The translations under genes and the position numbers were made by a program. Below are positions 1 to 64,000 of a stretch of 64,000 bases of DNA, one piece after another. Source of the DNA: Amycolatopsis bartoniae. GTDB lineage: Bacteria > Actinomycetota > Actinomycetes > Mycobacteriales > Pseudonocardiaceae. Within the stretch, counting starts at the first letter, position 1; the number at the start of each line of letters is the position of its first letter. The notes under the pieces are model-generated. The model had not been told where the DNA came from and ran no database searches. It worked only from the letters and a program-made list of their open reading frames with translations. Location of the stretch: NCBI RefSeq assembly GCF_014191255.1, contig NZ_JACHWH010000009.1:1-64000 (forward strand). Reading direction: 5' to 3'.

Positions 1-700
1 GGCCGTTGATCCAGCGCCCGGGCCCGGCGAGGAACGCGACGATCTCGGCGATGTCGACGGGCTGCCCCAGCCGCTCCAGCGGCGACTCCGCGGCGATGTT
101 GGCGACCAGCTCGTCGCTCTTGCCCTCGAAGAACAGCTCGGTGGCCGTCGGGCCGGGGGCGACCGCGTTGACCGTGATGTCCCGGCCGCGCAGCTCCCGC
201 GCCAGGGTGAGGGTCACTGCCTCGACCGCGCCCTTGCTCGCGCCGTACGCGCTGTAGCCGGGGCGGGAGAACCGCGTGATCGAGCTGGAGAAGTTCACGA
301 TCGCGCCGCCCGCCCGCAGCCGCCGCGCGGCCTGCTGGTCCACGACGAACGTGCCGCGCACGTTGGTCCGCAGGACCCGGTCGAGCACGGCCAGGTCGAG
401 CTCGGCCAGTGGCGCCAGCGGCATGATCCCCGCCGCGTGCACCACCACGTCCACCCCGCCGAACCGCTCTTCCGCCTGGTCGAAAACGTTTGCGACCGCC
501 GTCTCGTCCGCGACGTCGCCCTGGGCCGCGATCGCCTGGCCGCCGGCCTGCTCGATCGCCTCGACCGCGGTGTCCGCCTGGGTCTTGTTCCCGGCGAAGT
601 TCACCACGACCGCGTACCCCTCGCGGGCCAGCCGCTCGGCCACCGCCCGGCCGATCCCACGGGAACCGCCGGTCACGATCGCCACTCGTTCGGTGCTCAT
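1..700 (-). CDS. SDR family oxidoreductase (partial, 3' end outside window)
   Basis: Classical short-chain dehydrogenase/reductase, predicted to be a cytosolic NAD(P)(H)-dependent oxidoreductase of unknown substrate. The ATG lies at 698-700 and the frame stays open to the window edge, so about 233 N-terminal residues are present. The cofactor motif TGGSRGIG is at about residues 10-17, an HAAG variant of the NNAG motif is near 88-91, the catalytic serine region SSS is near 138-140, and the YGASK motif (Tyr152, Lys156) is intact. The family is usually about 245-255 residues, so only the last 10-20 are missing. It is divergent from a TetR gene, and a palindrome lies in the shared promoter region, so that regulator probably controls it. 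The family call is secure; the substrate cannot be read from sequence. Confidence 0.92.
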   Translation of the reverse strand, partial: MSTERVAIVTGGSRGIGRAVAERLAREGYAVVVNFAGNKTQADTAVEAIEQAGGQAIAAQGDVADETAVANVFDQAEERFGGVDVVVHAAGIMPLAPLAELDLAVLDRVLRTNVRGTFVVDQQAARRLRAGGAIVNFSSSITRFSRPGYSAYGASKGAVEAVTLTLARELRGRDITVNAVAPGPTATELFFEGKSDELVANIAAESPLERLGQPVDIAEIVAFLAGPGRWING

Positions 701-713
701 CCCACTGCCTCCG

Positions 714-746
714 TAACGTTGATCCAATCAACCGATAGCAACGTTA
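714..746. promoter_or_regulatory. Inverted repeat in SDR/TetR divergent promoter (putative TetR operator)
   Basis: TAACGTTG (714-721) and CAACGTTA (739-746) form perfect 8-bp arms around a 17-bp spacer, between the start codons of the SDR gene and the TetR gene. The position and symmetry suit a TetR-family operator. Binding is inferred. Confidence 0.5.
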
Positions 747-807
747 TCACCAGTGTCGTACTTGCGCTACCCCTCGTTCGTATCACCGCTATCCTGGAGG
801 CATGGAC

Positions 808-1488
808 GTGCGAACCCAGATGCTCGAAGCCGCGGAGAAGCTGCTCGACGCCTCACCCGACCGGGACATCGCCACCCGCGCGGTGTGCGAGGCGGTCGGA
901 GTCGGGGCACCGGTGCTGTACCGGCTCTTCGGCGACAAGAACGGCCTGCTCAAGGCGGTGGTGGACTACGGGTTCGAGCGTTATCTCGCGGCGAAGCGGG
1001 CAGCGGAGGGTTCACCCAATCCAGTGGCCGACCTGCGCAACGGCTGGGACACGCATGTGGCCTTCGCGCTCGCGCATCCCGCGGTCTACCGGCTGATGTA
1101 CTCCCCCAGTTTCGACGCCGTGCCCGCCGCCGCACAGGAGGCGCTGCGGCTGCTCCTCGAAATACTCGGCCGCTGCGCCGCGGCCGGCCGGCTGCGGACG
1201 ACGCCGGACGCGGCCGCGCAGGCGATCATGTCGGCGAACATCGGCGTCGCGCTGAACCTCGTCACCCAGCCGGAGACCTACCGCGATCCCGGGCTGTCGC
1301 ACCGCGTGCGCGACGCCGTCTTCGGCAGCGTGCTCACCGAAACCGCGCCCGCGTCCGAAAACGACGCGAAACTCGCCACTGTCGCGATGCAACTGTCGGC
1401 GCTCCTGCCCGAAGAGGACGGTCCGCTCGACGCGCCGGAGACCGCGCTCCTGCGTCACTGGCTCGACCGGATCGCTCGGGAGAGTTGA
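808..1488 (+). CDS. TetR/AcrR family transcriptional regulator
   Basis: DNA-binding repressor-type regulator of about 226 residues. The N-terminal helix-turn-helix reads through IATRAVCEAVGVGAPVLYRLFGDK at roughly residues 17-40 and is followed by a helical ligand-binding domain. An ATG at 802 is also in frame, but GGAGG (796-800) sits only one base before it and seven bases before GTG 808, so GTG 808 is the better start. It is divergent from the SDR oxidoreductase and probably represses both genes through the 714-746 inverted repeat. The inducer is unknown. Confidence 0.9.
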   Translation: MRTQMLEAAEKLLDASPDRDIATRAVCEAVGVGAPVLYRLFGDKNGLLKAVVDYGFERYLAAKRAAEGSPNPVADLRNGWDTHVAFALAHPAVYRLMYSPSFDAVPAAAQEALRLLLEILGRCAAAGRLRTTPDAAAQAIMSANIGVALNLVTQPETYRDPGLSHRVRDAVFGSVLTETAPASENDAKLATVAMQLSALLPEEDGPLDAPETALLRHWLDRIARES

Positions 1489-1649
1489 CCGAGCCACTCG
1501 ATCGCGTGATCGCAATCTCCCTCAATCGGGCGAAAGGGACGCAGTAGAAGCGCATTTTTCCTTCCCCGCTATGGTGATCACGGCGTGCCGTTCCGGTACG
1601 TGCACTGGGGGTTCCGGTAGCCGCCCGGGGTTGGGGGAAAGGAACTGGC

Positions 1650-3767
1650 GTGACACAGGTGGTTGCCGCTTCACCGGAAACGGGGGAGCTACCGGAAGTT
1701 CCGGCGCCCGGCCGGCGCTGGGGAGTCCGGCGTGGACCGACACTGTGGACGGCCGTGCTCGCGCTGGTGGTGGGCTTCGGGTTCGTCGCGGTGTCGCTCG
1801 CGTGGAACAGCGGGAGGTTGTTCGCGCCACTCGACGACGTCTACATCCACCTTCAGTACGGCCGTCAGCTCGGCACCGGCCAGTTCTTCCGCTTCAACAC
1901 CGGCGACGACATCAGCGCGGGCGCCAGCAGCATGCTGTACGCGTTCGTGCTCGGCGCGGCGTACGCGATCGGCTTCCACGGCCCGTTCTTCCTCGCGTTC
2001 GCCGTGGCGTTCAACGTCGTCTGCTTCGCGATCAGCGCGGCGTTCACGTCCGTGCTGGGGTCCCGGCTCGTGCACCCGGCGGCGGGCGCCTGGGCGGGCG
2101 TGCTGGTCGCGGTCAGCGGGCCGCTCGCGTGGGGCGCGGCCAGCGGCATGGAGGTCGGCCTCGTCATGGTGCTGGTCACCGGGCTGCTGGTGGCGTTCAC
2201 CGCGGAGCAACCGGCGGCGCGCTTCCGCTGGACGCCGCTCGTGGCCGCGTTGCTCGCGCTGGTCCGGCCGGAAGGGCTGATCTTCGCCGGTGCCATCACC
2301 TGCGCCGTGCTCTGGACACTGTGGACCCAGCGGAAAGTGACCGTGTGGCGGGTACTGTGGAGCCTGCTGCCCGCCGCCGTCGGGGTGGCGCAGCTGCTGT
2401 TCTACCGCCTGGCCACCGGCACCGCGTCGGCGAACGGCGTGCAGTCGAAGTCCCTGCTGCACGACCAGCCGGTGTTCTACTTCGGCCAGTTCGCCGACCG
2501 CACCACGCAGACGCTGCGGGACCTGCTGGGCGTCTTCCTCGGGTTCGGCGGGCAGGACTTCACGTTCCCCGGCGGTCTGCTCGTCTTCGCGGCCGGCGCG
2601 GCCTTCCTCGCGTCGACGCGGCGATGGCGGCCGCTGCTGATCGCGATACTAGCCGGACTGCTGGGCGTGGTGCTGTCACTGTCCACTTTGAACACCGCGT
2701 TGTTCCACGAGCTGCGGTACTTCCAGCCGTTCCTGCCGGTGTTCCTCCTGCTCGTGGTCGCCGGGGTCGCCGGGGCGGCCCGGCTGCTGAGCCGTCCCCG
2801 TGCCCGGCGGGTCGCGCTGCATGCCGCGCTCGCCGTGGTGCTGGTCTTCTCCGTCGTGGCGCTGCCGATGTGGTCGGTGCGCTACGCACGGGCCGCCGCG
2901 GCGATCCGGGACACCGACGTGTCGTACGCCGCGTGGATCAAGGGAAACCTGCCGCCGGACGCGAACGTGGCGGTGAAGGACGTCGGCGCGGTGGCGTACC
3001 TCGGCGGTCACCACGTGGTCGACCTGCTCGGCCTGGGCACCAACGGGCTCGCCGAGGCGGCGAACAACGAGATCGGGTCGCTGTACGAGGCGCTGCGGCA
3101 CCTGCCGCCGCGGCAGCGGCCGGACTGGTTCGCCACCTACGACACCGGGCCGGGCCCGTCGATGCGGCCGATGAAGGACGCCGGGGTGTTCGTGCAGCCC
3201 GCCGAGGCGAGCTTCGACGTGCAGACGCCGCCGGACCTGCGCGGCATCCTCGCGGTGCCCTTCCGGCAGTTCAGTGTCTCCCGCGCGGACTGGAGCCGGG
3301 CCGGAAACGCCGACGTGCCACCGGTTTCCGGCGAGCTGCGGGACTACCTCAACGTGGGGTTCCTCGACGACGAGAAGGCCCACGAGTACGACTACCTGCC
3401 CGCGCAGAACGGGATGCAGCCGTTCAGCTCGCTCACCCGCGACGGGGAGATCGTCGACAGCGGCCGCCACATCGTCGGTGGTGAGGCGTTCACGATGACG
3501 GGCGTGGTGCCGGGCAGGCCCGCGACACTCGCGACGCGGATCGCCATGCACGGCACGGTTCCCGAGGGGAAGGTGTTCGTGAACGGGCTGCCCGCCGGCA
3601 CGTGGGTGCGTGACAACGGGCAGCCCGGCACGTGGCACACGGCCGAGTTCACGATCCCGGCCGAGCTGGTCACCGGGCCGGAGCTGCGCATCGAAGTGCG
3701 CCAGCCCCGGCCGATGCTCAACCCCTACCCCGACTACATCTCCTACGGGTACTGGCTCACCCAGTGA
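1650..3767 (+). CDS. Polytopic membrane protein, GT-C glycosyltransferase-like
   Basis: 705-residue integral membrane protein with a short cytoplasmic N-terminus, about ten hydrophobic segments up to about residue 410, then a large hydrophilic and probably extracytoplasmic C-terminal region. The first loop carries a PLDDVYIHLQYG motif whose acidic pair resembles the Asp-Asp catalytic motif of GT-C lipid-linked sugar transferases. GMEVGL and RPEGL motifs follow, as in actinobacterial arabinofuranosyl- and mannosyltransferase-like proteins. GTG 1650 is preceded by a GGAAAGG ribosome site. The likely role is transfer of a polyprenyl-phosphate sugar to an envelope glycan, but acceptor and sugar are unknown. 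It converges with the subtilase gene, with one base between the stop codons. Confidence 0.7.
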   Translation: MTQVVAASPETGELPEVPAPGRRWGVRRGPTLWTAVLALVVGFGFVAVSLAWNSGRLFAPLDDVYIHLQYGRQLGTGQFFRFNTGDDISAGASSMLYAFVLGAAYAIGFHGPFFLAFAVAFNVVCFAISAAFTSVLGSRLVHPAAGAWAGVLVAVSGPLAWGAASGMEVGLVMVLVTGLLVAFTAEQPAARFRWTPLVAALLALVRPEGLIFAGAITCAVLWTLWTQRKVTVWRVLWSLLPAAVGVAQLLFYRLATGTASANGVQSKSLLHDQPVFYFGQFADRTTQTLRDLLGVFLGFGGQDFTFPGGLLVFAAGAAFLASTRRWRPLLIAILAGLLGVVLSLSTLNTALFHELRYFQPFLPVFLLLVVAGVAGAARLLSRPRARRVALHAALAVVLVFSVVALPMWSVRYARAAAAIRDTDVSYAAWIKGNLPPDANVAVKDVGAVAYLGGHHVVDLLGLGTNGLAEAANNEIGSLYEALRHLPPRQRPDWFATYDTGPGPSMRPMKDAGVFVQPAEASFDVQTPPDLRGILAVPFRQFSVSRADWSRAGNADVPPVSGELRDYLNVGFLDDEKAHEYDYLPAQNGMQPFSSLTRDGEIVDSGRHIVGGEAFTMTGVVPGRPATLATRIAMHGTVPEGKVFVNGLPAGTWVRDNGQPGTWHTAEFTIPAELVTGPELRIEVRQPRPMLNPYPDYISYGYWLTQ

Positions 3768-3768
3768 C

Positions 3769-6657
3769 CTACAGCGGATGCACCGGCCCGTGGCTCGTCA
3801 CCGGTCGCAGGGCGGCCGGGCGGAAAGCCGCGGCCGGCTGGGTGTAACCGTTGATGTGCAACGAAACCGCCCGCAGCGAGCCGGTGTCGCTCGGGGCGAC
3901 GTCGGCCACCGCGAACGTCCACGTGCCGTCCGCCGGGGTGCCGCTCAGCGCGCCGAACGGCGTCACCGGGCGCCAGGTGCCGGTGAAGGGCGCGCTGGTC
4001 CCCGTCACCGTGCTGAACGCGGTGGCGGCGCTGTCGGCGAACACGACCTGGCACAGGTTGTGCCCGTTCGCGCCGTTGCGCTGGAACACCGTGGCCTGCG
4101 CACCGGTGGGCGAGGTCAGCGTGCCCACCAGGTCACCGACGTAGGAGTGGTTCAGGCCCACCGCGGCCGAGGTCGCGTCCGTGCCACAGGTGGTGCCGTC
4201 GATCGACAGGGACACCTTCGACGCCTGGCCGACGCCGGACACCGGGATCGACACCGAGGCGCCGAGCGGGCTGTTGTCCGGGATCGCCACCGGAGCACCG
4301 GTGTAGGCGAAGTCGTGCACGACCGGCGACGGCGTGCCGACCTGGAGCGAGAACGACGTCGTCGTCGGCGAGTACGCCCCGGCGAAGGTGACGCGCGCGT
4401 CGAGGACGACCGGCTGTCCCAGTTTCTGGCTCGCCGGGACGGTGACGGTGAAGTCGTTCACGCCCGTCTGGCCTGGGCTGATAGTGCCGTACGCCTTGGC
4501 CCGCGGGGTGATCGTGACGCCGGGCGTCGGGCTGGTCAGCACGACACTGGTGGACACCGCGGTGCCGTCACCGGTGTTGGTCACCGGCAGCCGGACGGTG
4601 GCCGTGTCGCCGGGGTCGAGCGCCGTCCCGCCGTCGGTGGGCACGACGGACGGCTCCTGCGCCACGACGTACGGCTGCGGGCTGGCGCCGGTGTAGGCCA
4701 GCACCTTGTCGGCGAGCAGGATCCCGTTGCCGGTCACGTTGTCCGGCCCCGGTGCCTCGATGTCGACCGCCGTGGCGAGCAGCGCTTCCCGCACGTCCGC
4801 CGGTGGCAGTCCGGGGTTGCCGGACAGCACGAGCGCGGCGATCGCGGCGGCGTGCGGCGCCGCCGCGGAGGTGCCGAAGAACGGGCTGAACCCGGTGACG
4901 CTCGTCTTCACGCCGTCGGCCGCGGTGATCTCCGGCTTGAACCGGACCTCGCCGCCGGTCGAGGACACGTTGCCCGGGGTGATGGGCGTGCCGTCGGCCT
5001 CGTAGAACACGCGCCGAGGACCGTCCGAAGTGAACCGTTCGGCCTTGCTCGCCGAGGAGAACGAGCCGGGGTACGGGCCGGTCGGGTTCGCCGGGTCACC
5101 GGGTTCCAGCGCCCTGCCGAACGCCGCCGCGGCCGGGGCCGCCGCGACGCTGAACGCGTCCTTCGCCGCCGAGTGCCCGACCGTCACGCCTGGCGTGTTG
5201 TACGCCTTCAGCCCATCCTTGGAGTCGGAGAACCGGCCTCGCAGCGCGGAAAGCGAGAGGTAGCGGTCCTGGCCGGAGTACTTGACGATCGCGAGCCGCA
5301 GGCCGCTGCCGCCGAACAGCGGCGTCGACAGGAGCTCGAACGGGTCCTGGGTGCCGTCCTGCACGTCCTGGCTGAAGTCGACGACCGCGCCGGTGGAGTC
5401 GAGCAGGTAGAGGTCGTAGTCGTCGGTCGCGGCGCCGAGCGGGTCGGACCAGTGCAGCGTCACCGGAACCGATGCCGACGACGCGTCCGAGATGGGCTCG
5501 AAGATCTGCGTGCCGTTCCCGCCCGCGAAGTCGTGCGCGGTGCCCACGAACTTCGCCAGGTGCCGGCCGGAGTCGACGAAGTCGCCCTCCCAGTGGGCCG
5601 CGGTGCCGGCGGCGACGTTGCCCTCGTTGCCCGCGGAGGAGAAGTACAGCGCGCCGTCGGCGGTCACGTCGTTCACGGACTGGGCGATGATCCAGTCCTG
5701 GAACGGCGACTCCTTGTAGTAGATGACGTCGTCGACGATGACGTCGCAGTGCCGGTCGAAGCGCAGTTTGCGGATGTTGTCGGCGAAGCTGGCGTCGGAG
5801 TTGAACGCCGAGGCGAAGCCGAGGGAGGCGTTGGGCGCGAGGTCGTGGATGATCTCCAGCATCGCGGTACCCTCGTCGCCGTCGCCCTCCTGACCGGGGA
5901 CGACGTCGACCGCGGGCAGTTCGCCCTTGGCCTGGGAGGTCGCGAGCGAGTCGACGCCGTCGGACAGCGCGCACACCTTCACGCCCACCCCGGTGACGCC
6001 GTACTCCTGCCGCGCGAGGTCCGCGTTGTGGGCGCGGTCGCCCTCACTGGTGATGGTGGTCGCGGCGGCGCGGGTCTTGGCGGAAACCGCTTTCTGCAGC
6101 TCGCCCTGGATGCGGGCCGCCTTCTGCTGCTTGGTCTCGGCGGGCGCGGTCACCGGCGTGGTGAGCTCGTGTTGCGTCATCGCCTGGTCGGCCGCCTCGA
6201 TGCGCTTCACGTCGGCGCGGGCGGCGATGGCCTCGACGGCGGCGACCGGGACTTCCGCGCGGATGCTGGCGTAGTGGTCGGACACCGCGCGCACGCCCGC
6301 GCCGGCCTTGGTGAGCGCGGTGATCAGGTCGGGCGTGACCTTGGTGGCGCGGATGTCCACCAGCGCGGTGCTCCCGGCCTGCGGTTGCAGCTTGGGCAGC
6401 GCGTTCGCGTTGAGCCGCCCGGTCTGCAGCTTCTGCCGGACGAGCAGGTTGCTGTCCACTTTGGATTCGGTCTTGGTGGCCCCGGCCTTGATCGCCTGCA
6501 GGGCGGCGATCTGGCTCAGTGCGGTGGTGTCCACGGTGTCCGGAGACTGCGCCGCCGCAGCCGTCACGGGGTTCGCCAGGCCGAGCGCGGCGGCCAGGAC
6601 CGCGACGCAGGCCAGTGCTCTCGCTCTGCGAGTTCGCTGGGAACGGGTTCGATGCAC
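3769..6657 (-). CDS. Secreted S8 (subtilisin-like) serine peptidase with P domain
   Basis: 962-residue exported protease. An arginine-rich N-terminus and a hydrophobic stretch ending in an AxA-type site near residue 36 form a signal peptide. A propeptide-like region runs to about 215. The catalytic core has Asp in LSDG (about 233), the oxyanion Asn in SSAGNEGN (about 344) and Ser in GTSAAAPH (about 597). At the place of the usual HGT histidine motif it has DEGTAMLEIIHD, so Glu (about 262) replaces His. A beta-rich insert lies near 355-480. A proprotein-convertase P domain occupies about 815-950. The start is GTG 6655-6657 behind a GGAGGA site. It probably degrades extracellular protein or peptide; the non-canonical triad makes the mechanism less certain. 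Confidence 0.88.
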   Translation of the reverse strand: MHRTRSQRTRRARALACVAVLAAALGLANPVTAAAAQSPDTVDTTALSQIAALQAIKAGATKTESKVDSNLLVRQKLQTGRLNANALPKLQPQAGSTALVDIRATKVTPDLITALTKAGAGVRAVSDHYASIRAEVPVAAVEAIAARADVKRIEAADQAMTQHELTTPVTAPAETKQQKAARIQGELQKAVSAKTRAAATTITSEGDRAHNADLARQEYGVTGVGVKVCALSDGVDSLATSQAKGELPAVDVVPGQEGDGDEGTAMLEIIHDLAPNASLGFASAFNSDASFADNIRKLRFDRHCDVIVDDVIYYKESPFQDWIIAQSVNDVTADGALYFSSAGNEGNVAAGTAAHWEGDFVDSGRHLAKFVGTAHDFAGGNGTQIFEPISDASSASVPVTLHWSDPLGAATDDYDLYLLDSTGAVVDFSQDVQDGTQDPFELLSTPLFGGSGLRLAIVKYSGQDRYLSLSALRGRFSDSKDGLKAYNTPGVTVGHSAAKDAFSVAAAPAAAAFGRALEPGDPANPTGPYPGSFSSASKAERFTSDGPRRVFYEADGTPITPGNVSSTGGEVRFKPEITAADGVKTSVTGFSPFFGTSAAAPHAAAIAALVLSGNPGLPPADVREALLATAVDIEAPGPDNVTGNGILLADKVLAYTGASPQPYVVAQEPSVVPTDGGTALDPGDTATVRLPVTNTGDGTAVSTSVVLTSPTPGVTITPRAKAYGTISPGQTGVNDFTVTVPASQKLGQPVVLDARVTFAGAYSPTTTSFSLQVGTPSPVVHDFAYTGAPVAIPDNSPLGASVSIPVSGVGQASKVSLSIDGTTCGTDATSAAVGLNHSYVGDLVGTLTSPTGAQATVFQRNGANGHNLCQVVFADSAATAFSTVTGTSAPFTGTWRPVTPFGALSGTPADGTWTFAVADVAPSDTGSLRAVSLHINGYTQPAAAFRPAALRPVTSHGPVHPL

Positions 6658-6918
6658 GAGCGTTCCTCCGACTTCAGGCGCGTGCCCCGACTCACGCTGG
6701 ATCGGCGCCGGTGATCACCGGCTTCAGGACAGCTAAGTCCCGGGAGAAATCGATCAATAGCACCGTTCGGGTGACACAAGGGAGAAATTTTCCGCCCCGC
6801 TCCGGAAGTCGTAGTCCGTTCAGCGCAACGGAATTCCCTCCCATCCGCGGTGAGCTGCCCGTTCGGTCTTCGCGGCGGGCTCCGGTTTTTGTCGGTGCCC
6901 CCGGCTAGCGTCGGACGC

Positions 6919-8079
6919 GTGCTGACCACCCTCGCCGTCCAGAACTACCGCTCGCTGCGGGACCTCGTGCTGCCGTTGGCCCGGCTGACCGTCGTCACGG
7001 GACCCAACGGGAGCGGGAAGTCGAGCCTCTACCGGGCGTTGCGGTTGCTCGCGGACGCGTCCCGCAACGGCGCCGTCGCGGCGCTCGCGCGTGAGGGCGG
7101 GCTGCCCTCGACGCTGTGGGCGGGGCCGGAGAACATCGGGCGCGCGGTGCGGGAAGGACGGTCGCCGGTGGAGGGCACGGTGCGGTCGAAACCGGTGGGC
7201 CTGCGGCTCGGGTTCTCCGGGGAGGAGTTCGGGTACGCGCTCGACCTCGGGCTGCCCTCGGTCGAGCCGGACACCACCGCGTTCGCCCTCGATCCGGAGT
7301 TCAAACGGGAGTGCCTGTGGTCCGGACCTGTGCTGCGACCGCCGAACCTGCTCGCCGACCGGGGCGGTCCGGGCGTGCGCACCCGGGACGAGACCGGCGG
7401 CTGGTCGCCGGAGACGTTCCGGATCGGGCTCACCGACAGCATGCTCAGCGAGTTCGCCGATCCGCGGGCGTGCCCGGAGCTGCTCATCGTGCGTGAGCGG
7501 ATCCGCTCGTGGCGGTTCTACGACCAGTTCCGCACCGACGCGGACGCGCCCGCCCGGCAGATCCGCATCGGCACGCGTACGCCGGTGCTCGACCACGACG
7601 GCGGCGACCTGCCCGCGGCGCTGCGCACGATCCAGGAGTACGGCGACCGGGCGGCCCTGGCCACGGCGATCGACAACGCGTTCCCCCGCTCCCGCGTCGA
7701 CGTCACCAGCACCGGCGGCCGGTTCGAGCTGCGGTTCTCACAACACGGCCTGCTCCGCCCGCTCGCGGCGGCCGAGCTGTCCGACGGCACCCTGCGCTAC
7801 CTGCTGTGGGTGGCGGCTTTGCTGAGCCCGCGGCCACCGGAACTGCTGGTGCTGAACGAACCGGAGACCAGCCTGCACCCGGATCTCTTGCCCGCGCTGG
7901 CCGCGTTGATCCTGACCGCGGCCCAGCGCACGCAGCTCGTCGTCGTCACACACTCCCGGGTGCTGGTGCGGGCGCTCGAAGAAGCCTCCGTGGTGGAACT
8001 GGAAAAGGAGTTCGGCGCGACAGTCCCGGCGGGGCAGGGCGTGCTCGACCGCCCGGCCTGGCACTGGCCGAAGCGCTGA
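6919..8079 (+). CDS. AAA family ATPase (RecF/SMC-like nucleotide-binding protein)
   Basis: 386-residue ATPase of the AAA_21/COG4637 type. It opens with the typical LAVQNYRSLRDL strand, then the Walker A motif GPNGSGKSS at about residues 30-38. Near the C-terminus, LLVLNEPETSLHPDLL combines Walker B with the D-loop, and VVVTHSRVLVRAL is the switch histidine region. The walker acidic motif begins NEP rather than DEP, which is common in this subfamily. GTG 6919 is chosen because it begins exactly at the conserved first strand; an upstream ATG at 6850 would add 23 unconserved residues. No nuclease or toxin partner is adjacent, so it is a stand-alone ATPase of unknown role. Confidence 0.8.
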   Translation: MLTTLAVQNYRSLRDLVLPLARLTVVTGPNGSGKSSLYRALRLLADASRNGAVAALAREGGLPSTLWAGPENIGRAVREGRSPVEGTVRSKPVGLRLGFSGEEFGYALDLGLPSVEPDTTAFALDPEFKRECLWSGPVLRPPNLLADRGGPGVRTRDETGGWSPETFRIGLTDSMLSEFADPRACPELLIVRERIRSWRFYDQFRTDADAPARQIRIGTRTPVLDHDGGDLPAALRTIQEYGDRAALATAIDNAFPRSRVDVTSTGGRFELRFSQHGLLRPLAAAELSDGTLRYLLWVAALLSPRPPELLVLNEPETSLHPDLLPALAALILTAAQRTQLVVVTHSRVLVRALEEASVVELEKEFGATVPAGQGVLDRPAWHWPKR

Positions 8080-8478
8080 AGGAAGGAAGAGGACGTGAAC
8101 GTTTCCTGGCGCTGCCGTGCACGGCCTTCTTGGCACACGGACCGACTCTCCTTTGACTGCTCAAACTTCTCATGCTTGCCGACCTGCCTCGCCGTAAGCC
8201 ATCGGCTGAAAGGGCAATTTGTGACCATCTACTCGCAGCACCAAACCGCGGTGCGCGCGGAGTTCGCTGAATATAGGCAGGGGCGTTTCGGTTCCATAAC
8301 CGAAGAGCCTGGCACGACAGAACTGAGCGACCAAGATCGGAACTGCTTGGATCGCGTGGAGGAAGGTACCGTCAAGAAGCGCCTCGCGCGGGGGACAGAT
8401 CGGTACGACGAGTCGATGAGTCGACCTGACAGCCCAGCCGCGGGAGCCGGTGACGGCCAGAGCCGTCTGGCATGGCAC
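8080..8478. other. Lower-GC intergenic stretch without a confident gene
   Basis: About 400 bases between the ATPase stop and the stop of the VanZ/RDD gene. Base composition is visibly less GC-rich than the neighbours, especially at 8140-8330. Short open frames exist on both strands, but none has a recognisable domain, a good ribosome site and host-like codon use together. It may be decayed foreign DNA or the 3' flank of the two convergent genes. No terminator hairpin was picked out. Confidence 0.4.
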
Positions 8479-9663
8479 CTACGCCGAGCTGCCGACCGGC
8501 TCCTTCGGCTCCGGCTCACTCCTCTCCGCGGGCACGATCGCCGTGTTGACGGTGCCCGTCAGGCGTTCGTACGGGGCGCGGTGCTCGGCATCGAGGAGCA
8601 CCGCCAGCGGCGACCACACCACCACGACCAGCACCGCCACCAGCAGCCCGATCGGGACCAGCAGCTGCTCGGGGTGGGCACGCAGGTTCCAGTCGAGGCC
8701 GAGCAGCAGCCACAGCAACCACAACGGCGAGAGCAGGATCGTGTTGCGCACGGCCAGCGAGACCGGCCCGGCGCGACGACCGCTCACGCGACGGACCCGC
8801 AGCAGCATCGCGCGCTTGCCGAACGTCGAGCCGGTGAGCGTGGGCACCAGCACGAACCACACGAGCCCGAGGATCACGATCAGCGTGCGCCGGTGTTCGA
8901 GGCTCTCCCCGAACAGGGTCAGCAGCCCGAACACGAAGGCGAGCAGCACGGTGAACGCGGCGAGGTCGGTGACCAGCGCGAACAGCCGGCGCGTCACGGT
9001 CACCTTGGCCGCGAACCGGCGGCGGTCGCGTTCGTGGTCGAGCTCCGGCAGGATCCGCATGAGCGGTCCGGCCAGCAGCCAGCCCGCCGCGGCGCCCGCG
9101 GTGTTGAGGATCATGTCGTCCACGCTGAACAGCCGGTACGGGCACGGGTAGACGAACCACAGTCCGGTCAGCTGGGTCAGCTCGAAGAACAGCGACACGC
9201 CGAACCCGATGAGCACCGCGGGCAGGAAGCGCATCCGGTTCGCGTACCGCAGGAAGATCCCGAGCGGGGCCAGCATCACCACGTTGAGCGCGGTGGTCCA
9301 GACCGCGGGATTGTGCAGGAGCGCGAGCGGGCCCCAGTGCCCGTGCGCGCGTTGCGCGACCACCTCGACGAAGTAGAACGGGCGCAGCTGCGGGCTGCTC
9401 GCGTAGCTGGGCGCGGAGCAGTACGCGCTGCCGTCGGGCAGGGGCACGACGGTCTGCATCGCGATCGCGAGCAGGTAGAAGACGAACGCGTAGAACACGA
9501 CGGCCGTGCGGCCGCCCGCGCGGCCGCGCCGCCGGTAGCTCACGACGGCGGCGGGGATCATGATGACCAGCGCGACGAGCGGGAACAGCGCGACGGCAGT
9601 CGTGACGGGGAGCAGGTACGTGGTGACCACGGGGCGGGAGTACCCCGGGTGGGTTCCCGCCAA
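8479..9663 (-). CDS. VanZ-RDD fusion membrane protein
   Basis: 394-residue polytopic membrane protein. The N-terminal half is VanZ-like: hydrophobic segments flank FFELTQ at about 165-171 and SVDDMILNTAGAAAGW near 184-199. The C-terminal half is an RDD domain, starting at RRLFALVTDLAAF and carrying GSTFGKRAMLLRVRRV. VanZ proteins are linked with teicoplanin resistance and envelope stress; RDD proteins are small transporters or ion exchangers. The start is uncertain: TTG 9663 has AGGA upstream, while GTG 9630 also fits the first membrane segment. It begins ten bases after the GAF gene stop, so the two are probably co-transcribed. Confidence 0.82.
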   Translation of the reverse strand: MAGTHPGYSRPVVTTYLLPVTTAVALFPLVALVIMIPAAVVSYRRRGRAGGRTAVVFYAFVFYLLAIAMQTVVPLPDGSAYCSAPSYASSPQLRPFYFVEVVAQRAHGHWGPLALLHNPAVWTTALNVVMLAPLGIFLRYANRMRFLPAVLIGFGVSLFFELTQLTGLWFVYPCPYRLFSVDDMILNTAGAAAGWLLAGPLMRILPELDHERDRRRFAAKVTVTRRLFALVTDLAAFTVLLAFVFGLLTLFGESLEHRRTLIVILGLVWFVLVPTLTGSTFGKRAMLLRVRRVSGRRAGPVSLAVRNTILLSPLWLLWLLLGLDWNLRAHPEQLLVPIGLLVAVLVVVVWSPLAVLLDAEHRAPYERLTGTVNTAIVPAERSEPEPKEPVGSSA

Positions 9664-9672
9664 GCCACGGTC

Positions 9673-10116
9673 CTACGGGTTTTCCCCCTCGCCGGCGAGA
9701 GCGCGCAGCGCGGGCACCGCGAGCGGGGCCAGCCGCACCGCCGCGGCCACGGAAGCCTCGTCGTAGGCGCCTTCGGCGTCGAGGATCGCGAGCGTGCCCA
9801 GCGTCTCCCCCTCGTCCACCACCGGCACGTTGATCACGGCCCCGCAGCCGAGCGAGTCGATCAGCTCGTGGTCGGCGAACACCCCGCGCACCGCCGCCCG
9901 GTCGGGCCCGAAGAACGGCTCCTGCCGCACGATGCACTGCTCCAGCCAGCCGCCCTGGATCTCGACGCTCTTCTCGCCGCCGACGGGGTACTGCTCGGGA
10001 TGGCTGCTGTACACCCGCCGCATCGCGCGCCGCTGCGGCACCCAGGCCAGCACCGTGAACAGCCGCGCCCCGACCTCGGCGCGCACCTTCTCCTCCACTG
10101 CGGACAGCTCGGTCAT
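9673..10116 (-). CDS. GAF domain-containing protein
   Basis: 147-residue soluble protein that is essentially one GAF domain. Seen features are an N-terminal helix, the YPVGGEKSVEIQG segment and the strand pair GAVINVPVVDEGETLGTLAILD at about 92-113, typical of the small-molecule or redox-binding GAF fold. There is no attached kinase, cyclase or helix-turn-helix. It lies between a CorA-like protein gene (12 bases upstream) and the VanZ-RDD gene (10 bases downstream), so it may sense a ligand for this membrane group. The ligand is unknown. Confidence 0.8.
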   Translation of the reverse strand: MTELSAVEEKVRAEVGARLFTVLAWVPQRRAMRRVYSSHPEQYPVGGEKSVEIQGGWLEQCIVRQEPFFGPDRAAVRGVFADHELIDSLGCGAVINVPVVDEGETLGTLAILDAEGAYDEASVAAAVRLAPLAVPALRALAGEGENP

Positions 10117-10128
10117 CCAGTCAGCTCC

Positions 10129-11130
10129 TCATCCCCGGACGGCCAGCGCGCCCGCGAACCACAGTATCCCGACCAGCACCGCCGCGACCGCCAGCGCCGC
10201 GGCGTAGTGGCGGCCGCGGGACAGGCCGGGCAGGAACCGCACGGCGGCGGTGGTCGCGACGCCGACCGTGACCGCGATCGGCAGCAGCGCGCGCCAGGCG
10301 TGGTCGAACGAGCTCAACGGCAGGTAGGAATCCGCGCCGTACAGGGAAAGGATCAACGCGGGCAGGCCGAGTCCGGCGGCGACCACGGCCGCCATCAGGT
10401 TGAACCGGTCCTGCGCCTCGGAGTCCTGCGCGACCGCGAACGCCGACATGCTCGACAGCAGCGAGTGCAGCCGCGAGATCTCCTCCGCCAGCTGCTGGTC
10501 GATCACCTCGCAGTGCCGCAACCCCGCGCGGTAGGTGGTCGTCCACGCGGCGCCGTTCCCGCCGCGGTAGGCGTCCTCGTCCCACAGCCAGATCCACATT
10601 CCGTCCCGCACGGCTTCCTGCGCCTGGTCCCGCACCCGGCCGAGCGCGGTGGACAGCTCGACGAGCTGCGCCAGCAGCGGGCGCAGGGTGCCGTGGCGAC
10701 GCTTCGCCAGCAGCTCCGCCAGCTGGCGTTCCAGCTCGTAGCGCAGTCCTCGCACGTGCGCGATCTCGTTGCGCGAGGACTCGGCGATCGCCTTCGCCAC
10801 CTGGACGACCGCGGCGCGGGGGTCGGCTTCGTCCGGTGGCGGGACCTCCAGTGCGACGACGTGCCCGTCCGAGCCGGATTCGAGGTGCCAGCCGCCGGTC
10901 TCGGCCCACACGGCCCGCACGGCCACCGTCACCTCCGGCGCGCCCGCCGCCGACAGCACCCGCGCCTGCCCCGACACGAGGCTGCGCTCCCCCGACTGCC
11001 TGCTCAGCCGGACGAACGGCACGGCGAGGAACGCCTCGGCGCCGGAGGCGTCGAACAACTTCCGCTCGACCCCGTCCGCCGCCGCGGCGGCTTCACCGGT
11101 GACCGCCGCCAGTACCCGCCCCAGTTCCAT
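10129..11130 (-). CDS. CorA-like membrane protein of unknown function
   Basis: 333-residue protein. A soluble region of about 240 residues is rich in charged helices (RYELERQLAELLAKRR, around 126-141) and ends in a long stalk-like helix. Two or three C-terminal membrane segments follow. The first ends in GLPALILSLYGADS, which sits where CorA/ZntB channels carry the YGMN pore motif, but GMN itself is missing, so metal transport is doubtful. Architecture rather than identity supports a CorA-superfamily relation. It is first in a probable three-gene minus-strand unit with the GAF and VanZ-RDD genes. ATG 11128-11130 is the only good start. Confidence 0.65.
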   Translation of the reverse strand: MELGRVLAAVTGEAAAAADGVERKLFDASGAEAFLAVPFVRLSRQSGERSLVSGQARVLSAAGAPEVTVAVRAVWAETGGWHLESGSDGHVVALEVPPPDEADPRAAVVQVAKAIAESSRNEIAHVRGLRYELERQLAELLAKRRHGTLRPLLAQLVELSTALGRVRDQAQEAVRDGMWIWLWDEDAYRGGNGAAWTTTYRAGLRHCEVIDQQLAEEISRLHSLLSSMSAFAVAQDSEAQDRFNLMAAVVAAGLGLPALILSLYGADSYLPLSSFDHAWRALLPIAVTVGVATTAAVRFLPGLSRGRHYAAALAVAAVLVGILWFAGALAVRG

Positions 11131-11151
11131 GGCAGGAGCATAGGTTCCGGC

Positions 11152-12513
11152 TCAGGAAGCGCTTTCCCGCACCGGTTCCCGGTCGGTCATCTCGAACTCC
11201 GGCGGCGCCTTGCGGAACCCGCGGGTCAGCACGGTCAGGTAGACCAACCCGAGCACGAGCCAGCCGAGCCCGAGGTAGCGGGCGACCGGGCTGAGCTGCG
11301 TGAGCAGGTAGACGTCGACCGCCGCCCCGGCCAGCGGCACCAGCACGTGCGTGAAAATCCCCGGTTTCGCACCCGCCCGCCGCTGCCGGACGAAGTACGC
11401 GAGCACGCACAGGTTCACCAGCGTGAAGCCGAGGAACGCGCCGAAGTTGATGAACGACGTCGCCGTCTCCACCGACAGGTTCAGCGCCAGCAGCGCGGCC
11501 GCGCCGATCAGCAGCAGGTTCGGCACCGGCGTGCGCAGCTTGCGGTGCAGGTGCCCGAAGAACCGCCGCGGCAGCACGCCGTCGCGGCCCATGACGTAGA
11601 GCAGCCGGCTGGTGCTGGCCTGGATGGTCAGCCCCGAGGCGAACCCGCCGATGAGCGTGACGACGTTGATGACGTCCGCGAAAGTCTTGCCGCCCACCAG
11701 GGTCGACATCGCGTAGCCCGCCGAGGACGGGTCGTCGAACCGGTCGCCGGGGTGCACCCACTGCATCACGAACGACAGGCCCACGAAGATCACGCCGCCG
11801 GCGAGCACCGTGAGCACGATCGCTCGCGGGATGGTCCGCCGCGGGTTGCGCGTCTCCTCGCTGAGCGTGCTGACCGCGTCGAACCCGAGGAACGAGTAGG
11901 CCGCGATCGCCGCCCCGGCGGAGATCGCCGAGATGCCCGACACCGGGTTCCAGAACGCCGCGCCGGGCGAGGTCGCGGGCCCGGTCGCGAGGTAGTGCAC
12001 GCAGAAGCCGACCAGCACCACCAGTCCGCTCAGCGTGAGCGCCATGAGGATCCGGTTGACCCGGTCGGCCACCACGAGGCCGAGGACGTTGATGAGGGTG
12101 GTGAGCACGATGTTGCCCACCAGCCACACCCACACCGGGACGGCGGGGAACTGCGCGTTGAGGTACACCGACTGGATCAGCCACGCGACCATCGGCAGGA
12201 AGAAGTAGTCGAGCAGGATGGCCCATCCGGCGAGGAACCCGACGCGCGCGTCGAGCATCTTGCGCGCGTAGGTGTAGACCGAGCCGGAGACCGGGAACAG
12301 CCGCGCCATCTTGCCGTAGCTGAGCGCGGTGAGCAGCATGGCCACGGTGGCGAGCAGGTAACCGCTCGGCGCGGTGCCGTGCGTGGCGACGGCGATGACG
12401 CCGAACGTCGAGACCACGATCGCCGGGGCCATGTAGGAAAGTCCGAACACGACCACTCCGGGCAGGGTGAGTCGCGCGGTCAGGCGGGTGTCCTCGGTGT
12501 CCTGTGTGGACAT
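11152..12513 (-). CDS. APC family amino acid/amine permease
   Basis: 453-residue secondary transporter with 12 hydrophobic segments. The amino acid-polyamine-organocation signature is clear: GLSYMAPAIV in TM1, GSVYTYARKMLDARVGFLAGW near 75-95 and the FLGFDAVSTLSEETRNPRRTIPRAI region near 210-235. ATG 12511-12513 follows a GGAGG site and overlaps the TAA stop of the upstream nitrilase gene by one base (TAATG), so translation is probably coupled. Pairing with an amidohydrolase suggests import of an amide or amine substrate that the hydrolase then cleaves. The specific substrate is not readable. Confidence 0.9.
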   Translation of the reverse strand: MSTQDTEDTRLTARLTLPGVVVFGLSYMAPAIVVSTFGVIAVATHGTAPSGYLLATVAMLLTALSYGKMARLFPVSGSVYTYARKMLDARVGFLAGWAILLDYFFLPMVAWLIQSVYLNAQFPAVPVWVWLVGNIVLTTLINVLGLVVADRVNRILMALTLSGLVVLVGFCVHYLATGPATSPGAAFWNPVSGISAISAGAAIAAYSFLGFDAVSTLSEETRNPRRTIPRAIVLTVLAGGVIFVGLSFVMQWVHPGDRFDDPSSAGYAMSTLVGGKTFADVINVVTLIGGFASGLTIQASTSRLLYVMGRDGVLPRRFFGHLHRKLRTPVPNLLLIGAAALLALNLSVETATSFINFGAFLGFTLVNLCVLAYFVRQRRAGAKPGIFTHVLVPLAGAAVDVYLLTQLSPVARYLGLGWLVLGLVYLTVLTRGFRKAPPEFEMTDREPVRESAS

Positions 12514-13340
12514 TACGGCCTCCTGGGCTGCCAGCGGGCGGGGTCGAGCTTTCCGGAGTACAGCGGGAGGTCCAGCGGCCGCTCGTCCGGCGACCACTGG
12601 TCCCACATGCGGTTCAGGCCCGCGGTTCCGTACTCGCGCACGGTGTCCACAGTGGCCAGATCCACCACGTCGGTGAGCACGGTGGTCTCGGCGCCGGTCG
12701 CCTCGGCCCGGACGTGCCCCTCGGGGTCGACGAGGAGGCTGCGGCCCAGCCCGTGGGGCGCGGCGGCGTTGACGCTGGCGACGAACACCTGGTTGACGAT
12801 CGCGTTGGCACGCGCCAGCACCAGCTCCTGCGCGCGGTCCACGGTGGGCGTCTGCACGAAGTTGAGCACGAGCTCGGCGCCCAGCCAGGCCAGGTGCCGG
12901 GTGGTTTCGGGGAACCACGCGTCGTAGCAGATGGACAGCCCGATCCGGCCGAAGCCCTCCATCGGGAAGACGACGAACCGGTCGCCCGGCGTGGTCTTCT
13001 CGTACGGGCGCCACGGGAAGATCTTGCGGTAGGACGCGACGCGGCGACCTTCCGGCGAGTACACCACGGCGGTGTTGTAGGTCTCACCGTCGTCGCCGCG
13101 CTCGTAGACGCTGCCGGGCGCGAGCCACAGGCCGAGGTCGCCCGCCAGTTCGGCGAGGGTCCGGTCGCGCGGGCCGTCGAGCGGCTCGGCGTCCTCCATG
13201 CGCTCGCACAGGTGGAGCTCGGGGTGGACGACGAGCCGCACCTGCGGCCGGTCGGCGGCGAGGCGCTGCACGTCGGCGGCGTACTCGTCGAGGGTCCGGG
13301 TGGGCGCCTGGACGAGCGCCAGCGGAAGGGGTCTGCTCAT
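12513..13340 (-). CDS. Carbon-nitrogen hydrolase (nitrilase superfamily amidase)
   Basis: 275-residue cytosolic hydrolase of C-N bonds. The nitrilase-superfamily triad is present: Glu in VVHPELHLCE (about residue 40), Lys in SYRKIFPWRPYE (about 108) and Cys in LSICYDAWFPE (about 145). The length is normal for aliphatic amidase or carbamoylase-like members. It is translationally coupled to the downstream APC permease and divergent from a TetR gene, which together look like a small regulated uptake-and-hydrolysis unit for an amide-type nitrogen source. An omega-amidase or formamidase-like role is equally possible. Confidence 0.9.
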   Translation of the reverse strand: MSRPLPLALVQAPTRTLDEYAADVQRLAADRPQVRLVVHPELHLCERMEDAEPLDGPRDRTLAELAGDLGLWLAPGSVYERGDDGETYNTAVVYSPEGRRVASYRKIFPWRPYEKTTPGDRFVVFPMEGFGRIGLSICYDAWFPETTRHLAWLGAELVLNFVQTPTVDRAQELVLARANAIVNQVFVASVNAAAPHGLGRSLLVDPEGHVRAEATGAETTVLTDVVDLATVDTVREYGTAGLNRMWDQWSPDERPLDLPLYSGKLDPARWQPRRP

Positions 13341-13363
13341 GGGAGTCCTCGGAGCCGGGAGAA

Positions 13364-13386
13364 AGTTAAACGAAATTTAGATAACT
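13364..13386. promoter_or_regulatory. A/T-rich inverted repeat between nitrilase and TetR genes
   Basis: AGTTA (13364-13368) and TAACT (13382-13386) flank an A/T-rich 13-bp centre, in strong contrast to the GC-rich surroundings. It lies about 24 bases upstream of the nitrilase start and about 50 upstream of the divergent TetR start. It is a plausible promoter/operator; binding is inferred. Confidence 0.4.
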
Positions 13387-13437
13387 AACGGGGCCCTGTC
13401 AACGGGTGGTGTCGTTCCCGCGTGCGACGATTCGGAC

Positions 13438-14034
13438 ATGCCCCGTCCGCGGAACCAGACCGCCCGCCGTGCCCAGCTGATCGCCGCCGCCGCGCAGGCG
13501 GTGCTCCAGCGCGGGGCGGCGCAGGCGCGGCTGCGGGACATCGCGGAGCAGGCGGGGCTCACGCCGGCTTCGGTGCTGTACTACTACCCCGACGTGCACG
13601 AGCTGTTCACCGCCGTGCTCGCGCAGGGCAGTGTGACGTACTGCGAGCAGCGGGAACAGGAGATCGCCCGGTTCACGGCAGCGGGTGACCGGCTGCGGGC
13701 GTGCATCCGGTCAGGCGTGCCGCGCCCCGGCGAGACGGCGGACGCGAGCCGCGTGCTGTACGAGTTGGCGCCGGTGGTGCTGCGCCACGCCGCAGCGGCC
13801 GCGGAGTACAAGCGCTTCATCGACCGGCAGACCGCGCTGTACCAGAAGGTACTCACGGAGGGCGAACACTCGGGCGAGTTCCACCCGGTCGCCGAGGTGG
13901 CCGCCCTGGCCCGCGAGTTCGTAGCCCTGGAGGACGGCTACGGCCTGGACGTCCTGACAGGAGCCCTGACCCCGGACGAGGTAGAGCAGCGGTTGCTGCT
14001 GCACGCCCGCCTGACACTGAGGCTCGACGCCTGA
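13438..14034 (+). CDS. TetR/AcrR family transcriptional regulator
   Basis: 198-residue regulator. The N-terminal helix-turn-helix spans ARLRDIAEQAGLTPASVLYYY (about residues 25-45); the C-terminal helical domain carries the variable ligand pocket. ATG 13438 has no strong ribosome site, which would fit a near-leaderless message. Divergence from the nitrilase-permease pair suggests it controls them through the A/T-rich inverted repeat between them. Its 3' side runs straight into a degenerate repeat array. Confidence 0.9.
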   Translation: MPRPRNQTARRAQLIAAAAQAVLQRGAAQARLRDIAEQAGLTPASVLYYYPDVHELFTAVLAQGSVTYCEQREQEIARFTAAGDRLRACIRSGVPRPGETADASRVLYELAPVVLRHAAAAAEYKRFIDRQTALYQKVLTEGEHSGEFHPVAEVAALAREFVALEDGYGLDVLTGALTPDEVEQRLLLHARLTLRLDA

Positions 14035-14064
14035 CACCGGCGACGGAGACCAGCGCAACCGAGA

Positions 14065-14580
14065 GGTAGGACGATCACAACCGTCCTGCCTGGCCAATAC
14101 CTCGCTGAACCGAGCGCTTCCCTGCCTGACGGCAGCCACCAGACGTAGGACGACCACAACCCCCGCGCCCAGCTCCCCCCGACCCGGACCAGCGCCTCGT
14201 CCCCACACAGGAAACGCCACCGCCGTCTCCACCAGCTAGTTGTTGGGGGTCACCGACTTCCCAGCCGACGACACCCACCAGTGGTAGGACGATCACCACC
14301 GTCGCATCCAGCTCACCAATCGCACCAACGCCTCACCCTCATAGAGGTAGGACGACCGCCGCCGTCCCACTGACTCGGCACCGGGCATCACCGGTCGAAG
14401 CGGTGCATTCCCGGTCCTGCCCCGACCTCACCGATCGGTAGGACGACCTTCCCCTTCCAACCGGCCCGCCGCGACCCGACCGCCCTCACCCAGCCTCGGC
14501 AACTCCCGCGCCGGACCTCACTCACCGAATCGGTGCCTCCCTGGCCCCACGTCGACCTCCTCGCCACCAGGTAGGACGAC
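14065..14580 (-). repeat. Degenerate tandem array A (copies of rhamnosidase 3' end)
   Basis: Six copies of a GTAGGACGA-centred motif (plus-strand sense) occur near 14066, 14145, 14284, 14347, 14438 and 14571, spaced about 63-139 bases apart. The last lies inside the rhamnosidase gene, coding VVLP near its C-terminus. Read on the minus strand, the first copy beyond the stop (about 14447-14390) would encode VVLPIGEVGAGPGMHRFDR, clearly parallel to the genuine C-terminus VVLPGGEEVDVGPGRHRFGE. More distal copies keep VVLP-like openings but decay. The array therefore appears to be serial duplication of the last roughly 20 codons plus 3' flank. No function is known. Confidence 0.75.
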
Positions 14581-16998
14581 CCTCGCCGATACGCCCGGGG
14601 GCACCGTCGCCTCCAGCGTGAAACGCTCGTTGACACAGCGCCAGCTGCTGCGGATCGTGCCTCGGGGCGACTCGTACTCGGCCTCTGCCCACGTCAGGGG
14701 GCCCGGCACCGGGGCGATCACGATCCGCTCGTAACCCGGCGCCGCCGAGCGGATGCCGGCCACTCCTTCGATCAGCCAAGCCCCGACGGAGCCGAGCGAG
14801 TAGTGGTTGAACGAGTTCATCGCCGCCGACGCGAAGCCCTCCTCATCGGTCCAGCCGTTCCACCGCTCCCAGATCGTCGTCGCCCCGCGGTCGATCGTGT
14901 AGCCCCACGACGGGTACGTCCGGTTGGTCAGCAACCGGTGTGCGAGGTCGCCGTACCCGTTCGCCGCGAGGACCGGGCACAGCAGCCCCACCCCCAGGAA
15001 CCCCGTGGTCAGGTGCCCGCCGTGCCGCTCGATGTTCGCCGCCAGATGCGCGGCGGCGCGCGACCGCAGCTCCTCCGGCACCAGGTCCATGCCCAGCGCA
15101 AGCGCGTACCCCGTCTGCGTGTCGCCGGTGACCCGTCCGTCGGCGTCCAGGTGGTCGGCGCGGAACACCTCCACCAGGTCGGCCCGCAGCTTCCGGTACT
15201 CCGCCGCGGCCGCCGCTTTTCCCAGCACCTCGGCCATTTCCGCCATCAACGCCGCGTCGTGCGCCCAGTACGCGGCCGCCACCAGGTCTCGCGACGTGTC
15301 CTCCCCCGCGGACAACCAGTCGCCGTAGTCGTTGTGCCGCCGGTGCCGCCACCGCAGATCCGGGTTGTTACGCCGGAGAAAGCCCAGATAACTGTCCATT
15401 GCGGACCAGTGTCGACGTAGGATGTCCGTGTCCCCATAGGTGCGGTACAGCAGCCACGGCAGGATCACCCCGGCGTCGGCCCACGCGGGCGCGCCGTCGC
15501 GCGTGGTGGGCACCTTCGGCGCCACGTCCGGGTACACGCCCTCCTCCGACTGCGCGTCCAGCACGTCGTCGAGCCAGCGGGTGAAGAACGCCGACACATC
15601 CATGATCAACGCCGCCGTCGGCGCGAACACCTGCGCATCCGCGAGCCAGCCCATGCGCTCGTCGCGCTGCGGGCAGTCCGTCGGCAGGCCGACGACGTTG
15701 CCGCGCAGACCCCACTCGATGTTGCTCCACAGCTTGTTCACCAGCTCGTCCGAACACCGGAAGCGCCCGGCTCGCGGCATGTCCGTGTGCAGCACGCGAG
15801 CGACCACGTCGGGCGGCGCCGTGCTGCCTTGGATTTCTGCATACCGGAATCCGTGTACGGTAAACCGTGGTTCGTATACTTCGTCGATATCGCCGGCCAC
15901 GACAATGTCCTCGGCGTCTGCCGTCCGCAGGTTGTCGCGGTACAGCTCCCCCTCGGAAAGCGCTTCCGCGTGCCGCAGCCGCAGAGTCTCCCTCGCCGGG
16001 ACTCGCACGCGGAGTCGGCCGACCAGGTTCTGTCCGAAGTCGACGATGAACCTGTCCTCGCCCACCCGGTCGATTCGTTGCGCTACAAGCTCTTTCGTAA
16101 CACGGACAGGTTCCCCCCGATCCGCGACCATCGGCACGCCGTCGTGCTCCCGAGTCAGCACCGCCCGCGAGTCCACAAGAGACACCGAAGCGTCGTACGA
16201 CTCACCACGCAGGAGATCCGCCCCGCGCACGGGACCGTAGCCCGACACCCAGTGCTCGTCGGTACCCACCACGAACACCCCGTCGACGTGCAGCTCGCAG
16301 CGGAACCACGGGTGACGGCCGTAGAGGTTGCCCGGCCGCCGCGGATCGCTGCCGACGAAACCCGAGTACCAGCCGTCGGCGAGCGTCGCGGTCAGCACGT
16401 TCTCCCCCGGCCGCAACAGGCGGGTCACGTCGACGACGTGGTACGTCTGACGTTGGACGTAGTCTGTCCAGCCGGGCACCAGCTCGGCATCGTCGACGCG
16501 CTCGCCGTTCAGCTCCACCACCGCGAGCCCGCGTGCCGTCACGTACAGCAGAGCGGGTGCCACCTCGGCCGAGAACGTCCTACGTAGTACCGGCGCCGGA
16601 GGCATGCCGCGCCGGTTCGTCGGCCCGTACCGGACGGCGGGGTCCACCACGCCGGGGTCGCCGCGGAGGTCGTGCGCGATCCACGGTGCAGTCCAGGTGA
16701 TCCCCGTGTGCCAAGCAGCGGGCTCGCTCCACGGCCCTGGTTCGCCGTGCTCGTCCCACACGCGCGCCCGCCAGGAGTACGTCCGGGCGGGCTGCAGTTC
16801 CGGCCCCGCATAACGGACTTCGAGACTTTGTCCTGAGTGGACGATGCCGGAGTCCCAGTGCCCGTCGACCTGGATCTGGTACGCCGTCTGCTCCCGACTG
16901 TCTCCGCTCAGCGCCCACCGCAGCCGCGGGGCCGCGACATCGACGCACGGAATCCCGGCGCGGTGCTCGCAGCGCAGGCCGACCGCGCGCAGGGTCAT
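14518..16998 (-). CDS. Alpha-L-rhamnosidase (GH78)
   Basis: 826-residue glycoside hydrolase that removes terminal alpha-L-rhamnose. It opens with a beta-sandwich region (PRLRWAL, YSWRARVWDEHG, near 25-90). A second beta domain carries VELNGERVDD and DGWYSGFVG. A further one has VDFGQNLVGRLRVRVP, and then the (alpha/alpha)6 barrel. Signature DCPQRDERMGW with the general-acid region and the WTDEEGFASAAMNSFNHYS region are intact. No signal peptide is evident, so it is probably cytosolic. ATG 16996-16998 overlaps the stop of the transporter gene as ATGA, giving translational coupling. It likely acts on rhamnosides imported by that transporter. Its 3' end seeds repeat array A. Confidence 0.92.
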   Translation of the reverse strand: MTLRAVGLRCEHRAGIPCVDVAAPRLRWALSGDSREQTAYQIQVDGHWDSGIVHSGQSLEVRYAGPELQPARTYSWRARVWDEHGEPGPWSEPAAWHTGITWTAPWIAHDLRGDPGVVDPAVRYGPTNRRGMPPAPVLRRTFSAEVAPALLYVTARGLAVVELNGERVDDAELVPGWTDYVQRQTYHVVDVTRLLRPGENVLTATLADGWYSGFVGSDPRRPGNLYGRHPWFRCELHVDGVFVVGTDEHWVSGYGPVRGADLLRGESYDASVSLVDSRAVLTREHDGVPMVADRGEPVRVTKELVAQRIDRVGEDRFIVDFGQNLVGRLRVRVPARETLRLRHAEALSEGELYRDNLRTADAEDIVVAGDIDEVYEPRFTVHGFRYAEIQGSTAPPDVVARVLHTDMPRAGRFRCSDELVNKLWSNIEWGLRGNVVGLPTDCPQRDERMGWLADAQVFAPTAALIMDVSAFFTRWLDDVLDAQSEEGVYPDVAPKVPTTRDGAPAWADAGVILPWLLYRTYGDTDILRRHWSAMDSYLGFLRRNNPDLRWRHRRHNDYGDWLSAGEDTSRDLVAAAYWAHDAALMAEMAEVLGKAAAAAEYRKLRADLVEVFRADHLDADGRVTGDTQTGYALALGMDLVPEELRSRAAAHLAANIERHGGHLTTGFLGVGLLCPVLAANGYGDLAHRLLTNRTYPSWGYTIDRGATTIWERWNGWTDEEGFASAAMNSFNHYSLGSVGAWLIEGVAGIRSAAPGYERIVIAPVPGPLTWAEAEYESPRGTIRSSWRCVNERFTLEATVPPGVSARVVLPGGEEVDVGPGRHRFGE

Positions 16999-18482
16999 CC
17001 GTCCTCCTCCATGAGTGCCCGGATCCGCCGGACGGCCAGGAACAGGATGATCCCGGCGAGCACAAGCAGCAGGCCCTGCGAACCGAAGTACACCGGCTGC
17101 GGCAGCACGGTCTGCAGCTTCACGACCTGCCCCTGGACCGCGCCACCGGTCGCGGTGGACAGGTACCACAGCCCGATCGTCTGCGTGGCGAACCGCGCGG
17201 GTGCGAGCTTCGTCGACGCGCTCAGCCCGACCGGCCCGAGGTGCGTCTCGGCGATGCCCTGCAGGAAGAAGAACCCGACGATCCACCACACGAGCGCCTT
17301 GTTCCCGCCGGTCGCGGTGGTCGCGGCGAGCCCGAGCAGCAGGAACGACGCGCCGATGAACGTCAGGCTGATGCCGAACTTCGCGGGCGTGGCGGGCTGG
17401 CGGCGGCCCATCTTCGCCCAGATCAGCACGAACGCGCTGCCCAGCACGATCATGAACGCGGCGTGCGCGGACTGGAAGAACCCGACCGGCACCTCCCAGC
17501 CGAACATGCTGCGGTTGACCTTGTCCTTGATGAACAGGCTCACCGTCGAGCCCGCCTGGTCGTAGACGAGCCAGAACAACGCGGCGGCGGCGAAGAACCA
17601 GACGAATGCCGTCAGCCGCGAGCGCTCCGACCGGTCCACGTCCGGCGTGCGGAACATGGCGGCGAAGTACACGATCGGCACCACGATCCCGACGAGGCTC
17701 ATGATGTTGATCAGCTGCCCGAGGCTGAACCACTTGAGCAGCACGTCGATCACCAGCAGCACCACCGCGACCCCGGACCACAGCGCGGCCTTGCGGGTGA
17801 GCCGGCGGCGCTCGTCGGGTGTGGCGGGCTGCGGCGCGACCTTGCCCACGTCGCCGAACTTCCGCCGCCCCACGGCGTACACGGCGAGACCGAGGATCAT
17901 GCCGATGCCGGCGGCGATGAACGCGACGTGCCAGCTGAACGCCACGGCGAGCGCGCCGGTGACGAACGGCGCGGTGAACCCGCCGATCTGGATCGAGAGG
18001 TAGTACAGCGTGAAGCCGGGATCGCGCCGCGGATCGTCGGGCGCATACAGTCCACCGAGGATCGTCGGCACACTCGCTTTGAGCGTGCCGGTGCCGATCG
18101 CGATCAGCACGAGCGCGACGTAGGACGTCGGTACCGTCGGAATCGACAGCACCAGGTGCCCGAGCGCGATCGTGCAGCCGCCGACGAACACCGCGCGCTG
18201 CGAGCCCCACAGCCGGTCGGCGATCCAGCCGCCGGGCAGCGACAGCATGTAGACGGTCGAGTTGTAGACGGCGTACAGGCTCGCGGCGGTGACCGCGCTG
18301 AGGCCCAGCCCGCCTTCCGCGACCGGCGCGGCCATGAACAGCACCAGGATCGCCCGCATGCCGGCGAAGCTGAACCGCTCCCACAGTTCGGTGAAGAACA
18401 GGGTGCCGAAGCCGGCGGGCTGGCGCAGGCGCACGCCGGAGGACTCCGTCCGTGGCGCTGCGGTGTCGACGCTGTGGGGCAC
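16995..18482 (-). CDS. POT/PTR family proton-dependent transporter
   Basis: 495-residue MFS-type symporter with 12-14 hydrophobic segments. The POT signature ExxERFxxxGMR is present at FFTELWERFSFAGMR (about 28-42), followed by YNSTVYMLSLPGGWIADR and GTGTLKASVPTILGGLY, which match PTR motifs 1 and 2. Such proteins import di- and tripeptides, and plant members also carry glycosides and nitrate. Coupling to a rhamnosidase suggests a glycosylated substrate here, which is inference. GTG 18480-18482 follows a GGAGG site. The gene is divergent from a GntR regulator with palindromes in the shared promoter. Confidence 0.88.
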   Translation of the reverse strand: MPHSVDTAAPRTESSGVRLRQPAGFGTLFFTELWERFSFAGMRAILVLFMAAPVAEGGLGLSAVTAASLYAVYNSTVYMLSLPGGWIADRLWGSQRAVFVGGCTIALGHLVLSIPTVPTSYVALVLIAIGTGTLKASVPTILGGLYAPDDPRRDPGFTLYYLSIQIGGFTAPFVTGALAVAFSWHVAFIAAGIGMILGLAVYAVGRRKFGDVGKVAPQPATPDERRRLTRKAALWSGVAVVLLVIDVLLKWFSLGQLINIMSLVGIVVPIVYFAAMFRTPDVDRSERSRLTAFVWFFAAAALFWLVYDQAGSTVSLFIKDKVNRSMFGWEVPVGFFQSAHAAFMIVLGSAFVLIWAKMGRRQPATPAKFGISLTFIGASFLLLGLAATTATGGNKALVWWIVGFFFLQGIAETHLGPVGLSASTKLAPARFATQTIGLWYLSTATGGAVQGQVVKLQTVLPQPVYFGSQGLLLVLAGIILFLAVRRIRALMEEDG

Positions 18483-18543
18483 GGTTCCTCCATTGGACTA
18501 CGTGCGGACCGGGAAAAGCTGCTGGAGGCACTATGTCTCGTCT

Positions 18544-18575
18544 ACGGTTAACCGTCAACGGTCGATGTTGACCGT
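18544..18575. promoter_or_regulatory. Tandem palindromes upstream of POT and GntR genes (putative GntR operators)
   Basis: ACGGTTAACCGT (18544-18555) is a perfect 12-bp palindrome. ACGGTC (18558-18563) and GACCGT (18570-18575) form a second inverted repeat with a 6-bp spacer. The two share an ACGGT/ACCGT core and lie in the divergent GntR/POT promoter region, the usual place for an autoregulatory FadR-type site. The decamer GTCAACGGTC (18554-18563) bridges them and recurs at 25973. Confidence 0.6.
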
Positions 18576-18647
18576 CTACACAACCAGCGCCTAGAGTCGG
18601 TGCCGGAAATCGCCGCGCCCGCGGTGGTCCGGTACAGGGGGTACGTG

Positions 18648-19322
18648 ATGCAGGTCAGTCCGCTCCGGCAGGCGCCGCTGGGCGAGCAGCTGCTCGAACA
18701 GCTGCGGGCCCTCATCGTGCGGGGCGAGCTGGCGCCGGGACAGCACCTGGTCGAAGGCTGGGTGGCCGAGAACTTCGGCGTGAGCCGTGGCCCGGTCCGT
18801 GACGCGCTGCGGCAGCTGGAACTCGAAGGACTCGTGGAGACGCGCCGCCGTGGGGTGTTCGTCCGGGGGCTGACCGACGTCGACCTCGTCGAGCTGTACT
18901 CGCTGCGGGGCGCGCTGGAAGGGCTCGCGTTCCGCGGCGCCCACGCACGGCGCGGCAAAGCCGACTGGACCCCGATCGAGGAAGCGCTTTCCCGCATGCG
19001 CGCCGCCGCCGAGGCCTCGGATCCCGCCACCTTCGCCGCGGCGGACCTCGACTTCCACAGCGCGTTCTACGTGGTGGCGGGCAACAAGCGGCTCGCCGCG
19101 ACGTGGGCGATGCACCGGCCGATCTTCGCCGCGATGCTGGACGTCACCAACACCCGCGACCGCGACCTGCGCCCGATCGCGTCGGACCACGCCGAGCTCG
19201 CCGACGCCCTCCGGTTCGGCACGCTCGAGTACGCGCTCGCCCACCTCGTCGAGCACCTCGACGGCTCGTGTGAGCGCATGCGCGCGGCGCTCGCCGAGCT
19301 GACCGAACGCTCAGCCTCCTGA
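18648..19322 (+). CDS. GntR family regulator (FadR/FCD type)
   Basis: 224-residue transcription factor. The winged helix-turn-helix includes ELAPGQHLVEGWVAENFGVSR and GPVRDALRQLELEGLV (about 25-60). The all-helical FCD effector domain follows, with DLDFHSAFY and a late HAELADAL histidine segment that commonly binds metal and carboxylate ligands. ATG 18648 is favoured by AGGGGG eight bases upstream; GTG 18645 is the adjacent alternative. It is divergent from the POT-rhamnosidase operon and 23 bases upstream of the aldolase gene, so it probably controls both sides through the palindromes. Confidence 0.9.
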   Translation: MQVSPLRQAPLGEQLLEQLRALIVRGELAPGQHLVEGWVAENFGVSRGPVRDALRQLELEGLVETRRRGVFVRGLTDVDLVELYSLRGALEGLAFRGAHARRGKADWTPIEEALSRMRAAAEASDPATFAAADLDFHSAFYVVAGNKRLAATWAMHRPIFAAMLDVTNTRDRDLRPIASDHAELADALRFGTLEYALAHLVEHLDGSCERMRAALAELTERSAS

Positions 19323-19345
19323 CTCCTCCTTCCCGAAAGCAGGCC

Positions 19346-20176
19346 ATGCACGCCGAAGTCCTCGCCGCCGTCCCCACGTTGTTCACCGTTGACGGTGAAC
19401 TCGACCTCGCCGCGAACGCCCTGCTGTACCGGCGGCTCGCCGGCCGCGTGTCCGGCGTGTTCGTCGCCGGGACCACGGGCGAGTTCCCGGCGCTGGAGCA
19501 CGGCGAACGGGTGGAGCTGGTCCGCGCCGCGCTGGAGGTCTTCGCTCCGTCCGGGGTGGTCGCGCACGTCGGGGCGGCGAGCACGCGGCAGGCCGTCCGG
19601 CTGACGCACGACGTGCGCGTGCTGGGGGTGCGGCGGCTGGCCGCGCTCACTCCGTACTACCTGCCCGCCGACACCGCCGCCGTGCGGCAGCACTTCGGCG
19701 CGATCACCGCGGTCGCGGACGGCGCCGAGGTGTACGGCTACCTCTTCCCCGAACGCAGCGGCATCGACGTCACTCCCGCGGAGTTCGCCGGGATAGCGGC
19801 GGAGACGGGGTTGGCCGGGGCGAAGTTGAGTGGTGCCGCCGCGGACGCCCTGCCCGCGTTCCGGGCGGCGCTGCCGGACGGCCTGCGGCTGTGGTCGGGC
19901 GCGGACGCCGCGCTCGCGTCGGTCGTGCGCGCGGGCGGCGCGGGCGTGGTGTCCGGGCTGTCCGCGGCCGAGCCGGAGCCGTTCACGGCGCTCGCGGCCG
20001 CCGTCGCCGCCGGTGACGCCGAGGCGGAACGAGAGGCGCAGGCCCGGGCCGACCAGGTGCTCGCCGCCCTCGGCGGAACCCCGCAGGGCATCAAGGCCGC
20101 GCTGCACGCCCAGGGCATCGGCACCGCCACCATGCGCATGCCGGTGACCGAGGCGAGCCCGCTCGCGATGGGGTGA
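19346..20176 (+). CDS. Dihydrodipicolinate synthase/N-acetylneuraminate lyase family aldolase
   Basis: 276-residue class I aldolase, a TIM barrel that cleaves or forms a C-C bond next to pyruvate. The pyruvate-binding GTTGE motif is at about 43-47, the tyrosine of the proton relay falls in YGYLFPERSG (about 131-140), and the Schiff-base lysine in GLAGAKLSG (about 155-163). Since lysine biosynthesis is usually encoded elsewhere with dapB, and this copy sits behind a GntR regulator and a rhamnosidase operon, a catabolic keto-deoxy sugar-acid aldolase is more likely than DapA. A 20-bp palindrome lies within its first codons. Its 3' end begins repeat array B. Confidence 0.85.
   Translation: MHAEVLAAVPTLFTVDGELDLAANALLYRRLAGRVSGVFVAGTTGEFPALEHGERVELVRAALEVFAPSGVVAHVGAASTRQAVRLTHDVRVLGVRRLAALTPYYLPADTAAVRQHFGAITAVADGAEVYGYLFPERSGIDVTPAEFAGIAAETGLAGAKLSGAAADALPAFRAALPDGLRLWSGADAALASVVRAGGAGVVSGLSAAEPEPFTALAAAVAAGDAEAEREAQARADQVLAALGGTPQGIKAALHAQGIGTATMRMPVTEASPLAMG
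19381..19400. promoter_or_regulatory. Perfect 20-bp palindrome inside the aldolase gene
   Basis: GTTCACCGTTGACGGTGAAC has two perfect 9-bp arms around TG and lies 35 bases after the aldolase start codon. Its ACCGTTGAC core is the reverse complement of GTCAACGGT found in the GntR promoter. It is a possible intragenic operator for the neighbouring GntR protein; chance codon symmetry is the alternative. Confidence 0.45.
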
Positions 20177-20700
20177 GCGTGGGGAGGATGTCGGTCGCTG
20201 ATCCGCGCGTTGCCGCCATTCGCGACGGCGTGAGCGGTGGGAGGGCTGAGAGAAGTCGGCTGCCCGCGTAGGCCGATCACCGTCGCTCGCGGTGGCGTGA
20301 GTGGCGGTGAGGCCAGGTGAAAGTGGCCGGTCGCGTGGGTCGGTCACCAATCCGCATTCGCGGTGCTCCCACTGCGGTGAAGTGGGTGGCGGTGAGGCCG
20401 CGAGAAGACGCCGCTTGCGTTGGCTGGTCACTGATCCGCAGGCCCATCGCCGCCAGCCACGGTGAAGTGAGCGGTGGGAGGACGGGAGAAGGCGGCCGCC
20501 GCGGCGGTCGATCACCGATCCGCACGCACGTGCCACCACCCACGGCGGCGTGAGCAGCGGCAAGGTCGGAAGAAGGTGGCCGTCCGCGTGGCCGATCGCC
20601 GATCCGCACGTGCGTTGGTGCCGCTCGCGATGGGGTGAGTCGCGGGAGGGCTGGGAGAAGCACCCGCGCGCGGGGGCCGATCACCCAACCGCGCAAGTCA
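20159..20700 (+). repeat. Degenerate tandem array B (55-90 bp units after the aldolase gene)
   Basis: About seven imperfect units begin near 20173, 20228, 20297, 20377, 20465, 20550 and 20635. Each runs from a GTGAGCGGTGGGAGG-like head to a GATCACCGATCCGCA-like segment and a CTCGCGGTG-like tail. The 19-mer CCGCTCGCGATGGGGTGAG containing the aldolase stop codon (20159-20177) recurs exactly at 20621-20639, so the units carry copies of the gene's 3' end. The roughly 600 bases between the aldolase and the Lrp gene hold no other feature apart from the Lrp promoter. Confidence 0.8.
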
Positions 20701-20763
20701 CGGCGGGGTGGACGCAAGCGATGGCGCCCAGCCAGAGCAGCACTCGCGGGGGTCCAGTGCAGG

Positions 20764-20811
20764 AATTCTTGCACAACCACCCTTGACGTGACGGATTCTT
20801 GCACCAAGAAT
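20764..20811 (+). promoter_or_regulatory. Lrp operon promoter with palindromic operator
   Basis: ATTCTTGCACCAAGAAT (20795-20811) is a perfect palindrome with 7-bp arms and a 3-bp centre. A second, partial copy of the half-site, ATTCTTGCACAA, lies at 20765-20776. TTGACG (20783-20788) and AAGAAT (20806-20811) are 17 bases apart and fit -35 and -10 boxes. The predicted transcript start is at or next to the GTG at 20819, so the message would be leaderless and the operator would block the -10 box. This is consistent with Lrp autoregulation. Confidence 0.65.
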
Positions 20812-20818
20812 CAACTCC

Positions 20819-21832
20819 GTGCAGAACGACGTCAAGTCCCGCGACCTCGACCGGCGGATTGCTGCTGCCTTGCAGCTCAACGGCAGGGCCGGCTGGAACG
20901 TCATCGCGCGGCACGTCGGCGCCAGCGAGTCCACCGTCCTGCGGCGGGCCGCGCAGTTGACCGCGTCCGGACAGTTGCGGGTGATCGGCGTGCTCGACGT
21001 GCTGCGCTGCGGCCTCGGCGTGCCGGTGCTCGTGCGCGCCCGCTGTGCTCCCGGCACCGCCGGCGAGGTCGCCGCCGCCTTCGCGGGGCGGCCCGACGCG
21101 CGTTACGTGAGCGTGCTCGCCGGTAGCGCCGACTGCGTCGCCGAGTTGGTGCTTCCGTCCTATGAGGACATCGCGGGCATCCAGCTGCACGGACTTCCCG
21201 CCGAAGGATCCCTGCTGGAGACGGAAACACTGGCGGTCATGCGTACGTTCCTGTCCAATCACGACTGGAACTCCGGCGAGCTCGACAACACCGCTGTGAC
21301 CGAGCTGCGCGGCGGGGACACGCGGCCGTTCGAGGAACAGCACTGGGAAAGCCCACCGGAGAAACTGGACGAGCTGGACCTGGCGATCAGCGCCGCACTC
21401 GGCGAGGACGGCCGGATGCCCGTCAAGGAGCTGGCGAAACAGGTCGACACGAGCGAGTCCACTGTGTCCCGCCGCATGGATTCCCTGGTGCGCCGCGGCT
21501 GTCTGCGCTTCCGTACGCTCGCCGAGCCCTCGTTGCTCGGGTTCGCACTGGAGTTCATGCTCTGGCTGTCCATACTACCGTCCGAACTGGACAAAGCCGG
21601 GCAACAACTTGCGGCGCACCCGGCGACGAAGTACCTGTCCGCGACCACCGGCCGGTTCAACGTCGCCGGGCAGATCGTGCTGCGCCACTACGGCGAGCTG
21701 TACCGGTACACCACCGACGTCGTCGGCGCACTGCCCGGGCTGCAGGCCGCCGACGTCACGCTGCAGGTGAACACCCTCAAACGCGCCTGGGCACCCACCC
21801 CGGCGCCCCGACCGAGTCTGGAGAACGCGTGA
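20819..21832 (+). CDS. Lrp/AsnC family regulator with two modules
   Basis: 337-residue protein, twice the normal 150-160. The first module has a helix-turn-helix (WNVIARHVGASESTVLRRA, about 24-42) and a RAM-like effector region. The second has MPVKELAKQVDTSESTVSRRM (about 198-218) and its own RAM region ending near 320. Such double-headed Lrp proteins are known in actinobacteria and may act as pseudo-dimers. It leads a four-gene operon (deacetylase, SDR, ketopantoate reductase-like), with the next gene overlapping at GTGA. It probably activates or represses that operon in response to a small metabolite. Confidence 0.9.
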   Translation: MQNDVKSRDLDRRIAAALQLNGRAGWNVIARHVGASESTVLRRAAQLTASGQLRVIGVLDVLRCGLGVPVLVRARCAPGTAGEVAAAFAGRPDARYVSVLAGSADCVAELVLPSYEDIAGIQLHGLPAEGSLLETETLAVMRTFLSNHDWNSGELDNTAVTELRGGDTRPFEEQHWESPPEKLDELDLAISAALGEDGRMPVKELAKQVDTSESTVSRRMDSLVRRGCLRFRTLAEPSLLGFALEFMLWLSILPSELDKAGQQLAAHPATKYLSATTGRFNVAGQIVLRHYGELYRYTTDVVGALPGLQAADVTLQVNTLKRAWAPTPAPRPSLENA

Positions 21833-22716
21833 GCGAGCAACAACCGTGGCAGTGGGACGAGCCGACCTGGCGGGGGCACGTCGAGCACGTGCGCGCCGGG
21901 CGGTCGTTGCGGCCGTCGTCGTGGCCCGGCGGCGCCAAGGTCGCCGTCGCGCTGTCGTTCGACTCCGACCACGAGACGCCCGCGCTGCGTGACGGCGAGG
22001 TGCTACCCGGCAAGCTGGCGCAGGGCGAGTTCGGCGCCCGCGTCGGTGTTCCGCGCATCCTCCGGCTGCTCGAACGGTTCTCGGCTCCCGCCTCGTTCTA
22101 CATGCCTGCCGTGTCGGCACTCCTGCACGAGGGCGAAGCCAGGTCCTATGTAGACCAGGGTCACGAAGTGGCGCTGCACGGCTGGATCCACGAGCGCAAC
22201 ACGAGCTTGTCCGAAAAGGACGAACGCGAGCTGGCATTCCGGGCGGCCGACACCCTGGAGCGGCTGACGGGTGTCCGGCCTGTGGGCATCCGCACGCCGT
22301 CGTGGGACTTCTCCGCGCACACGCTGAAGATCACGCAAGAGCTGGGGTTGCGCTACGACTCCTCGCTGATGGCCGACGACGACTGCTACGAACTGCTGGC
22401 CGACGGCGAACCCACGGGCGTCGTCGAGCTTCCGGTGGAATGGATCCGCGACGACGCGCCGTACTTCATGATGGACCGGTTCGCGTCGCTGCGGCCCTAC
22501 ACGCCGCCGCGAGGCGTACTGTCGATCTGGCGCGACGAGTTCGACGGCGCCTACGCCGACGGCGGCATCTTCCAGCTCACCATGCACCCGCACATCATCG
22601 GGCACCGTTCCCGGATCGCCGTGCTCACGGAACTGCTGGAGTACATCTCCGGGCACGAAGGCGTCTGGTTCGCCACGCACGCGCAGATCGTCGACCACGT
22701 GCTGGCGGCGTCATGA
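21829..22716 (+). CDS. Polysaccharide deacetylase family protein (NodB/PuuE-like)
   Basis: 295-residue metal-dependent carbohydrate-esterase-4 fold hydrolase without signal peptide. The first motif is SFDSDHET (about 42-49) instead of the usual TFDDG. The second is the metal-binding HGWIHE (about 119-124) of the HxxxH type. RTPSWDF near 156-162 and the late MHPHIIGH (about 249-256) follow. A cytosolic location and the SFD.D variant resemble PuuE-type allantoinase and imide hydrolases more than secreted chitin deacetylases. GTG 21829 overlaps the Lrp stop. Its operon partners are two dehydrogenases, so a small catabolic substrate with a hydrolysable amide is likely. Confidence 0.82.
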   Translation: MSEQQPWQWDEPTWRGHVEHVRAGRSLRPSSWPGGAKVAVALSFDSDHETPALRDGEVLPGKLAQGEFGARVGVPRILRLLERFSAPASFYMPAVSALLHEGEARSYVDQGHEVALHGWIHERNTSLSEKDERELAFRAADTLERLTGVRPVGIRTPSWDFSAHTLKITQELGLRYDSSLMADDDCYELLADGEPTGVVELPVEWIRDDAPYFMMDRFASLRPYTPPRGVLSIWRDEFDGAYADGGIFQLTMHPHIIGHRSRIAVLTELLEYISGHEGVWFATHAQIVDHVLAAS

Positions 22717-23492
22717 CGCGCCACGTGCTCGTCACCGGTGCCGGCGGTGGGATCGGAGCCGCGATCGCGGACCGGTTCGCGGCGGACGGTTGCCGGCTGA
22801 CGTTGTCCGACTACCGTGCCGGCGAACTCGCCTCGACCGCATTGGTTCTGCGCGAAAAGTACGGCACGGAAGTCGTCGAGCTGCCGGGAGATCTCGCCGA
22901 CGCGAAGTTCGCCGAAGGATTGGTCGGCCGGGCTGGGAAGCTCGACGTGCTCGTGAACGCCGCGGGTATCTACCCGGCGACGTCGTTGCTGGAGATGACC
23001 GCGGAGGCGTGGGACCGGGTGCAGGACGTCAACGTGCGGGCAGCGCTGCTCACGACTGTCGCGTTCGGACGGCAGGGCGGTCCGGGTGCGGTGGTGAACA
23101 TCTCCTCGGGCGCGGCGACGCGGGCCCGTCCCGGCGCGGCGCACTACGCCACGTCGAAGGCGGCACTGGAGATGCTGACGAAGGCGTGTGCGGTCGAACT
23201 GGGCGGACAAGGTATCCGGGTCAACGCGGTGAGCCCGGGTTTCGTCACTGTGGACAGTCCGGCGAACCCGGTCACCGAGGAGTACGCGGCCGCGGTGTCG
23301 GTGAACCCGTTGGGGCGCCGGGGTTTGCCACCGGACATCGCCGAGGCGGTGCACTGGCTCGCCGGGGAGCACGCGAGCTGGATCACCGGCGCGGTGCTGC
23401 GGGTCGACGGCGGATCGACCGCAGGCGCGCCCTCACTGCCGTTGCACTGGAACGGGCACACCGCCGTGCAGGAAGGACACCACCATGGCTGA
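22713..23492 (+). CDS. SDR family oxidoreductase
   Basis: 259-residue NAD(P)-dependent dehydrogenase. The cofactor motif TGAGGGIG is at about 8-15, NAAG near 81-84, the catalytic serine in NISSG near 128-132, and YATSK (Tyr/Lys) near 143-147, with the normal C-terminal GAVLRVDGGST. ATG 22713 overlaps the stop of the deacetylase gene (ATGA), and its own end overlaps the next gene by eight bases, so all four genes of this operon should be co-translated. The substrate is unknown; an alcohol or hydroxy acid released in the pathway is expected. Confidence 0.92.
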   Translation: MTRHVLVTGAGGGIGAAIADRFAADGCRLTLSDYRAGELASTALVLREKYGTEVVELPGDLADAKFAEGLVGRAGKLDVLVNAAGIYPATSLLEMTAEAWDRVQDVNVRAALLTTVAFGRQGGPGAVVNISSGAATRARPGAAHYATSKAALEMLTKACAVELGGQGIRVNAVSPGFVTVDSPANPVTEEYAAAVSVNPLGRRGLPPDIAEAVHWLAGEHASWITGAVLRVDGGSTAGAPSLPLHWNGHTAVQEGHHHG

Positions 23493-24486
23493 GTACACGG
23501 TCGTCGGCGGCGGCGCGATCGGTGGGACGCTCGCCTTCCACCTGGCGCGCGCCGGACACCGGCTGCTGATCGTGGACGCCGACGCGGCCCACGTGGAGGC
23601 GATCCGGTCCAACGGACTCGTCCTGCGGCGCCCGGACGGGGACGAGCGGGTGGCGGTCGAAGCCGTTGTTCCGGACGACGCGCCCGCGGAACTGTGCCAG
23701 GTGCTGCTGGCGGTGAAGGCGCAGGCGACCGCGGCAGTGCTGCCGTGGCTCCAGCCGCGCCTGGCACCTGACGGTTTCGTGGTTTCGCTGCAGAACGGGT
23801 TGAACGAGCGGTTGATCGCGTCCGTTGTCGGTCCGGAAAGGACAGTCGGTGCATTCGTGAACCTGTTCGCGGACGTCGTCGAGCCGGGGGTGATCCGTGA
23901 CGGCGGGCAGGGCGCGCTCGTCGTGGGAGAGCCGGACGGGTGGATTTCGGAGCGGGTCGAGCGGGTCGTCGCGGACCTGCAGGCGTGGGGCCCGGCGAAG
24001 GCGACGAACAACGTCGAGGGCTACCTGTGGGCGAAGCTCGGCTTCGGTGCGATGCTCACGACGACGGCGCTCGCGGACGCGCCGATGGCCGACCTGATCG
24101 ACCGGCACCGGCCGCTGATGCACGCGATCACCGAGGAGGTGCTGGCGGTGGCCCTCGCGGGCGGGCGGCGGCTGGAGCCGTTCGACCAGTTCGACCCGGT
24201 GGCGTACGTGCCGGGCGCGACCGGCCAGGACGCGGCGACCGACCGGCTGACCGCGTGGCTGCGCACGATGCCGAAGGACCGCAGCGGCATCTGGCGCGAC
24301 ATCGCGGTGCGCCACCGCCCGGTGGAGGTGCACGACCACTACGGTCCGGTGCTCGCGGAGGCAAGCGAACGGGGCGTGGCGGTGCCACTGCTGACCGCGA
24401 TGCTGACCCGGCTGCGTTCGGTGGAAACCGGCGAGGCGGCGATGTCGGAGGACCACCTGGTGGAGTTGGAGCGGGGGCTGGGTTGA
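23485..24486 (+). CDS. Ketopantoate reductase family (ApbA/PanE-like) oxidoreductase
   Basis: 333-residue NAD(P)H-dependent 2-ketoacid reductase family member. The Rossmann motif VVGGGAIGG is at about 6-14. The middle contains LAVKAQAT (catalytic-lysine region) and SLQNGLNE, and the C-terminal helical domain has AKLGFGAMLTTTALAD. It is last in the Lrp-led operon. Because it is not with panB or panC, a catabolic role acting on a branched keto/hydroxy acid is more likely than pantothenate synthesis. ATG 23485 overlaps the preceding SDR gene. Confidence 0.88.
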   Translation: MAEYTVVGGGAIGGTLAFHLARAGHRLLIVDADAAHVEAIRSNGLVLRRPDGDERVAVEAVVPDDAPAELCQVLLAVKAQATAAVLPWLQPRLAPDGFVVSLQNGLNERLIASVVGPERTVGAFVNLFADVVEPGVIRDGGQGALVVGEPDGWISERVERVVADLQAWGPAKATNNVEGYLWAKLGFGAMLTTTALADAPMADLIDRHRPLMHAITEEVLAVALAGGRRLEPFDQFDPVAYVPGATGQDAATDRLTAWLRTMPKDRSGIWRDIAVRHRPVEVHDHYGPVLAEASERGVAVPLLTAMLTRLRSVETGEAAMSEDHLVELERGLG

Positions 24487-24573
24487 GCGTCCTGGTCGTC
24501 AGAGGAAGACGCCGGCGCGGCGAGGTGGGCGGGTCGTCCACCCCACCGCAGGAAGTGCACGACCGGGAACCCC

Positions 24574-24900
24574 CTATGCCCGCACGGTGAGCGCATCGTC
24601 CAGTTCGGACAGTAGGCGGGCCTTCGGGCGGGCGCCTACGAGGGAGCGGATCGGCCGGCCTGCCTGGAACAGGAGCAGCGTCGGCAGGGACATGATCTGG
24701 TAGGTGCGCGCGGTGAGGGGGTTCTCGTCGCTGTTGATCTTGCAGACGACCAGCGAACCGGCTCGTTCCACCGCGATCTCCTCCAGCACGGGCGCGATCA
24801 TGTGGCACGGCGGGCACCACTGCGCCCAGAAGTCGACCAGCACGGGCTGCTCGCTCCGCAGGACTTCCTCGGCGAAGGTCGCGTCGGTGACGGTCAGCAT
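24574..24900 (-). CDS. Thioredoxin
   Basis: 108-residue thioredoxin with active site FWAQWCPPCHM (about 24-34). The usual WCGPC is WCPPC, which is a known variant, and the cis-proline lies in MSLPTLLLF. It reduces protein disulfides in the cytosol. ATG 24898-24900 shares its A with the TGA stop of the upstream MerR gene, so the two are translationally coupled. It is probably a stress-inducible paralogue rather than the housekeeping thioredoxin, which is normally next to trxB. Confidence 0.93.
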   Translation of the reverse strand: MLTVTDATFAEEVLRSEQPVLVDFWAQWCPPCHMIAPVLEEIAVERAGSLVVCKINSDENPLTARTYQIMSLPTLLLFQAGRPIRSLVGARPKARLLSELDDALTVRA

Positions 24901-25298
24901 CAGGACTCCTCTTCGGGTTCAACGGAAACTCCGCACGGGCCGGGCGGCCCCGGGAGCGCGTCGGCGAGCTTGGCCAGCAGATCGGCCCGCACCGCGGTCA
25001 ACCGGTCGATGCAGGCGTTCACCTCGTCGAGCTTGCGCTGGTACACCTCGACCGAGTCGGCGCACGAGTCACCGCGAGGGTGTCCCGCACGCAGGCACTC
25101 CACGAACGGCCGCGTGTCGTCCAGGCTCAGACCGGCCGCCTGCAGCGTGAGGATCTCCCGGACCAGCCGGAACTCCTCCTCGCCGTACTCCCGGTAGCCG
25201 TTCGCCGCCCGCGGGGCGTCCAGCAGCCCCTGTGACTCGTAGAACCGCAGCGCCCGGGTGGTGGTCCCGGCCCGCCGCGCCAGCTCGCCGATGCGCAT
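24900..25298 (-). CDS. MerR family transcriptional regulator
   Basis: 132-residue regulator beginning with the canonical MRIGELARRAGTTTRALRFYE helix-turn-helix, then GYREYGEEEFRLVREI and a dimerisation coiled coil near 75-115. Cysteines occur at GDSCADS and GPCGVS and may sense thiol or metal stress. Upstream open frame exists, but ATG 25296-25298 fits the family exactly. The coupled thioredoxin gene suggests control of a disulfide-stress response. A perfect 20-bp palindrome 15 bases upstream is the likely operator. Confidence 0.92.
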   Translation of the reverse strand: MRIGELARRAGTTTRALRFYESQGLLDAPRAANGYREYGEEEFRLVREILTLQAAGLSLDDTRPFVECLRAGHPRGDSCADSVEVYQRKLDEVNACIDRLTAVRADLLAKLADALPGPPGPCGVSVEPEEES

Positions 25299-25312
25299 GA
25301 TCCGACCGTAAA

Positions 25313-25332
25313 CCTTGACGTGCACGTCAAGG
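25313..25332. promoter_or_regulatory. Perfect 20-bp palindrome upstream of merR-trx (putative MerR operator)
   Basis: CCTTGACGTGCACGTCAAGG is fully self-complementary and contains TTGACG on both strands, typical of MerR-family operators that overlap the -35 box. It lies 15 bases before the MerR start, and the stop codon of the alpha/beta hydrolase gene (25327-25329) is inside it. Confidence 0.75.
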
Positions 25333-25977
25333 CAACACCGACTCCACCGCCCGCACGACGACGTCCGCGATCCGGTCCGGCTGCGTGAGCATCGCGAGGT
25401 GATCGGCGTTCTCGCGGTACACCGGCCAGCCGCGGCGCGCGGCCTCGTCGGCGAAGAGGTCGTACGTCTCACTCAGCCGGACGTAGGCTGACCGCGACTC
25501 CGGGGCCGCGGGCGCCGGTTCCTCGAAGAACGCCAGCGGCAGCCTCGGCACCTCGGCGAAGAACCGGTCCCGCAGCCGCGGCGGCAGGTCCTCGAACGCC
25601 TCGCGGGGAAACCATTCGTGCCACGGCGGGAGCCACCCCTCACGCGCCAGGCCGAGCAGCTGCTCGCCCAGGGCGGGCGGCGCGGTCTCGAACCAGCTGC
25701 GGCCCGGACGCGGCAGCACCGCGTCCACGAACACCATCCCACGATCACCGTGCTGGGCGATCGCGGGCAGCAGCGCGCCAGCGCCGCTGTGCCCCACCAC
25801 CACGTCACCCCGGACCGACCGAGCCGCCTCGACGAGCTTCGCGTGGTACGGCGGCCTGTCGGGAAACCCGGAGGGCACGCCCTGCACCGGAAAGCCGCGG
25901 CGGCGCAGGACTTCGGCCACCGGCTGCCAGGTGTACGGCCCCACCAGCGGGCTGTGGACGAGCACGAAGGCGGTCAA
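25327..25977 (-). CDS. Alpha/beta hydrolase (small esterase-like)
   Basis: 216-residue hydrolase. The oxyanion region is FVLVHSPLVGPYTWQPV (about 4-20), the nucleophile elbow is VVGHSGAGAL (about 60-69), and the catalytic histidine is probably in ENADHLAML (about 189-197). The short cap resembles salicylate-esterase/EstX-like proteins. The start is uncommon: TTG 25975-25977, with no better ATG or GTG in frame nearby. The upstream region is packed with GTCAACGGT-type repeats. Its stop codon lies within the MerR operator. The substrate is unknown. Confidence 0.82.
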   Translation of the reverse strand: MTAFVLVHSPLVGPYTWQPVAEVLRRRGFPVQGVPSGFPDRPPYHAKLVEAARSVRGDVVVGHSGAGALLPAIAQHGDRGMVFVDAVLPRPGRSWFETAPPALGEQLLGLAREGWLPPWHEWFPREAFEDLPPRLRDRFFAEVPRLPLAFFEEPAPAAPESRSAYVRLSETYDLFADEAARRGWPVYRENADHLAMLTQPDRIADVVVRAVESVLP

Positions 25978-26020
25978 CGGTCACCCGTCACCCGTCGACG
26001 GTTGACAGTCGACCGTTGAC
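25973..26020. promoter_or_regulatory. Direct and inverted repeats upstream of the hydrolase gene
   Basis: GTCGACGGTTGAC (25994-26006) and GTCGACCGTTGAC (26008-26020) are 14-bp-spaced direct repeats differing at one base. GTCAACGGTC (25973-25982) is the exact reverse complement of GACCGTTGAC (26011-26020). The block covers the TTG start and the 5' flank of the hydrolase gene. The same decamer occurs in the GntR promoter at 18554-18563. Confidence 0.55.
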
Positions 26021-26050
26021 CGCAGCGGCGAGCCCGCCGCCAGCTGGGCA

Positions 26051-27124
26051 TCAGGCGTCGAAGTCGACGGTCAGGGTGTCCGAGCAGGGCAGCGACTGGC
26101 ACGTCAGCACGAAGCCGTCGTCCACTTCGGACTTCTCCAGTGCGAAGTTCCGCCGCATGTCGGCCTTTCCGCTGGTGATCTTCGCCCGGCACGTGCCGCA
26201 CACGCCGCCCTTGCACGCGAACGGCAGGTCCGGCCGCACGCGCTGCGCGCCGTCCAGGATCGGGACGTCCCGCGGCAGGGCCGCCGTCGTGGACCGGCCG
26301 TCCAGCACGACCGTGACCTCGCTCGTGACGCCGTCCACGACGGCGTCCTCGTGCCGGACCGGCGCGGGCGGCACGTCGTCGACGTAGAACAGCTCCTGGT
26401 GGACCCGCTCCCCCGCCACCCCGGCCCGCAGCAGCAGGTCCCGCGCCTCGGTGACCATGCCGAACGGGCCACACAGCCACCAGTGGTCCACTGTCGTCAG
26501 GTCCGGCACCAGCGCCAGCAACGCTTCGAGCTTGCCCGCGTCGAGCCGCCCGGTGAACAGCTCCGCCTCCCGGGGCTCACGCGAGAGCACGTGCACCAGC
26601 TCCAGCCGCGCGGGCCAGCGGTCCTTGAGGTCGGCCAGCTCGTCGGCGAACATCACCGAGTCCGTGCGCCGGTTGCCGTAGAACACCGTCGCCGTCGAAC
26701 CCGGGTCACGCAGCACGGTCCCGGCGATCGACAGCACCGGCGTGATCCCCGACCCCGCGGCGATCATGACGTGCCGCCCCGGCCCTGGCGGCGGCGTGAA
26801 GCTGCCGGTGGGTGTGCCGACCTCGATCTCGTCGCCCGGCCGCACATCGCGGACCAGCCACGACGAGAACAACCCGCCCGGCACCTCGCGCACGCCGATG
26901 CGCGGCGCGGTGCCTTCGGGCGCGCAGATCGAGTACGACCGGCGCTCCTCCCGGCCGTCGACCGTGCGGCGCAGGGTGAGCGACTGCCCGGCGCGGAACG
27001 CGTACGCCCCGGTCAGGTCCGGCGGCACGGCGAAGGTGACGGCCGCGGCGTCGTCGCACAGCCGCTCGACCGCGGTCACGGTGAGCCGGTGGAACTCCGT
27101 GCGCACCCGGGTGCTGGTGGTCAC
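26051..27124 (-). CDS. paaE: Phenylacetyl-CoA epoxidase reductase subunit PaaE
   Basis: 357-residue NADPH reductase that feeds electrons to the PaaABC monooxygenase (named PaaK in some species). The FAD-binding segment RSYSICAP is near 80-87 and the NAD-binding region GSGITPVLSI near 135-144. A C-terminal plant-type 2Fe-2S ferredoxin domain has CKGGVCGTC followed by a fourth Cys in LTCQSLP. GTG 27122-27124 behind AAGGAG is the start, two bases after the paaD stop. It is last in paaZABCDE. Its orientation and the full set of partners make the assignment firm. Confidence 0.95.
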   Translation of the reverse strand: MTTSTRVRTEFHRLTVTAVERLCDDAAAVTFAVPPDLTGAYAFRAGQSLTLRRTVDGREERRSYSICAPEGTAPRIGVREVPGGLFSSWLVRDVRPGDEIEVGTPTGSFTPPPGPGRHVMIAAGSGITPVLSIAGTVLRDPGSTATVFYGNRRTDSVMFADELADLKDRWPARLELVHVLSREPREAELFTGRLDAGKLEALLALVPDLTTVDHWWLCGPFGMVTEARDLLLRAGVAGERVHQELFYVDDVPPAPVRHEDAVVDGVTSEVTVVLDGRSTTAALPRDVPILDGAQRVRPDLPFACKGGVCGTCRAKITSGKADMRRNFALEKSEVDDGFVLTCQSLPCSDTLTVDFDA

Positions 27125-27126
27125 CG

Positions 27127-27615
27127 TCAGATCTCCTTGACGTGCTCGAAGGTCTCCTGGCACGCGCCGCAGCGGCGCAGCGCCTTGCACGCTGTCGGCC
27201 CGAACTCCGACAGCAGCCGCGTGTCCGGCGAACCGCAGTGCGGGCACTCAACGCGCTTCGCCGGCGGTGTCAGCGTGAGCGGAATCGGTCCCGATCGACG
27301 TGGCGCAGCGCCGGGCGGGGCGATACCGGCCTCGGCGAGCTTGCGGCGGCCGTGCTCGCTGATCCAGTCGCTCGACCAGGCCGGCTGCAGCACCGTGCGG
27401 ACCTCGACCTCGCGGTAGCCCGCGCCGGACAACGCGTGCACGAGGTCGTCGCGCATGGTGTCCATCGCCGGGCAGCCGGTGTAGGTCGGGGTGATCGACA
27501 CGATCACCCGTCCGTCCTTCTCGGACACTTCGCGCAGCACGCCCAGGTCGGCGAGGGTCAGCATGGGCAGTTCGGGATCGGTCACCCGCTCGGCGACCGC
27601 GCGGGCGGTCACCAT
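27127..27615 (-). CDS. paaD: Phenylacetyl-CoA epoxidase assembly protein PaaD
   Basis: 162-residue DUF59/MIP18-family protein thought to help build Fe-S or di-iron centres of the epoxidase. The N-terminal part has TDPELPMLTLADLGVL and TPTYTGCPAM. The C-terminal zinc ribbon has CPHCGS and CGACQE, as in true PaaD. It overlaps paaC by seven bases and is followed two bases later by paaE. The length is normal. Confidence 0.95.
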   Translation of the reverse strand: MVTARAVAERVTDPELPMLTLADLGVLREVSEKDGRVIVSITPTYTGCPAMDTMRDDLVHALSGAGYREVEVRTVLQPAWSSDWISEHGRRKLAEAGIAPPGAAPRRSGPIPLTLTPPAKRVECPHCGSPDTRLLSEFGPTACKALRRCGACQETFEHVKEI

Positions 27616-28472
27616 GTCGCCTCCGGGTGCGCCCGGGCGACGCTCTGCAGCTCCGCCAGCAGGTAACCCATCGCTTCGGTGTGCACGCCATCGCGGCCCG
27701 TCCGCCCGGAAACCCCGGCCCTGCCGGGAATTTCGGGCCGCACGAGGGTCGCGGCGGACAGTACCCGCGCGAGGACGTCGTCGAACTCAGGCCGCACGGT
27801 CGAGGGATCGACGCCCACCTCCAGCTCGATCGCGTGCGGGGTGAACAGTTCCTCGACGTACGGCCAGATCCCGTCGAGCCCGGCCTGCATGCGCTCGTGC
27901 GAGTACTCCGTGCCATCGCCGAGCCGCACGGCCCACTGTGCGGCGTAGTCGCGGTGGTACGTCAGCTCCTTGACGCCCTTCGCGGCGATCGCCGCCAGCA
28001 CCGGGTCCGCGGACTCGGTCAACCGGGAGAACAACGAGAGCCGCCAGGTGGCGAACACCAGCAGCACCGCGATCAGCTGACCGAAGTCGCCGCGCTCCAG
28101 CTCGGCGAGCCGGACGTTGCGGAACTCGCGCTCCTCGCGGAAGAAGGCGTACGAGTCCTCGGTGCGCCCGGTGACCTTCCCGGCGCGCGCCAGCAGCAGC
28201 CGGGCCTGGCCGAGCAGGTCGAGCCCGATGTTGGCGATCGCCACCTCGTCCTCCAGCTCGGGCGCGTTGGTGCACCACTGCTGCAGGCGGTGGGAGAAGA
28301 TCAGCGCGTCGTCACCGAGCATCAGGCAGTACGCGGCGAGCGCGGCACCGTCTATTTCAGACGGTACCGTGGTGTCCACACCGGACAGCGGATCCTCGAA
28401 CCCGGTGCCGAACGCCCAGCGGGAGTCGTCGTGTGCCTCGGTGAGCGCTTCGAAAGCGTTGTCGAATGCCAT
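27609..28472 (-). CDS. paaC: Phenylacetyl-CoA epoxidase structural subunit PaaC
   Basis: 287-residue all-helical ferritin-like subunit that pairs with PaaA in the epoxidase complex. LGDDALIFSHRLQQW and ANIGLDLLGQARLLL (about 51-95) and the KELTYHRDYAAQW helix are conserved PaaC segments. It lacks most iron ligands, as expected for the structural partner. It lies seven bases after paaB and overlaps paaD. Confidence 0.95.
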   Translation of the reverse strand: MAFDNAFEALTEAHDDSRWAFGTGFEDPLSGVDTTVPSEIDGAALAAYCLMLGDDALIFSHRLQQWCTNAPELEDEVAIANIGLDLLGQARLLLARAGKVTGRTEDSYAFFREEREFRNVRLAELERGDFGQLIAVLLVFATWRLSLFSRLTESADPVLAAIAAKGVKELTYHRDYAAQWAVRLGDGTEYSHERMQAGLDGIWPYVEELFTPHAIELEVGVDPSTVRPEFDDVLARVLSAATLVRPEIPGRAGVSGRTGRDGVHTEAMGYLLAELQSVARAHPEATW

Positions 28473-28479
28473 CGGAGCC

Positions 28480-28761
28480 TCACATGTGCGGAACGTCGTC
28501 GGGAATGTCGTAGAACGTCGGATGCCGGTACACCTTGTCGGCGCTCGGCGCGAAGAACGGGTCCTTCTCGTCCGGTGACGACGCGGTGATGTGCGCGGCC
28601 TTGACCACCCAGATGCTCACGCCCTCGTTGCGCCGGGTGTAGAGGTCGCGGGCGCTGTGCAGGGCCATTTCGTCGTCCGCCGCGCGCAGGGAACCCACGT
28701 GCACGTGGTTGAGCCCGCGCTTGCCCCGCACGAACACCTCGTACAACGGCCAGTCACTCAT
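28480..28761 (-). CDS. paaB: Phenylacetyl-CoA epoxidase subunit PaaB
   Basis: 93-residue small subunit required for the epoxidase complex. [20 protein letters not shown] at the start and [12 protein letters not shown] are diagnostic. ATG 28761 overlaps the paaA stop (ATGA). Known role: bridges or stabilises PaaAC heteromers. Confidence 0.96.
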
Positions 28762-29690
28762 GCGATGCTCCCTTGCCGCTTAGCCGCGTGCGCGGCGGCC
28801 GCTTCCCGGACCCACGCGCCGTCCTCGTGCGCGCGGCGCCGGTGCTCGACGCGCTGCGCGTTGCACGGCCCGTTGCCCGACACCACCTGCTTGAACTCGG
28901 CCCAGTCGACCTCGCCGAAGTCGTAGTGCCCGCGTTCGGCGTTCCAGCGCAGGTCCGGGTCCGGCAGCGTCACGCCGAGGATGTCCGCCTGCGGCACGGT
29001 CATGTCGACGAACCGCTGGCGCAGCTCGTCGTTGGTGTGCCGCTTGATCCGCCACGCCATGGACTGCGCGGTGTTCGGCGAGTCGGTGTCCGGCGGGCCG
29101 AACATCATCAGCGACGGCCACCACCAGCGGTTCACCGCGTCCTGCACCATGTCCCGCTGCGCCTGCGTGCCCTTCATCATCGTCATCAGCAGCTCGTAGC
29201 CCTGCCGCTGGTGGAACGACTCCTCCTTGCAGATCCGGATCATCGCCCGCGCGTACGGGCCGTAACTGCTGCGGCACAAGGGAACCTGGTTGCAGATCGC
29301 CGCGCCGTCCACGAGCCAGCCGATCACGCCGACGTCGGCGAACGTCAGCGTCGGGTAGTTGAAGATCGACGAGTACTTCTGCTTCCCGTCGATGAGCCGC
29401 TCGGTCAGGTCGGTGCGGTCGGCGCCGAGGGTCTCCGTCGCCGAGTACAGGTACAGCCCGTGCCCGGCCTCGTCCTGCACCTTCGCCAGCAGGATCGCCT
29501 TGCGCCGCAACGAAGGCGCACGGGTGATCCAGTTGCCCTCCGGCTGCATGCCGATGATCTCCGAGTGCGCGTGCTGCGCCATCATGCGGATCATCGTCTT
29601 GCGGTAGCCCTCGGGCACCCAGTCCCGCGGCTCGATCCGCTGGTCCTTTTCCAGGGTGTGCTCGAAGTGTTCTTCCACCATCGCGGTCAT
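28758..29690 (-). CDS. paaA: Phenylacetyl-CoA epoxidase catalytic subunit PaaA
   Basis: 310-residue di-iron oxygenase subunit that epoxidises the aromatic ring of phenylacetyl-CoA. Iron-ligand motifs [11 protein letters not shown] (about 72-82) and [14 protein letters not shown] (about 154-167) are intact. A C-terminal tail rich in His, Arg and Ala replaces the shorter end of Proteobacterial PaaA. ATG 29690 overlaps the paaZ stop as ATGA and its own end overlaps paaB, so the operon is tightly coupled. Confidence 0.97.
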
Positions 29691-31708
29691 GATTTCGCCA
29701 CCAGTGTCAGCACGTCGTACTTCGCCACGGATTCGCCGTGGGCGTTGGTCACGTCGGCGTCCCAGCGGACCTCGCCGTAGTCCTGGTCGAGCCGCGGGGT
29801 GATCTGCTTGCAGGTCAACGTGACCGTCAGCTCGTCGCCCGGCTTGACCGGGGTGAGGAAGCGCAGGTTCTCCAGCCCGTAGTTGGCCAGCACCGGTCCG
29901 GGCTCGGGCGAGACGAACAGGCCGGCGGCGAACGACACCACGAGGTAGCCGTGCGCGACGATGCCGCCGAACAACGGGTTCGCGGCCGCCGCCTCGGGGT
30001 CGGTGTGCGCGTAGAAGGTGTCGCCGGTGAACTCGGCGAAGTGGTCCACGTCCTCGCGCGTCACGGTGCGCGGCCCGGCGACCACCGAGTCGCCGACCTT
30101 CAGCTCCGCCAAGGACTTCCGGAACGGGTGCACGCCCTCGGCACGCGGCGCGCCGGGGACCCAGCGGCCGGTGACCGCCGAGAGCACGGCGGGCGAGCCC
30201 TGCACGGCGGTGCGCTGCAGGTGGTGCAGCACGCCCCGGAGGCCGCCCATCTCCTCGCCGCCACCCGCGCGGCCGGGACCGCCGTGCACCAGCGCCGGCA
30301 GGGGCGAACCGTGCCCGGTGGACTCCTTCGCGTCGTCGGCGTCGAGCACCAGCAGCCGACCGTGCCAGGGCGCGGCACCGAGGACGACCTCGCGCACGAA
30401 CTCCTTGTCACCGCTCACGATCGACCCGGCGAGGCTGCCGCCGCCGCGCGCGGCGTAGTCGACGACCTGCTCCGTCGAGGTGTAGGGCAGCAGCGTGGAC
30501 ACCGGCCCGAACGCCTCGACCTCGTGCGGCTCCGCCCGCTCCGGATCACCCTTGAGCAGCACCGGCGAGATGAACGCGCCCCGCTCCGCGTCGGCGTCGA
30601 CGACCTCGACCTTCTCCGGGTCACCGAACACCACACTGCCCGCGGACAGCAGGGCCTTGAGCGAGCGGCGGACCTCCTCGCGCTGCTCCAGGCTCGCCAG
30701 CGCCCCCATCCGCACGCCTTCGCTGGCCGGGTTGCCGATCGTCACCTTCGCGAGCCGTTCGGACGCGGCGGAAGCGACGTCGTCCAGCAGCTCCGCCGGC
30801 ACGAACGCGCGGCGGATCGCGGTGCACTTCTGCCCCGCCTTCACCGTCATCTCGGTGACCAGCTGCTTGACGAACAGGTCGAACTCCAGCGTGCCCTTGA
30901 CCGCGTCGGGGCCGAGGATCGAGCAGTTCAGCGAGTCGGCCTCGGCGTTGAACCGGACCGCGTGCCGCACGATCGCCGGATGCGCCCGCAGCTTCTGCGC
31001 GGTGGACGCCGATCCGGTGAACGACACCAGGTCCTGCGCGGTCACGTGGTCGAGCAGGTCGCCCACGCTGCCCGCGACGAACTGCAGCGAGCCCTCGGGC
31101 AGGATCCCGGACTCGATGATCAGCTCCACCAGCCGCGCGGTCAGGTACGCCGTCTGGCTGGCGGGCTTGACCAGGCTCGGTACCCCGGCGAGGAACGCGG
31201 GCGCGAGCTTCTCCAGCGGCCCCCACACCGGGAAGTTGAACGCGTTGATCTGCACCGCGACACCCCGCAACGGGGTCGCGATGTGCTGCCCCAGGAACGT
31301 GCCGCCCTTGCTCAGCGGCTCCACCCCGCCCTCGACGTACACCGTGTCGTTGGGCAGCTCCCGCTTGCCCTTCGACGCGTAGCCGAACAACACGCCGATG
31401 CCGCCGTCGATGTCGAACTTCGAGTCCCCCAGCGTGGCGCCGGTGCGCGCCGAGAGCGCGTACAGCTCCTCGCGGTGCTCCCGCAGGTGCGACGCCAGCG
31501 CCTTGAGCAGCGCCGCCCGCTGGTGGAAGGTCAGCTCCCGCAACGCCGGACCGCCGACCCGCCTGCCGTACTCCAGGGCGGCGGCGAAGTCCACGCCCTT
31601 CGAGGACACACGCGCGACCTCCTCGCCGGTCACCGCGTCGTGCAGCGGAACACCCTCGTCCGCGGCGGTGTGCCAGCCGCCGGCGACGTAGCTGCGCAGG
31701 AGCGCCAT
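29687..31708 (-). CDS. paaZ: Bifunctional oxepin-CoA hydrolase/semialdehyde dehydrogenase PaaZ
   Basis: 673-residue two-domain enzyme. The N-terminal aldehyde dehydrogenase (to about 520) has the general base in FNAEADS and the nucleophile in [11 protein letters not shown]. The C-terminal MaoC-like (R)-hydratase starts near 530 and carries the catalytic Asp/His in [11 protein letters not shown] and [10 protein letters not shown]. It opens the oxepin-CoA ring and oxidises the resulting aldehyde. ATG 31706-31708 follows GGAGGA; a longer open frame upstream crosses the promoter and is rejected. It is first in paaZABCDE. Confidence 0.96.
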
Positions 31709-31731
31709 CGGTCCTCCTCGATTAACCAACC

Positions 31732-31805
31732 GAACGTTCAGGAAGTCATGGTAGCGTCTTGACAAGCGGCGGGCCAGGGGTCAGTTTGATAACCGTCCAT
31801 TCGGT
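31732..31805. promoter_or_regulatory. paaZ/paaI divergent promoter with two putative PaaR operators
   Basis: A palindrome GAACGTTC (31732-31739), within ACCGAACGTTC, lies 24 bases before paaZ. ACCG (31792-31795) and CGGT (31802-31805), in ACCGTCCATTCGGT, lie 13 bases before paaI. TTGACA (31759-31764) is a good -35 box for paaI, and the second operator would cover its transcription start. The shared ACCG..CGTTCGGT pattern fits a TetR-type phenylacetate repressor. Binding is inferred. Confidence 0.6.
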
Positions 31806-31817
31806 CAGTAAGGCGGT

Positions 31818-32213
31818 GTGCGCGTGAACGGTCCGGCGCAGGCGATGTTCGACGACGACCTCGCTTCCAAGTCCCTCGGCATCGAGCTGCTCGAAGCCGC
31901 CGACGGGCGGGCCACGGCCCGCATGCGCGTCACGCCCGAGATGGTCAACGGGCACAAGATCGCCCACGGTGGCTACCTCTTCCTGCTCGCCGACACCGCC
32001 TTCGCGTGCGCGTGCAACAGCCACGGCCCGGTCACCGTGGCCGCCGGCGCCGAGATCTCCTTCGTCACCAGCGCCCGGCTCGGCGACGAGCTCGTCGCGA
32101 CGGCCGAGGAGCGCACCCGCTACGGCCGCAACGGGATCTACGACGTCACTGTCCGCCGCGGCGACGAGGTCGTCGCCGAGTTCCGCGGCCGCAGCCGCAC
32201 CATCGCCCGCTGA
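31818..32213 (+). CDS. paaI: Hydroxyphenylacetyl-CoA thioesterase PaaI
   Basis: 131-residue hotdog-fold thioesterase that rescues CoA from dead-end phenylacetate intermediates. The active-site segment NGHKIAHGGYLFLLADTAF (about 43-61) is typical. GTG 31818 is used; GTG 31824 is a near alternative. It is first in the divergent paaI-paaK-tetR group, ten bases before the ligase gene. Confidence 0.94.
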   Translation: MRVNGPAQAMFDDDLASKSLGIELLEAADGRATARMRVTPEMVNGHKIAHGGYLFLLADTAFACACNSHGPVTVAAGAEISFVTSARLGDELVATAEERTRYGRNGIYDVTVRRGDEVVAEFRGRSRTIAR

Positions 32214-32223
32214 GGAGTTTTCG

Positions 32224-33570
32224 ATGACCACCACGCACAGCGAAGTGCCACACGCCAAGCGCCTCGGGGCCGCGCCCGCCGCGGACGACCTCTCGCCCGC
32301 GGAGCGAATGAGCGTGGACGAGCTGCGGGCCACCCAGCTCGAACGTCTACAGTGGACGCTCCAGCACGCGTACGAGAACGTGCCCGCCTACCGCCGCAAG
32401 TTCGACGAGGCCGGCGTGCACCCCGACGACTGCCGCTCGCTCGAAGACCTCGCGAAGTTCCCGTACACCACCAAGGCCGACCTGCGCGACAACTACCCGT
32501 TCGGCATGTTCGCCGTGCCGCCGGAACGGGTCCGCCGCATCCACGCCTCCAGCGGCACCACCGGCCGTCCCACGGTGGTCGGGTACACCGAGGAGGACAT
32601 CGACACGTGGGCGACCGTGATGGCGCGGTCGATCTTCGCCGCCGGCGGGCGGCCGGGGCACAAGGTGCATGTCGCCTACGGGTACGGGCTGTTCACCGGC
32701 GGGCTCGGCGCGCACTACGGCGTGGAGAAGCTCGGCGCCACCGCGATCCCCGCGTCCGGCGGGATGACCGCGCGGCAGGTCCAGATCATCACCGACTTCC
32801 GGCCGGAGGTCATCATGGTGACCCCGACGTACATGCTGACGCTGCTCGACGAGTTCGAGCGCCAGGGCATCGACCCGCGCACCAGCTCGCTGAAGGTCGG
32901 CATCTTCGGCGCCGAACCGTGGACCGAGCAGATGCGCGCGGAGATCGAACAGCGGCTGGACCTCGACGCGGTGGACATCTACGGGCTGTCGGAGGTGATG
33001 GGGCCGGGCGTCGCGCAGGAGTGCGTCGAGACCAAGGACGGCCTGCACATCTGGGAGGACCACTTCTACCCCGAGGTCGTCGACCCGGTCGAGGGGTTCG
33101 TGCTGCCCGACGGCGAAACCGGCGAGCTGGTGTTCACGTCGCTGACCAAGCAGGCGCTGCCGATCATCCGGTACCGCACGCGTGACCTCACCGCCCTGCG
33201 GCCGGGCACCGCGCGGCCGTCGTACCGGCGGATGGACAAGGTCACCGGCCGCAGCGACGACATGATCATCCTGCGCGGGGTGAACCTGTTCCCCACGCAG
33301 ATCGAGGAGATCGTGCTCGCCACGCCCGGGCTGGCGCCGCACTTCCAGCTCCGGCTCACCCGCCGCGACCGCATGGACCACCTCACGGTGCTCGTCGAGG
33401 CCCGGCCCGACACCCCCGCCGAACGGCGGCCCGCCGCGGCGGCGGAGATCGCGGCCCGCGTCAAGGACGGCGCCGGGGTGAGCGTCGGCGTGGAGGTGCT
33501 CGACCCCGACAGCCTGGAGCGCTCGGTCGGCAAGCTGCGGCGCGTGATCGACCAGCGGCCGCGCGACTGA
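32224..33570 (+). CDS. paaK: Phenylacetate-CoA ligase PaaK
   Basis: 448-residue adenylate-forming enzyme that activates phenylacetate with ATP and CoA, the entry step of the pathway. The phosphate-binding motif is HASSGTTGRPTVVGYT (about 101-116), followed by YGLSEVMGPG (about 256-265), and the C-terminal hinge with RGVNLFPTQIEE (about 350-361). ATG 32224 has GAGGAG upstream; a longer frame beginning in paaI is a shadow. It is encoded on the strand opposite to the epoxidase operon but shares its control region. Confidence 0.96.
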   Translation: MTTTHSEVPHAKRLGAAPAADDLSPAERMSVDELRATQLERLQWTLQHAYENVPAYRRKFDEAGVHPDDCRSLEDLAKFPYTTKADLRDNYPFGMFAVPPERVRRIHASSGTTGRPTVVGYTEEDIDTWATVMARSIFAAGGRPGHKVHVAYGYGLFTGGLGAHYGVEKLGATAIPASGGMTARQVQIITDFRPEVIMVTPTYMLTLLDEFERQGIDPRTSSLKVGIFGAEPWTEQMRAEIEQRLDLDAVDIYGLSEVMGPGVAQECVETKDGLHIWEDHFYPEVVDPVEGFVLPDGETGELVFTSLTKQALPIIRYRTRDLTALRPGTARPSYRRMDKVTGRSDDMIILRGVNLFPTQIEEIVLATPGLAPHFQLRLTRRDRMDHLTVLVEARPDTPAERRPAAAAEIAARVKDGAGVSVGVEVLDPDSLERSVGKLRRVIDQRPRD

Positions 33571-33593
33571 CCGGCGGTGGGGATACTGACGGT

Positions 33594-34208
33594 ATGACGA
33601 CCGCACCGCCCGCACGGGCCGCCAAGCGCGGCAGGCCGGGCTACGACCTCGAGTCACTGCTGGCCGTCGCCGTGAAGCTGTTCAACGAGCGCGGGTACGA
33701 CGGCACCAGCATGGAGGACCTCTCGCGCAAGCTCGGCATCACGAAGTCCGCGATCTACCACCACGTGCCGAGCAAGCAGGAGCTGCTGCGCCTGTCGGTG
33801 AACCGCGCGCTCGACGCGTTGTTCGAGCTGGTGGCGGAGCTGGAGTCGGTCGAGGGCCGGGCGGTGGAGCGGCTGGAGCACCTCGTGCGCGGCAGCGTGG
33901 TGGTGCTCGTGGAGCGGCTGCCGTTCGTCACGCTGCTGCTGCGGGTGCGCGGGAACACGAAGGTGGAACGGGACGCGCTCGCCCGGCGCCGCGAGTTCGA
34001 CCGAATCGTCTCGGAGCTGGTCACACAGGCCGTCGAGGAGGGCGACCTGCGCACGGACATCGACCCGGCGACGGCAGCGCGCCTGCTGTTCGGGATGGTG
34101 AACTCGCTCATCGAGTGGTACCGCCCGCGCGGCGGCGCGGGCGCGGACGCGGTGGCGGACGCGGTGGCGTCGATGGCCTTCGACGGCCTGCGCGTGCGGG
34201 AGAGCTGA
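33594..34208 (+). CDS. TetR family regulator, probable phenylacetate repressor (PaaR-like)
   Basis: 204-residue regulator. The helix-turn-helix is in GTSMEDLSRKLGITKSAIYHH (about 38-58), followed by a helical ligand domain. It is 23 bases downstream of the ligase gene and co-directional, the usual actinobacterial place for the TetR-type PaaR that responds to phenylacetyl-CoA. It probably binds the two operator-like sites at 31732-31805. A strong hairpin closes the unit directly after its stop. Confidence 0.85.
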   Translation: MTTAPPARAAKRGRPGYDLESLLAVAVKLFNERGYDGTSMEDLSRKLGITKSAIYHHVPSKQELLRLSVNRALDALFELVAELESVEGRAVERLEHLVRGSVVVLVERLPFVTLLLRVRGNTKVERDALARRREFDRIVSELVTQAVEEGDLRTDIDPATAARLLFGMVNSLIEWYRPRGGAGADAVADAVASMAFDGLRVRES

Positions 34209-34212
34209 AAAC

Positions 34213-34243
34213 GCCCCGCCCCCGCGTCGCGGGAGCGGGGCGC
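34213..34243. terminator. Rho-independent-like hairpin between TetR and CsbD genes
   Basis: CGCCCCGC (34213-34220) pairs with GCGGGGCG (34236-34243), extended inward by CCCGCG/CGCGGG around a TCG-like loop. It starts five bases after the TetR stop and ends ten bases before the CsbD stop, so it can serve both convergent genes. There is no T-tract, as is usual in actinobacteria. Confidence 0.8.
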
Positions 34244-34253
34244 AGCCGGGCGG

Positions 34254-34439
34254 TTACTTGTCGAAGACGTTCTTAGCCGCGTCCTTGAGCTTTTCGCCGG
34301 CCTGCTTCACGTTGCCCTTGCCCTGATCGGCCTTGCCCTCGGCCTGCCACTGCTCGTTGTCGGTGGCGTTGCCGAGCCCCTCCTTGGCCTTGCCCTTGAG
34401 CTCCTCGGTCTTGTTGCTCAGCTTGTCGTCGCTGCTCAT
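34254..34439 (-). CDS. CsbD family stress protein
   Basis: 61-residue hydrophilic, lysine- and glutamate-rich protein with the CsbD repeat pattern KTEELKGKAKEGLGNATDN and KGNVKQAGEKLKDA. CsbD-like proteins are general-stress proteins of unknown mechanism. ATG 34437-34439 follows an AAAGGAGG site, so upstream in-frame codons are not used. It is monocistronic with its own terminator. Confidence 0.93.
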   Translation of the reverse strand: MSSDDKLSNKTEELKGKAKEGLGNATDNEQWQAEGKADQGKGNVKQAGEKLKDAAKNVFDK

Positions 34440-34510
34440 GGCGCCTCCTTTCGGGTCGTGGGTCGAATACCCCGACCGGGGGACGGGAAACACGGACAAT
34501 TTCTTCAGTC

Positions 34511-34526
34511 AAAACTGGACAGTTTT
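34511..34526. promoter_or_regulatory. Perfect 16-bp palindrome before the MarR-MFS operon
   Basis: AAAACTGGACAGTTTT has 7-bp arms around GA and lies 17 bases before the MarR start, in an A/T-rich pocket between the CsbD and MarR genes. It is the likely MarR autoregulatory operator. Confidence 0.75.
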
Positions 34527-34542
34527 AGCTGAAGGATTTACC

Positions 34543-34995
34543 GTGGGTGACATGGCAGACGAAGGCATCGCACCGTCGGCGCTGGCCGCGGCGCAGGAGG
34601 TACGGGCGGTGATCGGGCGGGTGCGGCGGCGCATCCGGGAAGCGACGCGCGGTGAGGACCTCACCCCGTCCCAGACCGCCGTGGTCACGCGGCTGGACCG
34701 CGACGGGCCGATGTCCGCGAGCGACCTCGCGGCGGCCGAGCGCGTGCGCCCGCAGTCGATGGCGGCGTGGCTCTCCGCGCTCGACGAGCACGGCTGGATC
34801 GAGCGGCGGCCCGACCCGGACGACGGCAGGCGCCAGCTGATCTCGCTCAGCGAGACGGGCCGGGCGCAGCTCACCGACGGCCGCCGCGAGCGGTCGGAGT
34901 GGCTGGCCCGCGTCCTGAACGACGAGTACAGCGAGCAGGAGCGACAGCAGATCCTCGACGCGATGGCGCTCCTCGACCGGCTCACCCGGTCATGA
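34543..34995 (+). CDS. MarR family transcriptional regulator
   Basis: 150-residue winged-helix regulator. LTPSQTAVVTRLDRDGPMSASDLAAAERV is the start of the DNA-binding domain, DGRRQLISLSETG the wing, and a C-terminal dimer helix follows. GTG 34543 is chosen because AAGGA lies six bases upstream; ATG 34552 has poorer spacing. Its stop overlaps the MFS start (ATGA), so regulator and exporter are coupled. It probably represses its own operon through the 16-bp palindrome and is released by a phenolic or drug-like ligand. Confidence 0.9.
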   Translation: MGDMADEGIAPSALAAAQEVRAVIGRVRRRIREATRGEDLTPSQTAVVTRLDRDGPMSASDLAAAERVRPQSMAAWLSALDEHGWIERRPDPDDGRRQLISLSETGRAQLTDGRRERSEWLARVLNDEYSEQERQQILDAMALLDRLTRS

Positions 34996-36353
34996 CCGCG
35001 CCGTTCGACCGCAGGCTCATCGCGCCGATGGTCCTCGGCACGATCCTCAACCCGGTCAACTCCTCGATGATCGCGGTCGCGCTGGTGCCGATCGGCCTCG
35101 CGCTCGGCGCGCCGCCCGGGCAGACCGCGTGGCTGGTGTCGGGGCTGTACCTCGCGACCTCCGTCGGGCAGCCGGTGGTGGGACGGCTCGTCGACACCTA
35201 CGGCCCGCGCCCATTGTTCCTCGCCGGCACCGCGCTGGCCGGGGTCGCGGGCCTGCTCGGCACGTTGTCACCGTCCCTGCCGGTCCTGGTTGTCGCGCGC
35301 GTGCTGCTCGGGTTCGGCACCTGCGCGGGCTATCCCGCCGCGATGTACCTCATCCGCAGCGAAGCGCGCCGCACCGGGCAGGACAGCCCGTCGGGCGTGC
35401 TGACGGCGCTCGCCGTGTCCGCGCAGACGGTCGCCGTCGTCGGGCCGACGCTGGGCGGGCTGCTGATCGGCGCGGGTGGCTGGCGCACGGTGTTCGCGAT
35501 CAACATCCCGCTGTCGGTGGCGTGCGTGGTGCTCGGCGCGCTGCGCCTGCCCCGCACCCCGCGCGAATCCGACCGGCCGCGCCTGGACGTGCCAGGGATC
35601 CTGCTGTTCGCGGCGATGCTGACCCTGCTGCTGTTGTTCCTGATGGACCTCAAGGCCGGGCACTGGTACCTGCCGGTGCTGGTCGTCGCGGCGGGCGCGG
35701 CGTTCGCCGTGCGGGAGCTGCGCGTGCCCGAACCGTTCCTGGACCTGCGGGTGCTCGGCGGAAACGGCGCGCTGCTGGGCACGTTCGGCCGGACGCTGCT
35801 GTCGTTCGTCGTGTCGTACGCCTTCCTCTACGGGTACACGCAGTGGCTGGAGGAGTCGCACCACCTGTCGGCGTCGGCGGCCGGGCTGGTGCTGCTGCCG
35901 ATGTTCGGCACGGCGATCCTGGTGTCCGCGACGACCGGCCGCCATCCGCAGGTGCGGGGCAAGCTGCTCGTCGGGGCGGTCGTGCTGGTCGTCACGTGCG
36001 TGCTGCTGGTGCTGCTGGAGCCCACGACCCCGATCTGGCTGCTGGTGGGCGTGTCCATCGTTTCCGGTGTGCCGCAAGGACTGCTGAGCCTGGCGAACCA
36101 GAACGCGTTGTACCACCAGGCGGATCCCGAGCGGATGGGGTCTTCCGCGGGACTGCTGCGCACCTTCACCTACCTCGGCGCGATCGTCGCCTCGGCGGCG
36201 AACGGCGCGTTCCTCGCGTCCGGCGCTGACACCTCCGGGCTGCACTCGCTCTCGGAGTTCCTGATCGCGGTCGCCGCCGTACTGCTGGTGGTGACCGTGC
36301 TCGACCGGTCCCTGCGCCGCATCGGCGCGGTACGAAAGGAAAGCACGGCATGA
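34992..36353 (+). CDS. MFS transporter (drug:H+ antiporter type)
   Basis: 453-residue major facilitator with 12-14 hydrophobic segments. MFS motif A appears as GRLVDTYGPRPLFLAG (about 63-78), the antiporter motif C region as GPTLGGLLIGAGGWRTVF (about 151-168). A hydrophilic central loop has RESDRPRLDV. It likely exports a toxic or signalling compound. It is translationally coupled at both ends: ATGA with the MarR gene and ATGA with the isochorismatase-like gene. Confidence 0.92.
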   Translation: MTAPFDRRLIAPMVLGTILNPVNSSMIAVALVPIGLALGAPPGQTAWLVSGLYLATSVGQPVVGRLVDTYGPRPLFLAGTALAGVAGLLGTLSPSLPVLVVARVLLGFGTCAGYPAAMYLIRSEARRTGQDSPSGVLTALAVSAQTVAVVGPTLGGLLIGAGGWRTVFAINIPLSVACVVLGALRLPRTPRESDRPRLDVPGILLFAAMLTLLLLFLMDLKAGHWYLPVLVVAAGAAFAVRELRVPEPFLDLRVLGGNGALLGTFGRTLLSFVVSYAFLYGYTQWLEESHHLSASAAGLVLLPMFGTAILVSATTGRHPQVRGKLLVGAVVLVVTCVLLVLLEPTTPIWLLVGVSIVSGVPQGLLSLANQNALYHQADPERMGSSAGLLRTFTYLGAIVASAANGAFLASGADTSGLHSLSEFLIAVAAVLLVVTVLDRSLRRIGAVRKESTA

Positions 36354-36931
36354 CACTGACCACTGTGGACGAACGCACCGCGCTGGTGCTGATCGACCTG
36401 CAACGCGGCATCGTCGGGATCCCGACGGTCCCGCACTCGCCGGCGGAGGTGGTGTCGCGGGCTTCCGAGCTGGCCGAGGCGTTCCGCGCCCACCGGCTGC
36501 CGGTGGTGCTGGTGCGGGTCAGCGCGGCGCCGGACTGGTCGGACGCCGCGCCGGGCCGCACCGAGGCGCGCGGGCACGGCGGGAACTGGCCCGAGGGCTG
36601 GGACGAGGTGGTCGACGAGCTGCGGCGGCCCGGCGACATCGTGGTGACGAAGCGGAACTGGGGCGCGTTCTACGGCACGGACCTGGACCTGCAGTTGCGC
36701 CGCCGCGGAATGACGCAGATCGTGCTGGGCGGAATCGCGACGAGCGCGGGCGTGGAGTCCACGGCCCGCGCGGCGCACGAGCACGGCTACCACGTGACGC
36801 TGGCGACGGACGCGATGGCCGACCGCGACGAGGAGGTGCACCGGCACAGCGTGGAGCGGATCTTCCCGCGTCTCGGGGAAACGGGCACCACGGCGGAAAT
36901 CCTGGAGCTGCTGGCGAAAACCCGCCCGTGA
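36350..36931 (+). CDS. Isochorismatase-like hydrolase lacking the catalytic Cys
   Basis: 193-residue cysteine-hydrolase fold protein. The Asp is in VLIDLQRGI (about 13-21) and the Lys in VVTKRNWGAFYGT (about 98-110), as in the family. The usual nucleophile position (T-N-x-C-V) reads IATSAGVESTARAAHEHGY, so Gly replaces Cys. True isochorismatases (EntB, PhzD) also have Gly there, so hydrolysis of a vinyl ether rather than an amide is conceivable. It is third in the MarR-MFS operon, and its 3' end forms the first unit of repeat array C. Confidence 0.85.
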   Translation: MTLTTVDERTALVLIDLQRGIVGIPTVPHSPAEVVSRASELAEAFRAHRLPVVLVRVSAAPDWSDAAPGRTEARGHGGNWPEGWDEVVDELRRPGDIVVTKRNWGAFYGTDLDLQLRRRGMTQIVLGGIATSAGVESTARAAHEHGYHVTLATDAMADRDEEVHRHSVERIFPRLGETGTTAEILELLAKTRP

Positions 36932-37390
36932 CGGCGGCGGACCGGGTGGTTCACGTCCGAGCCGCCCGGCCCGACACCCCCGGTGCTACCTCCACCCGGC
37001 CGCGGCGACATGGATGCCACTGCGGAACTTCGGAATCACAGCAAACCCGCACCCGATGGCGACGGGCTGGGCGGCTCACACCGAGCCGCCCGGCCCACCT
37101 CACCGACACCCCCGGTGCTACCTCACCCAGCCGCCACCACACGGGGCGCCACAGCGGAACTTCCGCAACCACAGCAAACCCGCACCCGACGGCGGCGGCC
37201 CGGACCGCTCACACCGAGCTGCCCGCCCCCTCACCGACACCCCCGGTGCTACCTCACCCAGCCGCCACCACACGGGCGCCACAGCGGAACTTCGGAATCA
37301 CAGCAGACCCGCACCCCATGGCGGTGGGCCGAGCCGCTCACACGAGCCGCCCGGCCCACCTCACCGACACCCCCGGTGCTTCCGTGGCGT
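36917..37390 (+). repeat. Degenerate tandem array C (about 131-bp units)
   Basis: GACACCCCCGGTGCT recurs at about 36973, 37105, 37236 and 37366, giving a regular 130-132 base period, with strong conservation of AACTTCGGAATCACAGC and AAACCCGCACCCGA segments between. The first unit begins inside the isochorismatase-like gene: AAAACCCGCCCGTGACGGCG (36917-36936, containing the stop) aligns with AAACCCGCACCCGACGGCGG further on. It fills the space between convergent genes. The 70 bases after it, up to the ABC stop at 37460, hold nothing recognisable. Confidence 0.85.
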
Positions 37391-37459
37391 CACCGCCGTC
37401 GCCGCCTCGTCGAGCTGCCAGCCTCCGGGGCGACCGCCACCCTGGCTGGCGAACTCACC

Positions 37460-39328
37460 TCACTCGGCCGCGGCGAACTGCGACGAGTAGAGCCGGTGGT
37501 AGGCGCCGTGCGCGTCGAGCAGCTCCGCGTGCGTGCCCTGCTCCACGATGCGGCCCGACTCCATCACCAGGATCAGGTCGGCGTCGCGGATCGTGGACAG
37601 GCGGTGGGCGATCACGAAGCTCGTGCGGGACGAGCGCAGCGCGGCCATCGCGTGTTGCACGAGCGCCTCTGTGCGGGTGTCGACGGAGCTGGTCGCCTCG
37701 TCGAGGATCAGCAGCGCCGGCTGCGCGAGGAACGCCCGCGCGATCGTCAGCAGCTGCTTCTCCCCCGCGCTGACGTTGGTGCCCTCGTCGTCGATCACCG
37801 TGTCGTAGCCGTCGGGCAGGGTGCGCACGAACCGGTCGACGAAGGTCGCCTTCGCCGCCGCCACGATCTCCTCCTCGGTGGCCTCCGGCCTGCCGTAGGC
37901 GATGTTGTCGCGGATCGTGCCGCCGAACAGCCACGTGTCCTGCAGCACCATGCCGATCCGCGAGCGCAGGTCCTCGCGGCGCAGCTGGGTGATGTCCACG
38001 CCGTCGAGCGTGATGCGCCCGGAGTTCAGCTCGTAGAACCGCATGATCAGGTTGACCAGCGTGGTCTTCCCGGCGCCGGTGGGCCCGACGATCGCGACCG
38101 TGTGCCCCGGTTCCGCCACCAATGACAGGTCCTCGATGAGCGGCTGGTCGGGGCTGTAGGAGAAGCTGACGCCGGAGAACTCGACGCGTCCCCGCGGGTC
38201 GGCGATCTCGGCGCTCTCCGCCGGCCCCGGCTCCTGCTCCTCGGCGTCGAGCACCTCGAAGACACGCTCGGCGGACGCGACACCGGACTGCATGAGGTTC
38301 GCCATCGACGCGATCTGCGTCAACGGCTGGGTGAACTGCCGCGAGTACTGGATGAACGCCTGCACCTCGCCGAGCGTCAGCGCGCCGGAGGTGATGCGCA
38401 GCCCGCCGACCACCGCGACGACGACGTAGCTGAGGTTCGACAGGAACATCATCGCGGGCATGATCAGCCCGGACACGAACTGCGCGCCGCGTGCCGCGTC
38501 GAACAGCTCGTCGTTGCGGCGCCGGAACTCCGCCTCGGACTCGCGCTGCCTGCCGAAGACCTTCACCAGCTGGTGCCCGGTGAACGCCTCCTCGATGTGG
38601 GCGTTGAGGGCACCGGTGTTGCGCCACTGGGCGATGAACAGCTTCTGCGCGCGCTTGCCGATGAACCCCGTGATGAAGACCGACGCCGGGACCACGGCGA
38701 GCGCGATCAGCGACAGCAGCGGGGAGATCGTCAGCATCATGACGATCACGCCGATGACCGTCAGCAACGACGTCATCAGCTGGCTCAGCGTCTGCTGCAG
38801 GGTGGAGGAGATGTTGTCGATGTCGTTGGTGACGCGGGAAAGCAGCTCACCGCGCGGCTGGCCGTCGAAGTAGCGCAGGGGCAGCCGGTGCAGCTTCGCC
38901 TCGACGTCCGCGCGCAGCCCGAACACCACCCGCTGGACGACGAGGTTCAGCAGGCGGCCCTGCAGCCAGCCGAAGACGGAGCTCGCGACGTAGAACGCCA
39001 GCACCCACGTGAGGACGGTACCGAGGCGGCCGAAGTCGATGCCCGCGCCGGGAATGCCACGCAGGTGGCCGAGCACGCCGTCGAAGATGACGTCGGTGGC
39101 CTGGCCGAGCAGTTTCGGCCCGGCCACGGTGAACGCCACGCTGATGACGCCCAGCGCGACGACCGCCGCGAAGGGGACGCGCTCGGGCCGCAGCCGGGCG
39201 ACGAGCCGCCGCGCGGACGGGCCGAAGCTCTTCGCCTTGCTGACGGGCATGGCCATGCCGGGCATGCCACGGCCCATCGGCCCGCCCTGCGGCCGCGGCC
39301 CCGCGGGCCGGTTCGCGGTGGTGGTCAC
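37460..39328 (-). CDS. ABC exporter half-transporter (type IV, ATPase-permease fusion)
   Basis: 622-residue protein. A Met/Gly/Pro-rich N-terminus (MGRGMPGMAMP) precedes six membrane helices (about 45-345) and a nucleotide-binding domain. Walker A is VGPTGAGKTTL, the signature is VSAGEKQLL (the canonical SGGQ is replaced by SAGEKQ), Walker B is ALLILDEATSS, and the H-loop is in AHRLSTI. GTG 39326-39328 behind GGGGAGG is the start. With the other ABC gene upstream it should form a heterodimeric multidrug or lipid exporter. A 1.1-kb repeat array separates the pair, and the open frame through that array is not thought to be coding. Confidence 0.93.
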   Translation of the reverse strand: MTTTANRPAGPRPQGGPMGRGMPGMAMPVSKAKSFGPSARRLVARLRPERVPFAAVVALGVISVAFTVAGPKLLGQATDVIFDGVLGHLRGIPGAGIDFGRLGTVLTWVLAFYVASSVFGWLQGRLLNLVVQRVVFGLRADVEAKLHRLPLRYFDGQPRGELLSRVTNDIDNISSTLQQTLSQLMTSLLTVIGVIVMMLTISPLLSLIALAVVPASVFITGFIGKRAQKLFIAQWRNTGALNAHIEEAFTGHQLVKVFGRQRESEAEFRRRNDELFDAARGAQFVSGLIMPAMMFLSNLSYVVVAVVGGLRITSGALTLGEVQAFIQYSRQFTQPLTQIASMANLMQSGVASAERVFEVLDAEEQEPGPAESAEIADPRGRVEFSGVSFSYSPDQPLIEDLSLVAEPGHTVAIVGPTGAGKTTLVNLIMRFYELNSGRITLDGVDITQLRREDLRSRIGMVLQDTWLFGGTIRDNIAYGRPEATEEEIVAAAKATFVDRFVRTLPDGYDTVIDDEGTNVSAGEKQLLTIARAFLAQPALLILDEATSSVDTRTEALVQHAMAALRSSRTSFVIAHRLSTIRDADLILVMESGRIVEQGTHAELLDAHGAYHRLYSSQFAAAE

Positions 39329-39337
39329 GCCGCCTCC

Positions 39338-40475
39338 CCAGAGGTCGAGTGTCGGTGGATGGTCCCGCCGGGCACGCTTTTCACGCGGATCGGCGGTCGT
39401 TGCGGGGTGAGTGCTTCGTTCGGCGCGCTGTCTGGCCGGGATGGCGCTGTCGCGCGCCCGGTGTCGGACTGCCGCCCGCCTGCCGGGGGGCGAGCTGGCC
39501 GCTGGCTGAGCGCGGTGGACGCACCGCTTGCAGGGAACGTGATCCACCCGGTACCGCAGGACCACCGTGCTCGCTGGTTCGCCGCGGGTGAAGCTGGCCG
39601 CTCGCGGATCGGCGTGTGTTGCGGGGTGAGTGCTTCCTGGGAGCTCAACGCCCTCGGCGCGCCACCGGACCGGGATGGCGCTGTCGCGCGCCCGGTCCCG
39701 CCGGGCTGCCGCCCGCCTGCCGCGGGTAGGGCTGGTCGCTGGCCCGCCGCGGTAGACGCACCGCTTGCAGGGAACGCCAACCACCCGATACCGCAGGCCC
39801 ACCGTGCTCGCTGGTCCGCTGTGGGTCGAGCCGCATTCCCGCCCACCGCCGCGCGTTGCGGGGTGGGTGCTTCGTGGGAGCTCAACGCCCTCGGCGCGAC
39901 GCCGGGCCGGGATGGCGCTGTCGTGCGCCGGTTGTGGCTGGACTGCCCGCCTGCCGCGGGCACGGCTGGCCGCTGGCTGAGCGCGGTGGACGCACCGCTT
40001 GCAGGGAACGTGATCCACCCGGTACCGCAGGCCCACCGTGCTTGCTGGTTCGGCGTGTGTTGCGGGGTGGGTGCTTCGTGGGAGCTCAACGCCCTCGGCG
40101 CGACGCCGGGCCGAGATGGCGCTGTCGCACGCCGGTTGTGGCTGGACTGCCGCCCGCCTGCCGCGGGCACGGCTGGCCGCTGGCTGAGCGCGGTGAACGC
40201 ACCACTTGCACGGAGCGCCAGCCGCCCGGTGCCGCAGGCCCACCGTGCTCGCTGGCCCGTCGCGGGTGGAGTCTCGTTCCCGCCCACCGCCGCGCCTTGC
40301 GGGGTGAGTGCTTCGTTCGGCGTGCCGCCGGGCCGGGATGGCGCTGTCGCGCGCCCGGTCCCGCCGGGCTGCCGCCCGCCTGCCGTGGGGCAAGCCGCGT
40401 CGATCGGCGGGGGCCGCATGGTGGATGCCCTGCCCGTGCGGGACGGTGCCCGCCCGGGCTCCGGAACCCCGTGCC
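39338..40475 (-). repeat. Degenerate tandem array D (204-237 bp units) between two ABC genes
   Basis: TTGCGGGGTG begins units at about 39400, 39619, 39856, 40060 and 40297, spaced 219, 237, 204 and 237 bases. Conserved internal blocks are GGGAGCTCAACGCCCTCGGC, CCGGGATGGCGCTGTCG, GACGCACCGCTTGCAGGGAAC and CCGCAGGCCCACCGTGCTCG. The array is bordered by a 13-bp direct repeat, TCACGCCGCCTCC, at 39325-39337 and 40476-40488, covering the start region of one ABC gene and the stop of the other. Near the lower end, the minus strand would encode HSTSGEAA then a stop, like the genuine upstream C-terminus HSQLTPEEAA. One minus-strand frame is open throughout. Confidence 0.9.
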
Positions 40476-42209
40476 TCACGCCGCCTCCTCGGGGGTCAGC
40501 TGCGAGTGCACGATCTCCTGGTACGTCGGGCACGTGGCGAGCAGCTCGTGGTGTGTGCCGGCGCCCACGATGGAACCGTTGTCCAGCACCAGGATCCGGT
40601 CGGCGTCCAGGATCGTGGAGACGCGCTGCGCCACCACGACCACCGCCGCGTCGCGGGTGTGCGGGCGCAGCGCCCGGCGCAGCGCCGCGTCGGTCGCGAG
40701 GTCCAGCGCCGAGAACGAGTCGTCGAACAGGTAGACCTCCGGCCGCCGCACGAGAGCCCTGGCGATCGCCAGCCGCTGGCGCTGGCCGCCGGACACGTTG
40801 GTGCCGCCCTGGGCGATCGTCGCCTCCAGCCCGCCCGTCATCGCCTCGACGAAATCCTTCGCCTGCGCGATCTCCAGCGCCTCCCACAGCTCCTCGTCGG
40901 TCGCGTCCGGATTGCCGTAACGCAGGTTGCTGGCCACCGTGCCGGTGAACAGGTACGCCCGCTGCGGCACCAGCCCGATCCGCTGCCACAGCACGTCCGG
41001 GTCGAGCTCCCGCACGTCCACCCCGTCGACGAGCACCTCACCCGCCGTGACGTCGATCAGCCGTGGCACCAGCGACAGCAGCGTGGTCTTGCCCGCGCCG
41101 GTGCTGCCGACGATCGCCGTGGTGGTGCCGGCCCGCGCCTGGAACGAGATGTCGCGCAGCACCGGCTCCGCGGCACCGGGGTACCGGAACTCGACGCCGC
41201 GGAACTCGACCTGCCCGTGCGCCCGCAGCTCCCGCACCGGCGCGAGCGGCGGGCGCACCGAGGACTCCGTGTCGAGCACCTCGTTGAGCCGCTCCGCGCA
41301 CACCGCCGCCCGCGGGATCATGATCGAGATGAACGTCGCCATCATCACCGACGCCAGGATCTGCAGCAGGTAGTTCAGGAACGCCGTGAGCGCGCCGATC
41401 TGCATCTCCCCCGCGTCGACCCGATGCGAGCCGAACCACAGCACCGCCACGCTGGAGGCGTTGAGGATCAGCATCACCGTCGGGAAGATCAGCGCCTGCA
41501 GCCGCCCGACCCGCAACGCGGTGTCCGTCAGCGTGGTGTTGGCCGCGCCGAAACGCTGCGTCTCCGCGCGCTCCCGGACGAACGCGCGCACCACCCGGAT
41601 GCCCGACAGCTGCTCCCGCAGCACCCGGTTGACCTGGTCGATGCGCTCCTGCATCAGACGGAACTGCGGCACCATCCGCGTGACGATCAACCCGATCGCG
41701 ATCAGCAGCACCGGCACGCAGACCAGCAGCAGCCAGGACAGCCCCACGTCCTCCCTCAGCGCGAGCACGATGCCCGCGACGCACATGATCGGCGCGGTGA
41801 CCAGCACCGTGCACACCAGGACCACCAGCAGCTGCACCTGCTGCACGTCGTTGGTGGTGCGCGTGATGAGCGACGGCGCGCCGAACTGCGCGACCTCCCG
41901 CGCCGAGAACTGGCCGACCCGCGAGAACACCGCGGCCCGCACGTCGCGGCCGAAGCCCATCGCGGCGCGAGCGCTGAAGAAAACCGCTCCGCCGGAGCAG
42001 AGGATCTGCAGTACCGTGACGGTGAGCATCCAGCCGCCGGTCTTCAGGATGTAGCCCGTGTCGCCGCGGACCACGCCGAAGTCGATGATGTCGGCGTTCA
42101 GGCTCGGCAGGTAGAGCGACGCCACCGTGCCGATCAGCTGGAGCACGAGCACGATCGTGAGCTCCTGCCGGTACGGCCGCAGGTGCGTGCGCAACAGGCG
42201 GATGAGCAC
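40476..42209 (-). CDS. ABC exporter half-transporter (partner subunit)
   Basis: 577-residue ATPase-permease fusion. Six membrane helices (about 15-315) are followed by the nucleotide-binding domain. Walker A is VGSTGAGKTTL, the signature is VSGGQRQRL, Walker B is VYLFDDSFSAL with Asp in place of the catalytic Glu, and the H-loop is VAQRVSTI with Gln in place of His. These are degenerate-site changes typical of one half of a heterodimeric exporter. GTG 42207-42209 is preferred because homologous proteins begin at LIRLLRTHLRPYR and a GGGGGA site precedes it; ATG 42221 is the alternative. It is divergent from a TetR gene. Confidence 0.93.
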   Translation of the reverse strand: MLIRLLRTHLRPYRQELTIVLVLQLIGTVASLYLPSLNADIIDFGVVRGDTGYILKTGGWMLTVTVLQILCSGGAVFFSARAAMGFGRDVRAAVFSRVGQFSAREVAQFGAPSLITRTTNDVQQVQLLVVLVCTVLVTAPIMCVAGIVLALREDVGLSWLLLVCVPVLLIAIGLIVTRMVPQFRLMQERIDQVNRVLREQLSGIRVVRAFVRERAETQRFGAANTTLTDTALRVGRLQALIFPTVMLILNASSVAVLWFGSHRVDAGEMQIGALTAFLNYLLQILASVMMATFISIMIPRAAVCAERLNEVLDTESSVRPPLAPVRELRAHGQVEFRGVEFRYPGAAEPVLRDISFQARAGTTTAIVGSTGAGKTTLLSLVPRLIDVTAGEVLVDGVDVRELDPDVLWQRIGLVPQRAYLFTGTVASNLRYGNPDATDEELWEALEIAQAKDFVEAMTGGLEATIAQGGTNVSGGQRQRLAIARALVRRPEVYLFDDSFSALDLATDAALRRALRPHTRDAAVVVVAQRVSTILDADRILVLDNGSIVGAGTHHELLATCPTYQEIVHSQLTPEEAA

Positions 42210-42230
42210 GAGATCCCCCATCGGAAACGA

Positions 42231-42286
42231 TCCGTATCTAATATGGGCACAGTAGCCGAGGGAAATAAGATACGCAACGTATTTTA
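42231..42286. promoter_or_regulatory. A/T-rich palindromes in the ABC/TetR divergent promoter
   Basis: AAGATACG (42267-42274) and CGTATTTT (42278-42285) are inverted around CAA with one mismatch, extended by a T/A pair on the outside. A related half-site CGTATCT is at 42231-42237. The main palindrome ends ten bases before the TetR start, suiting autorepression and control of the ABC operon. Confidence 0.6.
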
Positions 42287-42295
42287 GGGGAGTTC

Positions 42296-42982
42296 GTGCC
42301 GGAGCCGAAGCCACGCCGCCGGGGCAAGGAACTGGAAGACGTCATCCTCGACATCACGTGGGTCGAGCTGGTGGAAGTCGGCTACAACCGGTTGACGATC
42401 GAGTCGGTCGCGAAGCGGGCGCGGACGAGCAAACCGGTCATCTACCGCCGCTGGTCGAACCGGGCCGAGCTCGTCCTCGCCGCCTGGGCCCGCCAGACCC
42501 CGACCGAAATGGCCGTGCCGATCGACACCGGCAGCCTCCGCGGGGACCTGATCGCCCTGTTCCGCCGCGTCGCCGAACGCGCCAACAGCGTCATGACCGA
42601 GGTGATCGCGGGCGTGATGGGTGAAGCCTTCCGCCACCCCGAGGTGGTCGAGCTGCTGCACCAGCGGCTCCGGCAGTCACCGATGTCCTCGACGCTGCAG
42701 GCCATCGTGGACCGCGCCGTCGCCCGCGGCGAGCTCGACCCGGTGGAGCTGCCCGCCAGGGTGACGAGGGTGCCGCTCGACCTCATCCGCAACGAGACTC
42801 TCCTGTGCCGCGGCCCGATGCCGGAGCAGGCGGTCATCGACCTGGTCGACGAGGTGTACCTGCCGCTGCTGCACGGCCTCGCGGCGCGGTCAGTGGAAGC
42901 GGTGCACGACAGCGTGCCCCTTGCCGCGCGCGATGAGCCAGCGGTTCACGGGTGTGGTCAGCACGAACGCCAGGAGCAGTGA
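42296..42982 (+). CDS. TetR/AcrR family regulator
   Basis: 228-residue regulator. The helix-turn-helix region reads LTIESVAKRARTSKPVIYRRW (about 29-49), with the TetR_C helical domain to about 200. GTG 42296 follows GGGGAG. The last 30 residues (from about 198) are Pro/His/Gln-rich, unlike TetR proteins, and lie entirely within the 93-base overlap with the opposite DUF4396 gene, suggesting stop-codon loss and extension. It is divergent from the ABC exporter and likely its repressor. Confidence 0.9.
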   Translation: MPEPKPRRRGKELEDVILDITWVELVEVGYNRLTIESVAKRARTSKPVIYRRWSNRAELVLAAWARQTPTEMAVPIDTGSLRGDLIALFRRVAERANSVMTEVIAGVMGEAFRHPEVVELLHQRLRQSPMSSTLQAIVDRAVARGELDPVELPARVTRVPLDLIRNETLLCRGPMPEQAVIDLVDEVYLPLLHGLAARSVEAVHDSVPLAARDEPAVHGCGQHERQEQ

Positions 42983-43354
42983 CCCGGCCAGCGAGCCCCA
43001 GAACAGCCCGTCGCCGAGCCCGGCGTCCATCGCGCCCGGCACCGCGACGACCACCGCGTTGTCCACGACCTCCATCACCGCGATCGACACGCTGTCGGCG
43101 GCGAGCGCGATCTTGAGCGCGTCCCGGACGCCGACACCCGCGCGCAGCACGCCGCGCATGGTGAGGGCGTAACCGAAGCCGAACGCCAGCACGATCGAGA
43201 GCACGACCGTGACCGCGTTGGACAGCCCGGCCGCGGTGCCGATGACCATGCCGAGCACCTCGCCGAGCGCGCAGCCGGTGAGGCAGTGCAACGTGGCCTG
43301 TGCCGCGCTCGCCCAGGTCGCCGCGTGTGCGGAGTTATGTGTACCGGAGTCCAT
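42890..43354 (-). CDS. DUF4396 membrane protein, possibly metal-responsive
   Basis: 154-residue protein with four hydrophobic segments. The family signature TWASAAQATLHCLTGCALGE (about 13-32) carries two cysteines and a histidine in an HCxxGC pattern that could bind copper or another soft metal. Known proteins of this family are uncharacterised. A G/C-tract palindrome resembling CsoR operators lies directly upstream, supporting a metal-stress role; that is inference. Its 3' end overlaps the convergent TetR gene by 93 bases. Confidence 0.85.
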   Translation of the reverse strand: MDSGTHNSAHAATWASAAQATLHCLTGCALGEVLGMVIGTAAGLSNAVTVVLSIVLAFGFGYALTMRGVLRAGVGVRDALKIALAADSVSIAVMEVVDNAVVVAVPGAMDAGLGDGLFWGSLAGSLLLAFVLTTPVNRWLIARGKGHAVVHRFH

Positions 43355-43359
43355 CTCTA

Positions 43360-43420
43360 TACCCCCTCCGGGTACACAGTAAGCCGAGACGAACTTCCGC
43401 GCAAGTACGGGGTAGGGGTA
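43360..43420. promoter_or_regulatory. G/C-tract inverted repeats upstream of DUF4396 (CsoR-like sites)
   Basis: TACCC (43360-43364) and GGGTA (43370-43374) are inverted around CCTCC, six bases before the ATG. TACGGGGTAGGGGTA (43406-43420) is a second G-tract cluster. CsoR/RcnR regulators recognise TACCC-GGGTA type sites in actinobacteria. No csoR gene is in the window. Confidence 0.5.
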
Positions 43421-43421
43421 T

Positions 43422-43735
43422 CTAGGCGATCCGGAAGACGGGGTAGTTCCTCGCGATCTTCACGAACTCGCCGACGGGCGCGACCGGCACGTGGAGCCGG
43501 ACACCGGGAGCGACGGCCAGGTACTGCCGCGCGCTCCCCTGCCTCGACCTCGACGAGGCGCACCGGTTCGCGGCGGCCGTGCCGGAGCGCCGCCTGTCCC
43601 CCGGCCGCGGACGTTGCGCGCCCAGTTCGTGTGCTCGCCGAGTATCGCCACCAGGTAGTGTTCGGCGACGACCACCGGCAGCGAAGCGATGCGACCAGTT
43701 TTCCGACATCCCGCCCCCCAGCGCAGGCCGGGCCG
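43422..43735 (-). pseudogene. Decayed deazaflavin-dependent nitroreductase-family gene
   Basis: Three minus-strand frames must be joined to recover the family. One reads RKTGRIASLPVVVAEHYL and AILGEHTNWARNVR. The next reads QAALRHGRREPVRLVEVEAG. The last reads RQYLAVAPGVRLHVPV, then GEFVKIARNYPVFRIA and a TAG stop at 43422. The first shift is explained by one extra G in a run of five near 43600. The second needs a small deletion near 43530. The N-terminus is also missing. DUF385/Ddn-like F420-linked proteins are normally about 130-150 residues. The order and spacing of the fragments make this a genuine pseudogene rather than chance. Confidence 0.85.
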
Positions 43736-43747
43736 AGGGCGCCAGGG

Positions 43748-46700
43748 TCAGAAGTCCCCGATCCGCCAAGGGGTCGCGGCCTGCGTCAGGCCGATCATGC
43801 CCGAGACCAGGCGCATCTGGTCCACGGTACGGATGTCCGCCTCGACCAGGCGCGGCGAGCACACCAGCACCGCGAGCGCCTGCGCCCGCGAGAGCGCGAC
43901 GTTGAGCCGGTTGCGCGACAGCAGGAAGTCCAGTCCGCGCGGCAGGTCGACGGCCGAGGACGAGGTCATCGTCGCGAGCACCACCGGCGCCTCCTGCCCC
44001 TGGAAGCGGTCCACGGTCCCGACGCGCACACCCGGGTGCCCGGCCCGCTCCAGCGCCCTGGCCACCGTGCGCGTCTGCATGTTGTACGGCGCGACGACGA
44101 GGATGTCCTCGTCCGCCAGCCGCCGGACACCGTCGTGGTCGGTCCACTTGCGACCGTGCACAGCGGACACCAGCTCGACGACGGCCTCGGCTTCCTCCAC
44201 GGATCGCGTGGTGTTGCCCCGGTGGTCGACTTCGAGCACGTGCAGCCCGGAGCGGACGCCGTCGATCCCGCGCTGCGCCGTGGACGGGTGGGCGTGCAGC
44301 TTTCCCGCGTAGGACAGCCGCGACACCGGCTCGCAGACGTCCGGGTGCATCCGCCGGGTCTGGTCGAGGAAGTAGCCGAGCCCGGGCGGGATCACGTCGG
44401 CGTCGCCGAGCAGGTGCCCCAGCGCGGACGCCTCGGCACCGGCGGGATGGGTGCCCTGCACGACCTGGGGCAGCTGCTGCGGATCGCCGAGCAGCACCAG
44501 GTTCCGCGCCGCCGTCGACACCGCGAGCGCGTCGGCGAGTGCGAACTGCCCGGCCTCGTCGACGATCAGCACGTCGAACGGCTCGGCCCGCACGGCGGCG
44601 TTGGCGAACGTCCACGCGGTGCCGCCGACGAGGTGACCGTCGTCGTGCTCGGTGCGCCACCGCACGAGCGCGTCGTTGGTCCTGGGCTGCTCCCACGGCA
44701 CATCCGGTTCGGGGGTCTTGCGGGGCCGCTTGGCGCACGGCAGCTCCGGCGCGTTCGCCTTCGCCGCGGCGAGCACGTTCTCCACCGCCTTGTGGCTGTT
44801 CGACGTGACGGCGACGGTCCGGCCCGCTCGCACGAGGTGCGCGATGAGGCGGCCGGCGAGGTAGGTCTTGCCCGCTCCCGGCGGTCCCTGCACCGCGAGC
44901 GTCGAGCCGTCGAGCGCGTCGACGGCTTCGATGACCGTGCGCACCAGGTCCTCGCCGGGCTCCGGCAACGCGCGGCCACCCCGCAACCGCGGCGGAAGGC
45001 GGCGCAGCAGGTCGATTCCGGGATGCGCGGGCAGTTCCGGCAGGCGGTCGACGACGAACTGCGCGAGCTCGGCGACGGCCTCGTCCTTGGGCGAGGGCCG
45101 CACGGGACTGCCGGGCAGCACGGCGGACGGCAGGCCGTCCCCGGTCTCGTCGACCTTGCAGCTCTCCTCCAGCGTCAGCTCCTCGGCCGACGCGGCGACC
45201 ACCCGCGCGTCGCGTGCCGCGCCGTCGTAGCGGAGCCGCACCTGGTCGCCGGACGTGAACGGGTGCGGCCGGTCGGGATCGCACGCGAGCACGAGCGTCC
45301 GCTTCGCCGTGCGCGCCCGGCCCGTGGGCGGCACCCACTCCCCCGCGTGCACCGACACCGGCACCGCACACGTCGTGTCCGCCTCCAGCTCCGCGAGCGG
45401 CGCGGCGAGCTGGCGGAAGAACTCCCACCACGCCGGGTTGGTCTCGCGGCGGTGGTAGCCGACGCACGCGGCGAGCAGCGCGGCCGCCTCGTCGCCGGTG
45501 GCGTTGAGGGCCCTGGTCAGCCCGGCGAGGCGCGCGGCCCGTTCCGCGCGGCGCTCCGCGTCCACCTGGTCCGTCGTGTCGCGCAGCAGAGCGTCCACAT
45601 CGGACTCGACGGGTGCGGGCGGCGGCTCGATGCCCGCCTTTTCGCGGATCTCGTGCAGGAACTCGAACAACCGCAGGGTGGAGACGCAGTCGTACTCGTT
45701 GTAGTCGCTGATCCCGCGCAGCACCTCGGCCGCGTGCTCGCGCTCGCCGAGATCGGTGAGCGTCAGGTACTCCTCGTACGCCTCGATGCTCGACACCGCG
45801 GTCTTCACGTCGCCGTCGCGCGCGGACGGCATGTAGAGCGGCTCCAGGTACTTGATCGAGTAGGACCGCTGCGAGACCCGCAAAGCCTTGCGCACCACGG
45901 CGTACAGGTCGACGAGCGCGCCCCGGCGCAGCAGGTCGTCGACCTCCTCCTCGCGCGTGCCGTGCAGGGCCGCGAGCCGCTTGAGCGCGGTGACCTCGTA
46001 GGGCGCGTAATGGTAGACGTGCGCCCCGGGATCCTCGGCGAGGCGCTGGGTCGCGAAGTCGACGAACCGCTCGAAGGCCCGCTTCTCCTCCGCGCGCGAG
46101 TGCGCCCAGAAGGGGATGAACTCACCGTCCGGCGTCACGGCGCCGAACAGGTACTCCAGTCCAGTGCCGCCGAGCGCGTAGGGATCGCCTTCCATGTCGA
46201 AGAACACGTCACCGGGACGGGCGGGCGGCAGCGCGGCGAGCGCGTCCGGGTCGACGATCTCGTAGCTGATCTCGCCCGTCTCGTCCTGGCGCACCTGGAT
46301 CGCCGCCTGGGCCCGCAGGGCGGTGAACGAGCGCGGCGACATGTCCCGCGGCCGGTCCTCGGGCGTCGCGGCGGCGAGCCGGTCGATCGTGCCGAGCCCG
46401 GCCGCGGCGAGCTTGCGGCGCTGGTCGGAGCGGATGCCAGCGACGAGCGCGAGGTCGCGGTCGGCTTCGCGGCCTTCGGCGCAGTGCCGGGCGAAACCGC
46501 ACCCCGCGCACGCCGGGCGTTCGTCCGACCACAGCCGTTCGGGCAGCCGGGCCGGGCGGCCGGCCAGCTTGGCGCGCAACCGGTGCAGCAGCGGCAGGAA
46601 GTCGTCGGCGTGCAGCGTCGTGGTGCTGCCGTCGCCCAGCAGCAGGTGCATGTCCGGCCCGGCGGGCCAGCCGCCGCGGCGCAACGCGTCGGCGTACGCG

Positions 46701-47119
46701 GTGACCTGCAGGACCGCGGCCGGGCGCGCATGCCGGGCCAGCTTCGTGTCGTAGACCTCGTACCGGCCTTCGGCGTCGCGCACCAGGAAGTCCGCGCGGC
46801 CGGTGAACTCACCGTCGTCGAACACCGCCTGGTAGACCACCGGCGCGCCCGCTCGCAGGGCGTCCGCGGTCGCGGCGGCGGCCGAGACGCGGTCGTGGTA
46901 GTCGATCTCGACGAGCCCCGGCCGCTCCTCGCGGAACCGCGCGAGCGTGGCCTGTTCGTGTGCCTGCCCGTGCTTCACGGCGAGCGCGTCGCCCCCGGCC
47001 TCCGGCGTCGGCGCGCCCGGCAGCTTCGCGGCGAACGCCTGCTTGAGGATGCTGCGGTGCTCGCATTCGAGCAGGTCGGCGAGGTCCGAGGGCGTGTGCA
47101 TCGCCGGGGAGTCTGACAC
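43748..47119 (-). CDS. TM0106-type RecB-like nuclease fused to a superfamily 1 helicase
   Basis: 1123-residue protein. An N-terminal PD-(D/E)XK nuclease (about 1-220) has GRADFLVRD and YEVYDTKLAR, then a CAGCGFARHC cluster that may hold Fe-S. An RNase H-like/DEDD exonuclease segment follows, with FFDMEGDPY (about 306-314) and YNEYDCVSTLRL. The C-terminal UvrD/Dna2-like helicase has Walker A GPPGAGKTYL (about 758), Walker B VLIVDEAGQF, and late motifs TVDRFQGQEAPVV and LNVALSRA. It probably processes DNA or RNA ends, in repair or defence. GTG 47117-47119 is used; ATG 47101 is possible. It stands alone. Confidence 0.92.
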   Translation of the reverse strand: MSDSPAMHTPSDLADLLECEHRSILKQAFAAKLPGAPTPEAGGDALAVKHGQAHEQATLARFREERPGLVEIDYHDRVSAAAATADALRAGAPVVYQAVFDDGEFTGRADFLVRDAEGRYEVYDTKLARHARPAAVLQVTAYADALRRGGWPAGPDMHLLLGDGSTTTLHADDFLPLLHRLRAKLAGRPARLPERLWSDERPACAGCGFARHCAEGREADRDLALVAGIRSDQRRKLAAAGLGTIDRLAAATPEDRPRDMSPRSFTALRAQAAIQVRQDETGEISYEIVDPDALAALPPARPGDVFFDMEGDPYALGGTGLEYLFGAVTPDGEFIPFWAHSRAEEKRAFERFVDFATQRLAEDPGAHVYHYAPYEVTALKRLAALHGTREEEVDDLLRRGALVDLYAVVRKALRVSQRSYSIKYLEPLYMPSARDGDVKTAVSSIEAYEEYLTLTDLGEREHAAEVLRGISDYNEYDCVSTLRLFEFLHEIREKAGIEPPPAPVESDVDALLRDTTDQVDAERRAERAARLAGLTRALNATGDEAAALLAACVGYHRRETNPAWWEFFRQLAAPLAELEADTTCAVPVSVHAGEWVPPTGRARTAKRTLVLACDPDRPHPFTSGDQVRLRYDGAARDARVVAASAEELTLEESCKVDETGDGLPSAVLPGSPVRPSPKDEAVAELAQFVVDRLPELPAHPGIDLLRRLPPRLRGGRALPEPGEDLVRTVIEAVDALDGSTLAVQGPPGAGKTYLAGRLIAHLVRAGRTVAVTSNSHKAVENVLAAAKANAPELPCAKRPRKTPEPDVPWEQPRTNDALVRWRTEHDDGHLVGGTAWTFANAAVRAEPFDVLIVDEAGQFALADALAVSTAARNLVLLGDPQQLPQVVQGTHPAGAEASALGHLLGDADVIPPGLGYFLDQTRRMHPDVCEPVSRLSYAGKLHAHPSTAQRGIDGVRSGLHVLEVDHRGNTTRSVEEAEAVVELVSAVHGRKWTDHDGVRRLADEDILVVAPYNMQTRTVARALERAGHPGVRVGTVDRFQGQEAPVVLATMTSSSAVDLPRGLDFLLSRNRLNVALSRAQALAVLVCSPRLVEADIRTVDQMRLVSGMIGLTQAATPWRIGDF

Positions 47120-47139
47120 GTTCCCCGGCGCCGATCGGG

Positions 47140-47692
47140 TCAGGACACGCTGGCGACGGCCAGGAACTCGGTCACGGCTTCGGCCGTCACGAGGTCACGG
47201 GTGTTGCGGCCGAGGACCCGCGGTGCCTTGCCCGGCCCCGGGATGACGTGCCCGCCACCCTCGACGGTGTAGAGCATGACCGGCGCCTTGCCGTCCTCGC
47301 GGTAGTCGGTGCGGACGGCCGCCGCGGTGCGGCAGGGGCGTCGTCGTCGGAGCGGCGGTGATCCCGTTGCGGGCGGCGTAGTACGCGGCGGTTTCGGGAG
47401 CCGGTGCGGGGTCTCGTGCACGAGGCGGATCACGAACTGACCGCCGTTGGAGTAGCCGATCGGAAACGTCCGGCTGGTCCCGGTGTGGGCGGTCACCTCG
47501 TCCAGCACGGCTTCGGTGAAGGCGACGTCGTCTTCGGTCCCGAACGTGGTGGCCTTGCGCGGGTCGTTCCAGTGCTTCCGGTGCCCGTCGAGGTACGCGA
47601 CGACGCCGCGGCCGCCGGCGGTCCCGGCGGCGAACCCGGACGCGGCGCGCACCTGGCGGCCGGTCTGGTTGGAGCCGTGGAAGACGAGGAAG
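47140..47692 (-). pseudogene. Decayed PHB-depolymerase/esterase-like gene
   Basis: Recognisable pieces of an LpqC/poly(3-hydroxybutyrate) depolymerase-like alpha/beta hydrolase are present: LFLVFHGSNQTGRQVRA near the upper end, GHRKHWNDPRKATTF, the nucleophile elbow PIGYSNGGQFVIRLVHE, and a C-terminal VMLYTVEGGGHVIPG with the catalytic His. The middle is frameshifted (ETAAYYAARNGITAAP lies in another frame) and shorter than in intact homologues. The signal peptide and N-terminus are absent; at about 47692 the frame runs into the TetR gene on the other strand. This is a 5'-truncated, internally deleted pseudogene. Confidence 0.85.
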
Positions 47693-48238
47693 AGCGTGCT
47701 GACGGCCGCGCGCAAGCAGCTGCGCGCGACCGGTGAGGCGCCGCCGATGAAGGAGCTGGCGCGACTCGCGGGGGTCGGGGTCGGCACGGTGTACCGGCAC
47801 TTCCCGACGCAGCAGGCGTTGCTGGAGGCGCTGGGTGTCGACGGGATGCGGCGGTTGGTGGCGGCCTGTGAGGCGGCAGCCGGAAATCCCGATCCGGTGG
47901 CCGGGTTCGAGCGGATCACCGAGTTCGTGCTGCGTGGGCAGCTGTCGGATCCCGGCGTGGCAGCCGTGTTGGCCGCAGGACAGGCGTGTGGCGAGGCTTC
48001 ACCGCTCGCCGCCCGGCTCGGCGCCGCGGTCGACGAGGTGCTGGGCCGGGCGCGGGCCGCGGGCGCGATACGGCCGGAGGTGAGCGCGGACGACATCCGC
48101 CGCCTGCTCGTCGGCACCGCGTACGCGCTGCGCCCGGTGCCGGACGAGCCCCGGATCCGGCTGTACCTCACGCTGTTCCTCGACGGACTGCGCCCGCGGG
48201 GGAAGACTGGCCGGGTGGCCGATGCGGACCGGCCATGA
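47669..48238 (+). CDS. TetR family regulator with damaged 5' end
   Basis: Up to 189 residues. RKSVLTAARKQLRATGEAPP and MKELARLAGVGVGTVYRHF are an almost complete TetR DNA-binding domain, and the C-terminal domain is normal through LYLTLFLDGL. No ATG exists near the expected start. The only in-frame choices are TTG 47669, which lies within esterase-derived sequence, and GTG 47696, which would remove helix 1 in part. The 5' end appears to have been fused to the divergent esterase pseudogene by a deletion that removed the promoter. It may be non-functional. Confidence 0.6.
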   Translation: MEPWKTRKSVLTAARKQLRATGEAPPMKELARLAGVGVGTVYRHFPTQQALLEALGVDGMRRLVAACEAAAGNPDPVAGFERITEFVLRGQLSDPGVAAVLAAGQACGEASPLAARLGAAVDEVLGRARAAGAIRPEVSADDIRRLLVGTAYALRPVPDEPRIRLYLTLFLDGLRPRGKTGRVADADRP

Positions 48239-48311
48239 GTCCGATGCCCGGGTGGGGCAACGGGACGCACACTCGTGCCATCCTGTTCGTCCCGTCCGGC
48301 AAGGAGTTCTC

Positions 48312-48347
48312 GTGTCCGAACACATTTTCATCAGCACCGGCCGCTGA
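48312..48347 (+). CDS. Possible 11-residue leader peptide
   Basis: GTG at 48312 preceded by AAGGAG at the ideal distance, then codons for VSEHIFISTGR and a stop, 22 bases before the DUF427 start. It could be a leader, the remains of a lost gene, or chance. Confidence 0.2.
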   Translation: MSEHIFISTGR

Positions 48348-48369
48348 GGCGCCGGCGAGAGGCGGAGTG

Positions 48370-48759
48370 ATGGAGCGCAAGCGGAAGACCCCGGGCAAGC
48401 TGCACCCGATCACGGTGGAGCCGACCCCGGCGCGCGTCGTGGTGCGCGCGGCGGGGCGGGTCATCGCCGACACGACGTCGGCGCTGACCCTGCGGGAGTC
48501 GGTGTACCCGCCGGTGCAGTACGTCCCGCTCGCCGACGTCGACCCGGAGGTGCTGCGCCCCAGCGCGAAGCAGACGTACTGCCCGTACAAGGGCGAGGCG
48601 GGCTACTACAGCATCGCCCTGAAGCGGCCGGACACCGGCGAGACGGAGGAGATCGCCGACGCGGTGTGGACGTACGAGCACCCGTACGAGGCGGTCGAGG
48701 CGATCGCGTCACACGTGGCCTTCTACCCGGACCGGGTCGAGATCTCGGTCGAAGACTGA
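48370..48759 (+). CDS. DUF427 domain-containing protein
   Basis: 129-residue soluble protein with the beta-tent DUF427 fold: RVVVRAAGRVIADTTSALTL near 21-40, the YPPVQYVPLADV segment, TYCPYKGEAGYYSI near 68-81 and the closing HVAFYPDRVEI. The function of the family is unknown; some members are linked to small-molecule metabolism. ATG 48370 follows GGAG closely. The next gene begins three bases after its stop, implying co-transcription. Confidence 0.92.
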   Translation: MERKRKTPGKLHPITVEPTPARVVVRAAGRVIADTTSALTLRESVYPPVQYVPLADVDPEVLRPSAKQTYCPYKGEAGYYSIALKRPDTGETEEIADAVWTYEHPYEAVEAIASHVAFYPDRVEISVED

Positions 48760-48762
48760 CCG

Positions 48763-49029
48763 GTGGTGGAGGAAGCCATCCACGGCTCCGGCAGCGTCGC
48801 GTTCGACGCCGTCACCGTGGTCATCCTTCTCGGCGCGACAGTGTCCGCCGTGCTCGCTCTGGTGCGGCCTGAGGTGTCGTGGCGGTGGCAGATGCGGATG
48901 GCCCGCTGGCAGTTCAAGGACCGGAAGAGCCCGGAGCCGTCCGCGGCCGTACTCGTGTTCGCCCGCGTGATCGGGGCGGCGACCCTGGTGGCGGTCGCGC
49001 TCCTGGTCTGGCTGACTTTCTTCCGCTAG
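48763..49029 (+). CDS. Small membrane protein (DUF6199-like)
   Basis: 88-residue protein with two predicted membrane segments (FDAVTVVILLGATVSAVLAL and the C-terminal VIGAATLVAVALLVWLTFF) and a basic tryptophan-containing linker WRWQMRMARWQFKDRK. The GTG start is three bases after the DUF427 stop. It converges with the next hydrolase gene, overlapping it by four bases. The function is unknown. Confidence 0.75.
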   Translation: MVEEAIHGSGSVAFDAVTVVILLGATVSAVLALVRPEVSWRWQMRMARWQFKDRKSPEPSAAVLVFARVIGAATLVAVALLVWLTFFR

Positions 49030-49964
49030 TTCCCCACGCGTTCGTGACCGATGAACGCGGTCAGCGCGGCCACGACCGCATCGGGCTGCTCGTCCGGAAT
49101 GAAGTGTCCGGCACGGGGGATGACGACGCCTGTCGCGTTGTCCGCCCAGGGGCTGATGGAGGCGGCCATGTCGGGGATTGAGCCGTGGGAGCTGGAGATT
49201 CCCAGGACCGGGACGGTCAAGTGCCGTCGCGCGAGAGCGTCGTGATTCTTGCGCGCGGATTCCGCGGCGTCGCGGTAGTAAGCGAGGGACGCCCGGAGAC
49301 CGCCCTCCGCCGCGACGGCGGCGGCGTAGTGGTCGATTTCGGTGCCGTCGAACGTGTCCGGGGACAGTGCTTTGACCGTCAGGAACCAGTCGACGTAGTC
49401 ACGCTCGCGACCGGTGAGCAGTGTCTCGGGAAGATCGGGCACCAGGTGGAACGCGAAGTGCCACGTCTTCCAGGCCCGGTCGGGGTCCGTGGGAACGGCG
49501 TCCGGGAGGGTGATCCCGGGGATGCCGGCGTCGAGCAGAGCGACCCCGTGCAGGCGCTCTTCGTAGTTCAGGGCCAGCGAGAAGGCGACCCAGGCCCCGA
49601 TGTCGTGGGCGACGAGCCAGTACTTCGGCACGTTGAGCGCGGTCACCGCGGCCTGGACGCGCGACGCGACGGTGTGCGTGTCGTAGCTGTCGTGAGGGCG
49701 GTCGGAGTGGCCTTGTCCGGGCAGGTCGATGGCGATCACGTGGCACCGCTCGGCAAGGCCCGGCATCGCCTTGCGCCAAGCCCACCAGGTCTGCGGGAAT
49801 CCGGCGAGCAGGACGACGGCAGGGCCGGTCGGCTGACCGCCTTCCACGGCGTGGAGCCGGATGCCGTCCGCGTCGACCCAGCGGTGGGTGAATCCCGCAA
49901 GGTCGTGCAGCGGCAAGGAGATCGGGGTCTGCTCGCGTGAGCGGTTCGTGGCAGCGTCGGTCAT
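49026..49964 (-). CDS. Alpha/beta hydrolase, epoxide-hydrolase-like
   Basis: 312-residue hydrolase. The HGxP region is replaced by LLAGFPQTWWAWRKAMP (about 51-67). The nucleophile elbow VAHDIGAWVAF (about 118-128) has Asp as nucleophile, as in epoxide hydrolases and haloalkane dehalogenases. A cap domain follows, and the base His is in PRAGHFIPDEQP (about 287-298). It opens epoxides or hydrolyses a related substrate in the cytosol. It is divergent from a TetR gene, with a near-ideal palindrome between the two. Confidence 0.88.
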   Translation of the reverse strand: MTDAATNRSREQTPISLPLHDLAGFTHRWVDADGIRLHAVEGGQPTGPAVVLLAGFPQTWWAWRKAMPGLAERCHVIAIDLPGQGHSDRPHDSYDTHTVASRVQAAVTALNVPKYWLVAHDIGAWVAFSLALNYEERLHGVALLDAGIPGITLPDAVPTDPDRAWKTWHFAFHLVPDLPETLLTGRERDYVDWFLTVKALSPDTFDGTEIDHYAAAVAAEGGLRASLAYYRDAAESARKNHDALARRHLTVPVLGISSSHGSIPDMAASISPWADNATGVVIPRAGHFIPDEQPDAVVAALTAFIGHERVGN

Positions 49965-49980
49965 GTCACGACCCTAACTC

Positions 49981-50004
49981 ATCTTGAACTGTTTGGTTCA
50001 AGAT
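49981..50004. promoter_or_regulatory. 24-bp inverted repeat between hydrolase and TetR genes
   Basis: ATCTTGAAC (49981-49989) and GTTCAAGAT (49996-50004) are perfect 9-bp arms around a 6-bp spacer. It lies 17 bases before the hydrolase start and 47 before the TetR start. It is a strong TetR operator candidate controlling both. Confidence 0.8.
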
Positions 50005-50051
50005 AGGATGGGCAGGTCACAACGGCTTGACTGAAGCGAGGTGCCTGCGCG

Positions 50052-50636
50052 GTGGCCGGGAAGAAGCAGTTCGATGTGGACCTCGTGCTCGACGCGGCGA
50101 TGGTGCAGTTCTGGCGAGCCGGGTACGCCGACACCTCGGTCGACGACCTGTCCAGGGTGACCGGATTGAACCGCAGTTCCCTCTACTCCTCACTCGGCGA
50201 CAAGGAGTCGCTCTACCTGCGCTGCCTGGACCGCTACGCCACGCGCTACGGGGAGCGGTACGACCAGGCCCTGTCCAGCGCGCCTGAAGAGCCACTGCGG
50301 GCGATAAGGGAGTTCTTCGAAGTCACACTGAGGCGCATCGCCGACCCCGATCTGCCGGACGGATGCCTGGTCGCCCAGACCGCGATGGCGATACCGGTGC
50401 TCAGCCCCCGCATCGCCGCACGCGCGACCGAAGCTCTGAGCCTTCAGCGTGCGCGGCTGCGGACCGCCCTGAACGCCGCGAAACTGGCCGACGCCGACGA
50501 CTTCGCCGTGCACCTCGCGGCGGTCAACCAGTCGCTGGCCGTGATGAGCAGGGCCGGCGCGAGTCCGGAGCAGCTGCAGACGATCGTCGACATCAGCATG
50601 AGCGCGCTTTCGCAGGCGCTGCAGGCACGAAGCTAG
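50052..50636 (+). CDS. TetR/AcrR family regulator
   Basis: 194-residue regulator with helix-turn-helix TSVDDLSRVTGLNRSSLYSSLGDK (about 26-49) and a TetR_C_16-like ligand domain (CLVAQTAMAIPVLSP near 105-119). GTG 50052 follows a weak GAGG. The divergent hydrolase and the shared 24-bp inverted repeat identify its likely target. An IS481 fragment follows its stop by about 30 bases. Confidence 0.92.
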   Translation: MAGKKQFDVDLVLDAAMVQFWRAGYADTSVDDLSRVTGLNRSSLYSSLGDKESLYLRCLDRYATRYGERYDQALSSAPEEPLRAIREFFEVTLRRIADPDLPDGCLVAQTAMAIPVLSPRIAARATEALSLQRARLRTALNAAKLADADDFAVHLAAVNQSLAVMSRAGASPEQLQTIVDISMSALSQALQARS

Positions 50637-50668
50637 GGCGGACGAGCGCAACGCCGACCCGAAGTCAC

Positions 50669-50915
50669 CTAGGTGTTCTGTCCGGGGAGGTTAGGTAGGC
50701 GGCTGGCGGGTGGGTGGCCTGCGAGTGTGGTGTGGCCGCGGTGGTGATTGTAGGTGTGTAGCCATCGTGGCAGTGCTTCGCGGCGTTCGGCTTCAGATTG
50801 GTAGGGCCGGGCGTAGGCCCATTCGTCGAGAAGGGTGCGGTTGAATCGCTCCACCTTTCCATTGGTCTGAGGCCGGTAGGGGCGGGTGCGTTTGTGGGTG
50901 ATCCCGGTCCTCCGG
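50669..50915 (-). mobile_element. IS481-family transposase remnant (3' fragment)
   Basis: About 80 C-terminal codons of an rve-type transposase remain in one frame: GITHKRTRPYRPQTNGKVER, then FNRTLLDEWAYARPYQSEAE and TYNHHRGHTTLAGHPPASRL, ending in a TAG at 50669-50671. The DDE-domain glutamate region is in the retained part, but the N-terminus, the first two acidic residues and the left end are gone; homology stops near 50915. It is inactive. It lies between the hydrolase/TetR pair and the FAD-monooxygenase group, marking a past rearrangement. Confidence 0.9.
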
Positions 50916-50977
50916 TCCCCTCGGCAGTCGCTGGGAGCACCGTTCGAAGCTCACCATGCCCCTGGCGGCTCTGACGT

Positions 50978-52099
50978 TCAGTTCTCCGTGTAGAGCTTGA
51001 TCAGGCCCGCGGCCGCGTCGTCGTCGAGGTCGTGGAGTTCCGCGCCGATGGAGCCGAACTCCACGCTGCGGGGGAACATGGCTTCCTCGTACTGGGTGAG
51101 GGCGGTCTCGATGTCGCCGGGGTGTGCGGCGATGGCCTTGCCGAGCTCGGCCCCGTCGTACATGGCGCTGTTGGCGCCTTCGCCGTTCGGCGTCAGGAGG
51201 TGGGCGGCGTCGCCGAGCAGGGTCACCCCGGGCACCCGCTCCCACTTGTGCCCGAGCGGCAGGGCGAAGATGGGGCGCAGAAGCGGCGGGACGTCGCCGT
51301 CGGTGATCAGTGCGGTGAGTTCCGGTGCCCACCCGTCGAACTCCTTCGCAATCCGTGCGGCCGCGGCCGCGCTGTCGGCGAAGTCGATGGCGTCGAACCA
51401 CTCCTGCGACTCGCGGAGTACGACGTAGGTGTGGATGGTCTCGCCCTTCTCCCGGTGGGCCTGGATCCCCTTGCCGCCCGCCCCGGGCGCGGCCATGGAG
51501 CCGCTGCCGACGGCGTGTGCGGTCGCCGGGTGTCGGGTGTCGACGTCGAACAGGTAGGTCTCGACGTAGGACATACCGGTGTACTCGGGGGTGGCGTCGG
51601 AGAGCAGCGGCCGCACCCGCGACCAGGCGCCGTCAGCTCCGACGAGCAGGCTCGTGGTGACAGTGCCGCCGTCGGCGAAGGTCACCTCGTGGTGCTCCTC
51701 GCCCAGGGAACGGGCGCTGACGACTTTGCAGCCCCACTGCACGGCGCCGGCGGGAAGTGAGTCGAGCAGGATCTGGCGCAGGTCACCGCGCTGCACCTCG
51801 GGTCGTCCGCCGTTGCCGTCGTCGGGCTTGTCGAGCAGGACGGTCCCGTCGGGGGCGAGGATCCGCATGGCCTGGCGGCCCTGGAGGACGATGCCGCGGA
51901 ACTCGTCCATCAGGCCGGCCGCCTCGATGGCGAGCTGCCCGTTGTAGTCGTGGATGTCGAGCATCCCGCCCTGCGCGCGGGCCGTCGGCGCGGGCTCGGC
52001 TTCGTAGACCGTGGCCGGGATTCCGTGGACGTGCAGGACGCGGGCGAGCGTGAGGCCGCCGAGGCCCGCGCCGATGATCGTCACGTGAGGGGTGTTCAT
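50978..52099 (-). CDS. FAD-dependent monooxygenase (TetX/aromatic hydroxylase-like)
   Basis: 373-residue flavoprotein. The dinucleotide motif is GAGLGGLTLARVL (about 10-22), the DG motif is LLVGADGAWSRVR (about 158-170), and the second FAD motif is LLGDAAHLLTPNGEGAN (about 294-310). Proteins of this length and motif set hydroxylate small aromatic or polycyclic molecules, including tetracycline-type drugs. Here a quinone/phenol substrate is plausible, because the neighbours are a MarR regulator and a quinol-monooxygenase-like protein. ATG 52097-52099 follows AGGAG. Confidence 0.9.
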   Translation of the reverse strand: MNTPHVTIIGAGLGGLTLARVLHVHGIPATVYEAEPAPTARAQGGMLDIHDYNGQLAIEAAGLMDEFRGIVLQGRQAMRILAPDGTVLLDKPDDGNGGRPEVQRGDLRQILLDSLPAGAVQWGCKVVSARSLGEEHHEVTFADGGTVTTSLLVGADGAWSRVRPLLSDATPEYTGMSYVETYLFDVDTRHPATAHAVGSGSMAAPGAGGKGIQAHREKGETIHTYVVLRESQEWFDAIDFADSAAAAARIAKEFDGWAPELTALITDGDVPPLLRPIFALPLGHKWERVPGVTLLGDAAHLLTPNGEGANSAMYDGAELGKAIAAHPGDIETALTQYEEAMFPRSVEFGSIGAELHDLDDDAAAGLIKLYTEN

Positions 52100-52182
52100 G
52101 ATGCTCCTGTTCCGGGCAGGATCGGGCGCACGCCGGCGCGGCGCGGACGTGGTGTGAATGCGCGGCGCGGCCACGCGCTGGG

Positions 52183-52629
52183 TCAGGACGGGGTCGGCTG
52201 CGGCAGATCCGCGGCGATTTTCGTGAGCAGGGCCTGCAGGGTGGCCCGTTCCGCCTCGTCCAGCGGGGCCAGGATCGTCTCCTCGACGCCGGTCATCGCG
52301 GTGTCGAACCCGGCGATGAGTTCGCTTCCCGCCGGTGTCGCGTAGACGCGTTTGCTGCGCTCGTTGCCGGGGTCCGTGCGCCGCTCGACGAGACCGCGCC
52401 GCTCGAGCCCCTGCAGGAGGCTGGACACGCTTGCCGCGCTGGTGCGGCTCATCCGGGCGATGTCCCGCTGGATCGCTCCGGGATTCCGGACCAGGTAGAC
52501 GAGCGCGGCACTCTGCTCATGACTGAGCCCGCGCTCCCGGATCCAGTCCTCACCGGTTTTCCGCTGCGCCCAGACGATCCAGCGCATCAGGTCAAGGCTG
52601 CTGGCCGGTGTCGTTCCCCGCGCATCCAT
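52183..52629 (-). CDS. MarR family transcriptional regulator
   Basis: 148-residue winged-helix regulator. The recognition region AIQRDIARMSRTSAASVSSLL (about 56-76) and the wing DPGNERSKRVYATPAG are clear. ATG 52627-52629 follows GGAG. It lies 11 bases after the ABM monooxygenase gene and before the FAD monooxygenase gene, all in one direction. The nested palindrome at 52995-53029 is its probable operator. Confidence 0.9.
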   Translation of the reverse strand: MDARGTTPASSLDLMRWIVWAQRKTGEDWIRERGLSHEQSAALVYLVRNPGAIQRDIARMSRTSAASVSSLLQGLERRGLVERRTDPGNERSKRVYATPAGSELIAGFDTAMTGVEETILAPLDEAERATLQALLTKIAADLPQPTPS

Positions 52630-52640
52630 ACTCCGGACCC

Positions 52641-52970
52641 TCAACTGGCCGAGACGATGTGCACCGGCGTCCGGACGCCCCATTCCTCAGCGCCGTCGGC
52701 GACGAGGTCGGCGATCCGCTGGTGCCCTTCATCGAGCCGCCCTTCCTGGAGCGCCGGACTCGAGTAGTGGCGGTCGAACGACGCGTCGTCGCGATAGAAC
52801 TCGAAGGCCCACATGAGGTCGGGGTCTTCGTCCGACCGAGCAAGGACCCAGTCGACCGGGCCGTCCGGGTCACCGTTGAAGTGAAGCTCGTGGCAAGCCT
52901 TGAACAGTTCGTCCCCCATTCCGGGCTTCGCCTTGACCTTCAGCACCATTCCCGGCTGCTTCGCATGCAT
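52641..52970 (-). CDS. Antibiotic biosynthesis monooxygenase (ABM) domain protein
   Basis: 109-residue ferredoxin-like ABM fold protein, often a cofactor-free quinol monooxygenase (YgiN-like). Characteristic segments are MVLKVKAKPGMGDELFKACH near 8-27, WAFEFYRDDASFDRHYSSPA near 54-73 and the final strand. It is first in a probable ABM-MarR-FAD monooxygenase unit that may handle redox-active aromatics. The start is ATG 52970. Confidence 0.85.
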   Translation of the reverse strand: MHAKQPGMVLKVKAKPGMGDELFKACHELHFNGDPDGPVDWVLARSDEDPDLMWAFEFYRDDASFDRHYSSPALQEGRLDEGHQRIADLVADGAEEWGVRTPVHIVSAS

Positions 52971-52994
52971 CTCGTACTCCTTCCGATCGACCTA

Positions 52995-53029
52995 ACACTT
53001 AGAACGCTAACTGTTAGAAGTCTAAGTGT
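52995..53029. promoter_or_regulatory. 35-bp nested palindrome upstream of the ABM-MarR operon
   Basis: Outer arms ACACTTAGA (52995-53003) and TCTAAGTGT (53021-53029) and inner arms CTAAC (53007-53011) and GTTAG (53013-53017) share one exact centre at 53012. Fourteen of 17 positions per arm are complementary. It is A/T-rich and lies 24 bases before the ABM start. This is an excellent MarR operator candidate. Confidence 0.85.
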
Positions 53030-53064
53030 CAAGCTGGCCGGGCAGGACCTGGACCAAGGCTTTG

Positions 53065-53457
53065 TCAGACAGTCACCTGATTCCCGTGGTGCACCGCCTC
53101 CACGTTGTGGCCGTCGGGGTCCCGGAGGAACACGGCGTAGTAGCCGGGGTGGTACTCGGGCCACTCACGGGGCGCGTGCAGCACCTCCGCCCCGGCCTCG
53201 ACGGCCGCCTCGTGCACAGCGTGCACAGCGGACCTGTCCGGCGCCCGGAAGGCGACGTGCAGCTCCCGCGTCTCCCCGCCCCCCGCGGCGCTGAGCCAGA
53301 ACTCCGGCCCGCTTTCGCCGGCCGCGAGGCCGACCACGACACTGTTCCCGGCCGGGAAGCGCACCGCCGCACGCATTCCGATCGGCGCGAAGATCCGAAG
53401 GTAGAAGGCGAGCGACGCTTCGACGTCGGCCGCCTGGACACCGAGATGATCGATCAT
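53065..53457 (-). CDS. VOC (glyoxalase) family protein
   Basis: 130-residue vicinal-oxygen-chelate protein. MIDHLGVQAADVEASLAFYL opens the first beta-alpha-beta module with a metal-ligand His, and YAVFLRDPDGHNVEAVHHG closes the second, with His and Glu ligands. It may be a lyase, dioxygenase or resistance protein; the sequence does not decide. It lies ten bases from the stop-side neighbour (HIBADH-like gene), which is co-directional and upstream, so they are probably one transcript. Confidence 0.9.
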   Translation of the reverse strand: MIDHLGVQAADVEASLAFYLRIFAPIGMRAAVRFPAGNSVVVGLAAGESGPEFWLSAAGGGETRELHVAFRAPDRSAVHAVHEAAVEAGAEVLHAPREWPEYHPGYYAVFLRDPDGHNVEAVHHGNQVTV

Positions 53458-53466
53458 CCCGGCAGG

Positions 53467-54363
53467 CTAGCGACGCCCTACGACAGTTTCGGCCGTCCTC
53501 GCCTCGATCGCCCGCACGACGGCGGCCATGTCGTCCCGGTCGTGGCCCAGCTCCAGCGTTTCCCGGTACAGCGCGTGGCACACGTCCAGCAGCGGTGAGG
53601 CCGTCCCCGACTCGCGGGCGGCCTCCGCGATCAGCCGGTTGTTCTCCAGCACGTTCGCGATCGACGCCTGCACCGCGAAGTCCTCGCGCACCAGCTTCGC
53701 CCCCTTGACCCGCGAGACGCTGCTCGCCATCGGCCCGGCGTCGAGCACCGCGAGCAGCCGGTCGGAGTCGAGGCCGTGCCGCCGCGCGAAGTGCACCGCC
53801 TCGGCGAGACCGGTGACCATGGTGATCAGGAACAGGTTCACCGCCAGCTTCATCAGCAGCGCGTCCGGCACCGGCCCGCACACCACCGTCTCCCGGCACA
53901 TCGGCGCGAGCAGCGGGCGGACGGCCTCGACAGCGTCCTCCCGCCCCGCCAGCATCGCGACGAGTTCCGCGGCCTCCGCGGGCTTGCGTGAACCGGAGAC
54001 CGGGGCTTCGACGTAGTTCCCGCCCGCTGCCAGGACATCCGCCTCCAGTGCCCGCGAGTACCCGGGCGAGGTCGTTCCCATGTGGACGATCGTGTGCCCG
54101 GAAACGAGTGCGCCGAACCCGGGCGTGCCGCGGCCCAGCACCGAGTCCATCGCCGCCTCGTCGGCGAGCATCACGAGCACCACCCGTGCCCGCTCGAACA
54201 CCTCAGCGGGGCTCACCGCCGCCTCCGCACCCGCCGCGCGCAGCACCTCGGCCTTGCCCGGCGTCCGGTTCCACACGACCAGCGGGGTGCCCGCGCGCAC
54301 GAGGTTGAGCGCCATCGGCTCGCCCATCACGCCGAGCCCGAGAAAGCCGACCTTCTCCTTCAC
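53467..54363 (-). CDS. NAD(P)-dependent beta-hydroxyacid dehydrogenase (HIBADH-like)
   Basis: 298-residue 6-phosphogluconate-dehydrogenase superfamily enzyme. The Rossmann motif [18 protein letters not shown] is at about 5-22, the substrate motif GTTSPGYS near 96-103, [13 protein letters not shown] near 116-128, and the catalytic Lys in [11 protein letters not shown] near 166-176. It reduces or oxidises a short hydroxy or imine acid. GTG 54361-54363 matches the first conserved strand; an upstream TTG would overlap a palindrome. The probable operator lies 13 bases upstream. Confidence 0.9.
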
Positions 54364-54376
54364 AGGCGGAAGTGTA

Positions 54377-54392
54377 TATGACAACTGTCATA
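54377..54392. promoter_or_regulatory. Perfect 16-bp palindrome between FNT and HIBADH-like genes
   Basis: TATGACAACTGTCATA has 7-bp arms around AC. It lies 13 bases before the dehydrogenase start and ends just before the FNT stop codon region (54396). TGACA-N2-TGTCA is a common TetR/GntR operator form. No regulator gene is adjacent, so the binding protein is encoded elsewhere. Confidence 0.7.
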
Positions 54393-54395
54393 AAG

Positions 54396-55241
54396 TCAGG
54401 CGGGAACCTCGCCCTCGATTTCGGCGCGGTCGGTCCCGTGTGCCTTCGGCTTCGGCCGCCCCAGCAGCCCGTAGGCCGCGCCGACCAGCAGGCCGCCGCC
54501 GACGAGGTTCCCGAGGCCCACGAACAGCAGGTTCCGGCCGAACGCGCCGATCGTCGCGCCCGGCACGTCCTCGAAGAGGGCGAGGGAGAACGTGGTCATG
54601 TTCGCCACCACGTGCTCGAACCCGGACGCGACGAACGCCAGCAGGCACCAGAAGATCACCGCGAGCTTGGCGCCGTCGGACCTCGTCCGCGCCGCCATCC
54701 ACACGGCCAGGCACACCAGGAAGTTGCACAGCACGCCGCGGAAGAACAACGCGCCCGCGGACTCCGCCACCTTGGTCTTCACCAGGCTCGCCAGCAACGC
54801 CGCCCCGGGCGCCGCGTGGCCGGGCGTGGCGCCGATGGACAGCACACCGCCTTCGTGCACGAGCCACGCGAACACGACCGAGCCGAGCAGGTTGCCGGCG
54901 AACGAGCCGAGCACGACCCCGGCCGCAGCACCGATCCCGCGACGGCGGGCCAGCACGCCCTGGGTCATCGTCATCATGTTGCCCGTGGACAGCTCGGCCC
55001 CGGCGAACACGACCGCGGTCAGCGCGATGCCGAACACGAGGCCCTGCACGAGCTTCGTCCACGGCGAGCTCACCGCGTTGAGGGGGCCGCTGACCTCGAT
55101 CATCAGCACGACGGCGACCCCGATGAACGCTCCGGCGAGCATCGAGCTGACCAGGTACCGCCCGGGGTGACGCAGGTCGTCGATCTTGCCTTCGGCCACC
55201 TCGGCCTGCAGGTCGAGCGCTTCGGACAGGGGAATCGGCAC
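54396..55241 (-). CDS. Formate/nitrite transporter (FNT) family channel
   Basis: 281-residue membrane protein with six hydrophobic segments. GAELSTGNMMTM (about 80-91) and SGFEHVVANMTTF (about 205-217) are the two FNT half-helix signatures that form the pore constriction. It carries formate, nitrite or a similar small anion. GTG 55239-55241 has GAAAGGAAG upstream. It is followed by the HIBADH-like gene after a palindrome-bearing 32-base gap, so the two may be separately controlled. Confidence 0.93.
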   Translation of the reverse strand: MPIPLSEALDLQAEVAEGKIDDLRHPGRYLVSSMLAGAFIGVAVVLMIEVSGPLNAVSSPWTKLVQGLVFGIALTAVVFAGAELSTGNMMTMTQGVLARRRGIGAAAGVVLGSFAGNLLGSVVFAWLVHEGGVLSIGATPGHAAPGAALLASLVKTKVAESAGALFFRGVLCNFLVCLAVWMAARTRSDGAKLAVIFWCLLAFVASGFEHVVANMTTFSLALFEDVPGATIGAFGRNLLFVGLGNLVGGGLLVGAAYGLLGRPKPKAHGTDRAEIEGEVPA

Positions 55242-55385
55242 GGGGACTTCCTTTCGGTTCGGCAGGACTACGCCATTCGAACCAGTGCGCCCGTCCGGAA
55301 GGTTGTCGCGAGATCAGCAGTGCGTGACCGGACGCGCACTAGCGTCACCCGGCACCGTGAATTACCGCGAATGAGCCGAAAACGG

Positions 55386-55979
55386 TCAGCGCCAGGCGAA
55401 GACGGGCTGTTCCAGACCGTCCACCCTGGTGTGCCTGCCGTGCAGCGCGACCTCGCGGAACTGGAACAACACGGCCGCGGTGGGCGCGTGCACGAGGTGG
55501 CCCGCCAGCGGCAGCTGGATCACCGGGCGGTCCGACTCGGGAATGCTCAGGAACCGCGGCTCGGCGTCCAGCTCGGTGAACGGGATGCGGTGCAGCCGCG
55601 CCACTTCCGCCGGGTTGGGCACCGGCTCCTGTGGCTCGGTCCGCAGCACCACGGGCGTGATGACGTAACCGGAGCGGGTGGCGTAGTCATCGAGCAGGCC
55701 GGCGCACTGTTCGCGGGTGGCGGTGAGGCCCAGCTCCTCGTGCAGCTCGCGCAGTGCCGCCGCGACCGCGTCCTCGCCGTCGTCGAACCCCCCGCCCGGC
55801 AGCGCGAACTGGCCGGGGTGGGCTCGCAGCCGCGAGGTGCGGCGGGTGAGCCAGAGGCCGGGACCGTGCTCGTCCTCGGACATCACGATGGCCACCGCGG
55901 CCGCCCGCCTGCCGTCGAGCGGCACGCTCACGCGGGGGAACGCCCGCACCTCGGCTTCGGCATCGTCGAGTGCGGTCAC
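55386..55979 (-). CDS. NUDIX hydrolase
   Basis: 197-residue pyrophosphohydrolase. The Nudix box reads GGGFDDGEDAVAAALRELHE then ELGL (about 82-105) and fits GX5EX7REUXEEXGU. An LTRRTSRLRAHPGQFALPG lead-in resembles CoA/ADP-ribose pyrophosphatases. GTG 55977-55979 is the probable start; a longer frame would run into the divergent MerR sequence. The start lies about 20 bases from the first MerR-like codons, an unusually small gap for divergent genes. Confidence 0.9.
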   Translation of the reverse strand: MTALDDAEAEVRAFPRVSVPLDGRRAAAVAIVMSEDEHGPGLWLTRRTSRLRAHPGQFALPGGGFDDGEDAVAAALRELHEELGLTATREQCAGLLDDYATRSGYVITPVVLRTEPQEPVPNPAEVARLHRIPFTELDAEPRFLSIPESDRPVIQLPLAGHLVHAPTAAVLFQFREVALHGRHTRVDGLEQPVFAWR

Positions 55980-55994
55980 GGTTCCGACTCTACG

Positions 55995-56470
55995 GCTTGC
56001 TCCCTGCACCACTACGACGAGCTGGGCCTGGTGACCGCGAGCGAGCGCACGTCGGCGGGCCACCGCCGCTACACGCCGGACGACCTGCGGCGGCTGTACC
56101 GGGTGCGCGCGCTGCGGTCACTCGGCCTGTCGCTGGAGGAGGTCGCGGCCGCCCTCGCGCACCCACCGGACCTGCGGGGGCTGCTGACCGAGCAGCTGGC
56201 CGCACTGGAAGCGCAGGCCGTCCGGCTCCGGCACGTCATCCACCACGTCGGCGCCCTGCTGCGGCGGCTCGACGACGGTTGCCCCGATGCCCGGCAGTTC
56301 CTGGAAACCCTGGAGGTCATGGCCATGTACGAGAACCGAGCGAGCGGGCGAAGACCGCGGCGCGCCAGTTGTGGCAGGACCACAGCACCGGTCTCGCGCG
56401 GACGCTGCCGTGGCCCGCCGACCGCCTGCGTGCCCTCGTGTCCTATGTGGACAGCGTGCGCGCTCAGTGA
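55995..56470 (+). pseudogene. MerR family regulator pseudogene (5' truncated, frameshifted)
   Basis: MerR sequence begins abruptly at ACSLHHYDELGLVTASERT and continues through GHRRYTPDDLRRLYRVRALR and LSLEEVAAALAHP, then a coiled coil to about 56310. The first dozen residues (the MxIGELAxxxGVxxRTL part) are missing and no start codon exists in frame. After about 56325 the reading frame shifts: AKTAARQLWQDHSTGLAR, ending at 56470, lies in another frame. It is best read as a truncated, frameshifted gene whose 5' end was deleted next to the NUDIX start. Confidence 0.8.
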
Positions 56471-58104
56471 GCGAAAGCCGTGAGGAACCGGTCCCGGAAC
56501 GCGCTCATCGGCCACACCGGCGCGTCCGGGCCCGGGCGCAGCCCCGGCTGCCAGCCCCAGTCCGAGATCCGGTCCAGCACGGCGGGATCCTTGGCCACGA
56601 TGCTGATCGGCACGTCGCGGCTGGCGTTCTCGCTGCCGGTGACCGTCGTGTTCGGCTGGTGGTCGCCGAGGAACACCAGCACCAGGTTGTCGTCGCCGTA
56701 GGTCCGCACCCAGGAGATCAGCGTGTTCAGCGAGTACTGGATGGAGTCGCCGTAGGCCGCGCGCACCTTCGCCGGATCGGACCAGACGTCGGCGAGCTGC
56801 TTGCCCTGCGCGGGCATCGGGCCGAACACCGACCCGTCGCCGACCTCCGGCCAGCCCACCATCCGCGGCAGCGGTGCCCACGGCCAGTGGCTCGACACCA
56901 GGTCGATCTCCGCCATCACCGGCGGATGCCCCGCGGGCGCGAGCTCGGCCTGCTGGAACTTCTCCATCGTGTACTGGTCCGGCATCGACGCGTAGGAGAA
57001 GGCGGGACCGCGGTATCCGACGTTGCGCCCGTCGTAGAGCTGGCGGTAGCCGTAGAACCGCCCCTCGGGCCAGTCGCCGAAGTCCGACGGCACGTCCGAC
57101 ACCGTGCGCCAGCCCGCGCGACCGAACGCGTTCGCCAGCGTCAGCCGGTCGCCGCTCACCAGGTCGTGGTAGCGCTGCTGGTTGTTCACCCACGTGCCCG
57201 ACTGCAGCGTGGAATGCGCGAGCCAGCTGCCGCCACCCGTCGTCGAGGACGTCAGGAACCCGCTGCGCGCGTCGTATCCGGCGGCACGCAGGGCGGTGGT
57301 ACCGGCGTCGAGCACCGCGTTCACCCCGGGCGCGATGTCCGAGTCCTGCACCGCGACCCTGCCGTAGCTCTCGACGAACGTGAACAGCACGTTCTTCCCC
57401 CGCAACGCGGTCAGCAGCTGGTCCGGTGGCGTGTTGCGGAAGGCGTCGGCGCCGACCTCCTGCGCGAACGCCTCGCGGTCCTTCAGGTCCGCGCCCACCT
57501 GCTTCGCGTCGTGGTACGCCAGCGACGCCGCGGTGCGCGCGGCGATCGGCTCGCCCTGCTCGACCTGCAGGCCGAACACCGCGCACACGACCCAGACCAG
57601 CCCGAGCACCGCCGCCACGCGGCCGGTGGTGCGGCGGCGCCCGGCGGCGATGCGGCCCAGCCGGACCGCCGCGAGCGCCATCAGCACCACCACCGCCACG
57701 GCCAGCAGGCAGACCCCGACGGCCGCCGCGAGCTCCCCCAGCCGCCCGGCCTCGCCCCGCACCAGGTCCACGGCAGGCGGCAGGAAGCTCCAGTCGAAGA
57801 CCAGGTTGAACGGCCGGTCGAACGCGACGAAGAAGCCCATGTTCAGCAGCTTCACCAGCAGCACCAGCCCGAGCCCCGCACCGAGGACGGCCAGCGCCAC
57901 CCGGCGGGCCCGCACCGGCAGCAGGAGCGCGAGGGCCGCGCCCACCAGTGCTTCGCCGGGGATCCGCAGGAACGCCCACAGCGAGAACCGGCTCAGCTGG
58001 TCCGGCACGATCAGGGCGAACAGCACCAGCAGGCAGGCCAGCGCGGTGAGCACGCCCGCGGCGATCCGGCGGCGCTTCGACTGCTCGTCGACGGGCTTGT
58101 CCAC
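56464..58104 (-). CDS. LtaS-like membrane sulfatase (alkaline phosphatase superfamily)
   Basis: 546-residue membrane enzyme with about five N-terminal helices (to about 190) and an extracytoplasmic sulfatase/phosphoglycerol-transferase domain. FTFVESYGRV carries the first metal ligand, SSTTGGGSWLAHS the putative nucleophile threonine/serine region, and FLGDHQP the late Asp-His ligands. It may transfer phosphoglycerol, phosphoethanolamine or a similar group to an envelope polymer. GTG 58102-58104, with an AGGA site, is preferred; GTG 58179 would add 25 residues. Its stop lies within the end of the MerR pseudogene. Confidence 0.85.
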   Translation of the reverse strand: MDKPVDEQSKRRRIAAGVLTALACLLVLFALIVPDQLSRFSLWAFLRIPGEALVGAALALLLPVRARRVALAVLGAGLGLVLLVKLLNMGFFVAFDRPFNLVFDWSFLPPAVDLVRGEAGRLGELAAAVGVCLLAVAVVVLMALAAVRLGRIAAGRRRTTGRVAAVLGLVWVVCAVFGLQVEQGEPIAARTAASLAYHDAKQVGADLKDREAFAQEVGADAFRNTPPDQLLTALRGKNVLFTFVESYGRVAVQDSDIAPGVNAVLDAGTTALRAAGYDARSGFLTSSTTGGGSWLAHSTLQSGTWVNNQQRYHDLVSGDRLTLANAFGRAGWRTVSDVPSDFGDWPEGRFYGYRQLYDGRNVGYRGPAFSYASMPDQYTMEKFQQAELAPAGHPPVMAEIDLVSSHWPWAPLPRMVGWPEVGDGSVFGPMPAQGKQLADVWSDPAKVRAAYGDSIQYSLNTLISWVRTYGDDNLVLVFLGDHQPNTTVTGSENASRDVPISIVAKDPAVLDRISDWGWQPGLRPGPDAPVWPMSAFRDRFLTAFAH

Positions 58105-58209
58105 GTCCTGCCCTCGGGGCAGGTGCGAACGCGTCAGCAGGGACAAGGCGGGGTCCTTCCGTGCGGGCCGGATTTCCACCCCGGTACACGGAAGGCACCC
58201 CGCCTCGGT

Positions 58210-59925
58210 TCACCAGTGGTTGGTGCGGCTCAGCAGCTCCTGGACGGTTTGCCGCAGCTCGCTCAGCACCCGGGGCACCACCTGGGCCGGATGCGCACCC
58301 GCGCCGACCGGACCCGCCACCGGATACACCTTGTCCTCACCGGGCAACGGCACCGACGGGCAGGTGCTGTTGCCCGGGCGGGAGTTGTCCAGCAGGAACA
58401 CGTTGACCATGCCGTCGACGCAGGGGTTCGCCGTCAGCGCGTACTGGCCGTGGAACGCCGCGTCGTCGACCGACACGAGCGAGACGCCGGGCGCCGAGCG
58501 CACCGCCGCGCTCGCCTGGTCGTACCCGGTCTGCGGGTCGAACTCCCCTTGCACCACCAGGACGTTCGCCGCCACCTGGTGTGGCAGTTGCGGCAGCACG
58601 TGCTGGGGGTCCCCGGTCCAGAACCCGCACACCTCGGACAACCCGTAGGCCCACCCGTACAGCGGGTACCGCGGACCCTGGACGTCCGACAGGGCCTTGT
58701 ACCAGGCCGCGGACCGCGTCGGCTGGTCCCCGCAGGCCACGGCGAACCGCGTCCCGCCCGCCGGCGTCGTCTCCGCGAGCGACTGTCCTTTCGCGACCAC
58801 CCGGGCGGCGGTGAGCTGCGTGAAGGGCACGCCGAAGGACGCGCGGGACTGCGCGTCGAGCTGGTCGCTCAGCTGCGCGGGCGGGGTCGCCGGGCTGTCG
58901 CCGTGCACCGCCTGGGCTCCGGCCACGAACACGAGCAGCGAGAGCATCCACTGGATCTCGCTGCCGTTGCCCGCGAACAGCTGGTCGTAGCTGTCCGGCG
59001 AGACGTGCTGCGTCGCGTAGTAGGCGCGGACCTGCTCCCACGTCCGTTTCGCGTCCGCCGCCGTGGGGCCCAGCTGCTCGGGGAACTGCCGCGCCGCCCA
59101 GGGCAGGTACACGTCGTCGAACTGCCGCTGGTCGATCACCGGGAAGTCCTCGAAGTCGGCCTGCAGCCTGCCCTGCCAGTTGACGCTGGAGTCCAGGACC
59201 ACCTTGCCCGTGTGGTCCGGGAACAGCGAGGCGTACTTCGCGCCCAGCCAGGTGCCGTAGGAGTAGCCGAGGTAGTTCAGCTTCTCCTCCCCCAGCAGTG
59301 CGCGGATCAGATCCATGTCGTGGGTGGTCTGCCAGGTCGTGATGTACGGGGTCAGCGGATCGGCCTCGCAGGCCCGCGCGACCGCCCGCGGCCTCTGCTG
59401 GTGCAGGCGGATGCTGGCGGCCGACCGGTCACGGGCGTCCAGCAGCGTGTCCTGTGGCGAGAGCTGGTCCTGCGGCACCTGGCACACCAGCCCCTGCTGC
59501 TCCGGCGCCGTGCCGCCCGCTTCGCCCGTGCCCCGCGGGTCCATCCCGATGAAGTCGTAGGCCTGGTTCACCTGCGGTTCCAGCCCGGCGATCTCCCCGG
59601 CCAGCGGACTGCCCTGGCCGCCGGGACCGCCGGGGTTGACCAGGATCGCACCGCGCCGCTGGTCCGCGGTTCCGGTCGCGCGGACGCGGCTGATCGTCAC
59701 CCGCAGGTCGACGCCCGCGTCCGGATGCGCCCAGTCGCGCGGCACCGTCACCTGCGCGCATTCCGAGGTCTTCGAGCCTTCCGTTGTCTTGAACAGGCAA
59801 GGTCCCCAGGCGAGTTGCTGGTGCAGATAGGGGTTGCCGGGAACCGCCGCGAGTGCCGGTGTGCTGCCGGCGACGAGGGTCAGGCTCGCCACGAGCAGAC
59901 CCGGTCCGAAAAGTTTCGTGCGCAC
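58210..59925 (-). CDS. Secreted alpha/beta hydrolase, tripeptidyl-aminopeptidase-like
   Basis: 571-residue exported serine peptidase of the Streptomyces SlpD/Tap type (S33). The signal peptide runs to ALA at about 26. VNPGGPGGQGSPLAG (about 96-110) is the oxyanion region, LGYSYGTWLGA (about 219-229) the nucleophile elbow, GEFDPQTGYD the Asp, and AAFHGQYALTANPCVD the His region, followed by a typical C-terminal TAP domain. It removes N-terminal tripeptides or similar from extracellular proteins. The GTG start follows GGAAGGA. Confidence 0.92.
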   Translation of the reverse strand: MRTKLFGPGLLVASLTLVAGSTPALAAVPGNPYLHQQLAWGPCLFKTTEGSKTSECAQVTVPRDWAHPDAGVDLRVTISRVRATGTADQRRGAILVNPGGPGGQGSPLAGEIAGLEPQVNQAYDFIGMDPRGTGEAGGTAPEQQGLVCQVPQDQLSPQDTLLDARDRSAASIRLHQQRPRAVARACEADPLTPYITTWQTTHDMDLIRALLGEEKLNYLGYSYGTWLGAKYASLFPDHTGKVVLDSSVNWQGRLQADFEDFPVIDQRQFDDVYLPWAARQFPEQLGPTAADAKRTWEQVRAYYATQHVSPDSYDQLFAGNGSEIQWMLSLLVFVAGAQAVHGDSPATPPAQLSDQLDAQSRASFGVPFTQLTAARVVAKGQSLAETTPAGGTRFAVACGDQPTRSAAWYKALSDVQGPRYPLYGWAYGLSEVCGFWTGDPQHVLPQLPHQVAANVLVVQGEFDPQTGYDQASAAVRSAPGVSLVSVDDAAFHGQYALTANPCVDGMVNVFLLDNSRPGNSTCPSVPLPGEDKVYPVAGPVGAGAHPAQVVPRVLSELRQTVQELLSRTNHW

Positions 59926-60079
59926 CGTCGTCCTTCCTCCCAGTGATGGCGACGTTCAGTCTGGGAGGGACGGACGGGCAGGCACATCAGTCTTCCGGCC
60001 CGGCGGACTCGTTCCCCGGTACGAGATTTTCCACCGGGACTGGTGTGGCGACCGGGTCCTTGGGATGATCCGCGGCGCC

Positions 60080-60529
60080 ATGACGAGTTCACGCGCGAAC
60101 GTCCCGGCCGGTGTCGGCCGGCGCTGCCTGCAGTACTTCCTCGACGAGATGCTGGTGATGGTCCTGCTTTTCGTGCCGGTGGCGCTGGGGATCATCGCGT
60201 TCACCCCGATCGGCCGGAGCACCGTGGCGTTCGTGAAAGGCGTCTTCCTCGGCTACTGTTTCCTGGCCATGCTCGCCGGGATACTGCTGCACACGTGGTG
60301 GCCGTGGCGGCACGACGGACAGACACCGGCGATGCGCTGGCTGGGCCTGCGGATCGTGACGACGACGGGCGAACCACCGCCGCTGCGGGCCTACGTGGTC
60401 CGCCAGTTCCTGGTCGTCGTCGACGGTTTCGCCTGGGGCCTGGTGGGTGTGGTGCTCATGCTGGCGACGCGCCACCACCAGCGGCTGGGGGACCTGGTGG
60501 CCGGGACGCTGGTGGTCCGGACCCGCTAG
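60080..60529 (+). CDS. RDD family membrane protein
   Basis: 149-residue membrane protein with three or four hydrophobic segments. RRCLQYFLDEML near 14-25 (RDD variant), DGQTPAMRWLGLRIV (about 81-95) and the closing QRLGDLVAGTLVVRTR match the family. RDD proteins are proposed small transporters or channels; the substrate is unknown. ATG 60080 is chosen; ATG 60065 is also possible, and neither has a strong ribosome site. It overlaps the convergent response-regulator gene by four bases. Confidence 0.88.
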   Translation: MTSSRANVPAGVGRRCLQYFLDEMLVMVLLFVPVALGIIAFTPIGRSTVAFVKGVFLGYCFLAMLAGILLHTWWPWRHDGQTPAMRWLGLRIVTTTGEPPPLRAYVVRQFLVVVDGFAWGLVGVVLMLATRHHQRLGDLVAGTLVVRTR

Positions 60530-61179
60530 GACACCACGCGCGACTCCCACGCCCAGATCGCGATCTCCGTGCGGTTGCGCGCCCGCAGTTTCCTTTGCAC
60601 CGCCGCGAGATGTGTCTTCACCGTCGACAGGGACACCACGAGCGTCTCGCAGATCTCCGCGTTGGTCTGGCCCCGCGCGACCGCCTTGACCACGTCCAGT
60701 TCCCGTTGGGTCAGCGGGGTTTCCGGCTTCCGTTGCGCGCCGGGAGACGCCGTGCCGGTGAAGTGCGCGAGCAGCCTCGTGGTGATCGACGGCGAGACGA
60801 GCGACTCGCCGTGCGCGGCGGCGTGGATGGCCTCGATCAGCAGCGCCGGGCCGGCGTCCTTGAGCAGGAACCCGACCGCGCCGGACCGCAGCGCCGCGTG
60901 GACGTTCTCGTCCAGGCCGAAGGTCGTGACCATCACGACCCGCAGCGGGTCGGCCACGTCGGGCCCGGCGAGCAGGCGCGTGGCCTGCAGTCCGTCCACC
61001 CCGGGCATGGCGATGTCCATCAGCGTCACGTCCGGCCGCAGCTGCCGCGCCAGCTCGACGGCCTGCCTGCCGTCGGCGGCTTCGCCCACCACTTCGAGGT
61101 CGGGTTCACCGTCCACGATGAGCCGGAAACCGGTCCGCACCAATGCCTGGTCGTCCGCGATCAGTACCCGAACGGGCAC
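60526..61179 (-). CDS. NarL/LuxR-type response regulator
   Basis: 217-residue DNA-binding response regulator. The receiver domain has acidic DD near 9-10, the phosphoacceptor in VTLMDIAMPG (about 51-60) and the conserved Lys in FLLKDAG. The C-terminal LuxR helix-turn-helix has LTQRELDVVKAVARGQTNAE and SLSTVKTHLAAVQRKL. It is encoded 14 bases downstream of its sensor kinase. The targets are probably nearby envelope genes, which is inference. Confidence 0.95.
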   Translation of the reverse strand: MPVRVLIADDQALVRTGFRLIVDGEPDLEVVGEAADGRQAVELARQLRPDVTLMDIAMPGVDGLQATRLLAGPDVADPLRVVMVTTFGLDENVHAALRSGAVGFLLKDAGPALLIEAIHAAAHGESLVSPSITTRLLAHFTGTASPGAQRKPETPLTQRELDVVKAVARGQTNAEICETLVVSLSTVKTHLAAVQRKLRARNRTEIAIWAWESRVVS

Positions 61180-61193
61180 ACGACACCTCCGCC

Positions 61194-62372
61194 TCAGCCG
61201 GTTTCGGGGCGCAGCGGCAGCCGGGCGCTGACGCGCCAGCGTTGCCCCTGTTCCGGGCCCACCCGTACGGTACCGCCCACGGCGGCGACCCGTTCCGCCA
61301 TGCCGATCAGCCCGTAGCCCCCTGTCCCCGGCCGGTCGGCCGCGTCGTTGTCCACCTCCAGTACGAGCCAGGGTCCGTCCACCTCCGCCGTCACGGTCAC
61401 CTCCGTCGCGTTCGGAGCGTGGCGGCGGACGTTCGTGAGTGCCTCGGTGAGCAGCCGGTGCGCGGTGGTGACCACCTCGGGCGCCGCGTCGGCGTGCGCC
61501 AGCCCGCCGGGGATCCGCAGCACCACGCCACCGTCGCCGGGGACGGCCTGGTCGATCGCCGCGAGAATCCCGTCGGGCGGCCGGAACAGGTCGGAACCGT
61601 CGGTGCGCAACATGCCGACCAGGCGGCGCATCGCGGCCAGCGCCTCGGTCCCGGCCTCCTCGATCTGCTTCAGCGTGGCCGTTTCCCCGCCCTGGCGCTC
61701 GGCGATCCGGTGCGCCGCCTGGACGCGCACGACGATGCCGGTGATGTGGTGCGCGACGAGATCGTGCAGCTCACGGGCGAGCCGCAGCCGTTCGCCCGTC
61801 CGCACTTCGGCGACGGTGGCGCGGCGGCGCGCGTCGGCGTCCCGCAGCATCAGCCCGGCGGCGAGCGCGGCGCCCCACGACAACGCGGCGAGCGCGGCCA
61901 GCAACGTGGCAGGCGAGTCGGGACCGAAGCGAAGTATCGGCGCGAGGGTCACGGCCAGGCCACCCGCGACGGCGAACGCCGCCGCGGACCGGGGCGGCAG
62001 CCGGTGGCACGCCGCGCCGACCAGCAGCACGCACGCCAGCGTCTCGGTGCTGCCCGGTTGCGGGGAAAGCCCCTGCCCGGCGGCCAGACTCAGCGCGCTG
62101 AGCAGCGTGCCCAGCGCCGACAGCCCGAGCACCCCGCCGGCCAGCGCCGGGATGTGCCCGGGAAACCGCCGCCGCAGCACCGCGAGCACCGCGGCCACCG
62201 GGCCGAACCCGGGCGCGAACTGCTGCGCCAGCACGGCGAGCGGTCCCGTGGCGGGCCGTCCCCGCACGAGCAGGACGCTGTCCAGCACGACGAGCACGGC
62301 CAGCGCCGACACCTCGGCCAGCACCGGACCGCGCCGTCCGGCCCACTTCGGCCACCACCGCACATCGGGCAT
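61194..62372 (-). CDS. Sensor histidine kinase (HisKA_3 type)
   Basis: 392-residue kinase. Four or five N-terminal membrane segments (about 15-170) are followed by the dimerisation/phosphoacceptor box RLARELHDLVAHHITGIVVR (about 190-209) and the ATP-binding domain with EALTNVRRHAP (N-box) and GGYGLIGMAERV (G-box). The short loops between membrane segments suggest intramembrane sensing. ATG 62370-62372 is used, because the longer frame would overlap the promoter. It forms an operon with the response regulator and is divergent from a small membrane protein gene. Confidence 0.94.
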   Translation of the reverse strand: MPDVRWWPKWAGRRGPVLAEVSALAVLVVLDSVLLVRGRPATGPLAVLAQQFAPGFGPVAAVLAVLRRRFPGHIPALAGGVLGLSALGTLLSALSLAAGQGLSPQPGSTETLACVLLVGAACHRLPPRSAAAFAVAGGLAVTLAPILRFGPDSPATLLAALAALSWGAALAAGLMLRDADARRRATVAEVRTGERLRLARELHDLVAHHITGIVVRVQAAHRIAERQGGETATLKQIEEAGTEALAAMRRLVGMLRTDGSDLFRPPDGILAAIDQAVPGDGGVVLRIPGGLAHADAAPEVVTTAHRLLTEALTNVRRHAPNATEVTVTAEVDGPWLVLEVDNDAADRPGTGGYGLIGMAERVAAVGGTVRVGPEQGQRWRVSARLPLRPETG

Positions 62373-62560
62373 GCCCCGATTCTGGCGGTTGCGGGGACGG
62401 CGCGCCTCCCACCCCAGTCCGATATTCCACTGTCCTTTGTGGTCTGGGACCACGGAACTTCATACCCGGGTACTACTCCGGTCCACCGGAAAGTCTGATG
62501 TGCGCTCAGGGACGCCGCCCGTACGTTCGGGACGACCGGCAGACAACTTGGGGAGTTTCC

Positions 62561-62779
62561 GTGACTCATTCGGTACCGCAGCTCGCACTGGCGGCGCTGA
62601 TCGTCGCTCTCGTGGCGGCCTGCGTCCTGTTCGTCGTGGGCGCCGTGGTGAGCGTCCTGCGTGCACCGCTCGCCGCGGGCCTGAAGCTCGTCTGGATCGT
62701 GCTCGTCTGCGTCGCGCCGTTCCTCGGCAGCCTGCTGTGGTTCGTCATCGGGAAACGGCACGCGTACGCCACCGGCTGA
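62561..62779 (+). CDS. Small membrane protein, PLDc_N-like
   Basis: 72-residue protein with two membrane helices (ALAALIVALVAACVLFVVGA and WIVLVCVAPFLGSLLWFVIG) and a short basic tail. The spacing and the LVWIVLVCVAPFLGSLLWF signature resemble the PLDc_N domain often found as free-standing proteins beside two-component systems. GTG 62561 follows GGGGAG. It is a candidate target or accessory of the divergent kinase. A strong terminator lies 10 bases after its stop. Confidence 0.8.
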   Translation: MTHSVPQLALAALIVALVAACVLFVVGAVVSVLRAPLAAGLKLVWIVLVCVAPFLGSLLWFVIGKRHAYATG

Positions 62780-62789
62780 GCACACGGCT

Positions 62790-62820
62790 GTGCCGGCCCC
62801 CCGCGAAGGGGAGCCGGCAC
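62790..62820. terminator. Bidirectional hairpin terminator
   Basis: GTGCCGGC (62790-62797) pairs with GCCGGCAC (62813-62820), extended inward by CCCC/GGGG around a short GCGAA-like loop. It lies between two convergent small genes and can serve both. No T-tract. Confidence 0.85.
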
Positions 62821-62837
62821 CAGCAGTGTGCGGGTCG

Positions 62838-62993
62838 TCAGAACCAGTGCGCCCGGCCGCCGACCTTGCGGCCCGTGCCGCCGAGGATCGCCAGCACCGC
62901 CCCGATGACCAGGAGCACGATGCCGATGGTCCACAGGATGGAGATGCCGGTCAGCAGACCGACGATGAGAAGGATGACGCCTAGGACGATCAT
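62838..62993 (-). CDS. Small hydrophobic protein (DUF6131-like)
   Basis: 51-residue protein, almost entirely two hydrophobic helices: MIVLGVILLIVGLLTGISIL at the N-terminus and TIGIVLLVIGAVLAILGGTG, ending in a basic GRKVGGRAHWF tail. Such tiny proteins are common and uncharacterised in actinobacteria. ATG 62991-62993 follows an AGAAAGAG site. The 5' flank is A/T-richer than average. Confidence 0.85.
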   Translation of the reverse strand: MIVLGVILLIVGLLTGISILWTIGIVLLVIGAVLAILGGTGRKVGGRAHWF

Positions 62994-63295
62994 GGGTCAC
63001 TCTTTCTGTAGGGAGGACCGGCCCGGGCTTCGCGGCCCCTGCCGATTCCTGACCTATTTCCGATGGGGACTGCGTAGCGATACCCGCGTTGATGTTGGGG
63101 CAAACCTCGGAAAACCCCATCGCTTCAACAAATGCGCGGCGCCACCGCACGATTGCTCCGGGTAGCCCAATGGCATCACCGGAACGTCGGAACGGGACGA
63201 GAAAAAAGTTCCCCTTCGTACACAAGTCATTCACCCGATACCAGTCAGCGATTTCCCATCTTGTCGACAAATGGTTTCGGAAGAAACGCTCTGCG
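62994..63295. other. A/T-richer intergenic region upstream of the DUF6131-like gene
   Basis: About 300 bases with lower GC, notably 63050-63295, between the LysR stop and the DUF6131-like start. A minus-strand frame stays open across it and beyond, but has no homology I recognise, poor codon fit and no clear start. It probably holds the promoter of the small hydrophobic protein gene; no clear palindrome was seen. Confidence 0.4.
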
Positions 63296-64000
63296 TCACC
63301 GGAAGGCGGCGACCATCGTCTCGACGCAGAAGTCGGCGGTGCCGTCGTCGCGCGTGAGTACCACCCCGGTGACGGACAGTGGCGGATCGGTCGGGAGCAC
63401 CCGGATCCGCTCCGAAGACGTGCCCGTGACCTGTTCCGCGGGCAGCACCGCCCAGCTGGCCGGGTCGGAACCGATCTCGACGAGTGCGTCCTCGACGGTG
63501 CCGGTCGGGCGGCCCAACGGGGGATCGGCACCGGCGTTCCGCAGTGCGGTCACCACTGCGTCGTGCAGCGGCGGATCCGCTTCGCGCGGCGGGAGCCGCA
63601 GCGCCGAAGCAGAAAGTTCGGCGAGGGACGCGCTTTCCCGCTCGGCCACCGGATGCCGGGCGGCGACCACGACGTGCAGTGGTTCGGACCACGCGGGCAG
63701 AACCCGCAACCCTTCCGCGCAGCTCATCCCCCGCGCGAGCGCCAGATCCAGGTCGCCTCGCCGCAACGCCTGCAGCCGCTCCGCCACGGGAAGGTCCACC
63801 AGCACCAACTCGAACTCCGGGTGGTGCACTCGCAGGGTGTCGATGGCGCGCCCGAGCCTCGCGGTGAGCCCGCGTGCGGTGCCGATCCGCACTTCCTCCC
63901 GAGGCTGCCGCGCCACGGTCCGCACCCGTTCGGCCGCCGTGAGTGCCTCACGCGCCGCGTCGAGCACCCGCTGCCCGGCTTCGGTCAGGCGGACCGTGCG
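63296..64000 (-). CDS. LysR family transcriptional regulator (partial, 5' end outside window)
   Basis: About 235 C-terminal residues remain, continuous to the window edge. The visible part begins in the linker helix (RTVRLTEAGQRVLDAAREAL), typical of the end of the LysR DNA-binding domain, then a substrate-binding domain: VRIGTARGLTARLGRAIDTL, ELVLVDLPVAERLQAL and LDLALARG. The helix-turn-helix is beyond the window. The regulated gene is probably divergent and also outside. Confidence 0.9.
   Translation of the reverse strand, partial: RTVRLTEAGQRVLDAAREALTAAERVRTVARQPREEVRIGTARGLTARLGRAIDTLRVHHPEFELVLVDLPVAERLQALRRGDLDLALARGMSCAEGLRVLPAWSEPLHVVVAARHPVAERESASLAELSASALRLPPREADPPLHDAVVTALRNAGADPPLGRPTGTVEDALVEIGSDPASWAVLPAEQVTGTSSERIRVLPTDPPLSVTGVVLTRDDGTADFCVETMVAAFR

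Follow-up and report, generated by a model that had tools for sequence, protein, structure and literature searches.

In mycobacterial interspersed repetitive units (MIRU), each unit carries its own start and its own stop. These repeats were reportedly described by Supply et al. in 1997. According to the part of PMC12548453 which deals with their placement, MIRUs insert at start codons, and the inner ORF becomes coupled with a spacing of -4. For the MIRU units of senX3-regX3, a section of PMC4213456 gives lengths of 53 and 77 bp. Among the literature matches listed, none was recognised that dealt with arrays of the kind described here or with a MIRU-like family in Amycolatopsis.

Here we describe a locus of related architecture in the genome of Amycolatopsis bartoniae. 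The window, i.e. the whole stretch of DNA that was analysed, has a length of 64,000 nucleotides. It contains two ABC exporter half-genes, which are separated by diverged tandem repeats (array D) and by two copies of a stop/start junction (Table 1).

Table 1. Features of the ABC1/ABC2 locus; positions refer to the window.
Feature	Position	Strand	Remarks
ABC1, upstream ABC exporter half-gene	40476..42314	-	ABC_membrane and ABC_tran matches; stop at 40476-40478; portion common to relatives begins at about 42227
Junction copy 1 (J1), GGAGGCGGCGTGA	40476..40488	-	contains the ABC1 stop
Bridge ORF, 384 codons	39325..40479	-	GTG overlaps the ABC1 stop; TGA overlaps the ABC2 start by 4 nt; without coding signature
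Array D body, tandem array with diverged units (about 237 bp each)	39338..40475	-	
Array D, partial first copy	above 40348	-	
Array D, unit u1	40127-40348	-	
Array D, unit u2	39923-40126	-	
Array D, unit u3	39686-39922	-	
Array D, unit u4	39452-39685	-	
Array D, partial u5	down to about 39377	-	
Junction copy 2 (J2), GGAGGCGGCGTGA	39325..39337	-	SD-like GGAGG and GTG of ABC2
ABC2, downstream ABC exporter half-gene	37460..39328	-	ABC_membrane and ABC_tran matches; GTG at 39326-39328

Results

Duplicated junction at the edges of the array

An earlier, sequence-only reading of this DNA had stated that the same junction sequence stands at both edges of array D. Indeed, TCACGCCGCCTCC is found at the positions of J1 and J2, and these are its only two occurrences on both strands of the whole window, compared with a mean of 0.02 in shuffled sequences. 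The roles which that reading had given to the copies were confirmed as well: the upper copy contains the TGA of ABC1, the lower one an SD-like GGAGG together with the GTG of ABC2. Since the stop of ABC1 as well as SD and start of ABC2 all belong to the junction, its duplication leaves both genes intact. Ungapped extension of the match leads to 22 nt, 19 of which are identical (86%); the resulting score was reached by none of 5000 single-base shuffles. A degraded C-terminus (HSTSGEAA), proposed for the lower edge, can be retained for these last 22 nt. Farther upstream ('HS') the similarity is no better than chance (P 0.22 and 0.25), and homology past the 22 nt was rejected. A tandem duplication reaching into ABC2 should have left homology between the start of the array and the start of ABC2; none was found (P 0.73).

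Duplicated junctions were also searched for among gene-end/gene-start pairs 40-2000 bp apart, which were taken from crude gene calls and compared over the 8 nt before DTGA. In 1.26 Mb of the window genome, 2 of 1718 pairs had at least 7 of 8 matches, namely array D and nuoG/nuoH; in 0.4 Mb of the genus genome G006, this was the case for 0 of 472 pairs.

Ancestral state of the gene pair

ABC1 orthologues were gathered together with their downstream junctions, which were then read individually. In 12 of 19 genus genomes (G001, G002, G003, G005, G006, G008, G009, G010, G011, G013, G014, G017) the genes plainly overlap, the frame leading from GTGA or ATGA straight into ABC2. The other seven, including the window genome, possess an insert at the same point: array D in the window genome, 356 bp in G015, and elements of family I (see below) in G004, G007, G012, G016 (two tandem copies) and G018 (degenerate, judged by eye). 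Two of these inserts count against a bridge function: that of G018 forms an in-frame fusion with ABC2, and in G015 CTGA takes the place of DTGA.

In the ABC1 tree, the window genome is sister to G008 (support 99/97), where the pair is a plain GTGA overlap; G009 and G006, both with plain overlap, are close to these two. A comparison of the window with 80 kb of G008 showed that the two blocks flanking the array share 17 bp in G008, which are exactly the duplicated junction. The empty site in G008 and the shared junction consequently indicate that array D arose on the window lineage at a once-overlapping junction. This agrees with the sequence-only reading, which had assumed a formerly overlapping GTGA pair and the addition of 1.1 kb with both genes intact: about 1.1 kb were gained by the window lineage, with one copy of the junction left to each gene. 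The comparison of orthologous pairs, which had been suggested as a check, found overlap without an array as the usual state and no long gap in the sister.

A continuous frame and a phase of three

The distance from junction to junction is 1151, which is 2 mod 3. Beginning on the ABC1 stop, a frame stays open over 384 codons until it terminates on the ABC2 start; dinucleotide-shuffled versions of array D are open in this frame in 8.6% of cases. The operon had been described as split by the array. It is true that 1.1 kb lie between the genes, but the pair may remain coupled, because one frame spans the added DNA and overlaps both of them.

The full units of array D comprise 222, 204, 237 and 234 bp and are accompanied by partial copies at each end; the pairwise divergence of the copies is about 17%. 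If both anchors are used, the unit spacings are multiples of three; gaps within the four full copies are likewise divisible by three, as are the self-match offsets (4 of 4). Against this, not every gap that the copy alignment shows in the partial copies at the ends is a multiple of three. The control consisted of ten intergenic arrays of the window genome located away from coupled junctions; for these, 14 of 28 offsets were divisible by three, and 3 of 10 arrays were fully phased. They were chosen from 25 arrays with a period of at least 40, found in the sampled 1.26 Mb: 17 were looked at, and seven of these were left out, three being located at coupled junctions and four within called genes.

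Stop avoidance inside the array is not significant alone (0 stops versus 1.62 expected in a substitution simulation, P 0.17). Stops are confined to the third minus frame; the ABC2 frame is likewise open through the array units, which counts against the bridge reading. Neither an SD plus DTGA was found inside array D nor, by consensus, a promoter or terminator. ABC2 could be translated independently, because it retains an SD-like site of its own.

Origin and coding properties of the repeat

In 249 family genomes, with three candidates scored per genome, no match spanning half the array D unit was found. In its own genome (40 of 221 candidates scored), the unit occurs at its own locus only, except for a match of 44 bp and 84% identity at G000:C4:116097. 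This match lies probably in a gene, which is VOC-type by reading of its sequence; an origin of the unit from there is unlikely, the similarity being probably due to chance. Short matches exist in 11 of 19 genus and 20 of 249 family genomes, the own genome included, the longest being 130 bp at 70%. Twelve matches from the genus were viewed: nine are ordinary genes by eye, and L123, L125 (two copies of one G003 repeat) and L126 do not read as such. Of the family matches, eight were viewed; a self-match lies near one of them (L309), and none of the eight resembles an array of the D type.

The differences among the copies are distributed over codon positions 1/2/3 as 118/83/84, i.e. without an excess at the third position. 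The corresponding GC values are 0.71/0.78/0.78, and the GC3 excess of the local genes is absent. On both measures, the idea that array D is a protein gene found no support.

Inserts at orthologous ABC junctions

The set was extended to 110 orthologous ABC loci, in which at least three genomes are represented twice. At 83 of these, the frame leads from DTGA straight into ABC2, in one case (G018) via an in-frame insert; 12 loci are without DTGA. At the remaining 15, the DTGA frame ends before ABC2, and in 15 of 15 cases there is an overlap between the next start and either this stop or, in a tandem chain, the final one. Our script called ten of them as bridges (4 or 1 nt overlap). Five (L003, L005, L009, L011, L023) were called broken and reclassified as bridges by reading: L003, L005 and L011 are 4-nt overlaps missed by the script, where the match began two residues early, and L009 and L023 are chains of tandem mini-ORFs. 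The bridges belong to several sequence families and occur in Pseudonocardiaceae, Nocardia, Micromonospora, Paractinoplanes, Streptacidiphilus, Kitasatospora and others; the one from Nocardia (L098) is of the family I type.

Family I, a MIRU-like element of the genus, was defined on 17 of 30 loci, the other 13 being left out as seemingly truncated, variant, or chance-like matches in genes. Matches to its pattern number in the tens in some genus genomes and amount to three in the window genome, which also harbours a second family of elements, about 89 bp in length (family II). Among 105 distinct matches examined, DTGA is present at either end in 68, and a 12/12 duplicated junction was seen in 27 of the 68; the control across sites gave a mean of 6.27 of 12. 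When array D was searched by profile for the family I core GGGCCGACCGGGTGCGGGTGTCCCGC and hairpin, nothing significant was obtained. A remnant of a family I or family II element was not found in the array, the profile search giving no significant trace of either.

A separate observation concerns the hairpin of family I: its inner arm forms base pairs with the host sequence that lies upstream of the DTGA targeted. At positions -1/-2/-3, the arm is Watson-Crick at 53/39/36 of 57 sites, versus 31.4/21.2/29.9 with arms shuffled between sites. The arm was located without using the paired host bases; the sites include tandem copies and related species, which makes their independence imperfect.

Junctions of the nuo operon and genome-wide scan

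The nuo gene names were assigned by reading sequences and gene order. At nuoG/nuoH of the window genome, an 86-bp tandem duplication of the junction gives rise to a bridge of 29 codons; its length is 2 mod 3, and by eye the inner frame looks like the start of nuoH attached to the end of nuoG. For the 19 genus genomes, the junction is at -4 in 11 and at -1 in five cases, and in G012 the frame continues into nuoH. Inserts occur only in the window genome and in G018, and both are bridged.

A linker of 61-574 bp separates nuoI and nuoJ in 16 of 19 genus genomes; in G004, G012 and G016 the frame continues into nuoJ. Of the linkers, 13 of 16 are bridged by a frame which starts from the nuoI ATGA and whose end overlaps the nuoJ start by 4 or 7 nt. 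A counterexample is one homologous linker of 189 bp, which is unbridged in all three genomes possessing it (G011, G014 and G017, not one exclusive clade in the ABC1 tree). Leaving out G001, G017 and G011, whose linkers equal that of a relative in length, 13 distinct linkers remain. Twelve are bridged versus 2.30 expected (P 4e-9, with kinship ignored and a probability of 1/3 for the right frame); for openness alone, the expectation is 6.91 (P 0.0014, kinship ignored). Repeat offsets inside the linkers are multiples of three in 18 of 19 cases, as opposed to the 14 of 28 which this method yielded for the ten intergenic control arrays. The bridge peptides are of low complexity; those of G011/G014/G017 and of G001/G013 are 76-85% identical and other matches reach 28-44%, as determined with composition correction and low-complexity filter off.

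A crude scan over 1.74 Mb, which considered 4-nt overlaps only, counted 22 bridges in the real frame versus 19 in the control frame; a general, genome-wide excess of bridges is therefore not supported.

Discussion

What we observed is an ancestral overlap, a duplicated junction, a private array, a continuous frame, a codon phase and a recurrence at three junctions. In our opinion, array D is a duplicated coupled junction, the middle of which has been lengthened by repeats in codon phase and has continued to serve as a translated bridge for ribosomes; we assign to this reading a probability of roughly 0.6. The array would, on this reading, be a lineage-specific expansion of the DNA between two junction copies. 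The process would have begun on the branch to the window genome with a duplication of the GGAGG...GTGA junction of the overlapping genes. The duplication itself is seen; its cause may have been a short tandem duplication as at nuoG/nuoH, or the insertion of a short element as at the same site in relatives. The DNA between the junction copies would then have been enlarged by tandem duplication in multiples of three, a presumed cause for copies that are plainly visible. From there on, the chief constraint on the middle would be an open frame with a length of 2 mod 3, from DTGA to DTGA. Ribosomes finishing ABC1 would re-start on the array, translate it, and reach ABC2 via the usual 4-nt overlap. 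Rho loads onto untranslated RNA and causes polarity, as stated in a portion of PMC12548453; translation of the array could keep it off 1.1 kb of GC-rich RNA. The bridge peptide itself is probably dispensable. Both the architecture and the nuoI/nuoJ junctions suggest that ABC1 and ABC2 may still be coupled.

Alternatively, a MIRU-like element could have inserted at GTGA and duplicated SD plus start, its body being overwritten later by tandem expansion. Family I elements located at exactly the ABC junction in five genus genomes, the DTGA ends and duplicated junctions of many pattern matches, and the presence of family II in the window genome all speak for such an event; we nevertheless consider it unlikely, since neither family could be significantly traced in array D and since the sister and the next relatives are without an element at this junction. 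We give somewhat less credit still to a neutral, locus-private minisatellite, whose long frame would be a by-product of high GC and whose neighbours would be translated separately. The precise placement of the array between two junction copies, the phasing of its full copies by three, and the large proportion of bridged nuoI/nuoJ linkers are at odds with neutrality, although high GC makes open frames frequent (of 5000 shuffled versions of the unit, 4142 contain one or more open frames), further arrays are present in the sampled part of the genome, the copies lack a third-position excess, and the crude scan revealed no genome-wide surplus of bridges. It is highly improbable that the operon contains, in the 384-codon frame, a real protein gene which evolves fast: the frame is open and possesses GGAGG as well as a start in the coupled position, as such a gene would, but the codon-position values argue against it, as do the lack of this frame at the G008 site and the failure to find half a unit in the family genomes.

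Similar bridges, as far as they can be recognised from sequence, are present at other coupled gene pairs in relatives of the window genome. Whether coupled stop/start junctions are, in these actinomycetes, recurrent birthplaces of locus-private ribosome bridges, with the peptide free and the frame selected to let translation, and together with it coupling and the protection from Rho, go on across the insert, is in our estimate an even bet. If so, MIRUs would be a special case, the mobile one, of a broader rule, according to which an insert in an overlapping pair survives only by duplicating the junction and reading as an ORF. Should the bridge be translated, some long 'intergenic' linkers of GC-rich operons would be translated spacers without a useful product. 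This would explain hypervariable linkers such as nuoI/nuoJ, have a bearing on how orphan ORFs are annotated, and provide a rule of selection for the sites at which arrays and MIRU-type elements are able to persist. The locus offers a natural experiment on translational coupling: the pair overlaps in the sister, and here the same pair is 1.1 kb apart and joined by an open frame.

Comparison with known systems

For arrangements of this type we propose the class 'bridge linker at a coupled junction', characterised by a frame which begins at the DTGA of gene 1 and stays open until it overlaps the gene 2 start, by repeats in threes, by a locus-private sequence, and by an overlapping ancestor; array D shows all of these features. 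Its nearest counterpart in the same genome is the short tandem duplication at nuoG/nuoH, where the junction copies are also intact, the inner frame also overlaps both genes and the length is also 2 mod 3; in contrast to array D, the duplication is only 86 bp long and unexpanded. The family I element shares with array D the insertion point, which is the same in five other genus genomes, and a duplicated junction of comparable extent, reaching from GGAGG to TGA. It differs in being mostly 71-77 bp long and in having a hairpin and a conserved core; a sequence relation between array D and the MIRU-like families of the genus was not detected.

With MIRUs, array D has in common the position at an overlapping stop/start, the tandem copies, and an inner ORF overlapping both neighbours; the -4 overlap onto the downstream gene is accompanied by an overlap at the other end, a correspondence of architecture. 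Unlike MIRUs, the array is not dispersed, its unit being restricted to its own locus apart from the 44-bp match mentioned above. Its units are not short pieces, each with a start and a stop, but measure about 237 bp and contain neither an in-frame stop nor an inner stop/start junction, so that one long frame takes the place of one mini-ORF per unit. By membership, as judged from these sequence features, array D is not a MIRU, though as a translated bridge it would work like one.

The family I hairpin and its insertion sites

In the MIRU-like family I of the genus, the inner arm of the hairpin agrees, at each insertion site, with the bases that lie upstream in the host. Arm and host matched at positions -1, -2 and -3 in 53, 39 and 36 of the 57 sites, respectively, which exceeds the agreement obtained with shuffles. 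The pattern resembles what a copied or guided target would give. In the genus genomes, the elements are mostly 71-77 bp long (loci among L131-L158 and L240-L299).

A second MIRU-like family and further repeats

The members of a second MIRU-like family are about 89 bp long and have an inner frame of 30-31 codons. The core pattern of this family gave 17 matches in G000, the genome of the window, versus 4 with the reversed control. At window position 21829 a GTGA gene pair still overlaps; its counterpart in the sister genome G008 holds one second-family element. By eye, the first 10-14 nt of two copies seem to be common to the downstream gene start.

Locations of second-family copies and of other repeats
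Feature	Location	Remark
Second-family copy	G000:C1:616725
Second-family copy	G000:C1:787199
Second-family copy	G000:C4:13574
Second-family copy	G006:C1:5898060	genus genome
Second-family copy	G008	at pair corresponding to window 21829
Tandem array	window 14117-14370	besides array D
Tandem array	window 20192-20692	besides array D
Tandem array	window 36918-37383	besides array D
Inverted self-match	window 25970-26023	54 bp, 85% identical
nuoI/nuoJ linker (L195)	G000:C1:710727-711167

Window stretch 14028-20782 has no G008 counterpart between its flanking aligned blocks. The array at 36918-37383 falls within 34455-37473, for which there is no alignment to G008, and the frame running through it is opened by a GTG that overlaps the isochorismatase stop. 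The nuoI/nuoJ linker is hypervariable (61-574 bp) and frequently tandem-repetitive (L195, L317-L333); an open frame bridges it in 13 of the 16 genomes.

Other inserts at the ABC junction

At the junction of the ABC exporter genes, locus L006 of the genus genome G015 carries a 356-bp insert after the ABC1 stop, whose first bases are CTGA and whose frame stays open up to the ABC2 start; by eye, there appears to be an element remnant at its end. In another family of the same order, loci L023 and L025 hold MIRU-like 77-bp units at this junction. The unit frame starts with [VM]SEHTSEERARRGA, and in L023 six units stand in tandem, each with its own stop/start.
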